Of a DNA stretch of 32,249 bases, positions 1 to 32,249 are shown one piece after another (position 1 is the stretch's first letter; each line of letters starts with the position of its first letter). Origin of the DNA: a virus. The notes beneath the pieces were generated by a model, which worked only from the letters and a program-made list of their open reading frames with translations, searched no databases and was not told where the DNA came from. Location of the stretch: positions 1-32,249 of IMG/VR virus record IMGVR_UViG_3300044638_001935. One strand, 5' to 3'. A program made the position numbers and the translations under genes.

Positions 1-190
1 CAAGAATTGTCAGCGGCTTTTTTGGTGTGCTGCGGTTGTCAGGCATCATGCAGTCAAACTTCCAAAAACAGACAGGGAATGTCGGCTCGGCATACAAGTC
101 AACTTCGGCAGGTGCAATCCCCATTTCAAGTAGTTTTTCTTCAAACTCATCACCTGCAATTACTTCCAAACATAACGGAGTGTGAAACAT
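1..190 (-). CDS. Hypothetical protein, N-terminal part (gene split by the window ends)
   Basis: The ATG at 190-188 overlaps the TAA stop of the phosphoesterase gene by one base, so the two are translationally coupled. The frame stays open to base 1. Joined through the 16-base end overlap it continues at 32249-32160 and ends at TAG (32162-32160), giving an 87-residue acidic protein that is last in the leftward operon. Visible features are Cys7, Cys41 and Cys47 and a FPVCFWKFDCMMPD segment. I recognise no family. Its main value is that the intact reading frame across the junction supports a circular genome. The single mismatch in the overlap changes one codon (Ile or Leu). Confidence 0.75.
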   Translation of the reverse strand, partial: MFHTPLCLEVIAGDEFEEKLLEMGIAPAEVDLYAEPTFPVCFWKFDCMMPDNRSTPKKPLTIL

Positions 191-1197
191 TAGTAAACTC
201 TCCCTTCTATTATGCGGTAGTTTTCTACGTGGAAGTTTCGGTTAGGTAATACGGTCACGATAGCACCACCATGATTTTGTTTGATGTAGCCGTAGGGGTT
301 GTATTCAGGGGTTAACGTGCAATGACACCCAGTTGAAAAGCAAACAATCTCATCACCTTTCAGGTTGTTTTCGTGGTGTGATGATGTCTGGTGGTGGTGT
401 CCGATAAGCAGCGAAGATTTTGCCCTCATAAATGCACCCCTTGCCGGGTTCACGGGAGCCATAATTGACTTTTGAAATTCGTGTCCGTGCAGAATGTCAA
501 GTTTACCTGCCTTTATCCGCTCACGAAACACCACTTTGATGTCGTACTTTTTCAAGTGCAGTTGTTCTTCAAGGGTGATGCCGTCAAGATCTTCAATGGC
601 ACGGGCATTGCTTAACAAATAATGGCGCATCCTTTCTTCGTGGTTGCCGAACTTGTACCAGATAGGTAGGTTTGGGAACTCCTCACGTAGCAAGTGAAAG
701 AAGTTTCTTGTCATTATCAATTCCTCACGGATGCTTGGCCGTTTGGTTTCCTGTAAAAATCTGCTCACCATGTACATATCAATAATGTCACCATTCAGCA
801 CAATGCCTGTGATGCCTTTTTCTTTTCCATATTCAAGTGATGCTTGGATTGCAAGTGGATCATGTTCGGGAAAGTGAATGTCGGACATTACAAGATATTT
901 TCCTGCGGGTAGCACCACATCCTTTCGCACTGGTAGCTTGGTGTAAAGGCCAAATTTCTTTAACCCTTCTTCGATGGTAGATTTACCGGGCATATTTTCG
1001 CTGTGTTTTTTTGCGTATGAATTACTACCCATTGAACCTGTGGCTGCTCTTATTTGCTTTCGTACCGCATCCACGTTCGGCCATACACCGGGGTTTTGTT
1101 CGTAAATAAGTTTGGCGAGTGTTTGTTTTGGCAACATCAGCTGCCCATCGAGCATGTGCTGCTGCATGATAGATTTGACGATTTCAATTTTAGTCAT
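190..1197 (-). CDS. Calcineurin-like metallophosphoesterase
   Basis: This 335-residue protein carries the full metal-binding set of the calcineurin-like phosphoesterase family in order: SDIHFP (D106, H108), NGDIID (D137), FGNHEE (N185, H186), LHGHEF (H237, H239) and IGHHHQ (267-269). Such enzymes hydrolyse phosphomono- or phosphodiesters using two metal ions. Residues 1-55 form a separate, probably helical, DNA-binding-like region. Similar proteins are common in phage replication/recombination blocks, where nuclease (SbcD-like) or cyclic-nucleotide roles are conceivable; the substrate cannot be read from sequence. The start is preceded by the CTACTTTTATAG element (1202-1213) shared with other genes of this phage. 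The family call is secure; the specific role is unknown. Confidence 0.9.
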   Translation of the reverse strand: MTKIEIVKSIMQQHMLDGQLMLPKQTLAKLIYEQNPGVWPNVDAVRKQIRAATGSMGSNSYAKKHSENMPGKSTIEEGLKKFGLYTKLPVRKDVVLPAGKYLVMSDIHFPEHDPLAIQASLEYGKEKGITGIVLNGDIIDMYMVSRFLQETKRPSIREELIMTRNFFHLLREEFPNLPIWYKFGNHEERMRHYLLSNARAIEDLDGITLEEQLHLKKYDIKVVFRERIKAGKLDILHGHEFQKSIMAPVNPARGAFMRAKSSLLIGHHHQTSSHHENNLKGDEIVCFSTGCHCTLTPEYNPYGYIKQNHGGAIVTVLPNRNFHVENYRIIEGRVY

Positions 1198-1201
1198 CTA
1201 T

Positions 1202-1213
1202 CTATAAAAGTAG
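1202..1213 (-). promoter_or_regulatory. CTACTTTTATA start-proximal element
   Basis: On the minus strand CTACTTTTATAG lies a few bases before the ATG of the phosphoesterase gene. The same element recurs before six rightward genes (see findings). It may be a variant -7 box (TAnnTTT) or a translation signal; the role is inferred. Confidence 0.45.
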
Positions 1214-1303
1214 TTAGCCCCTGCGATTGCTAACATCCACCAAAAAGTCGATGAATGCTAACAAGGCAGGGGCAATATACAAAACTAATCCGAGTGCTAA
1301 CAT
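1214..1303 (-). CDS. Small hydrophobic peptide (29 aa)
   Basis: A short frame begins with ATG at 1303 and encodes 29 residues. Residues 2-25 form one continuous hydrophobic helix (LALGLVLYIAPALLAFIDFLV), followed by a basic tail (NRRG). It occupies the otherwise empty gap between the small acidic gene and the phosphoesterase gene on the same strand. No clear ribosome binding site is visible. The membrane-helix composition argues it may be real, but a chance frame cannot be excluded at this length. Confidence 0.35.
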   Translation of the reverse strand: MLALGLVLYIAPALLAFIDFLVDVSNRRG

Positions 1304-1367
1304 AGTGCAATCACATTATACTGTGGTTTTAACATTACTCCAATAATAGAAGGTTGTTTTTTATGCG

Positions 1368-1391
1368 TAATCCACATTTTGATGTGATTAT
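1368..1391 (-). other. Stem-loop over a stop codon
   Basis: Read on the minus strand, TAATCACAT, CAAA, ATGTGGATTA forms a 9-bp stem with one bulged G and a 4-base loop directly at the TAA stop of the small acidic gene. No U-tract follows, so it looks like an mRNA 3'-end stabiliser or weak terminator rather than a classical intrinsic terminator. Confidence 0.35.
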
Positions 1392-1570
1392 CCGGTTAAG
1401 GCAACCCCGTTCAATTCATCCTGCCATACCCTTATTTTGAACCAGTCATCCACGCTGGGGATGTCATCAGGCATTTGGCTGTAATCGTATGGCTGTGCTT
1501 CAATGACTTCATCCTCGCATGGTGGTTGCCATTGTTCTATTGACTTCGGGATTTCACGTTTATTCAGCAT
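1388..1570 (-). CDS. Small acidic hypothetical protein
   Basis: I place the start at the ATG at 1570 (MLNKREIPKS) because GGAGG (complement of 1576-1580) lies 5 bases upstream; a longer frame starting at 1582 would put this Shine-Dalgarno inside the coding sequence. The product is 60 residues, acidic and proline-rich (QPPCEDEVIEAQPYDYSQMPDDIP), with no recognised domain. It overlaps the end of the upstream membrane protein gene by 11 bases, so coupled translation is likely. Function unknown. Confidence 0.7.
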   Translation of the reverse strand: MLNKREIPKSIEQWQPPCEDEVIEAQPYDYSQMPDDIPSVDDWFKIRVWQDELNGVALTG

Positions 1571-1763
1571 TGTTACCTCCATATATGTTGTAATGTATCA
1601 TAACCAATGCACTTAAAAAACCGCCAATAGAAGATATTGCAAATCTTGCATCATAAGTCCACTTGGAAATATCAAATGATGCTGAATAAAATGCACCTAA
1701 TAAATAAATAAATCCAAATGTTAATATTCCTAAAAATGCTGTTAACAATATTGTCTGTTTCAT
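1560..1763 (-). CDS. Small two-helix membrane protein
   Basis: The 67-residue product has two hydrophobic segments, about residues 5-27 (LLTAFLGILTFGFIYLLGAF) and 42-60 (ISSIGGFLSALVMIHYNIY), joined by a short polar linker, consistent with a hairpin inner-membrane protein. The ATG overlaps the stop of the upstream gene (ATGA). Composition is more AT-rich than its neighbours, hinting at separate acquisition. Possible roles in this position include superinfection exclusion or an accessory membrane function, but none can be assigned. Confidence 0.7.
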   Translation of the reverse strand: MKQTILLTAFLGILTFGFIYLLGAFYSASFDISKWTYDARFAISSIGGFLSALVMIHYNIYGGNNAE

Positions 1764-2158
1764 TTTTCAATCTCCTTTAATGCAATGGTGTCACTTCCTG
1801 CCACATACACAGCAGGTTGGATTATTTCACCGCCATCGGTAACGGGCAGCACTCCTTTTTCTTCGGACTTGTATGCCCACTTTGCCATATCTTCAACGGC
1901 AGATAGTTGGTTTTTTGCAACAACCCATTCGTCAAGGTGATCAAACTTCCACCGCCCAGCACCGGAACGACATTGGATTTCAAAGCCCATGTGCTGAAAT
2001 GTCTTGCCATACATCTGTGCTTCGTTTATGGCTTGGGATTGTATCTGCTCTTTGGCGGCTTTGATTTGCTTTTCAATGCGGGTGAGGTGGCAGAACGCAT
2101 CCAAAGCGGATGCGTTGCCTTCCTCTACATCAAACATCAATTTAACTACATCTGTCAT
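1760..2158 (-). CDS. Hypothetical recombination-block protein
   Basis: The 132-residue soluble protein begins with a helical, charged N-terminal half (residues 1-50 rich in K, E, Q and A, possible coiled coil) followed by a mixed segment with GFEIQCRSGAGRWKFDHLDEW. Its ATG overlaps the stop of the Rad52-like gene, so the two are co-translated. Small helical proteins beside the annealing protein are common in phage recombination blocks, but I recognise no domain and assign no function. Confidence 0.7.
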   Translation of the reverse strand: MTDVVKLMFDVEEGNASALDAFCHLTRIEKQIKAAKEQIQSQAINEAQMYGKTFQHMGFEIQCRSGAGRWKFDHLDEWVVAKNQLSAVEDMAKWAYKSEEKGVLPVTDGGEIIQPAVYVAGSDTIALKEIEK

Positions 2159-2631
2159 GGCTTCAAAATTATCACCTCTTTGAAGTTACCGAGATTAACC
2201 CACTCCACCAGCTTGGTCAGTTTGTCTTGCGCCCAGTCAGGGATATACTTTTCGTTGCATTCGATGAACACCTTGGGGTAATCATACAGGCAGCGGCCCA
2301 AACCAAACTGCACCGCAGCCCTTTTCATTGCATCCGAGATACCGCCCTTTTCAGGTTCGATATTTGTCTTTGATGCACCATCTTCACGGTAGATTTTTTT
2401 TACAAAACCTTCTTCGTCATTATAATGTATCGTCAAACGGCAGATAAAGCCATTGCCTATCTCCCTGAACTCGGATGTCCAATTTGTCGGCCCGAAGGCA
2501 GCGTCAAAGCGTTGCATTACGCATCTGTTGTTAATGTACGGCACGACAATCATTTTGCCCGTGCTGGTGACTGATTGCACTCGCCATTCAATCTCGTTTG
2601 GCTGAATAGGTGCGGTTAAAATTTCATTCAT
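2155..2631 (-). CDS. Rad52/22-type single-strand annealing protein
   Basis: The 158-residue protein shows the Rad52 family pattern: IEWRVQS near residue 14, a central PYINNRCVMQRFDAAFGPTNW segment (about 31-51), then KTNIEPEKGGISDAMKRAAVQFGLGRCLYDYP (about 88-119), where the SDAxKRAAVxFGLGRxLY core is diagnostic. Family members form oligomeric rings on ssDNA and anneal complementary strands, promoting phage recombination and replication restart. The length is close to the minimal annealing core, with no C-terminal extension. AAGGA sits 3 bases before the ATG. With the SSB-like protein upstream it makes a plausible annealing system, although no partner exonuclease was recognised. Confidence 0.85.
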   Translation of the reverse strand: MNEILTAPIQPNEIEWRVQSVTSTGKMIVVPYINNRCVMQRFDAAFGPTNWTSEFREIGNGFICRLTIHYNDEEGFVKKIYREDGASKTNIEPEKGGISDAMKRAAVQFGLGRCLYDYPKVFIECNEKYIPDWAQDKLTKLVEWVNLGNFKEVIILKP

Positions 2632-2672
2632 TGTCCTTGGAATATTAAAGTGTTTGTCTTGATTTTGCCTTG

Positions 2673-2897
2673 TTATTTTAAATTGTCCGTGTGGATTGTA
2701 CCAAAAATCCTGATTAAGGTTGGCAGAATTTCAGCTGGGATGCTCACGCATTTGCGGCCATCTTGACCGGGTGCAAATTCCTGAATGAAATAAATGGTGT
2801 TGCTGTCATCTTCCCAGTCAATGTTGTAGATGACATCATCGTGTTCAAACTTGGCAGAATAGCTGCCGGTGTGTGTGACTTTTATTTGTGTTTCCAT
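2673..2897 (-). CDS. Small hypothetical protein with its own promoter
   Basis: The 74-residue acidic protein is predicted beta-rich (IKVTHTGSYSAKFEHDDVIYNIDWEDD) with a C-terminal helical segment. No family is recognised. It has a complete Bacteroidetes-type promoter whose -7 box ends 4 bases before the ATG, so it can be transcribed independently of the upstream genes, probably as a leaderless message. It may be an early host-takeover protein, which is inference only. Confidence 0.7.
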   Translation of the reverse strand: METQIKVTHTGSYSAKFEHDDVIYNIDWEDDSNTIYFIQEFAPGQDGRKCVSIPAEILPTLIRIFGTIHTDNLK

Positions 2898-2901
2898 GAT
2901 G

Positions 2902-2931
2902 CAAATATAGTATAAGTTTTTATATTTTCAA
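2902..2931 (-). promoter_or_regulatory. Bacteroidetes promoter abutting a start codon
   Basis: On the minus strand the -33 TTG (complement 2929-2931), a 19-base spacer and the -7 box TATATTTG (complement 2902-2909) match the Bacteroidetes consensus. The box is 4 bases from the ATG at 2897. Confidence 0.8.
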
Positions 2932-3102
2932 GCTTTCTGCAATTTTTTTTATCAGGTCATCCGAAATCGGTTCAGCTTGAAATCCTTTCTTCCGATATTT
3001 TTTGAGGGTCTTTTCCACTTCGTCATCGGGCACTGGCTCAAAAGACAGCATCTGGTCTTTCCAATATACCACCGTTTTATATCCCCGGTCTTCCGTTGTC
3101 AT
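2920..3102 (-). CDS. Small charged hypothetical protein
   Basis: The 60-residue highly charged protein (KTLKKYRKKGFQAEPISDDLIKKIAESLKI at the C-terminal half) is likely helical. Its ATG overlaps the stop of the 61-residue gene upstream, indicating co-translation. No family is recognised. Confidence 0.6.
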   Translation of the reverse strand: MTTEDRGYKTVVYWKDQMLSFEPVPDDEVEKTLKKYRKKGFQAEPISDDLIKKIAESLKI

Positions 3103-3284
3103 AGCAACGCAAAAGCCGTGTCAATTACCTGTTGCTCTTTTTTGCTCTTGTATTTGCTGGGATTGTTCAGGGCCTTTATCACGGTGGCATAACTTGCCAC
3201 ACCTTTACAGGCATCAACAACCTGCATCTTCATGCCTTTACGGGCGTGTGCAATAAAGTGTTTGCGTTTATCCTCGTGTGTCAT
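3099..3284 (-). CDS. Small basic protein, possible helix-turn-helix
   Basis: The 61-residue basic protein contains MQVVDACKGVASYATVIKAL (about residues 20-39), which resembles a helix-turn-helix in spacing (small residue, turn, then a TV-KAL recognition-like helix). It overlaps the upstream pyrophosphatase-like gene by 17 bases. A DNA-binding regulatory role is possible but unproven. Confidence 0.6.
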   Translation of the reverse strand: MTHEDKRKHFIAHARKGMKMQVVDACKGVASYATVIKALNNPSKYKSKKEQQVIDTAFALL

Positions 3285-3615
3285 TTTTTTTGTTTATTAT
3301 GTGATTTGCAAATTCGGTCATTAACTTATCAACTTCATAAGTATTTTTATCTTCTGTGTTGTTTTCATTTTTGGTTGCAATTTTCAGCAGGATAAGATAC
3401 CCGATAAGGTCATTGAGTGTGTCTTCATCGGGTGCTTCCATCCCGGTTGTTTTGATGCGGCTTAACTTGTCATCAATGCGGACAAGCAACTGCTCTGTTG
3501 TGGATGCCTTGCTGAAAACTCGCACCGGTTCCAGTGCGGAGTTTCCATACTTGGCATTCTTTTCCACCAACATTGAGCAGATTTGGTCGCAGGTTTCAAT
3601 GATTTTGTTTTGCAT
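3268..3615 (-). CDS. MazG-like / DUF1599-type nucleotide pyrophosphohydrolase-like protein
   Basis: The 115-residue helical protein contains LVEKNAKYGNSALEP (about 16-30) and LLVRIDDKLSRI followed by DEDTLNDLIGYLILLKIA (about 63-82). This ExxxKYG, RxxDKxxRI, DxxxDLxGYxxL arrangement is what I know from DUF1599/nucleotide-modification-associated all-alpha NTP pyrophosphatases. Such enzymes hydrolyse nucleoside triphosphates and may adjust nucleotide pools during phage replication. The ATG overlaps the SSB-like gene's stop. No DNA base-modification enzyme was recognised beside it. Confidence 0.7.
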   Translation of the reverse strand: MQNKIIETCDQICSMLVEKNAKYGNSALEPVRVFSKASTTEQLLVRIDDKLSRIKTTGMEAPDEDTLNDLIGYLILLKIATKNENNTEDKNTYEVDKLMTEFANHIINKKNDTRG

Positions 3616-3926
3616 TAGAACGGTAAATCGTTGCTATTTTGGTTGTACATTGAGTTCGCATATTCCTCTTTTGCCGCATCAGGAATACCGCTTTTGCTGG
3701 GTGTTACATTTTTGTAACTTACATTTTTAGCACCCCCAACATAGGTTGCAGGTTTCTTGGCTTCCCGTTCTTCTTTGGTTTGCGACAGGGCAATGTAATG
3801 AGTTTCTCCGAACTTTCCTTCGGCTTTACGTTCAGCACATACGAGCTTGATGTACTTCTTTCCGTTCTTTCCGGTAGTGATTGCCTCACTGGGCAAATCT
3901 GATAGGCATATATCGAGTATTAACAT
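3615..3926 (-). CDS. Putative ssDNA-binding protein
   Basis: The 103-residue protein starts with a beta-rich segment (LILDICLSDLP then KKYIKLVCAERK and THYIALSQT), has a low-complexity polar stretch, and ends in SNDLPF. The acidic-hydrophobic DLPF tip is the hallmark of SSB C-termini, which recruit replication and repair proteins. It lies between the DnaA-like gene and other DNA-metabolism genes. The OB fold is inferred, not proven. It has its own promoter 4 bases upstream of the ATG. Confidence 0.65.
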   Translation of the reverse strand: MLILDICLSDLPSEAITTGKNGKKYIKLVCAERKAEGKFGETHYIALSQTKEEREAKKPATYVGGAKNVSYKNVTPSKSGIPDAAKEEYANSMYNQNSNDLPF

Positions 3927-3930
3927 GGTG

Positions 3931-3960
3931 CAAATATAGTTATTTAAATCTGTTCTACAA
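3931..3960 (-). promoter_or_regulatory. Bacteroidetes promoter abutting the SSB-like start
   Basis: Minus-strand TTTG (its TTG at complement 3958-3960), a 19-base spacer and TATATTTG (complement 3931-3938), 4 bases before the ATG at 3926. It lies partly inside the 3' end of the upstream DnaA-like gene. Confidence 0.8.
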
Positions 3961-4399
3961 AGTTTTGATAAGCATTTTTCACCGCTTCCACCTTCCGGGC
4001 AAATGATTTGTCAAAAGTCATTAGGTTGTCCACCGTTTCAACGCTGTGTATCATTGTGGAGTGGTCACGGCCACCGCATAATTGACCGATTTTCTTCAAC
4101 GATAACGAGGTTTTATGCCGCAAAATCCAAATGAATATCTGCCGCAATTCCAACACCTCACGTTTACGGGCTTTCACCTTGATAAATTCGGGCTGATAGT
4201 ACGGAAATACCGACCTGATTGCAAGGTGTGTGGCCTTGATATGCTCATCATCCTTGTCAATGTCCTGTACTTTCAGCACGGTTTCCAATTCCCTGATGCG
4301 GATTTGCTGGTGTCTGATTACTTCTTTCATTCTGTCGATTTCACTTTGACGAAATGTTGTCCTGCTGTTGCGCTGTGGTGCTTTGATTTTTATTCTCAT
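3944..4399 (-). CDS. Stand-alone DnaA domain IV (DNA-binding) protein
   Basis: The 151-residue protein has a basic, coiled-coil-like N-terminus (residues 12-50) and a C-terminal half matching the DNA-binding domain of bacterial DnaA: RKREVLELRQIFIWILRHKTSLSLKKIGQLCG, then GGRDHSTMIHSVETV (109-123), the DnaA signature. The AAA+ ATPase domain is absent (full DnaA is about 450 residues). It should bind DnaA boxes, and a perfect box lies at 7502-7510 in the divergent region. It may mark the phage origin, recruit host DnaA, or compete with it. It has its own promoter. Confidence 0.85.
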   Translation of the reverse strand: MRIKIKAPQRNSRTTFRQSEIDRMKEVIRHQQIRIRELETVLKVQDIDKDDEHIKATHLAIRSVFPYYQPEFIKVKARKREVLELRQIFIWILRHKTSLSLKKIGQLCGGRDHSTMIHSVETVDNLMTFDKSFARKVEAVKNAYQNFVEQI

Positions 4400-4403
4400 G
4401 GTG

Positions 4404-4433
4404 CAAATATAGTAAATTAAACATTAGTTTCAA
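4404..4433 (-). promoter_or_regulatory. Bacteroidetes promoter abutting the DnaA-like start
   Basis: Minus-strand TTG (complement 4431-4433), 19-base spacer, TATATTTG (complement 4404-4411), then 4 bases to the ATG at 4399. The -33 box lies inside the end of the primase-helicase gene. Confidence 0.8.
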
Positions 4434-6048
4434 TATACAATCCTGTTGAAATATCATAATTAAATTTCTGTATGCCGATTTCCCCCCAGTGCGAGAACTT
4501 AACTTTTTGGATGTGAACTTCCACAGTGTTATTGCTGAAATTTCGGTACACTGTAAGTCCATTGTCGGTCTTGTTGTAAAAATTTGCACTGCCGGCTATG
4601 TCATACAAGCTCGGTACATCATAATTTCCATCATCTTTTCTGCCTATTTTACGTGGGTGAGCCACCAAAAAACAATGCACGTTGTACCTCTCGCAGAAAT
4701 TTACAATCTTATCCAGTGACTGCCCGATGTATTTCGTTTCACTTTCACCGTACTGATGCTCTAATTTGTTCCATGCGTCAATGACAAACCAATCTATATT
4801 CTTTCTGTTTTTGAGTTCGGCAACTTTTGCAAGTATACTGTCAAGTGAGAAGTCCTTTTCAGGTTTTACAAAGAATATGCTGTTTTCAAGCAAGTAAAGT
4901 GCTTCGTATATTTCCTGTTGGTTCATCCTGTGCTGCCCCATAAATGGCCGCTTGGTCAACTTACGCAGCATCTTACTGATATGAAGTTCAACTGGTCTAT
5001 TTTCAGGGCTGTAAAACGCACCTTTCCACTGGTGTCTTTGCAATAGTTTAAGCAGAACGTGATCAAGAAAGTCCGATTTCCCGTGTCCGGGGATGCCCGT
5101 AATGGTAGTCAAATAACCTTTATGAAATGACAGGTATTTATCAAAACCAACCATCCCGGTTTTTGCACCTTCCGGCAATCCGTAATTGTATAGGTTTTCA
5201 ATTTCGGTCAGGTAGTCAGTCACACCGAACACACCAATCATGGGAAATTCGGAAAAATTCATGCAGGCATCACGCAGGGCAAACGCACCATTCAGCAATA
5301 AATACTCGTTGGCATCTTTGCAATCGGGAAATACAATGTAATTACATTTGTCTTTTCCGAACCTGTCTGCAATGGCATTGCGTAATTCAATACCGGGCGC
5401 ATCGTTGTCAACTGCAATGTGTATCTTTTCGATGTGGTCAAAGGCAGGCATGAAGCGGTCAAAGAAAGTAAGGTTTGGCTGTGCGCCATTTGGCACACTA
5501 ATTACATTTTCAATTCCTGCTTCGATAAGTGCGAGTGCATCCATTTCACCTTCGACAATCCATAATTCATTTGCAGTTGAAAGGCAGTCAATGTTGTATG
5601 GGATAAGTTCTGCGCCTTTGTGCATCTTAAAATGCTTTGCACCATCCCTGTATTTCACGTTTTTAAGTACACCATCCTCAAAGTAATTGAAACATATGCA
5701 GTTCACTTCCTTGCTGACCTGTGGCATCCATTCGGATTGTTCCGTGATTTGCATCTTGTTCACGGTTGCTGCGGTGATCCTGCGGCTTTCAAACCATTTT
5801 AGTACCTTATCGGAAAGTGCGGTAGTATTTTTCCATTCCGGCACTTCGTATTTCACCACTTCCGGGCGTTCAATAATTGCACCCTTCCATCCGCAATGGT
5901 GACAAATCCATGCTTTCTTATCAAGGTTAACCGATAGGCATCGGTCGGTTTTCTTTTTACGGGTATGGCTACACTGGGGGCAAAGTGTTTGAACTTCACC
6001 TGTGGTTTTACCTTGCGGTATTTCGATATTGTAAAATGCGTAGCTCAT
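4417..6048 (-). CDS. Primase-helicase (Twinkle/T7 gp4 type)
   Basis: The 543-residue replicative enzyme shows, in order: a zinc finger (C23, C26, C49, C52), a TOPRIM primase core (VEGEMDALALIEAG, E166-E168-D170; then AVDNDAPG with D214 and D216), and a RecA/DnaB-type helicase domain with Walker A GIPGHGKS (318-325), Walker B FVIDAW (D424), FLVAHPRK (H464) and a late YDIAGSANFYNKTDN segment. This is the single-polypeptide primase-helicase architecture; it would unwind DNA and possibly prime the lagging strand. The ATG overlaps the stop of the DnaD-like gene (ATGA). No phage DNA polymerase is recognised, so the host polymerase is presumably used. Confidence 0.92.
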   Translation of the reverse strand: MSYAFYNIEIPQGKTTGEVQTLCPQCSHTRKKKTDRCLSVNLDKKAWICHHCGWKGAIIERPEVVKYEVPEWKNTTALSDKVLKWFESRRITAATVNKMQITEQSEWMPQVSKEVNCICFNYFEDGVLKNVKYRDGAKHFKMHKGAELIPYNIDCLSTANELWIVEGEMDALALIEAGIENVISVPNGAQPNLTFFDRFMPAFDHIEKIHIAVDNDAPGIELRNAIADRFGKDKCNYIVFPDCKDANEYLLLNGAFALRDACMNFSEFPMIGVFGVTDYLTEIENLYNYGLPEGAKTGMVGFDKYLSFHKGYLTTITGIPGHGKSDFLDHVLLKLLQRHQWKGAFYSPENRPVELHISKMLRKLTKRPFMGQHRMNQQEIYEALYLLENSIFFVKPEKDFSLDSILAKVAELKNRKNIDWFVIDAWNKLEHQYGESETKYIGQSLDKIVNFCERYNVHCFLVAHPRKIGRKDDGNYDVPSLYDIAGSANFYNKTDNGLTVYRNFSNNTVEVHIQKVKFSHWGEIGIQKFNYDISTGLYIETNV

Positions 6049-6845
6049 AAAACAACACCCCCCAAGTTTTTGATTTCAGGTTCAACAATGCGGTAAATTT
6101 CAACACCTGAATTTTTCAGCTCTTGCAATCCTTGATCTGTGACACTGATTTCCATGTTCACAAATTTGCCTGCATCGTTTTGCTTTTTGTAAAACACCAT
6201 GTAGGTTTTTGGTGTTTGTATTGTTCCTTTCTTTGGTTCTTTTGCCAGCCAATTCAGTGCGGTTCGGTAAAGGTTTTTGTAATCCTTATTCTTTTTGTAG
6301 TTTTCAATCCGGTCAAGAATATTATCTACCTGCGTAGGTGACCAACCTTCTGCAACCAGTTTGTCAAATTCAGGCCGTGAAATTTCCAAATGGTCAAAAG
6401 CCCTATATATATTTTCTTCTTCTTTCTTTTCTTTCTTATCTTTCTTTAATTCTTTAGTTGGTGTCACCTGCGTTTCATCTGCGTTTCGTTTGCGTTTCAC
6501 TTCCGTTTCATCTGCGTTTCGCTCGTCTTGGTAACATTCATATTTACAGATAGTTAGCCGTGTCGAAACTGAAACGTTTTCAATTAAAATCATGCCATCA
6601 TTTTGAAGCAATTGTAAAAACCTACGTACCTTGCTTTTATCTACCTTCCATCGTTTAGCCCAAGTGTCCAATGAATAAAGACTTTGACCACGTTTGCAGT
6701 CATACAAATTTCCTTTGATAAGTATCTTCTTATCTTCAAAGTTTGCATTCATAAGTAAATCTGTCCACCAATGGAAATACTGGCTGTTTTGATAAATCCA
6801 GTGTTCCATCATTTTTCTGTGTATCTTAATCCAACCATTATTCAT
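6045..6845 (-). CDS. DnaD-like replication organiser / helicase loader
   Basis: The 266-residue protein begins with GWIKIHRKMMEHWIY and WWTDLLMNANF, then a winged-helix segment (QSLYSLDTWAKRWKVDKSKVRRFLQLLQNDGMI, about 54-86), as in phage replisome organisers. A charged low-complexity linker with a repeated KRNADET-type unit follows, then a DnaD C-terminal-like region (TALNWLAKEPKKGT, about residues 205-218). It probably binds the origin and loads the adjacent helicase. The gene directly precedes and overlaps the primase-helicase gene. Family assignment is good; the loader role is inferred from context. Confidence 0.8.
   Translation of the reverse strand: MNNGWIKIHRKMMEHWIYQNSQYFHWWTDLLMNANFEDKKILIKGNLYDCKRGQSLYSLDTWAKRWKVDKSKVRRFLQLLQNDGMILIENVSVSTRLTICKYECYQDERNADETEVKRKRNADETQVTPTKELKKDKKEKKEEENIYRAFDHLEISRPEFDKLVAEGWSPTQVDNILDRIENYKKNKDYKNLYRTALNWLAKEPKKGTIQTPKTYMVFYKKQNDAGKFVNMEISVTDQGLQELKNSGVEIYRIVEPEIKNLGGVVL
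6471..6521 (-). repeat. Two 18-base direct repeats inside the DnaD-like gene
   Basis: CGTTTCATCTGCGTTTCG occurs at 6471-6488 and 6504-6521 (plus-strand reading), 33 bases apart, i.e. in frame. It encodes the repeated RNADET unit in the linker between the DNA-binding and C-terminal regions. Confidence 0.8.
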
Positions 6846-7143
6846 TCGGCTGTCCTTTCAATGTTAACTTTTTACATTGGTTCCAATACAGCACTTCAAA
6901 ATCAAGGTTCATTTTGCGGTAATCGTAAACGTGCTGCTTTACTTTGTGAGTCAGGAAGTCAACTTCCAACTTTCCAATCTGCTGGGAAAGTTCTTCGATG
7001 CATCTGTCGCAGATGTCAATCGGCATTCGTTTTGGTAATTTAATCATAAACAAAACGCCCCACACTTTCCTATGTTCAACCCGGCTGGAAGATTGCAGCC
7101 GCATAGTACTTGTGTAGGGCGTTTGGTAAAGTTCTTTTTTCAT
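6838..7143 (-). CDS. Hypothetical protein with CxxC motif
   Basis: The 101-residue basic protein contains DICDRCIEEL (about 44-53), a single CxxC pair, followed by a helical charged region. The first ATG (7143) follows an A/G-rich stretch; an internal ATG at MIKLPKRMP (about residue 33) would keep the CxxC and is an alternative start. It overlaps the DnaD-like gene by 8 bases. Function unknown; a small zinc-binding or dimerising accessory protein is possible. Confidence 0.6.
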   Translation of the reverse strand: MKKELYQTPYTSTMRLQSSSRVEHRKVWGVLFMIKLPKRMPIDICDRCIEELSQQIGKLEVDFLTHKVKQHVYDYRKMNLDFEVLYWNQCKKLTLKGQPNE

Positions 7144-7219
7144 CTTCTTTTCTCGGCAGGGGGTTGAAGTCCTGTTGTTCCGATATGCAATTATAAAACA
7201 AAGATTTTAGATTTCCAAA

Positions 7220-7438
7220 TTATTCGTTACAATATTGCTGACTTTCGTGATAATCAATGTCGCTTTGTTCGTCACGTTCCCATTCGATTGTTTGGGTTAT
7301 GTACCACGACCATCCCTTTTCCCATTCTTTGAAGTCATCGGAGTTCAATTCAAAAGGATTTTCGCCTTCGGTTTCGTAGTAATTAAACTGCTGACTGGCT
7401 ATCCAGCCCATTTCAAAAGGTGTTTTTGTGTTTTCCAT
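7220..7438 (-). CDS. Small RMF-like protein, first gene of the leftward arm
   Basis: The 72-residue acidic protein contains FEMGWIASQQF and NPFELNSDDFKEWEKGW. The pattern of an early GW/A segment, NPF, then W-x-x-GW resembles ribosome modulation factor-like (RMF/CrpP) small proteins common in phages. It is first behind the leftward promoter at the divergent region, so it is expected to be an early gene. The family resemblance is weak and no activity is claimed. Confidence 0.6.
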   Translation of the reverse strand: MENTKTPFEMGWIASQQFNYYETEGENPFELNSDDFKEWEKGWSWYITQTIEWERDEQSDIDYHESQQYCNE

Positions 7439-7549
7439 GCTGCAAATATAATATACTTTTCTATACTTGCAATACTTTTTGTTAAATTATTTTTGTTAAA
7501 GTTATCCACAATTTAATAAAATAGACCTTTTACGAATAAACTTTGTCGC
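7439..7549. other. Divergent AT-rich region, candidate replication origin
   Basis: This 111-base gap separates the leftward and rightward arms. It is strongly AT-rich and holds a perfect DnaA box, TTATCCACA at 7502-7510, next to an AT-rich run. The phage encodes a DnaA domain IV protein. On the rightward side AAACTTTG (7538-7545), 4 bases before the ATG at 7550, resembles a weak -7 box with the same spacing as the leftward promoters. Confidence 0.55.
7443..7472 (-). promoter_or_regulatory. Main leftward promoter
   Basis: Minus-strand TTG (complement 7470-7472), 19-base spacer, TATATTTG (complement 7443-7450), 4 bases before the ATG at 7438. It lies in the divergent intergenic region and is the best candidate to drive the replication arm. 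Confidence 0.8.
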
Positions 7550-7825
7550 ATGAAAGTTTATGCAGTAGTAGTTGAAACCGATGAACATGATGAATTATTG
7601 TATCAAATCGTTGGAATTTACAAAAACGAAGACGATGCCAATGATAAACTTGCAGATATTATGCAGGACATAGAAGCATACGCAAAAACGTATATTGAAA
7701 AACAACCAAATGAAAGTTATGAAGATTTTGATAAAAGACACCGTTTGTATTCAGATAACTTTCCACACAAAATAGGTTATGATTGGGTTGATGTATGCTA
7801 TGTGAAAGAGTTTGACCTGCTGTGA
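7550..7825 (+). CDS. Hypothetical acidic protein, first rightward gene
   Basis: The 91-residue protein starts with a beta segment (MKVYAVVVETDEHDELLYQIVGIYKNEDDAND), followed by a charged helical region and a C-terminal YVKEFDLL strand. This looks like a small alpha/beta fold, but I recognise no family. Its stop overlaps the GTG of the HNH gene. As first gene of the rightward arm it may be early expressed. Confidence 0.7.
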   Translation: MKVYAVVVETDEHDELLYQIVGIYKNEDDANDKLADIMQDIEAYAKTYIEKQPNESYEDFDKRHRLYSDNFPHKIGYDWVDVCYVKEFDLL

Positions 7826-8091
7826 AAAAACACACCAAAGTTTACCTTAACCATTTCGGCTATGACAAGACCGATTTCATCCCTTGCGAGGTATGTGGCG
7901 CACAAGCTGTGGACATTCACCATATCGAAGCCCGGGGGATGGGTGGAAGCAAACACGCTGATGTAATTGAAAACCTGATGGCATTGTGCAGACGTGACCA
8001 TGCCCGGTATGGGGATAACAAGTCATTCAAAGACTGGCTGAAAAAAGTTCACGCCCTTAAACTTGAACAGGCGCACCGAGATACTGATTGA
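7822..8091 (+). CDS. HNH endonuclease-like protein
   Basis: Starting at GTG 7822, overlapping the previous stop (GTGA), the 89-residue product has CEVC (22-25), DIHHIEARGMGGS (31-43) and LMALCRRDH (52-60). These are the HNH catalytic histidine region framed by a likely C2-CH zinc site. Small HNH proteins in phages can be homing-type nickases or can assist terminase in packaging; this one is about 5 kb from the terminase genes, so either is possible. The next gene begins inside it. Confidence 0.8.
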   Translation: MKKHTKVYLNHFGYDKTDFIPCEVCGAQAVDIHHIEARGMGGSKHADVIENLMALCRRDHARYGDNKSFKDWLKKVHALKLEQAHRDTD

Positions 8092-8596
8092 GTTAGCCAA
8101 TTCCAAGTGGCTTCCTGACTTCTGTAACAAAATAGGGTCTCATGTCGCTGCCGACCTACAACAACACTTGCTTTTAATCTGCTGTGAAATGGATGCCGAT
8201 CGCCTGATACAACTGCACCAAAGTAATGGACTGGTTTACTACCTTGTCCGTGTGGGTTGCAATGCGGTAAACGGAAACAGATACACAAAGTTTTATCGTG
8301 ACTTTCTACGCACTACCGAAACCTTGCCCGAAAATTACGATGAGGAAGCAGAGGACTATGACGAAACACACATCAGGCGCAAACAGGAAGCGGTGGAGTC
8401 TGTCAATTTCAAAGAGGTGGCAAACCATTTTAACCGGAGTGAGTGGTATGTGGTAAAGTTATGGCAGTTGTGGGAAGATAAACAGAGCATGGCAATGATT
8501 GCCCGTGACACCAAAATCAATTACCGGGAGATAAGCCAAATAATCAACGCAATCAAAACACAAATCAAAGAAAAATATAATGAATACGATGACTGA
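8063..8596 (+). CDS. Sigma-70-like / helix-turn-helix regulatory protein
   Basis: The frame is closed upstream at 8041 and contains no ATG until residue 43, so TTG at 8063 is the likely start, giving 177 residues. Residues 24-80 (AADLQQHLLLICCEMDADRLIQL and LVYYLVRVGCNAV) resemble a sigma region 2-like helical core, and 137-170 (KQSMAMIARDTKINYREISQIINAIKTQI) a region 4-like helix-turn-helix. Such proteins could redirect host RNA polymerase to phage late promoters. Homology is by eye only, so treat it as a sigma-like DNA-binding protein. Confidence 0.6.
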   Translation: MNRRTEILIELANSKWLPDFCNKIGSHVAADLQQHLLLICCEMDADRLIQLHQSNGLVYYLVRVGCNAVNGNRYTKFYRDFLRTTETLPENYDEEAEDYDETHIRRKQEAVESVNFKEVANHFNRSEWYVVKLWQLWEDKQSMAMIARDTKINYREISQIINAIKTQIKEKYNEYDD

Positions 8597-8834
8597 CATT
8601 TTGGGAGTGGCGGCACTTTGTGTCCTGCTATCCCGGTACTTCTTTCCCCCGATGATTTCATTCGTGTATGCGCTTGACAGCCGCTATCGCAAAACAATCA
8701 AACCTTTTGAATGCGGTTTCTGCCTATCGTGGTGGGTGGGGCTGGTATGGTTTACAGTTGAATTTGGATTGTATGGTATAATTTATGGTGCATTATGTGC
8801 TATCTTTGGAGCATTAATTGACCGATACCTATGA
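8580..8834 (+). CDS. Small membrane protein with CGFC motif
   Basis: The 84-residue protein has hydrophobic segments at about 6-26, 46-62 and 64-80 and a conserved-looking FECGFCLSWWVGL (about 43-55). The CxxC-x-S-W-W arrangement beside a membrane helix resembles DUF1360-like phage membrane proteins. It overlaps the gene upstream by 17 bases and the next by 4. Role unknown. Confidence 0.7.
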   Translation: MNTMTDILGVAALCVLLSRYFFPPMISFVYALDSRYRKTIKPFECGFCLSWWVGLVWFTVEFGLYGIIYGALCAIFGALIDRYL

Positions 8835-8917
8835 CACTAATTGAAATCACATTGACTGGCATCGCTATGGGGGTTGTTTTACCCTGTGTTTGTTACTTTA
8901 TAATGACTCGTATATGA
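8831..8917 (+). CDS. 28-residue single-helix membrane peptide
   Basis: The ATG at 8831 overlaps the preceding stop (ATGA) and its own TGA (8915-8917) overlaps the next ATG in the same way. The product is one hydrophobic helix (ITLTGIAMGVVLPCVCYFIM) with a short polar end. The double ATGA coupling in a tightly packed operon is strong evidence of a real gene despite its size. Function unknown. Confidence 0.6.
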   Translation: MTLIEITLTGIAMGVVLPCVCYFIMTRI

Positions 8918-9120
8918 CACCTGAACAACGCAGTCTTTGCCTTGACTTGAAGTCGCACATTGAGAGAATAAACAAGACCGGCACTTACTCACTTGAAGCT
9001 GGGTACTATGCCAAACTGAACGAGGTACATAGGCAGTTGTACGGACAACCATTCCCAGCTTGTCGCAGTTGTATGTTTGACGCTTTGAAAAGATTATATC
9101 GGGAGGCCCTGAATGGTTAG
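8914..9120 (+). CDS. Hypothetical protein with CRSC motif
   Basis: Start at ATG 8914, coupled to the preceding tiny gene; a longer frame from 8890 would run through that gene and is less likely. The 68-residue product is helical and charged, with FPACRSCMFDALKRLY (about 48-63), a single CxxC. No family is recognised. Confidence 0.7.
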   Translation: MTPEQRSLCLDLKSHIERINKTGTYSLEAGYYAKLNEVHRQLYGQPFPACRSCMFDALKRLYREALNG

Positions 9121-9874
9121 TATTATTCATGGCGGCAACGCAGGGGATTTGATATATGCACTCCCGGCAATGAGAGCAGCATCTCGGTTGCACGATAGCA
9201 AGGTTCACTTATATTTACAGGTGGATGTACCAGCGCAATACAATTTCAATCACCCAATGGGTAAGGTGCAAATGAATTTAAAGATGGCACAGATGCTCGT
9301 GCCGTTGCTGATGTCTACGGATTTCATAGGCAAATGCACAATCACGGATGAAGCCGCAAAATGCGACTACAATTTTAACCTATTCAGGAAGTTTCACAAT
9401 TACACTGGACATATCTCCCAGTGGTATTTTCATATCTACCCAGAACTGACCTGCAACCTTGCCGAGCCGATACACTTTGATGTGTGGCAATTAGGCAACC
9501 ACCAAATTATTTTGAACCGAACAGCCCGTTATCACAACCCTACTTTTGATTATTCCATCCTGCGCAGGTATCAGGATAAGATAAAATTTGTAGGGCTTGC
9601 CGATGAATACCGCATCATTTCTGCCAAGCTGCCCGACATTTCTCACATCGAAGTAAAAGACTTTGCGGAATTGTGCGGCATCATAAAGGGCTGTGAGTTA
9701 TTTGTCGGAAACCAGTCAATGGCCTATGCAATATCCGAGGTCATGAAACACCCACGAGTAGTTGAAATCTGCCCGACTGCGCACAACGTCATCCCAACGG
9801 GCGACAATGGCTATGGTGCATGGACAATTATGAACCTGACCCAGATACTAAAATCAAAATATGAGCAAAACTAA
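9113..9874 (+). CDS. GT9-like (heptosyltransferase-fold) glycosyltransferase
   Basis: GGAGG lies 6 bases before the ATG. The 253-residue protein opens with IIHGGNAGDLIYALPAMRA, the GDxIxxxPxxR signature of ADP-heptose:LPS heptosyltransferases, and its C-terminal half has CELFVGNQSMAYAISEVM and PRVVEICP, the family's nucleotide-sugar binding region. At 253 residues it is shorter than bacterial GT9 enzymes (about 320-350). It heads a sugar/methyl cassette; the target (virion proteins, phage DNA or host surface glycans) cannot be told. Confidence 0.75.
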   Translation: MVSIIHGGNAGDLIYALPAMRAASRLHDSKVHLYLQVDVPAQYNFNHPMGKVQMNLKMAQMLVPLLMSTDFIGKCTITDEAAKCDYNFNLFRKFHNYTGHISQWYFHIYPELTCNLAEPIHFDVWQLGNHQIILNRTARYHNPTFDYSILRRYQDKIKFVGLADEYRIISAKLPDISHIEVKDFAELCGIIKGCELFVGNQSMAYAISEVMKHPRVVEICPTAHNVIPTGDNGYGAWTIMNLTQILKSKYEQN

Positions 9875-10475
9875 ATCACCCATTACCGGGAAGGTAGCTA
9901 AAAAGGCATTTATCAAAGGTGGGGTGCAATACTACACTGACGAACTGAATAACATCTTCTGCAAAAAACTTGACCAATCAGGCATGGTGGGCGGTGGCAA
10001 TGAAGATACTCGCAACACCGATGAGATGAACCTTGTAAGAATGTATCGCATACAGAAAATATCAGGAAAGGATAACCCCACCATTTTAGATTACGGCTGC
10101 GGCACTGGTTTAATGGTTACATTCATGCAGGATGCTGGTATTGACTGCGATGGTTACGACCCATATAACGGATATTATGCAGATGTTTTATCCCTTAAAA
10201 AGGACTATGATGTCATTGTGCTGACCGAGGTAATCGAACACCTGACCGCACCATTTGCCGAGTTGGCCGAAATAAAAGAGTTCTGCCACCCCGGTAGTAA
10301 GGTAATGATTGAAACATCATTTGCAGATTGGCTGACCGAACATGACGCATACATTGAGCCAAAGGTAGGACATTGCACAATTTTCAGCCATGCAGGGCTT
10401 GACCATTTGATGCAGCAGTTTGGTTTCACTCCTGACAATCACATAAACCGCAACGTGAGAATATACTCTGCATGA
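9861..10475 (+). CDS. SAM-dependent methyltransferase
   Basis: The 204-residue protein has class I methyltransferase motif I (ILDYGCGTGLMV, about 74-85), an acidic end of strand 2 (CDGYDPYNGYY), and motif IV-like VLTEVIEHL (about 116-124), typical of small-molecule or sugar methyltransferases of the UbiG/type 11-12 group. Residues 1-60 form a distinct N-terminal part. No DNA-methylase motif (DPPY/NPPY) is seen. Lying between two glycosyltransferases, it may methylate a sugar they transfer. Overlaps both neighbours. Confidence 0.8.
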   Translation: MSKTKSPITGKVAKKAFIKGGVQYYTDELNNIFCKKLDQSGMVGGGNEDTRNTDEMNLVRMYRIQKISGKDNPTILDYGCGTGLMVTFMQDAGIDCDGYDPYNGYYADVLSLKKDYDVIVLTEVIEHLTAPFAELAEIKEFCHPGSKVMIETSFADWLTEHDAYIEPKVGHCTIFSHAGLDHLMQQFGFTPDNHINRNVRIYSA

Positions 10476-11212
10476 TAATTTGGGACTGGCATATTGACGA
10501 ATATGAACGGGTGAATTTCTTTTGTCCCGGTCAAAGGCATATTGGTAATGATTACCCAGATGTGTCACAAATCATTGCCTGTCCCGATGTGCCACAAATC
10601 AATAGACTTGACCGACAAAGGACTATAATTTATCCATGTGTGCAAGATACTTCCGCAATCACTGCACTGGGTTTTAAATATGCATTCACAAAAGACACCA
10701 CCCAAAAATGGGATGGCGAGTCAATTATCTTGCCCCCTGTATTTGAGCCGCAAAAACCACAGGAAAAAACACAGGATGCAGTCACCATTATTCACTACTA
10801 TTCACAAAGGGATTACGCAAACTATCAAATTACCAAAAACCTGAATATTCCTATTTATGGACTTGATGACAATCCATGTCACGATGTACAGGGAATGTTG
10901 GCAAAGACCAAATTCCTTGTCCACTTCAAACATTTGGGATATCTGTGCAACGTGGTGTTGAAATCAATGATGAACGGAACAATCCCAATCATGGACAAAA
11001 AGTCATTTGAATTAGGTTATAGCGACTATTTACAACCCGATGTGTCTTGTATTGTGGTCAATGACCATGACGATGTGAAAAAGATTTTAACCATGTCGGA
11101 TGCAACCCGTGAAGATTACATCAAAGCAATGAATGAAAGCATGGCAAAAGTTATGGCAACCTATCCCGAAGTAAAACAAAAAGCAAAGCAGTTTGTCAAT
11201 GCAGTGGGTTAA
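10472..11212 (+). CDS. GT-B-like glycosyltransferase (divergent)
   Basis: The 246-residue protein has a C-terminal half resembling the donor-binding domain of GT4 enzymes: VQGMLAKTKFLVHFKHLGYLCNVVLKSMMNGTIPIM (about 147-182) and SCIVVNDHDDVKKIL. The N-terminal domain is short and unusual (IIWDWHIDEYERVNFFCPGQR). The start overlaps the methyltransferase stop (ATGA). It is probably the third enzyme of the cassette; donor and acceptor are unknown, and the assignment rests on the pattern of one domain only. Confidence 0.55.
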   Translation: MIIWDWHIDEYERVNFFCPGQRHIGNDYPDVSQIIACPDVPQINRLDRQRTIIYPCVQDTSAITALGFKYAFTKDTTQKWDGESIILPPVFEPQKPQEKTQDAVTIIHYYSQRDYANYQITKNLNIPIYGLDDNPCHDVQGMLAKTKFLVHFKHLGYLCNVVLKSMMNGTIPIMDKKSFELGYSDYLQPDVSCIVVNDHDDVKKILTMSDATREDYIKAMNESMAKVMATYPEVKQKAKQFVNAVG

Positions 11213-11618
11213 GCTCATAGATATTCACCCCAACCCGAACAATCCTCGGACAATCAATGCGGATAAGTTCGCCAAATTGAAGCGTTCGCTGATTGAGTTT
11301 CCTGAAATGTTGGTTGCACGGCCATTGGTTTGCGTTACTTCCGATTTTGGTGGTTACACAATTTTGGGCGGCAACATGAGATATAAGGCACTTTGCGATA
11401 TCGGAGCGGCAGAAATTCCCATCATATTAGCAGACGAGTGGACAGCCAAACAGCGTGACGAATTTTTGATAAAGGACAACGTATCTTTCGGGGAGTGGAA
11501 CTGGGATGAATTGGCAAACGAATGGGATGCAGAGGAGTTAATCACATGGGGAGTTGACCTACCCGAAATCAAGGATGAACCGGAAGAAAAAGAAATGTGT
11601 CCAACTTGTGGAAAATAG
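11199..11618 (+). CDS. ParB/Srx-like nuclease-domain protein
   Basis: I use ATG 11199 (MQWVKLIDIHPNPNNPRTI); a TTG two codons upstream is possible. The 139-residue protein carries the ParB N-terminal pattern: I-HPNPNNPR, then GGYTILGGNMRYKAL (GGxxRxxA box) and IPIILAD. It ends in MCPTCGK, a CxxC that in related phage proteins often opens a zinc ribbon or methylase part; here it stops there. ParB-like proteins next to terminase genes are common in phages, with nuclease or DNA-binding roles proposed. Confidence 0.8.
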   Translation: MQWVKLIDIHPNPNNPRTINADKFAKLKRSLIEFPEMLVARPLVCVTSDFGGYTILGGNMRYKALCDIGAAEIPIILADEWTAKQRDEFLIKDNVSFGEWNWDELANEWDAEELITWGVDLPEIKDEPEEKEMCPTCGK

Positions 11619-11636
11619 TGAACAAATAGTGAAGAT

Positions 11637-11999
11637 ATGGCAAACGAACAAAACTTAACACCATTCAAAAAAGGCGAGGTTGCCAACCCAAACGGCAGAC
11701 CGAAAAAGTACGTCACTCTACTCAAAGAACAGGGGTACAAACTTGCCGAAATAAACGACACCATTCAGGCGATGTTGTCAATGGACTTGGATGAACTGAA
11801 AGAAGTGTGGCAGAACCCGAAGGCAACGGTGCTCGAAAAGACGATTGCAAACGCTATGCGGAAGTCACTTGAAAAGGGCAGCTTGTATTCCATTGAAACT
11901 TTGTTGAGCAGGGTGTATGGCAAACCAAAGGAAACGGCCGATGTTAACCAGACGGTCACAGGCGAAATCAAAATAACACTTAATTTAGATGGGCAATAA
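11637..11999 (+). CDS. Terminase small subunit-like protein (DUF5681-type N-terminus)
   Basis: The 120-residue protein has the FKKGEVANPNGRPKKY motif (about 10-25) typical of DUF5681/terminase small subunit-like proteins, followed by helices (ATVLEKTIANAMRKSLEKGSLYSIETLLSRVYGKP). Its position upstream of the large terminase gene supports a role in recognising phage DNA for packaging. Three genes intervene before the large subunit. Confidence 0.65.
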   Translation: MANEQNLTPFKKGEVANPNGRPKKYVTLLKEQGYKLAEINDTIQAMLSMDLDELKEVWQNPKATVLEKTIANAMRKSLEKGSLYSIETLLSRVYGKPKETADVNQTVTGEIKITLNLDGQ

Positions 12000-12174
12000 A
12001 CAGACAGCAGTTGAATGGTTGGAAGATAGGTATAGACCAAAGGGCTATCTAACATCCGAAGAATTTGCACAGGCAAAAAAAATGTTTGAGAAACAGATTA
12101 TGGATGCGGTTAACGCCACCATTATTGACGATGACCTGAACGCATACGAATATTTTACAGAGGAATACGAATGA
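11989..12174 (+). CDS. Small acidic protein, paralogue of the 14538 gene
   Basis: The 61-residue product NKQTAVEWLEDRYRPKGYLTSEEFAQAK is clearly homologous to the N-terminal half of the gene at 14538-14756. The two copies flank the GT4-like and terminase genes. This copy lacks the C-terminal YYNxTY motif of the other. The start overlaps the upstream gene by 11 bases. Such proteins are frequent in Bacteroidetes phages; function unknown. Confidence 0.75.
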   Translation: MGNKQTAVEWLEDRYRPKGYLTSEEFAQAKKMFEKQIMDAVNATIIDDDLNAYEYFTEEYE

Positions 12175-12308
12175 AATACACAGCACAAAGAAGGCGGCTA
12201 AAACGCACCAAAGAAAGACGGGAAATCAAACTACGGGTTGCCTGTCTTAAAATCAAGTCACTCGAAATCAGGCGGCTATTTGCAGAAATAAAGGAGATGA
12301 TGAAATGA
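12171..12308 (+). CDS. 45-residue highly basic protein
   Basis: ATG 12171 overlaps the preceding stop and the TGA (12306-12308) overlaps the GT4-like start, so the gene is coupled on both sides. The product is strongly basic and helical (QRRRLKRTKERREIKLR, then KIKSLEIRRL), suggesting nucleic-acid binding or a coiled helix. An AGGAG inside its 3' end serves as the Shine-Dalgarno of the next gene. Confidence 0.6.
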   Translation: MKYTAQRRRLKRTKERREIKLRVACLKIKSLEIRRLFAEIKEMMK

Positions 12309-13363
12309 AAGTGTTAGCCCTATGGGAAGGCATGGGTGGAGTTGAATACCACCGCTTATACACACCCCTGAAACGATTGCAGATTGATTACCCTGATGAC
12401 ATCACCGTCAGCATATCCCAAAACTTTGAACGCAATGGAATACCGCATTTATCTAACTACGACCTTGTCATCTTCAACAGATGGCTGGGAGAGAACCACT
12501 ACGAGATACTCCACTACCTTGCAAAGAACGGAATTAAATACATCGTGGACATCGATGACTATTGGGTACTTCCAAAACACCACCCAACATATAAGTACTT
12601 CCGGGAACACAAATTAAAGCAGCAGATCATCGATGGCATTAGGTATGCCGATGGTGTGACCACGACAACCGATTATTTGGCGCAGAAAATATCCAAGTAC
12701 AACCGCAATGTGCAGGTGCTACCAAATGCACTTGACCTTACAGATGACCAGTGGTTGGCCACACCACAGGAACGGGAGTATTTTACATTTGGCTGGGTTG
12801 GTGGACTTACCCACAGCAACGACATCATGATACTATCCGAGGCCATCGAACGCATCTGCAACGAGCATGACAATGTCCGCTTTGTTTTGTGCGGGTGGAT
12901 GGCAAATAATTACATTTGGGATAGCATCTTGTACAAGTTCAACGGCAACAACCCGGTACTTCGGCCACAGGTATTAGTCAGCCATGCACAGCAGCCCAAC
13001 GAGTACGGCAATTTTTACCGCCTTTTTGATTGTGCCCTTGCACCATTGGAACAAAACGAATGGAATAGCTGCAAGAGTGAGCTGAAAATCATTGAAGCGG
13101 CTGCGTATGGATTGCCCGTGATTGCATCGGGAGTTGAACCATACCTGCAACACCTGAATAATGCAGGGGTGAAGTTCTGCCTGAACACACCAAACGAATG
13201 GTACAATGCCATGAAACAGGCAATGGAAAGCCAACCCGAAGCAAACAAAATCAGGGGGGTTGCCAATCAGGTTTACTGCAATCAACACCACAACCTTGAA
13301 GCCATAAACAAAGACCGATTGGAATTTTATCAATGCACATTAGCTACACCCGGCCATTCGTAA
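12305..13363 (+). CDS. GT4-family glycosyltransferase
   Basis: The 352-residue protein has a two-domain GT-B layout: N-terminal GMGGVEYHRLYTPLKRL and YIVDIDDYW (about 79-87), a hinge with VLPNALDL, then FTFGWVGGLTHSNDI (about 160-174) and the donor-site region CKSELKIIEAAAYGLPVIASGVEPY (about 259-283), the E-x7-E area of GT4 enzymes. It would transfer a sugar from a nucleotide donor. AGGAG precedes the ATG. Its place next to terminase and structural genes favours modification of virion components or host surface, but this is inference. Confidence 0.85.
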   Translation: MKVLALWEGMGGVEYHRLYTPLKRLQIDYPDDITVSISQNFERNGIPHLSNYDLVIFNRWLGENHYEILHYLAKNGIKYIVDIDDYWVLPKHHPTYKYFREHKLKQQIIDGIRYADGVTTTTDYLAQKISKYNRNVQVLPNALDLTDDQWLATPQEREYFTFGWVGGLTHSNDIMILSEAIERICNEHDNVRFVLCGWMANNYIWDSILYKFNGNNPVLRPQVLVSHAQQPNEYGNFYRLFDCALAPLEQNEWNSCKSELKIIEAAAYGLPVIASGVEPYLQHLNNAGVKFCLNTPNEWYNAMKQAMESQPEANKIRGVANQVYCNQHHNLEAINKDRLEFYQCTLATPGHS

Positions 13364-14520
13364 CGGATTACCAACGGGCTATACTTGATAGCCCTGATAG
13401 GTACACCGTGACTGCTGCTGCTACGAAAGTGGGCAAGACAGCCAGTCATATCATTTGGCTATTTGAACAGGCATTGAAGCTAAAAGAAAACCAATCGGTG
13501 TGGTGGGTGGCACCTGTGTATCAACAGGCGGAGATTGCATTCAGGCGGATGCGTAACCAAGTAACCGTGCGTGACTTTTTCAAGGTGAATGAAAGCAAGT
13601 TGCGTTTAACCCTGCCAACCGGGGGGATAATTGAATTTAAGTCCGCAGACAAACCCGACAACCTTTATGGTGATGACGTCTATGCTGCGGTGTTTGATGA
13701 GTTCACACGGGCGAGAGAAGATGCGTGGTATGCGTTGCGTTCTACCCTGACCAAAACCGAAGGCAAGGCAAAGCTAATCGGCAACGTGAAAGGCAAAAAG
13801 AACTGGGGTTATAAGCTATCCGAACGGGCAAGGATGGGTGAGCAGAACTATGGATTTTTTAAGATTACCGCTTATGACGCAGTCAATGCTGGTGTCCTGA
13901 AATTAGAGGAAGTTGAACAGGCCAAACGTGACTTGCCACAGCACATATTCAGTGAGTTGTATTTGGCCGAACCAACCGAGGATGGTAGCAACCCGTTTGG
14001 ATTGAGCTACATTATGCAGTGCATTGCACCGATTTCCACCGCACCTGTTGAGTGGTACGGAATTGACCTTGCAAAGTACAGCGACTACACGGTAATCATT
14101 GGCCTTGACTCCGAATACCGGGTGTGCTATTTTGACCGCTTTCAAAAGGACTGGGCCCAAACCGAACAGCACATCATCAGGGTGGTAGGCAACACCCCTG
14201 CTGCCATAGATAGCACGGGAGTAGGTGACCCGATTGTTGAGAAAATACAACGGCATTGTCCACGTTCCGTTGGGGTGAAGTTCACATCAGTAAGCAAACA
14301 ACAAATGATGGAGCAGTTGACAGCCGATGTCCATGCTGGACTGATTAAGTTTCCCGAAGGCATAATCGCAGATGAGATGCGTAACTTTGAATTTGAACAC
14401 ACGGCAACGGGCCTTCGTTATTCTGCACCATCAGGGTTGCACGATGATGCTGTTTGTGCTTTGGCACTTGCCCGGTATTGCAGCCAAAAGAATAAGAAAG
14501 GGGTATTTGTCATTGTTTAA
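13333..14520 (+). CDS. terL: Terminase large subunit
   Basis: The 395-residue packaging motor has an ATPase domain with Walker A-type AATKVGKTAS (29-38), Walker B VYAAVFDEFT (D122-E123), and SEADK-like substrate contacts. The C-terminal RNase H-like nuclease domain shows GIDLAKYSDYT (D245), AIDSTGVGD (D293) and GLHDDAVCALALA (D371-D372). It pumps DNA into proheads and cuts concatemers. The genome's permuted ends suggest headful packaging. The gene overlaps the GT4-like gene by 31 bases. Confidence 0.93.
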   Translation: MHISYTRPFVTDYQRAILDSPDRYTVTAAATKVGKTASHIIWLFEQALKLKENQSVWWVAPVYQQAEIAFRRMRNQVTVRDFFKVNESKLRLTLPTGGIIEFKSADKPDNLYGDDVYAAVFDEFTRAREDAWYALRSTLTKTEGKAKLIGNVKGKKNWGYKLSERARMGEQNYGFFKITAYDAVNAGVLKLEEVEQAKRDLPQHIFSELYLAEPTEDGSNPFGLSYIMQCIAPISTAPVEWYGIDLAKYSDYTVIIGLDSEYRVCYFDRFQKDWAQTEQHIIRVVGNTPAAIDSTGVGDPIVEKIQRHCPRSVGVKFTSVSKQQMMEQLTADVHAGLIKFPEGIIADEMRNFEFEHTATGLRYSAPSGLHDDAVCALALARYCSQKNKKGVFVIV

Positions 14521-14525
14521 TTTTG

Positions 14526-14533
14526 TATATTTG
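14526..14533 (+). promoter_or_regulatory. -7 box TATATTTG, 4 bases before a start codon
   Basis: The same box and 4-base spacing as the leftward promoters. The -33 element is poor: the nearest TTTG (14506-14509) is only 16 bases upstream, so promoter strength is uncertain. Confidence 0.5.
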
Positions 14534-14537
14534 TAGC

Positions 14538-14756
14538 ATGGAAAACAAACAAACAGCAGTAGAATTTTTGGAAGAAAAATACAGACCAAAGGGCTATATT
14601 ACGGCAGAAGAATTTGCACAAGCCAAAGAAATGGAGAAGGAGCAGATTGAAAATGCTTATCAAGCGGGGCAAGACAATGTAGATTATACTGCATCTTTTG
14701 TTGACGAAAATGGATTAGAAAATTACTACAACAAAACATACGGAGGTAACAAATGA
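14538..14756 (+). CDS. Small acidic protein, paralogue of the 11989 gene
   Basis: The start is ATG 14538 (MENKQTAVEFLEEKYRPKG), supported by the aligned paralogue start and the promoter box 4 bases upstream, rather than TTG 14523. The 72-residue product shares its first half with the 11989 gene and adds EKEQIENAYQAGQD and a C-terminal ENYYNKTYGG. This full form matches a small protein type I often see in Bacteroidetes phages. Function unknown. Confidence 0.75.
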   Translation: MENKQTAVEFLEEKYRPKGYITAEEFAQAKEMEKEQIENAYQAGQDNVDYTASFVDENGLENYYNKTYGGNK

Positions 14757-15346
14757 AATTACCAAAGAATTGGAATGAAATCAGCATAGCGCAGTTTCAG
14801 GAATTGCAGCTATTGACCGAGCCGAGTTTTGACAATCAGCTCAAAACATTGTCCATTTTATCAGGCAAAAAACTGGACGAAATAGAAGAGATGCGGATTG
14901 TGGACATCACGGCTGCACTATCGAAACTTGCATTTATGGCAGAATTACCCACCGCAAAAAACGTGGGTAGCTTCCGTATCGGCAACACCCTTTACAAATT
15001 CGCAGCCAATCAGCACCACTTGCAAGCCCACCAATTTATCATGGTGCAGGACTTGTTTGCTGAAAAGGACAAGTGGGTGCAGAACTTGCACATGATTATG
15101 GCGGCATTGTGTGTGCCTTACCGGATATTCCCACCAAAGCGCAAGGAAGTCAAGACAGATGACTTTGAAAAGATTGCTACCCAGTTCAGGGAGAAGATGC
15201 CGATATCTTTTGCATACGCCTACACGCTTTTTTTTTCTCTATGCTTACCGGAATTACTCGAAGCTACCCAAGTATATTTAGAGCAGGAAGTGGAGAAGTT
15301 GAAGAAGATAGCAGACGAAAAGACCGCCCCGCCATCAGTTGGCTGA
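14753..15346 (+). CDS. Putative tail assembly chaperone (gpG-like)
   Basis: GGAGG lies 6 bases before the ATG. The 197-residue helical protein begins LPKNWNEISIAQFQELQLL and has LSILSGKKLDEIEEM, a pattern I link to tail assembly chaperones of Bacteroidetes phages. Near its end, codons CTT TTT TTT TCT (15227-15238) carry a T_TTT_TTT slippery heptamer; a -1 slip there enters the overlapping frame that runs to 15552. Its location in the tail module supports a G/GT-type arrangement. The chaperone role is inferred from architecture. Confidence 0.65.
   Translation: MKLPKNWNEISIAQFQELQLLTEPSFDNQLKTLSILSGKKLDEIEEMRIVDITAALSKLAFMAELPTAKNVGSFRIGNTLYKFAANQHHLQAHQFIMVQDLFAEKDKWVQNLHMIMAALCVPYRIFPPKRKEVKTDDFEKIATQFREKMPISFAYAYTLFFSLCLPELLEATQVYLEQEVEKLKKIADEKTAPPSVG
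15228..15236 (+). promoter_or_regulatory. Candidate -1 ribosomal frameshift site (T9)
   Basis: Nine T residues include T_TTT_TTT in the correct phase of the upstream gene. The -1 frame is open from 15169 to 15552 across this point. A homopolymer sequencing error would look the same. Confidence 0.55.
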
Positions 15347-15552
15347 AAATGGTGGACAACATCGCAGGGGGTGACCGCACCAAGTGGGACTTCTTTTTGA
15401 ATATGCCGCTTGTGGAGTTCTTGAACGCAGTCAGTTTCCAAACAGAAAAAGACAGGGCAAGGACAGAACGATTAAACACAGCAGCGCAGTCGGCAAAATC
15501 TGCCAAAGATAGCACCGTTTACAAGATTGCATTGATGCAGGAAATGTTGTAA
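15241..15552 (+). CDS. Tail assembly chaperone, frameshift extension (gpT-like)
   Basis: This frame overlaps the end of the gpG-like gene in the -1 frame. Its first ATG (15241) has no Shine-Dalgarno and lies 4 bases after the T run, so it is more likely expressed as a -1 fusion of about 266 residues than alone (103 residues). It contains KWDFFLNMPLVEFLNAVSF and a charged helical C-terminus. In lambda the analogous gpGT fusion binds the tape measure and recruits tail tube protein; the same is inferred here. Confidence 0.6.
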   Translation: MLTGITRSYPSIFRAGSGEVEEDSRRKDRPAISWLKMVDNIAGGDRTKWDFFLNMPLVEFLNAVSFQTEKDRARTERLNTAAQSAKSAKDSTVYKIALMQEML

Positions 15553-15559
15553 GTTTGCA

Positions 15560-15646
15560 TTTCCGTTGGTGTAAGCAGGAATGAATACTGCCTTTGAGTA
15601 GCATCTCACTTTTGTGAAGACATGGGTGCAAATCCCATACGGATGA
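15560..15646 (+). ncRNA. tRNA-like structured RNA (uncertain)
   Basis: An 87-base stretch folds partly like a class II tRNA. The acceptor strands 15560-15566 and 15639-15645 pair with one mismatch and one wobble; a D-arm GTGT/ATAC has a loop with GG; a 4-bp variable-arm hairpin TCAC/GTGA is present; and the T-arm ATGGG/CCCAT has a 7-base loop TGCAAAT. The anticodon stem is poor (three pairs; loop TTTGAGT would read UGA, Ser) and competes with the D-stem. Position 55 is G, not T. A decayed tRNA or another structured leader is equally possible. Confidence 0.25.
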
Positions 15647-15671
15647 AGCCCCGGCCATTGTGTCGGGGTTT
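15646..15671 (+). terminator. Hairpin with T-rich tail
   Basis: AAGCCCCG (15646-15653) pairs with CGGGGTTT (15664-15671) around a 10-base loop, followed by CTACTTTTAT. It sits between the chaperone and tail completion genes. Confidence 0.55.
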
Positions 15672-15683
15672 CTACTTTTATAA
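15672..15683 (+). promoter_or_regulatory. CTACTTTTATAA start-proximal element
   Basis: Copy of the recurrent element, just before the GTG start at 15686 and directly after the hairpin. Confidence 0.45.
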
Positions 15684-15685
15684 GT

Positions 15686-16270
15686 GTGAACATTACCAAA
15701 GCGCAACTGGATGCAATCAACAAAGGATTGCTGGATAAGTTCGGAATACCCGACAGCCCGATGCCAAATTCATTACTTGCTGACCTTGTTTTAGGTGTGG
15801 CTCAAAGATTGGTGGATGCGTTGCGGCAAGACATTACAGAAAAGAAATTAGTCGCTACCAAAAACCTGCGTTCAAGTGTGAACATCGGGGACTTTCAGGA
15901 GAATGCCAACGGAGTGACCGTGCCTATTGAAATGGCGAATTACTATTTGTGGGCTGACCAAGGTAGGCGCAAAGGCAAACGGCCACCGATTGCATCTATT
16001 GAGGAATGGATAAGTGCAAAGGGTATTCCTGTCCGTAAATCAAAAGAGCAAAGCACACAATCAGTTTTAGAAGCCCGTAAATCTATGGCCATTGCCATTG
16101 CCCGTAAAATAGCATCCAAAGGAACAATAAAGAGGTTTGGTTACAAAGGCGGTAATTTTATAGGCGATGTGCTGACCCCTGCCAATATCGATGCAATCGC
16201 ACAGCACTTGGGAGATGCCTTGGGTAAACCCATTACCGCATACGTTACAAGTGAAATTGCCACTACATAG
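15686..16270 (+). CDS. HK97 gp10-like tail completion protein
   Basis: GTG start at 15686 (GTG 15684 is out of frame). The 194-residue protein has ANYYLWADQGRRKGKRPPIASIEEWISAKGI (about 87-117), which matches the YY-x-DxGRxxGxxPPxxxIxxWIxxKG core of HK97 gp10-type tail completion proteins of Bacteroidetes phages. It would act at the head-tail interface or on the tail end. A terminator-like hairpin begins at its stop codon. Confidence 0.75.
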   Translation: MNITKAQLDAINKGLLDKFGIPDSPMPNSLLADLVLGVAQRLVDALRQDITEKKLVATKNLRSSVNIGDFQENANGVTVPIEMANYYLWADQGRRKGKRPPIASIEEWISAKGIPVRKSKEQSTQSVLEARKSMAIAIARKIASKGTIKRFGYKGGNFIGDVLTPANIDAIAQHLGDALGKPITAYVTSEIATT

Positions 16271-16292
16271 GTAGGCGAAAACCTACTTTTTT
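16271..16292 (+). terminator. Short intrinsic terminator-like hairpin
   Basis: GTAGG (16271-16275), a 6-base loop, CCTAC (16282-16286), then six T. The right arm plus T run is also a copy of the CTACTTTT element before the ATG at 16298. Confidence 0.5.
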
Positions 16293-16297
16293 AAGTA

Positions 16298-17494
16298 ATG
16301 GCAATCACTATCAATACCGAGCCGAACGATGTCGCCCCGGTTTATTCGGATATCAGTTACGTGGTCACTTCGACCAACTACGCACAGGCAAATTTCAAGT
16401 TTATTGCGGTAATCAAAAACGCATCAGGCACGACCATTGCCAAACTGAAAGCCCCGATATTTCATGGAACTACCGACAAAGGTGTGTTCAACATCAGCCG
16501 CATATTGCAAAACTATGTGACCTACGATTTTACCCAAAACCTGACCGCAATCAGCAAATGCAATAACAGCTATCTTGCATACAGCGTGGAATTTGGCGAG
16601 GAGTATGGCGGCACGGAATACCTGAACCTTGCATCCGACACTGGTAAATATGTGTGGAACGGGTTGTTTAATCTGTACGGAAGTGAAACACCCGACACTT
16701 ACAAGATAAATGTCACACCCAATTCAGCCAAATTTCTCACACGTGTGCGGCCAAGGATTGTGACCCGTGAGCAGTACGACTACCTTTATTTTTTGCTGCT
16801 CGGTTTTAACATCGAACCAAAGGTGATAGCATACAATGCCGCAGGTTCAGTCATTGCCACAAGTTATTTGAAACTGCCTTGGACTCCAAGCACAGCAGAC
16901 ACATCACAATTCATGGTTAGATTTGGTGCAGGTGTGGTTCAGTTAAACGCACTCACAGCAGGGGAGTTGACATCGGGAACACCCGGAAGCGTTGTGCCTG
17001 TTGGCACGGCATATTACACCATTCAATTCACCCAGACGATTGGTGGCAATTTCAGCGAGGTGTACCGCTTTGATGTGGTGGAAGAATGCAGCAAATATGT
17101 GCCGCAATATCTTTACTTCCTGAACCCGTTGGGTGGCTTTGAAAATGTGCGTTGCAGCATGGCATCACGTGACAAATACAGCGTGAGCAGAAAGCAGTTT
17201 AAACGTAATAACTACACGCTGACAGGCAACACATTTGCGTATGACAAAACAAAGCATGGGATGACTTCCTATGCTACCGAAAAGACAAAGCAGGTTGTCC
17301 TGAACACAAACTGGCTGAATGAAGTTGAGTTTGAATGGTTACAAGATTTGATTGCTTCACCTGTGGTTTTCTTGGGTGACATTCCGGTCAATATCACAGA
17401 CACTAATTATGAGGTGTTTGATTACATTGACGGCCCGAATAACCTACAAATAACCGTAGAATATACAGAACCTGAAAGGTTGCAAAACGCATGA
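16298..17494 (+). CDS. Tail structural protein, distal tail/baseplate-like
   Basis: The 398-residue protein is beta-rich throughout with many aromatic residues and no signal peptide. It has repeated beta-sandwich-like segments (YVVTSTNYAQANFKFIAVIKNASG, FNISRILQNYVTYDF) and a C-terminal part (VVFLGDIPVNITDTNYEVFD). This is the kind of distal tail or baseplate protein seen in the tail module of Bacteroidetes siphoviruses. It overlaps the next tail gene (ATGA). The exact position in the tail is inferred from context. Confidence 0.7.
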   Translation: MAITINTEPNDVAPVYSDISYVVTSTNYAQANFKFIAVIKNASGTTIAKLKAPIFHGTTDKGVFNISRILQNYVTYDFTQNLTAISKCNNSYLAYSVEFGEEYGGTEYLNLASDTGKYVWNGLFNLYGSETPDTYKINVTPNSAKFLTRVRPRIVTREQYDYLYFLLLGFNIEPKVIAYNAAGSVIATSYLKLPWTPSTADTSQFMVRFGAGVVQLNALTAGELTSGTPGSVVPVGTAYYTIQFTQTIGGNFSEVYRFDVVEECSKYVPQYLYFLNPLGGFENVRCSMASRDKYSVSRKQFKRNNYTLTGNTFAYDKTKHGMTSYATEKTKQVVLNTNWLNEVEFEWLQDLIASPVVFLGDIPVNITDTNYEVFDYIDGPNNLQITVEYTEPERLQNA

Positions 17495-20268
17495 ACAACG
17501 TAAGATTAGTATGCGGTGGGTACAGCGTGGATTTACCTACCGATTTTGGAATACAGATAAATAAGTCCATTGCTGATATTCGGGAGCCGGAAAGCAGATC
17601 ATCGGATTGGACAAAGACATTCACGCTACCCGGTACAAAGACAAATAACAAGCTGTTCACTCACTTGTTTGATTTGAACTTGTCTATCCGCAACACGACA
17701 TCCACGAATTTCAGCCCCGATTTCAATCCTAACCTGAAAGCCGATGCGCTGTTGACCGTGGATGAGGTCACCCAGATAGAAGGTTTTATCCGTTTGTTGT
17801 CGATTAAGGTTAACGACCTGAACCAAATAGAGTACGAATGCAGTATGCACGGGGAACTGGCTGACCTATTTGCAAAGATTTCAGATGCCAAATTAGAGGA
17901 ATTAGATTTCACCGAATACAATCACGTGCTGAATGCGACCAACATATTCAATTCATGGGACACTTCGATAATCAAAAACAGCAGCGGATATGTTAATTTC
18001 AGCGGTGGCGCACCCATTGGTGAGGGATATGTGTACGGGTGGGTTGACCCCGGTATTTATGCCGATTATAAGAAATTAGATTTAAACGATGTCACCCCGT
18101 ATATCTATGCGAAAACGGTGGTTGATAAAATATTTAGCGGTGCAGGGTACACATACAGCAGCGGTTCGTTTTTCAACACAGCGCAGTTCAAAAGATTGGT
18201 TGTGCCGTGTCCATCTCGGATGCCGTTCCTTTCGGAAACCCAAATACAAAATAGGCAGTTTGAAGCAGAAATACCAGCAGCGAGTGGTACAACATATTCA
18301 TCAGGACAGAAAATTCTTTTTACAAGTGAAATAAGCGACCCATCAAATCAGTATGACTCAGCAACATCTATATTTACAAATGATTATTCTGGGCAACGCT
18401 ATGACTTTTTTTTATACACAAACGCATCCATAACAAACGTAGACCCAAATTCTGATTATTCTGTTTCTTATTTCTTATATGTAAATGGTATAAAATTAAG
18501 AACAAGTCAACCAATATATAAGTCAACTACATCAGGCACTTCATTTTCTATTGACAATACTGTTGTTTTTGAAAACATTGTTTTAAATAGTGGCGATTAT
18601 GTTGAAATCAAATTTGATGATGTTTATGTGTTTGAAGCTGCTGTAAACAAATATGTACCAATATCAAATACATACACACAAAATTCTGGCAGCAAGTTTT
18701 ACAACGGAATTGTAGATGGTATTTACGGCCTTGGAGATACAATGGATTTCACGGGGTTTTTCAATGGCGTAGAAACAAAGCAGCGTGAATTTATGCGGTG
18801 GCTTTTCACCATGTTCAATCTTTACATCGAAGCTACCGAAATTGATAAAACGCTGGTGGTTTTACCGCGTGAGGAATTTTTGCTCAATACGGTCAGGGAT
18901 TGGACAGAAAAACGGGATTTATCGCAGCCGCTTGAAATTACCCCGATGGGTGAACTTGAAGCAGGTAAATATATCTTTACCTACAAAGAGGGTGACGATG
19001 ACGGCAATAAGAACTACAAAGAGGACTATGCACGGATTTATGGTGACAGACAGATATTGGTTCAAAATGACTTTGTGAAAGATGAAAAGAAAATCGAAGT
19101 GGGCTTTGTACCGACATTGATTGTCAAGCCACAAAACGAATTGGATAAATACCTACCTGAAATTCAGACTGCATCCGAAAGCACAAAGTCAGGCAACTTG
19201 CGGATATTGCAGTACAAGGTGAAAACGTGCGGTAACTATTACGCAACCGAAGGAAAAAGAAGGGGTACATTTGTACCGCCTTTTACCATTGAAACCAAAT
19301 ATCCTTTCATGGGGCATTTGGATGATCCGTTGGCTTCGACAACCGACATCAATTTCGGGCTACCCCGTTACATCGGTTTGCAGTCAAATACACCCGTAAC
19401 CAACAACAACCTTTATAATGCCTATTGGCGCAAGTACATCAATGAAATAACCGACAAGGACAGCAAGTTGGTAAAGGGTAGTTTCTACCTTACCCCGGCC
19501 GACATGGAAAAGCTGTCATTCCGTGACTTGTATTTCTTTGATGGCAATTACTTCCGCCTGAATAAGATTGAGGACTATGACCCGATTAACCCATCGGTAA
19601 ATATCTGTGAGTTTCTGTTCCTTAAAACAGGGCCTACATTCACAGCAACAACCGGAAGCGTGGGCGGTGGCGGTACGCAGTCAAGTGGTGGTGGCGGTGA
19701 CGCACAGGAAACCGAAAAAGACCCGATTGGTAGCGGCAACCTTCCCGGTAAGGTAATCCAAAACAAAGGGTTTTCGCTGGGTGACTTCAATGCGGTGGGT
19801 GATGGCATTGTTGCCGGGGATGCGGTGACAAACTACGGCAGGGCAAATGCTGCCTTTGCGACAAGCGGAACAACATTCCTTCCCGATAGTGAACGCAGCA
19901 TCGTGATTGGTGAAGGTGTGCAGAATGTAGGGGCTGACGAAGTGTGGCTGCAAGGGCAGTTGATGACAGCAAATAATTTCGGCACAAATCGTTTTGCTTT
20001 CCCGCCTAACAATTATAATATTGACTTACATGACGATATAATTATTTCGCTTGGAACAGGCAACCACACATTGACATTACCTGACGCATCAACCGCATCC
20101 CACAAATTAATTTGGGTTGTAAAAAAAGGTGCGCAGGGAACACTCACCATTGACGCATACGCAGACCAGTTGATTGACGGACAAGCAAATTACACAATAA
20201 ATAATCATTACGGAACGGCTTGTTTAGTATGTGATGGAACAGAATGGTACGCATTAACAAACAAATAA
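17491..20268 (+). CDS. Large tail-tip protein with C-terminal receptor-binding-like region
   Basis: The 925-residue protein starts with a tail hub-like segment (ADIREPESRSSDWTKTFTLPGTKTNNKLFTHLF, about 29-61). After a Gly-rich hinge (about residues 720-735) come a beta-roll-like SERSIVIGEGVQNVGADEVWLQG region and a fibre-tip-like domain (HTLTLPDASTASHKLIWVVKKG and LVCDGTEWYAL). This suggests a baseplate protein that carries its own receptor-binding tip. Roughly residues 270-400 are noticeably more AT-rich than the flanks, suggesting a swapped module. Exact role inferred. Confidence 0.75.
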   Translation: MNNVRLVCGGYSVDLPTDFGIQINKSIADIREPESRSSDWTKTFTLPGTKTNNKLFTHLFDLNLSIRNTTSTNFSPDFNPNLKADALLTVDEVTQIEGFIRLLSIKVNDLNQIEYECSMHGELADLFAKISDAKLEELDFTEYNHVLNATNIFNSWDTSIIKNSSGYVNFSGGAPIGEGYVYGWVDPGIYADYKKLDLNDVTPYIYAKTVVDKIFSGAGYTYSSGSFFNTAQFKRLVVPCPSRMPFLSETQIQNRQFEAEIPAASGTTYSSGQKILFTSEISDPSNQYDSATSIFTNDYSGQRYDFFLYTNASITNVDPNSDYSVSYFLYVNGIKLRTSQPIYKSTTSGTSFSIDNTVVFENIVLNSGDYVEIKFDDVYVFEAAVNKYVPISNTYTQNSGSKFYNGIVDGIYGLGDTMDFTGFFNGVETKQREFMRWLFTMFNLYIEATEIDKTLVVLPREEFLLNTVRDWTEKRDLSQPLEITPMGELEAGKYIFTYKEGDDDGNKNYKEDYARIYGDRQILVQNDFVKDEKKIEVGFVPTLIVKPQNELDKYLPEIQTASESTKSGNLRILQYKVKTCGNYYATEGKRRGTFVPPFTIETKYPFMGHLDDPLASTTDINFGLPRYIGLQSNTPVTNNNLYNAYWRKYINEITDKDSKLVKGSFYLTPADMEKLSFRDLYFFDGNYFRLNKIEDYDPINPSVNICEFLFLKTGPTFTATTGSVGGGGTQSSGGGGDAQETEKDPIGSGNLPGKVIQNKGFSLGDFNAVGDGIVAGDAVTNYGRANAAFATSGTTFLPDSERSIVIGEGVQNVGADEVWLQGQLMTANNFGTNRFAFPPNNYNIDLHDDIIISLGTGNHTLTLPDASTASHKLIWVVKKGAQGTLTIDAYADQLIDGQANYTINNHYGTACLVCDGTEWYALTNK

Positions 20269-20269
20269 A

Positions 20270-22309
20270 ATGGCAGAAACAATAGTTGGAATAAAACTTA
20301 ACGCATCGGTAAGCGGTGCGGAACAGGTTAAAAAGTTAAAAGAAGAAATCAAGGCAGCCGAAGCCGAAGCCAAAAAGATTGCGAAAGAATTTGGTGAGAG
20401 CAGCAAGGAAGCACAGGCAGCAGCCGAAAAGGTTACCAAATTAGCGCAAGGGCTTGACAGCTTCAAATCTATAAAAACCCAAATCAGGGAAGCTACACAG
20501 GAAGCTGCAAGGTTATCACAGCAGTTTGGTGAATTTTCACCCGAAGCAGCGGCAGCAGCTCAAAGGGTTGCAGGGCTTAAAGACCAAATGGATGACCTGA
20601 ATGAGAAAATTCAGGCGTTGCACCCCGACAAGTTTAATCGAATTAACACCATAGCCAAAGGGGTTGCAAATGGCTTCCAAGCTGCGCAGGGTGCGATGGC
20701 TTTGTTTGGTGCTGAAAGCGAAGATGTGCAAAAAGCCCTTTTAAAAGTGCAAGGTGCAATGGCATTCGCACAGGGATTGGAAGGTTTGGATGCGGCAAAA
20801 AAACAATTCACAACCCTTGGTCAAGATGCAGTAAAGGCATTCAAAGAAATGACCACCGCATCCAAGGTTTTCATGGCTACCGGGCTTGGATTGCTTTTGA
20901 CAGGACTTGCAACCGTTGCCGCATACTGGGATGACATTAAGATTGCGCTTGGATTGGCCAAGTCCGAAATGGACAAGATGAACGCTGCCATGAAAGTTGC
21001 CGAGGGATTGACAAGGCAACAGGCGGCTGATTTGCAGTATTACAATAAAATTGTACAGGACACCAAAAAGAGTGAAACAGAAAGAAAAGGTGCGCTTGAC
21101 AAACTGAAAGAAGCAGGTATTGCAACCGATGATGTGAATATTGCCAACGCAAATTCATTGGAGCAGTTGAACATCCGCACACAAAAACAGATATTGTTGA
21201 TTGCCCAACGTGCAAGGACAGAAGCGGCATCCCAAATCTTGCAGGAAAAAACCAAACGTTTATTGGAATTACAAACGGGTGACCTTGATGAGCAAACTTC
21301 TTCATGGGATAAGTTTTACGCTGGGGCTGTTGGTGCATTGACAGGCATAAATAATGGCGCACAAGAATTGGCAAAACGTGGTTTTGCAAATCTAAAAGAA
21401 GCACAAAAAGATGTTAATGACTCCACAAAAGTTTACAACAACGAAAGAAATAAACAACTTGTTCTTCACGGCCAATCTATCGCAACTGCCGAGGAAGTAA
21501 AATCAACTCTTGAAAAACAAACAAAAGCGCAGAAAGAACTAAATAAAGCACAAGAGCCAACAAAAGCAGAAAAATTAAAAGCACAGCTTAAATTAAGAAA
21601 TTCTATTTTATCCGAGAGTTTTAAACTTGCCGAAAAAAGCACAAAAGAAAGCGAAGAAAGAAAAGCAACTTTTGAAAGAAATGCTCGTGAAGTACGAATT
21701 GAACGTGCATTCCAAGATATTGAAGATTATAAAAAGAAAGTCGAAGAGGAAGTAAAACTTGAAGAGGAAGCAGCAAAGAAAAAAGAAGAGATACGCTTAA
21801 AAGAAATTCAAGATAAAAAGGATGCAGAAGCCCAAATGGTTGCATTGACTGCTGGTGGATTTGGTGCTATTGCTGAACTTGCTGATGCCTTTGCAGGAAA
21901 GTCGGAAGAACAGCAACGCAAGGCATTTGAGATTAAGAAAAAAGCATCAATAGCACAAGCGATTGTTGAGACTATACAAGCTGCACAATCGGCATACGCA
22001 TCACAAATGGCTATAACGACACCCGATGCGCCTGTTCGTGCTGCTATTGCTGCTGCCCTTGCAATAGCATCAGGTGTGGCAAGAGTGCGTAAAATTGAGC
22101 AAACACAATTTGAGTCAAAAGATATAGGTGGTGGAGGTGGTGCAACTGGCACACCAGCACAAAGCCCCGGTGCAATGACCCCACTCACAGGCGGTGCGCT
22201 ACCCGAAGAAGGGCAGTTCGGTGGCATGGGCAGGGTGTATGTGTTAGAGGGTGACATCACCAAAACGCAGACCCGTGTCCGCAGGTTAAGAAATACAAGT
22301 GTCGTTTAA
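20270..22309 (+). CDS. Tape measure protein
   Basis: The 679-residue protein is almost entirely helical, with long coiled coils rich in A, E, K and Q (residues 15-130 and 390-530). One hydrophobic segment (FMATGLGLLLTGLATVAAYW, about 200-220) and an Ala-rich C-terminal helix (AQSAYASQMAITTPDAPVRAAIAAALAIASG) are typical of tape measure proteins, which set tail length and are ejected into the host membrane. The region at about 21410-21840 is more AT-rich and K/E-rich than the rest. It starts one base after the tail-tip gene. Confidence 0.88.
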   Translation: MAETIVGIKLNASVSGAEQVKKLKEEIKAAEAEAKKIAKEFGESSKEAQAAAEKVTKLAQGLDSFKSIKTQIREATQEAARLSQQFGEFSPEAAAAAQRVAGLKDQMDDLNEKIQALHPDKFNRINTIAKGVANGFQAAQGAMALFGAESEDVQKALLKVQGAMAFAQGLEGLDAAKKQFTTLGQDAVKAFKEMTTASKVFMATGLGLLLTGLATVAAYWDDIKIALGLAKSEMDKMNAAMKVAEGLTRQQAADLQYYNKIVQDTKKSETERKGALDKLKEAGIATDDVNIANANSLEQLNIRTQKQILLIAQRARTEAASQILQEKTKRLLELQTGDLDEQTSSWDKFYAGAVGALTGINNGAQELAKRGFANLKEAQKDVNDSTKVYNNERNKQLVLHGQSIATAEEVKSTLEKQTKAQKELNKAQEPTKAEKLKAQLKLRNSILSESFKLAEKSTKESEERKATFERNAREVRIERAFQDIEDYKKKVEEEVKLEEEAAKKKEEIRLKEIQDKKDAEAQMVALTAGGFGAIAELADAFAGKSEEQQRKAFEIKKKASIAQAIVETIQAAQSAYASQMAITTPDAPVRAAIAAALAIASGVARVRKIEQTQFESKDIGGGGGATGTPAQSPGAMTPLTGGALPEEGQFGGMGRVYVLEGDITKTQTRVRRLRNTSVV

Positions 22310-22311
22310 AC

Positions 22312-22323
22312 CTACTTTTATAA
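22312..22323 (+). promoter_or_regulatory. CTACTTTTATAA start-proximal element
   Basis: Copy of the recurrent element before the protease ATG at 22326; it straddles the region just after the tape measure stop. Confidence 0.45.
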
Positions 22324-22325
22324 TT

Positions 22326-23333
22326 ATGGAATTACCAGTGTACAAAATTGTGGTCAATGATGATGACGAAACAGGCGTGGAGTTTGTTTCTCTCGTTGAC
22401 CGACCAGCCATACAAAAAGACTTCATGCTGTTCAATGAGCAATTTGTTGAACCGGGCCCGACTGAAAACGAAGATGAATTTATCAGCCGTTGCATCCCGG
22501 TAATGATTGGCGAAGGAATGGAGCAGGAACAAGCGGCAGCCGTTTGTTACAGCAAATGGGAAAGCAGACAGAAATTTGAAAGCTATGATGACTACCCCGA
22601 AGCGGCCAAAGAAAATGCAAAGGTTGCACTCCGTTGGGCCGAAGAAAACGGATGGGGTGACTGCGGAACTGCGGTTGGTAAAATCAGGGCTAATCAGTTA
22701 GCCAATGGTGAAGCCATTACCCGTGACACCATTGCAAGGATGGCAGGGTTTGAAAGGCACAGGCAAAACAGCGACAAGGAATTAGGTGACGGATGTGGCC
22801 GCCTGATGTGGTTGGCTTGGGGTGGTGACGAAGGTATTGAGTGGGCAAGTCGCAAATTGCAGCAGATTGATATGCGTCAGGCATACTCGGTTCAATCCGA
22901 AGAAAAGCGCATTGTCACAGGCCCTGCAATGTTGGCCGATTTACCCATTTACCGCTACGATGATATCAGGGGTGAGTACTACGTTACATTCGATGCCGAC
23001 ACCATTTGGAAGATAGCAAAGAAATTTGTCCGCAATGATGCCTATAAAGCAGTCAATACCGACCATGCCAACCCCGTGAAAGAGGGTGTTCACATGATTG
23101 AGTCATACTTCATTGACCGCAAACGTGGTGTGATGCCACCCACCGGGTACGAAGATGCAAAGGATGGCAGCTGGTTCCTGACCTATTTAATAGACAATGA
23201 GGAAATATGGGCAAAAGTTAAGGATGGCGAATGGAAAGGTTTCAGCGTTGAGGGGCTTTTTGACATGGAAGAACAGGATGAAGTCCTTGAAATGATGCGT
23301 GAAATAACCGCCATGCTGAAAAATTTTGCATAG
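22326..23333 (+). CDS. XkdF-like prohead protease
   Basis: Start at ATG 22326 (MELPVYKIVV), right after the CTACTTTTATAA element; a GTG at 22299 lies inside the tape measure gene. The 335-residue protein begins with the XkdF-like VYKIVVNDDDETGVEFVSLVDRPAI, carries an inserted cysteine-containing segment (ISRCIPVMIGEGMEQEQAAAVCYSKWE) and a YPEAAKENAKVALRWAEENGW domain, and ends with the protease core (NTDHANPVKEG, His; WKGFSVEGLF, Ser). It should process scaffold and capsid proteins during head maturation. Confidence 0.82.
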   Translation: MELPVYKIVVNDDDETGVEFVSLVDRPAIQKDFMLFNEQFVEPGPTENEDEFISRCIPVMIGEGMEQEQAAAVCYSKWESRQKFESYDDYPEAAKENAKVALRWAEENGWGDCGTAVGKIRANQLANGEAITRDTIARMAGFERHRQNSDKELGDGCGRLMWLAWGGDEGIEWASRKLQQIDMRQAYSVQSEEKRIVTGPAMLADLPIYRYDDIRGEYYVTFDADTIWKIAKKFVRNDAYKAVNTDHANPVKEGVHMIESYFIDRKRGVMPPTGYEDAKDGSWFLTYLIDNEEIWAKVKDGEWKGFSVEGLFDMEEQDEVLEMMREITAMLKNFA

Positions 23334-23345
23334 GGCAAAACATAA

Positions 23346-23357
23346 CTACCTTTTAAG
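23346..23357 (+). promoter_or_regulatory. CTACCTTTTAAG start-proximal element
   Basis: Variant copy of the recurrent element before the scaffold ATG at 23362. Confidence 0.4.
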
Positions 23358-23361
23358 ATAT

Positions 23362-23928
23362 ATGGAATTTAAATCAGAATTAGCCGAAATGAAGTTATCT
23401 CTTGCCGCATTCATGGCAGAGGTAAAACAGCGTTTCAGCGAAGAACCTGTGCCTGCTGCGTTTGGTGAGTTGACTTTGGTTGATGGAACTATCGTGGTTT
23501 TTGAAGGTGAGGAACTTGCCGCTGGAATGCTATTGAATGTTAAAGGCGAAGAAGGTATCGTTCCTGCTCCCGATGGAGTGCATGAAACTACCACTGGTCT
23601 TTTGGTAACTACCAAAGATGGTGTGGTTGAAATGATTGAAACCAAAGAAGAAACTCCCGTTGAGGAAGTTGAGGTTGAAAATCAGTTTGCATCCGTTGAG
23701 CAGTTCGACGCACTCCGTGCCGCTAACGAAGAACTGGCAGCGAAAATCGCTACCCTTGAAACTGCACTTGTAAACATACTGGGCAAAGTTGAAGAAACTT
23801 TCAGCGTGTTTGAAAAGTTCGCAGCCACCACCCCTGAGCCGAGCAAAAAGCCATTCGGTTCAGTTAAACCCGAAAAAGAGGAAAATTTCTTTGGCTTTGT
23901 TTCCGCAATCAAATCAATCAAAAAATAA
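23362..23928 (+). CDS. Putative scaffolding protein
   Basis: Start at ATG 23362 (MEFKSELAEMKLSLAAF), after the recurrent element. The 188-residue acidic protein has an N-terminal helix, a beta-rich centre (LTLVDGTIVVFEGEELAAGM and LLVTTKDGVVEMIE), a coiled coil (EQFDALRAANEELAAKIATLETAL) and a basic C-terminal tail (FVSAIKSIKK), a layout typical of scaffolding proteins whose tail contacts the capsid shell. It lies between protease and capsid genes. Confidence 0.75.
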   Translation: MEFKSELAEMKLSLAAFMAEVKQRFSEEPVPAAFGELTLVDGTIVVFEGEELAAGMLLNVKGEEGIVPAPDGVHETTTGLLVTTKDGVVEMIETKEETPVEEVEVENQFASVEQFDALRAANEELAAKIATLETALVNILGKVEETFSVFEKFAATTPEPSKKPFGSVKPEKEENFFGFVSAIKSIKK

Positions 23929-23937
23929 AATAAAATC

Positions 23938-24885
23938 ATGGCATTTGACGTAACAGGTCTCACCAATTACACCAAAGAAGAGAGCTTAAACCTTCTGACC
24001 AAAGCGATGTTCACCGCCAAAACTGCACGTCTGTTGCAGGGTGCTGGACAGGTTCTCCCCGGTATCAAATCTGCTGAAATACTGCCTTTGCTGTATTCAG
24101 ACGTTTACTTCCAATCTGACAGCTGCTCTTATCAGACAAGCGGTAACACTACCCTGTCCAAGCGCACACTGACCGTTGGAAAAGTTAAGGTTCAGGAAAC
24201 TTTGTGCCCCAAAGACCTTGAAACCAAATACACACAGAAAGCTCTTGCCGCAGGTGAAGCTATCGACATGGGTGTATTCACCGAGCAAATCGGAGCTGAA
24301 AAAGCTGCCAAAATTGCCGAAGCTATCGAAACTTCAATTTGGCAGGGTGATACCACAGGCGGTGCTGGCAACTTGGGTTACTGGGATGGCTTCCTGACTA
24401 TCCTCGGAGACCTCGGTTTCGGTGGTGCAGGTGACCCTATCAAAGGTAACGTGGCTAACGCTTACGCTTCTATCACTGCTTCCAACATCGATGACATCAT
24501 CACTACCATTTACAGCGTTATCCCTGCTGAACTGCTTGGAAAACCTGACCTGATGATTGCTATGGGTACAGATACTTTCCGTCTTTACAGACAGTGGTTG
24601 GTAACTGCTAACCTGTTCCACTACCCTGCAAACGAAATCGCAGAGATGGAGATTGTTGACCCTATCACTGGCATCAAGATTTACGGTCTGCATGGCATGA
24701 ACGGAACGAACAAAATCGTTGCTGGTCTGTGGAGCAATTTCTTCTTGGGTACTGACATGATGAACGAAGAAGAAGAGTTTGAATTTATCTTCAATCCTTT
24801 CGAGCGCAGAGTACAATTCCACACCGCTTTCAAATACGGATGTCAGGTTGCTTACCCTGAGCAAGTTGTTCTTTTCACACTCTAA
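23938..24885 (+). CDS. Major capsid protein
   Basis: The 315-residue protein fits an HK97-fold capsid protein by size, position after protease and scaffold, and pattern (VQETLCPKDLETKYTQKAL; EQIGAEKAAKIAEAIETSIWQGD, a long spine-like helix; VIPAELLGKPDLMIAMGTDTFRLYRQW; FNPFERRVQFHTAFKYGCQVAYPEQV at the end). Codons are more even than in neighbours, fitting high expression. A strong intrinsic terminator follows 28 bases after the stop. Confidence 0.88.
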   Translation: MAFDVTGLTNYTKEESLNLLTKAMFTAKTARLLQGAGQVLPGIKSAEILPLLYSDVYFQSDSCSYQTSGNTTLSKRTLTVGKVKVQETLCPKDLETKYTQKALAAGEAIDMGVFTEQIGAEKAAKIAEAIETSIWQGDTTGGAGNLGYWDGFLTILGDLGFGGAGDPIKGNVANAYASITASNIDDIITTIYSVIPAELLGKPDLMIAMGTDTFRLYRQWLVTANLFHYPANEIAEMEIVDPITGIKIYGLHGMNGTNKIVAGLWSNFFLGTDMMNEEEEFEFIFNPFERRVQFHTAFKYGCQVAYPEQVVLFTL

Positions 24886-24913
24886 TTTTAACCGAATAGA
24901 GAAAGTTTAACCC

Positions 24914-24945
24914 GGGGGGTGGGGAAAAACCCTACCCCCCTTTTT
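24914..24945 (+). terminator. Strong intrinsic terminator after the capsid gene
   Basis: An 11-bp GC stem with one G-T wobble (24914-24924 with 24930-24940), an AAAAA loop, and TTTTT after it. Confidence 0.9.
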
Positions 24946-24959
24946 AATAAAAAAAAGAA

Positions 24960-25472
24960 ATGAGTTGTCAATTAACTTCGGGGTTCACCCTTGACTGCAA
25001 GACGGCTGCTGCCGGCATTAAAAATATTTGGCTCGTGGAATTCGATGCTAAATCTACATTAACCAAATCATCAGGCGAAGTTTCTGCCCACACTTTGAGT
25101 GGTGGCAAAAGCTACTTCAAATATGAGCTTGAAAAGGAAACTGGCTCTATGACATGGCGCACCATTCCTTCTACTGAAAACGGAACCGTGTTTTACGAAG
25201 CTGACTTGGTTGCACGTTTGCACAAAGTGACTACCGCACAGCGTAACGAGATTAAACTTCTCGCACAGAACAGAATGTTAGCCATTGCCCTTGATGCAAG
25301 TGGTGACTACTGGCTGCTGGGTGCTGACTATGGTGTTCAGTTGCAGCAAAGTGAAACAAACTTCGGACAGGCGTTCGGTGACTTCAAAGGTCATGTATTA
25401 AATTTTCTCCACAAAGAGACCGATTTACCTTTGAAAGTTCAGGCCGCTGTTGTAACTTCGCTGGGTCTTTGA
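24960..25472 (+). CDS. Probable major tail tube protein
   Basis: The 170-residue protein starts MSCQLTSGFTLDCKTAAAGIKNIWLVEF and is beta-rich with a central helix (TTAQRNEIKLLAQNRM), matching the pattern of tail tube or related abundant virion proteins that follow the capsid gene in Bacteroidetes phages. It sits between two strong terminators, as expected for a highly expressed structural gene. A head decoration or connector role is the main alternative. Confidence 0.6.
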   Translation: MSCQLTSGFTLDCKTAAAGIKNIWLVEFDAKSTLTKSSGEVSAHTLSGGKSYFKYELEKETGSMTWRTIPSTENGTVFYEADLVARLHKVTTAQRNEIKLLAQNRMLAIALDASGDYWLLGADYGVQLQQSETNFGQAFGDFKGHVLNFLHKETDLPLKVQAAVVTSLGL

Positions 25473-25500
25473 TTTTTTCATAGTGTTTTCATGCAGAAAG

Positions 25501-25524
25501 GGTCGCCATTTGGCGGCCTTTTTT
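25501..25524 (+). terminator. Intrinsic terminator
   Basis: GGTCGCC, ATTT, GGCGGCC: 7-bp stem with one wobble, extendable by A-T pairs, followed by six T. Confidence 0.88.
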
Positions 25525-25563
25525 GTTTGGTCAAAAAAAAATAAAAATATTTTTACAAAACAC

Positions 25564-25593
25564 TTGCAAGTATAGTTTTTTATATTACCTTTG
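25564..25593 (+). promoter_or_regulatory. Moron promoter, abutting the start codon
   Basis: TTG (25564-25566), 19-base spacer, TACCTTTG (25586-25593), 4 bases to ATG 25598. Same geometry as the four leftward promoters. Confidence 0.8.
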
Positions 25594-25597
25594 CTAC

Positions 25598-25957
25598 ATG
25601 AAACAAACACAAAATACCATGAACACAAAAAAAATCACAGAAATGAGCCATGAAGAAATAATGGCTTTGAGTCATCAAGATTTAATGGCTTTGAGTAAAG
25701 AAGAAAAACAGGCTTATAGCGATGCCGTAAATTTAGATTTTCATAATAAGGTGAAAATTGCAATTGACAATGGATTTACACATATACAAATAGGGTATGC
25801 TGGATGCATTAAGGTAAGAAAAAACAAAAATGGTATTTTTTATTCAATAAGAAATGGAAAAGGAACTGGTCAAGATTGTGCGCAGTTTACTGACTTAAGG
25901 GACTGCACAAAACATTTAATGCATAATGGATGGGGTAACAATATAACTTATAGATAA
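25598..25957 (+). CDS. Moron-like hypothetical protein with its own promoter and terminator
   Basis: The promoter spacing favours ATG 25598 (MKQTQNTMNTKK); ATG 25619 is an alternative. The 119-residue protein has an N-terminal repeat (HEEIMALSHQDLMALSKEE) and a C-terminal region with FTHIQIGYAGCIKVRK, GTGQDCAQFTDLRDC and GWGNN. It is AT-rich and interrupts the structural operon between terminators at both sides, the hallmark of a moron (independently expressed cargo gene). I recognise no family; anti-defence, exclusion or host-fitness roles are possible but only inferred. Confidence 0.7.
   Translation: MKQTQNTMNTKKITEMSHEEIMALSHQDLMALSKEEKQAYSDAVNLDFHNKVKIAIDNGFTHIQIGYAGCIKVRKNKNGIFYSIRNGKGTGQDCAQFTDLRDCTKHLMHNGWGNNITYR
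25661..25696 (+). repeat. Two 12-base repeats within the moron gene
   Basis: ATGGCTTTGAGT at 25661-25672 and 25685-25696, 24 bases apart and in frame, encoding the repeated MALS unit. Confidence 0.75.
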
Positions 25958-25977
25958 AAAAAATCAAAATCAAGAGA

Positions 25978-26000
25978 AGGTGGGGAAACCCACCTTTTTT
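25978..26000 (+). terminator. Intrinsic terminator with GAAA tetraloop
   Basis: AGGTGGG, GAAA, CCCACCT: 7-bp perfect stem and stable tetraloop, followed by a T run. Ends the moron transcript. Confidence 0.9.
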
Positions 26001-26018
26001 GTTTAACATGAAATCGAC

Positions 26019-26030
26019 CTACTTATATAG
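26019..26030 (+). promoter_or_regulatory. CTACTTATATAG start-proximal element
   Basis: Variant copy of the recurrent element, after the moron terminator and before ATG 26036. Confidence 0.4.
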
Positions 26031-26035
26031 ATAGG

Positions 26036-26413
26036 ATGCTGTACATAACCAAAGCAGGAACACCCGAATTGATAATCACAGGCAGAGAAAAGGTGACCGT
26101 TTCTCCCGTGTATTATCTGTTGGTGTTTGAGTCCGAAATGTCGCAGGAACAAAAGGCATTTATTGTAACCGATACCAGCACAGCACCCAACAGATACCAG
26201 TTATTTTCATTTGTAGAGGGCAGCAGCACCGCAAAAACATTGGCCGTAGGTACGCATTACTGGGCTTTATACGCACAAACTTCCTCGACCAATACCAACC
26301 CATTACTTGCATCACAGGAAATTGACCGGGGATTGGCCTATGTTACCGCATCGCATACCGCATTTAACGACCATGAGGTCAATACAACCATTAAGCAGCA
26401 CCATATAGGATGA
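26036..26413 (+). CDS. Hypothetical beta-rich virion-type protein
   Basis: The 125-residue protein is beta-rich (YYLLVFESEMSQEQKAFIV and YQLFSFVEGSS, then LAVGTHYWALYAQTS), without signal peptide or membrane helix. It immediately precedes and overlaps the portal gene (ATGA), so it is likely a head or connector component. No specific family is recognised. Confidence 0.65.
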   Translation: MLYITKAGTPELIITGREKVTVSPVYYLLVFESEMSQEQKAFIVTDTSTAPNRYQLFSFVEGSSTAKTLAVGTHYWALYAQTSSTNTNPLLASQEIDRGLAYVTASHTAFNDHEVNTTIKQHHIG

Positions 26414-28161
26414 GTTTCGATTTAATACGCATAAATTTCACGGAGTCAAAGTTGCCTAAATTCAAGGAAAACAAGAATAAAGGCATCGTGACCTTTGGGG
26501 AAAAGAATGATTTTCCCGATACGTTACTTGAATTTTACAACAGAAGCCCAAAACATGGGGCTATTGTAAGGCAGAAAGCCCGTTTTGTGGCAGGTGAAGA
26601 AACCTTGGTGGATGGCAACCCCAGCGCAGTTAAGGTAATTGAATACGTTAACCCATACGAGGGAATACAAGAGTTCAAAAATAAACTTGCACTGGACTAT
26701 GAATTGTTTAACGGGTTTGCGTATGAGGTACATTACAACAAAGTGGGGCAAATTTCTGCACTTTACCACGTAGATTTCAGCAACATTCGGACACTTGACC
26801 ACGAAATCTATATGTATGCCGATGATTGGAAAAAGGCAAAGCATGAGGACATGAAGCATTATGCCCCGTTCAATCCAAATAAGGCGCAGCCGATGGAGGT
26901 ACAATTATTCTACTTCCGTGAATATGCACCTGCCTTGGGTGTTTATCCGCTTCCACCTTATCAGCATTGTTTGCAGTATATTGAAATCGATGTTGAGATA
27001 GCCAACTTCCACAATAACAACATCCGCAACGGGTTTGCCAACGGCACACTGGTTCAGTTGTTCAAAGGACAGCCGACAGAGGAAATTGCCTTTAACTTTG
27101 AGCGCAAGTTCAAGCAGAAAACAACCGGCACGGACAATGCAGGTGGTGTGCTTATTCAGTTCAATGAGATGAACGAAAAGTCTGCGGAGATTGCACACCT
27201 GCAACCGAGCGACATGGACAAACAATTCCTGCAACTGAACGAAACGGTACAGGATGAAATCTTTATCGGCCACAACTTCCCGAAAATTCTGCTCGGTTAC
27301 GCAACCGAAGGCGCACTTGGTCAGCGTAATGAAATGATTGAAGCGTATGAACTTTTCCACAAATCATACGTAAACAAGCGACAAGTAAAACTTGACACTT
27401 GCCTTGAAAATACCCTTGAATACGTTTACCCCGGTATTGAATTAGATACAAAAGACAGCGACTTTCTCGGTGTTGATTACGTTGCATTGTATCAATTTGG
27501 CATTGTAAGCCGTGAGGAAGCACGTGAAGCACTCGGATTGCAAAACACAACCATTCAGGCGCAGAAGTTTGACGGTCACACTTGCGAATTTCACAAATGG
27601 TCGGATAATGACTTGTCAGTTTTTGCCAAATTTGGGGCTGATGAAAGCGAATTTGAGGAAGTGAAATTAACATTTGAACTTACCACCAAAGAAAAAAGGG
27701 TACTGGCTGTGGTAAATTCCGATGAAAAAGCCACATTGAAAGACATTTCCACCGCCACCAAAATAGGCGAAGAAGAAGTCATCAAGATTTTGAAGCAGTT
27801 GCAGGACAGCGGAAAGATTAACTGGACAAACAATGCAATCAAAATTACCGACATCGGTAGGGGTGAAATTGCCGACACAGAACTGCCCAAACTTGAACTG
27901 CGATACAAGTACGATTTAGACCCTGATGCGTTGCCATTGCAACCCGGTGGAAAAAGTCGTGAGTTTTGCCTTCGTATGGTGGACATGGGCAAACTTTACA
28001 CCCGTGAAGAAATCGACCAGATGTCTGCAATTTTAGGTTATAGCGTATGGCTTCGCAGGGGTGGGTGGTACACCGTGCCTGAAAGCGAACCACCTTTGCA
28101 TATTCCGCATTGCAGACACGAATGGAAACAAAGAATAGTAAGGAGAAGAAACAATGGCTAA
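26410..28161 (+). CDS. Portal protein with C-terminal extension
   Basis: The 583-residue protein has a portal core (residues 1-390): GIVTFGEKNDFPDTLLEFYNRSPKHGAIVRQKARFVAGEE, long central helices and IFIGHNFPKILLGYATEGALGQRNEMIEAYELFHKSYV. It continues with a winged-helix-like segment (about 423-483, DISTATKIGEEEVIKILKQLQDSGKI) and a C-terminal MuF/SPP1 gp7-like end with SREFCLRMVDMGKLY and HCRHEWKQRIVRRR. This looks like a portal-minor head fusion. It would form the dodecameric DNA channel of the head. The fusion is read from motifs, not proven. Confidence 0.82.
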   Translation: MSFDLIRINFTESKLPKFKENKNKGIVTFGEKNDFPDTLLEFYNRSPKHGAIVRQKARFVAGEETLVDGNPSAVKVIEYVNPYEGIQEFKNKLALDYELFNGFAYEVHYNKVGQISALYHVDFSNIRTLDHEIYMYADDWKKAKHEDMKHYAPFNPNKAQPMEVQLFYFREYAPALGVYPLPPYQHCLQYIEIDVEIANFHNNNIRNGFANGTLVQLFKGQPTEEIAFNFERKFKQKTTGTDNAGGVLIQFNEMNEKSAEIAHLQPSDMDKQFLQLNETVQDEIFIGHNFPKILLGYATEGALGQRNEMIEAYELFHKSYVNKRQVKLDTCLENTLEYVYPGIELDTKDSDFLGVDYVALYQFGIVSREEAREALGLQNTTIQAQKFDGHTCEFHKWSDNDLSVFAKFGADESEFEEVKLTFELTTKEKRVLAVVNSDEKATLKDISTATKIGEEEVIKILKQLQDSGKINWTNNAIKITDIGRGEIADTELPKLELRYKYDLDPDALPLQPGGKSREFCLRMVDMGKLYTREEIDQMSAILGYSVWLRRGGWYTVPESEPPLHIPHCRHEWKQRIVRRRNNG

Positions 28162-28705
28162 TTTCGCATATTTTGTAAGTGAGCAGGATGTCAAGAAGAA
28201 CACCCCTATCGATGAGAATGTCGATAGCAAGTTGCTTCAAACTGCCATGCGTACCGCACAGGATGTTTATATCCGTGATATTTTGGGCAGCACCCTATAT
28301 GACAAGATTTGTGATGACATTAACGGAGCCGGGCTTGGTGGTAATTACTTGACATTGGTCAATAAATACGTTGCACCTTGCCTGTATCACTACGTGATTT
28401 TGGATAGTATGCTTCCATTGACCTACAAAATGATGAATAAGTCAGCGGCAAGTCGCGGAGCAGAAAATGCAAATGCGGTGGATGTTGACCAGCTTCGCAT
28501 GATTGAGCAGCGTTACCAAAATAAAGCGGAATACTACGCTGAAAGATTGCGTTTGTACCTTGCCGAAAATGATACACTTTTCCCCGAATACCAAAACCCT
28601 GCAAGTGGCTTGGATGTAATCAATCCACAAAACCAGTACTTATTTGGTGGGTTTTATCTGGGCGAAGATGATGACTATAAATTTTTACGTGGTTTCTTTT
28701 CATGA
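28154..28705 (+). CDS. Head-tail connector (gp6-like)
   Basis: AGGAG lies upstream of the ATG. The 183-residue protein is mostly helical: VDSKLLQTAMRTAQDVYIRDILGSTLYDKICDDI (about 24-57) and LVNKYVAPCLYHYVILDSMLPL, the usual pattern of adaptor proteins that bind under the portal. It overlaps the portal gene by 8 bases, supporting the role. Confidence 0.7.
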   Translation: MANFAYFVSEQDVKKNTPIDENVDSKLLQTAMRTAQDVYIRDILGSTLYDKICDDINGAGLGGNYLTLVNKYVAPCLYHYVILDSMLPLTYKMMNKSAASRGAENANAVDVDQLRMIEQRYQNKAEYYAERLRLYLAENDTLFPEYQNPASGLDVINPQNQYLFGGFYLGEDDDYKFLRGFFS

Positions 28706-28836
28706 ATAAAGTCAGGACAAAAAACGAAAACAAACTGAAAATCTACTTAAATGGTAACAATCAACCAACTACTGGAAGCACTCGAAACTGCGGGAAACAA
28801 CCACAAGCAGATAAAGGCAACCATCGTAAATATTGA
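28702..28836 (+). CDS. Small basic protein overlapping the next gene (uncertain)
   Basis: ATG 28702 overlaps the connector stop (ATGA) and opens a 44-codon basic frame (MNKVRTKNENKLKIYLNGNN). It fills the short gap and runs 86 bases into the next gene in another frame. Coupling supports it; the long overlap counts against it. Confidence 0.35.
   Translation: MNKVRTKNENKLKIYLNGNNQPTTGSTRNCGKQPQADKGNHRKY
28743..28750 (+). promoter_or_regulatory. CTACTTAA start-proximal element
   Basis: Short copy of the recurrent element directly abutting the ATG at 28751. Confidence 0.35.
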
Positions 28837-29215
28837 ACCCAATATCAATACAAGCGGTGAGCAGCTTTATCCGTTAATGCGGATTTTTCCTGATGGCAGT
28901 CAAGTGACCGTTGACAAGGTGATTTACCGCTTTGCGGTTGCCATTGCTGACAGGCACAGAGAAGATTTTACCGATGCGGTAGAGCGCATCAGCGATATGC
29001 ACACGGTCATGCTGGACATTTACTCAATGCTACGTTATGTGTACCGAAACAACATCGCAGGAACATGGGTAATCAACGACAGCATTACCCCATTTTATGA
29101 CGCCCAAACGGACATCGTTAGCGGAGTTGCAGCCGTTATCGAATATCATTGCCCAAATTTGAGAGATTACTGCGACACCCCCAATAACAATTTAACATTC
29201 CCAACAATAGAATAA
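28751..29215 (+). CDS. Putative tail terminator / neck protein
   Basis: The 154-residue mixed protein has an N-terminal helix (TINQLLEALETAGNNHKQIKAT), central strands (GEQLYPLMRIFPDGSQVTVDKVIYRFAVAIADRH) and a helical DAVERISDMHTVMLDIYSMLRYV. The helix-strand-helix pattern and its place just after the connector resemble tail terminator proteins. Assignment is tentative. Confidence 0.5.
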   Translation: MVTINQLLEALETAGNNHKQIKATIVNIEPNINTSGEQLYPLMRIFPDGSQVTVDKVIYRFAVAIADRHREDFTDAVERISDMHTVMLDIYSMLRYVYRNNIAGTWVINDSITPFYDAQTDIVSGVAAVIEYHCPNLRDYCDTPNNNLTFPTIE

Positions 29216-29216
29216 A

Positions 29217-29486
29217 ATGAGTACAGCAACAGAATTTATGAGCGGCTTCACTGGCTGCAAGGTATTATCAGGAACAGGCGCAAATACCGGCCGTTGGCAG
29301 GGTTTTGTAGTTAACGCAGATGCAGTTGTTTCCGCTGCCCTTGACAAAGCAGGTAGCAGCGTAATGACAACCCTTGGACTGACAGGTGTAACCCTGAAAC
29401 AAGGCACGTTTATTTCGATTTCCGAAGGTGATTGGTTCAGCAGCATTACACTGACAAGCGGAAGCATCGTAGCGTATAACGTATGA
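29217..29486 (+). CDS. Small beta-rich virion-type protein
   Basis: The 89-residue Gly/Ser/Thr/Val-rich protein (FTGCKVLSGTGANTGRWQGFVVNADAVVSAAL) has a beta-rich C-terminus (GVTLKQGTFISISEGDWFSSITLTSGSIVAYNV) resembling small head-decoration or fibre-accessory proteins. It overlaps the receptor-binding-like gene (ATGA). Function unknown. Confidence 0.6.
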   Translation: MSTATEFMSGFTGCKVLSGTGANTGRWQGFVVNADAVVSAALDKAGSSVMTTLGLTGVTLKQGTFISISEGDWFSSITLTSGSIVAYNV

Positions 29487-30286
29487 TAAGGATTGGTGTT
29501 CGGTCATTTGTAGCGGCAGGCGGTGGCACTGATGCCGATGCACAAGCGTTTATTGATGCTGCCGGGATAACTGATGCAACACAGCAATCAGCCATCAATA
29601 CGTTGGTAACTGACTTGAAAGGTTATGGCATTTGGACAAAGATGAAAGCACTTTATCCTTTTGTTGGTGGCACTGCTACAACCCATAAATGGAACTTGAA
29701 AGATCCAAGAGATTTAGACGCTGCGTTTAGATTGGTGTTTTCAGGCGGGTGGACGCATGGTTCAACAGGTGCAACTCCAAATGGAACTAATGGTTATGCA
29801 AATACTTATTTTGCTGCTAATACATTAAGTTCATCATCTGCACATTTATCTTTTTATTCACGTTTAGATACCGTTGCAGGTACAAAATGTGAAATGGGTG
29901 TTGCTCAATTAGTATTACCAAATCCAGAAGCATCATTATTAATTAAAGAAACAGGAAATTTATCAACACCTATTTTAGGTAACAATTTATATCCAAATGT
30001 TTCAAACACAAATTCTACCGGGTTTTATATTGCAAGAAGAAATGATGCAACCAATGTAATACTTGATAAAAATGGAACTAAAAGATTAACAGGCGCACAA
30101 AATACAGGATTGCCGCCTTTTCCAGTTTATATTGGCGCACAAAATAGAAACAATACAATTGTATCAAGATATAGTGATAGACAATGCGCCTTCGCTTCCA
30201 TCGGTGACGGCCTAACCGACACCGAAGCCGCTAATTTTTATACCGCAGTTCAAGCATACCAAACAACCCTTTCACGAAATGTATAA
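29483..30286 (+). CDS. Putative receptor-binding / LamG-like tail protein
   Basis: The 267-residue protein starts with a helical DADAQAFIDAAGITDATQQSAINTLVTDLKGYGIW segment, then LYPFVGGTATTHKWNLKDPRDLDAAFRLVFSGGWTHGSTG, a pattern I know from Bacteroidetes phage and prophage surface proteins, and a beta-rich concanavalin-A/LamG-like region (HLSFYSRLDTVAGTKCEMGV). DNA at about 29750-30180 is clearly more AT-rich than the gene's start, suggesting exchange of the binding domain. Receptor binding is inferred. Confidence 0.6.
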   Translation: MIRIGVRSFVAAGGGTDADAQAFIDAAGITDATQQSAINTLVTDLKGYGIWTKMKALYPFVGGTATTHKWNLKDPRDLDAAFRLVFSGGWTHGSTGATPNGTNGYANTYFAANTLSSSSAHLSFYSRLDTVAGTKCEMGVAQLVLPNPEASLLIKETGNLSTPILGNNLYPNVSNTNSTGFYIARRNDATNVILDKNGTKRLTGAQNTGLPPFPVYIGAQNRNNTIVSRYSDRQCAFASIGDGLTDTEAANFYTAVQAYQTTLSRNV

Positions 30287-30530
30287 ACTATCCGAAATAG
30301 CACCCGAAAATTACAGCCAATATGTAGGGCTGTTGACTGAAACTGACAAAGATTTGATTGTCGGACAATGGTACATGGATGACAGCTATTTTAACCCCAT
30401 TCAGGACAATGACGATAGGTGGGTGATTTCCGTTGAAGAAATCAGTCAGTGCGTTAACCCTGATTTTATGTGGGTGCAAAACCTGCCACTTATTCCATAC
30501 GTTCCTAAACCTGCACCGCCATTCCCCTGA
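30279..30530 (+). CDS. Small acidic hypothetical protein
   Basis: The 83-residue acidic protein (YKLSEIAPENYSQYVGLLTETDKDLIVGQWYMDD) ends with a proline-rich tail (PYVPKPAPPFP). It overlaps both the receptor-like gene and the next small membrane gene. It could be a fibre accessory or chaperone; no family recognised. Confidence 0.65.
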   Translation: MYKLSEIAPENYSQYVGLLTETDKDLIVGQWYMDDSYFNPIQDNDDRWVISVEEISQCVNPDFMWVQNLPLIPYVPKPAPPFP

Positions 30531-30688
30531 TGAAAAACGAAACTGAAACCATCGTAGGTAGTTGGCTGTTATGGTTAGCTGGTGCTGCTGCAAAATTGCT
30601 GCCATTAATTCAATTCCTGTCATTCACCGCTGCCCTTGTTTTATCCTGCATCGGCATCTATAAGTTTTTCAAGTATGGCAAAAAGTAA
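30530..30688 (+). CDS. Small membrane protein, holin candidate
   Basis: ATG 30530 shares a base with the preceding TGA. The 52-residue product is largely hydrophobic (about 11-28 and 30-46: LLWLAGAAAKLLPLIQF, LSFTAALVLSCIGIYKFF) with a basic end KYGKK, consistent with two membrane helices or one long one. Its position just before another membrane protein, a spanin-like gene and the endolysin-like gene points to the lysis cassette. Confidence 0.6.
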   Translation: MKNETETIVGSWLLWLAGAAAKLLPLIQFLSFTAALVLSCIGIYKFFKYGKK

Positions 30689-30700
30689 GGAGATAGTAAA

Positions 30701-30979
30701 ATGGCAACCGAAAAGCAAACGGAAACTGGGCAGACACACGAAGTCAGCAAACAAACACAAGTCAGCAAAACCATATCGAGGACAAGGAAGATGAAACTCA
30801 AAGGATATTTCAAACCAACCCCCAAGCGTTTCCGTGTTTTGGGTGACAGCATTGCCGCTGCATCTTTGTTCGTTGCCGGGCTTAACCTTGACAATCCCAA
30901 GTTGATGCTGATTTCAGGTGTGTGCGGTGCGGTCGGCAAGTTCGTGACCAATTTCTTTGCGGAGGATGAAAAGAAGTGA
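30701..30979 (+). CDS. Holin-like membrane protein
   Basis: AGGAG lies 7 bases before the ATG. The 92-residue protein has a polar N-terminus, PTPKRFRVLGDSIAAASLFVAGLNL and LMLISGVCGAVGKFVTNFFAEDEKK, i.e. two short hydrophobic segments (about 48-62 and 68-86). This resembles holin-like proteins next to lysis genes in Bacteroidetes phages. It would permeabilise the inner membrane. Overlaps the spanin-like gene. Confidence 0.65.
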   Translation: MATEKQTETGQTHEVSKQTQVSKTISRTRKMKLKGYFKPTPKRFRVLGDSIAAASLFVAGLNLDNPKLMLISGVCGAVGKFVTNFFAEDEKK

Positions 30980-31472
30980 TTGGCTTTTTGTGCTTTGTGG
31001 TGTACTTGGCATTGTGCTTGTCTTTGGGCATTGCCCGACACAACAAAAACCACAGGCAGACACAGGACTGGTAGATAGTTTAAATGCCGAAATTGACAGC
31101 ATCAAAAATGAGTATGCTGTGCTGTTGGTTAACCGACCTGAAAAGGTAAAACGCATCCGTGAAATTAGGACAAAATATGTCCACGACACGCTGACCATTA
31201 CCGAACTTCAACAGGACACGATAAAACTTGCCGCACTGATTGACGAAAATCAACTTTGCTGGGAGATTATCTCCGATGACAGCGTGGTAATTTACAGCCA
31301 AGAACAAGTCATAAAATTACAGGATAGTGCAATTACGCATTTAGAAGCCATTACAGCCACTCAAAATGAGCAGTTGGTACAATGTGCCACAGATAACAAT
31401 AAAATGCGTAGGAAACGAAATGCGTGGCGAAATATCGCAATATTATCATCATTATTATTCATAGCCAAATGA
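30966..31472 (+). CDS. Spanin-like membrane-anchored coiled-coil protein
   Basis: Start at ATG 30966 (MKRSDWLFVL); TTG 30957 is an alternative, and GGAGG touches the ATG. The 168-residue protein has an N-terminal membrane anchor (WLFVLCGVLGIVLVFG), a long coiled coil (NAEIDSIKNEYAVLL to QEQVIKLQDSAITHL) and a second hydrophobic end (NIAILSSLLFIAK). Layout and position resemble Rz-type spanins, which link inner and outer membranes at lysis. No true lipobox is present. Confidence 0.55.
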   Translation: MKRSDWLFVLCGVLGIVLVFGHCPTQQKPQADTGLVDSLNAEIDSIKNEYAVLLVNRPEKVKRIREIRTKYVHDTLTITELQQDTIKLAALIDENQLCWEIISDDSVVIYSQEQVIKLQDSAITHLEAITATQNEQLVQCATDNNKMRRKRNAWRNIAILSSLLFIAK

Positions 31473-32098
31473 TAAAGCTACAAGAACTACTGAACAAAAA
31501 CGGGGCAAACCTAAAAGCGGATGGGGTTATCGGCCCGAAATCCACCGAAGCACTCGCCAATTACATTGCTAATGAACTGAAAAAACGTAAGTGGTTGCCG
31601 CAATATCACGGCATTGTATGGCTTCGCACGGATGATAAGCTGACAAATAAGTTTGAAGATTTCTGCGTGGTGTACAAATACGGCCAAATTGTCTATGTTT
31701 GTCCTGCATCCACCACCGCAGGTGACTTCTATGTGTACAATCCTCTCACCGTTGGTGGGATAAATGGCACAGCTGTGGCCGCTGAACAGCAGGTTGTCGG
31801 TTCACACCGCTTTGTAACAGGTGCAAAATGGTCTAATTTGTGGCTTGGTGCTCCTTATTTTCAGCAGATTTTGCCTATTACTATTTACCGGGATGGCACA
31901 AAAGACAGACAACTTGATCAAAAGGTGACGCAGTTCGGGTTATTTGGCATCAACTTTCACCGTGCCGGGCTGGGTGATTGGGTAAATAAGTGGTCAGCAG
32001 GGTGTCAAGTGGTACCTGATAAGCATTGGTTCGAAATTGTGAAGCGATTTAACGCAGGGCAGACCATTGATTTCACCCTATTTTGCACATTCGGATAA
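31469..32098 (+). CDS. Endolysin-like protein: peptidoglycan-binding domain plus SAGC-motif domain
   Basis: Start at ATG 31469, overlapping the spanin-like stop (ATGA). Residues 3-35 (KLQELLNKNGANLKADGVIGPKSTEAL) are a PG_binding_1-like domain. The C-terminal domain has FGINFHRAGLGDWVNKWSAGCQVV (H164, S176, G178, C179), the H...SxGC pattern of L,D-transpeptidase (YkuD)-type folds. The 209-residue protein probably degrades or edits host cell wall at lysis; no signal peptide is seen, consistent with holin-dependent release. The catalytic class is inferred from the motif. Confidence 0.7.
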   Translation: MIKLQELLNKNGANLKADGVIGPKSTEALANYIANELKKRKWLPQYHGIVWLRTDDKLTNKFEDFCVVYKYGQIVYVCPASTTAGDFYVYNPLTVGGINGTAVAAEQQVVGSHRFVTGAKWSNLWLGAPYFQQILPITIYRDGTKDRQLDQKVTQFGLFGINFHRAGLGDWVNKWSAGCQVVPDKHWFEIVKRFNAGQTIDFTLFCTFG

Positions 32099-32159
32099 GC
32101 AAAATTTTCTAAAATTGCTCATTCCATTGAGCAAAATTACTCAATGCTTTGTGTAAAAA
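32099..32159. terminator. Convergent region with two alternative hairpins
   Basis: Between the endolysin-like stop and the end of the leftward operon. Hairpin A: TTGCTCA (32115-32121) with TGAGCAA (32128-32134). Hairpin B: CATTGAG (32125-32131) with CTCAATG (32140-32146). They share TGAG (32128-32131), so only one can form. Either strand gives AT-rich flanks, suggesting a bidirectional terminator. Confidence 0.65.
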
Positions 32160-32249
32160 CTATCTGTGGACATCCACCAAGTTAATCAAATGCTCCATTG
32201 AAAACTTGACAATGTAAGTCAATTCTCCGCATACAATAATTGTCAGCGG
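32160..32249 (-). CDS. Hypothetical protein, C-terminal part (gene split by the window ends)
   Basis: Continuation of the gene starting at 190-188. The last codons read LTYIVKFSMEHLINLVDVHR and then TAG at 32162-32160. Together the two parts make 88 codons including stop, exactly in frame across the 16-base end overlap. Confidence 0.75.
   Translation of the reverse strand, partial: PLTIIVCGELTYIVKFSMEHLINLVDVHR
32234..32249. repeat. End overlap (assembly/circularisation repeat)
   Basis: CAATAATTGTCAGCGG repeats bases 1-16 (CAAGAATTGTCAGCGG) with one mismatch at the fourth base. It marks a circular or circularly permuted genome rather than a biological terminal repeat. Confidence 0.75.

Follow-up and report, generated by a model that had tools for sequence, protein, structure and literature searches.

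The window, by which we mean the whole stretch of viral DNA analysed (32,249 nucleotides; IMG/VR record IMGVR_UViG_3300044638_001935), contains a run of nine T residues (T9; 15228..15236) close to the end of a gene that follows the terminase, and the features of this region given below are all on the plus strand. The terminase large subunit gene (13333..14520) was recognized by weak matches to Pfam TerL_ATPase and Terminase_3, as well as by tblastn matches to phage terminases. It is followed by an open reading frame (14753..15346), with relatives at 15-100% identity, that would encode a short, G-like product of 197 amino acids, and the T9 is read in this zero frame as CTT TTT TTT TCT, such that the window sequence holds the heptamer T_TTT_TTT in phase with the gene. 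A second open frame in the -1 register (15235..15552; 105 codons and a stop), which is homologous in relatives, would constitute the T-like second domain. The stretch from 15237 to 15346 is doubly read in the sequence, serving as the end of the short product and the start of the second domain, and the fusion of 161 zero-frame residues with the 105 from the -1 frame adds up to 266 amino acids. These readings bear out the original prediction, which had described an in-phase T_TTT_TTT within a T9 and an overlapping -1 frame that continues to 15552, giving a long product of about 266 residues. The -1 frame also has an ATG just 3' of the T9 (15241..15243), but it is not conserved.

Further downstream are a gene of 194 amino acids in the place of a tail-completion gene (15686..16270; weak match to phrog_29822, function unknown, the role being assigned by position only), two tail-region open reading frames of 398 amino acids (16298..17494; no PHROGs or Pfam family match) and 925 amino acids (17491..20268; weak match to phrog_37034), and the tape measure protein of 679 amino acids (20270..22309), identified by two PHROGs for the tail length tape measure, phrog_9483 and phrog_1506. 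The T9 gene is on the upstream side of the same tail block, but with 4.7 kb and three genes in between it does not directly precede the tape measure gene, unlike lambda-type G/GT, which sits between the genes for the major tail protein and the tape measure. The original prediction had correctly called this gene order unusual. A similar spacing was found in relatives and in Nonlabens phage P12024L, amounting to several kb where the tape measure model matched, and the presence of several genes between the two is typical of the group. The structural block as a whole (13333-28705) is also unusually ordered, in that the terminase, the putative chaperone, the tail genes and the tape measure precede the major capsid candidate (23938) and the portal (26410); portal matches were to Bacteroidota phages only, the best being Nonlabens P12024L/S. 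It is to be noted that a tRNA or tRNA-like element occurs just 3' of the long frame in relatives, where ARAGORN called a tRNA-Leu caa in L112 (5863-5937) and a tRNA-Ile in L039 (3898-3978), and a tRNA or tRNA-like element is also located downstream of the gene in L035. The corresponding interval of the window (15553-15685) retains a degenerate sequence that folds well (z -3.2) and includes a T-arm-like GGGTGCAAATCCC, but there was no ARAGORN call.

A first-order model of base composition predicts about 1.3 runs of nine or more T in the window, and one was observed; thus, the T9 by itself proves nothing, and its significance is decidable only through relatives. When the window was scanned automatically for heptamers in phase with a gene and leading into a long -1 frame, the T9 site came up together with just one other match, situated at a gene overlap on the opposite strand. 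The sole A9 of the window (25533-25541) falls in a region with a short ORF (25523-25957), on the 3' side of the gene at 24960-25472.

Relatives were gathered from IMG/VR using the protein, profiles and a cultured relative as queries, which resulted in 156 usable loci with 124 distinct sequences, representing 25 lineages at less than 70% identity and 16 at less than 50%. The run was T9 in 154 of these loci and T10 in the remaining two (L195 and L237), and no interrupted run was found among the 156. Its phase was identical throughout, the last T always opening a codon, and a homologous -1 frame of 79-111 codons followed it in all loci whose contig extends that far. When the first domains of 41 sequences were aligned (289 columns, mean identity 33%), the two Phe codons of the slip site were the sole invariant columns; the residue on their 3' side is Ser, Cys or Tyr, the first base of its codon always being T. 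As a codon-neutral check, IMG/VR was scanned for any DNA encoding FFYHLGND, a motif that covers one sub-clade. Among the 66 stretches retrieved, 63 were from the family and all 63 had the unbroken run (62 T9, one T10), and two of the three unrelated stretches used TTC. A single pattern match in Marinicella proved to be unrelated, as its -1 frame closes after 5 codons. Judging by these comparisons, it is the conservation of the T9, not its presence, that exceeds chance, and the viruses that carry it would make up a large group of Bacteroidota viruses, very distant relatives included; the search of host genome contigs found no relatives. Gp10 of Flavobacterium phage 6H, a distant relative by Foldseek, lacks the T9 and has a T6C with an early stop in the -1 frame, and its relation to the protein of the window is uncertain. 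At this locus (L293 10352-10927, minus strand), gp10 is followed by an open frame of about 100 codons that lacks annotation and looks like a second domain.

The constancy of the run also bears on the possibility that the true sequence is one open frame, either misread at the homopolymer or broken by decay of the gene. Such runs are error-prone in some sequencing methods, but the recurrence of exactly T9 in 154 loci, which come from numerous metagenome projects, as well as in the isolates P12024L and P12024S, led us to reject sequencing error, while a decayed gene is at odds with the protein-level constraint on the -1 frame; we regard both as having a negligible probability. A count of 8 or 10 T that fuses the two frames, which the original prediction had allowed for, is likewise not borne out by the relatives. 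Phase variation by replication slippage is unlikely too, since the length of the run barely varies.

As regards the coding of the -1 frame, third codon positions take 63.5% of the differences among 42 relatives in its singly coded part, which argues that it is translated in that frame, and the second domain could be aligned across 34 sequences. It might conceivably be a separate gene, translated from its own start at the ATG of 15241 or further in, with no fusion being formed; the location of that ATG just 3' of the run in the window, and the annotation of P12024L gp41 as an ORF in its own right, would agree with this. However, the L044 clade has no ATG, GTG or TTG in the -1 frame before codon 42, and the residues ahead of this codon are conserved despite the missing start, on which ground an independent start was excluded. 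Furthermore, the conserved -1 sequence starts at the slip site, and with two separate genes there would be no reason for the retention of the T9, making this arrangement highly improbable. Since the L044 clade is start-free to codon 42, and the clades examined have an upstream stop in the -1 frame, 9-23 codons before the run, the second domain appears to be reached through the run. It is, accordingly, with high confidence that we propose the synthesis of two products, one short and one long, across the T9. The programmed short and long products of the original prediction are thus strongly supported at the level of sequence by the run and the homologous -1 frame; comparison of relatives for a missing slippery site and independent starts, which it had also suggested, revealed that every one of the 156 loci has the site.

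Two machines could perform the slip. In the mechanism that we consider probable, the host RNA polymerase would slip on the T9, such that some of the mRNAs would contain U10 (net gain of one U) instead of U9. Ordinary translation of the U10 mRNA would then yield the long product of 266 amino acids in a fraction of events, whereas the unslipped U9 mRNA would yield the short one of 197 amino acids. Alternatively, the ribosome could shift by -1 at T_TTT_TTT, where two Phe tRNAs would slip back by one base, leading to the same products. This was the classic mechanism of the original prediction, of which the heptamer stands, while the lack of a detected stimulator, the pure T run and the varying frames of other families (described below) do not fit it well. 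Ribosomal slippage at the chaperone gene is general in lambda-type phages (PMC5009743), little long product relative to the short one would be enough, and the in-phase heptamer and the -1 extension in every relative agree with it. It is also true that the phase of the run never varies in the T9 family, which fits a ribosomal heptamer and counts against the polymerase. However, no stimulator was detected in the 25 lineages and the window: pseudoknot-free folding revealed RNA structure neither upstream nor downstream of the site (mean z of +0.16, +0.12 and -0.24), and there was no Shine-Dalgarno-like motif upstream. Stimulators are usual at efficient ribosomal sites, although not obligatory, and heptamers without them in E. 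coli were at most 10-fold above a background of 0.055% (PMC4066793). For bacterial RNA polymerase, efficient slippage in vivo is known at runs of nine A or T (PMC5009743), and the run in this family is an unbroken T homopolymer of about that length.

The composition of the run offers further clues. In a tetramer test conducted in E. coli with a pseudoknot, U_UU.C shifted slightly better than U_UU.U (PMC4066793), so that the absence of T_TTT_TTC from all 25 lineages is unexpected if the ribosome slips. At the eighth position of the run, C would be silent in both frames and would preserve the heptamer in 20 of the 25 lineages, and yet all 20 have T. The probability of this outcome is about 0.05 when the codon usage of both frames is considered over the 20 informative lineages, and 8e-5 if Phe usage alone is applied to all 25, the lineages not being fully independent in either case; given the former value, the evidence from this position is suggestive only. 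The purity of the run can in fact be largely explained otherwise, as positions 2-7 are needed by the heptamer, and positions 1 and 9 each provide the middle base of a codon for a hydrophobic residue in one frame or the other. Overall, slippage by RNA polymerase is favored as the probable event and slippage by the ribosome is the less likely but serious alternative, and both may contribute.

Additional evidence, by analogy, came from other chaperone genes of Bacteroidota phages. In a second family, which is annotated as a chaperone and adjoins the tape measure gene, 17 phages were read, among them B40-8, B124-14, P2559S/Y, and Parabacteroides, Alistipes, Elizabethkingia and Flavobacterium phages (loci including L299 3808-4581, L300 6271-7041, L294 14349-15114 and L368 10647-11390, with further ones in L373, L375, L377, L378, L379 and others). 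All 17 have an A run at the joint, whose length is 8 in one phage, 9 in another, 10 in twelve (B124-14 among them) and 11 in three. Relative to the first domain, the second is in frame 0 in 14 phages, in +1 in two (P2559S with A8, and BF8P1 with A11) and in -1 in Flavobacterium 1/32 (A10), whose record gives the gene as a joined CDS. Of the 14 phages with frame 0, nine have a +1 stop immediately after the run, which is the arrangement of Thermus dnaX. The odd frames of P2559S and BF8P1 could be sequencing errors of the homopolymer. The genes of a third group look like further homopolymer frameshift chaperone genes; they are Flavobacterium 11b gp38/39 (A9, with the -1 frame for the second domain), Cellulophaga phi10:1 (A8, +1; first ORF unannotated) and Cellulophaga phi12:1 gp55/56 (A9, +1), and are found upstream of the tape measure (L292 17864-18528, L298 3001-3700 and L367 30103-30814). 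Slippage by the polymerase is favored because the homopolymer is kept while the frame drifts, which a fixed -1 heptamer would not tolerate; for the family of the window, the A-run families support this mechanism by analogy, not directly. We are thus inclined, if only slightly, to the broader view that Bacteroidota siphophages generally obtain their chaperone pair by polymerase slippage on an A/T homopolymer of 8-11 bases at the joint, in at least three unrelated-looking families and in place of the lambda-type ribosomal -1 slip, the frame (-1, 0 or +1) being free to drift.

The identity of the protein was approached through its fold and its neighborhood. Neither domain matched a named family in PHROGs or Pfam, and searches of PDB by sequence, of Rfam, and of structures with the fold of the second domain were all without a match. 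The AlphaFold2 model of the short product had a mean pLDDT of 85, and the closest fold relatives of the first domain were uncharacterised phage proteins, including one of P12024S. The PDB fold search with this domain returned weak rows only, among them the HK97 tail assembly chaperone (2ob9), which matched the N-terminal part over 59 residues (Z 3.0, rmsd 3.6). Because no family model names either domain and the fold match is weak, the chaperone role is drawn from the layout, namely a position after the terminase and upstream of the tape measure, the two-domain arrangement, and the likeness to the Nonlabens phages. We consider it quite likely, although it is more weakly supported than the two products themselves; the chaperone assignment of the original prediction is therefore supported by position and layout, but neither a family model nor a strong fold match confirms it. 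Since 4.7 kb and three genes separate it from the tape measure, it is better said to work like a G/GT chaperone than to be a proven member of that family. If the lambda scheme applies, the tape measure protein would be coated by the short product, and the long product, present in few copies, would serve to recruit the major tail protein. A genuine frameshift could also produce some other tail or head-tail assembly factor in two lengths, for which the lack of a match to a named chaperone family and the several genes before the tape measure might speak. Nonetheless, the gene is upstream of the tape measure and in the same tail block wherever the tape measure could be found, a frame change at the joint of two domains is characteristic of tail chaperones, and the HK97 match, however weak, is to a chaperone, so that a different factor seems unlikely. 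Considered as a whole, the explanation that this is a chaperone gene with two products generated by polymerase slippage on the T9 is reasonably probable, and we infer all three of its elements, i.e., the occurrence of slippage, its transcriptional nature and the chaperone function.

The tail chaperone frameshift is a textbook example of conserved ribosomal recoding, and the non-subscription literature searched contained no report of transcriptional slippage in such a gene. What is known is the programmed frameshift itself; the mechanism proposed here and the strict conservation of the homopolymer apparently have not been reported for the T9 family. If the proposal is true across the phylum, it would mean that the ratio of the two proteins is conserved and not the mechanism, and it would explain why annotation overlooks or splits such genes. 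The Shine-Dalgarno interaction is little used by Bacteroidota ribosomes, and this might be a reason for a switch to slippage by the polymerase.

A close known counterpart is gp40/gp41 of the Nonlabens phages P12024L/S, which infect a marine Bacteroidota host, Persicivirga sp. IMCC12024 in the case of P12024L. In these phages, too, the gene comes after the terminase, with the same T9 in the same phase and a second domain in the -1 frame, although the protein is only about 16% identical to that of the window. The order in P12024L is terminase, gp40, gp41 (-1 frame), several genes, and the tape measure gp50; gp40 and gp41 are classified as phrog_32199 and phrog_38404 (function unknown), and the frameshift is unannotated. 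Another parallel is gpG/gpGT of lambda (Xu, Hendrix and Duda 2004; reviewed in PMC5009743), together with its counterparts, where a single gene of the tail block, located before the tape measure, likewise gives a short and a long product by a -1 change late in the first ORF. However, the lambda ribosome slips at G_GGA_AAG, whereas the family of the window has an absolutely conserved T9 with no stimulators detected. Unlike in lambda, moreover, three genes come before the tape measure in the window, and there is no detectable similarity to a named chaperone family.

The Shigella gene mxiE also carries a T9. Programmed transcriptional slippage at homopolymers is known in mxiE, spa13, spa33 and mxiA of this organism (Penno et al. 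2005, 2006; PMC5009743), and in mxiE and spa13 the slip on an A/T homopolymer alters the length of the mRNA and extends the product in another frame, as proposed here. These are bacterial secretion genes in which slippage was experimentally shown, in contrast to the phage gene of the window, for which the evidence is comparative. Functional slippage at a homopolymer of nine bases also occurs in dnaX of Thermus thermophilus (PMC5009743), the layout of which is shared by the A10 phages of the second family: frame 0 encodes the long product, and the other frames soon close with a stop. The T9 family differs from dnaX in that frame 0 encodes its short product and a slip is required for the long one.
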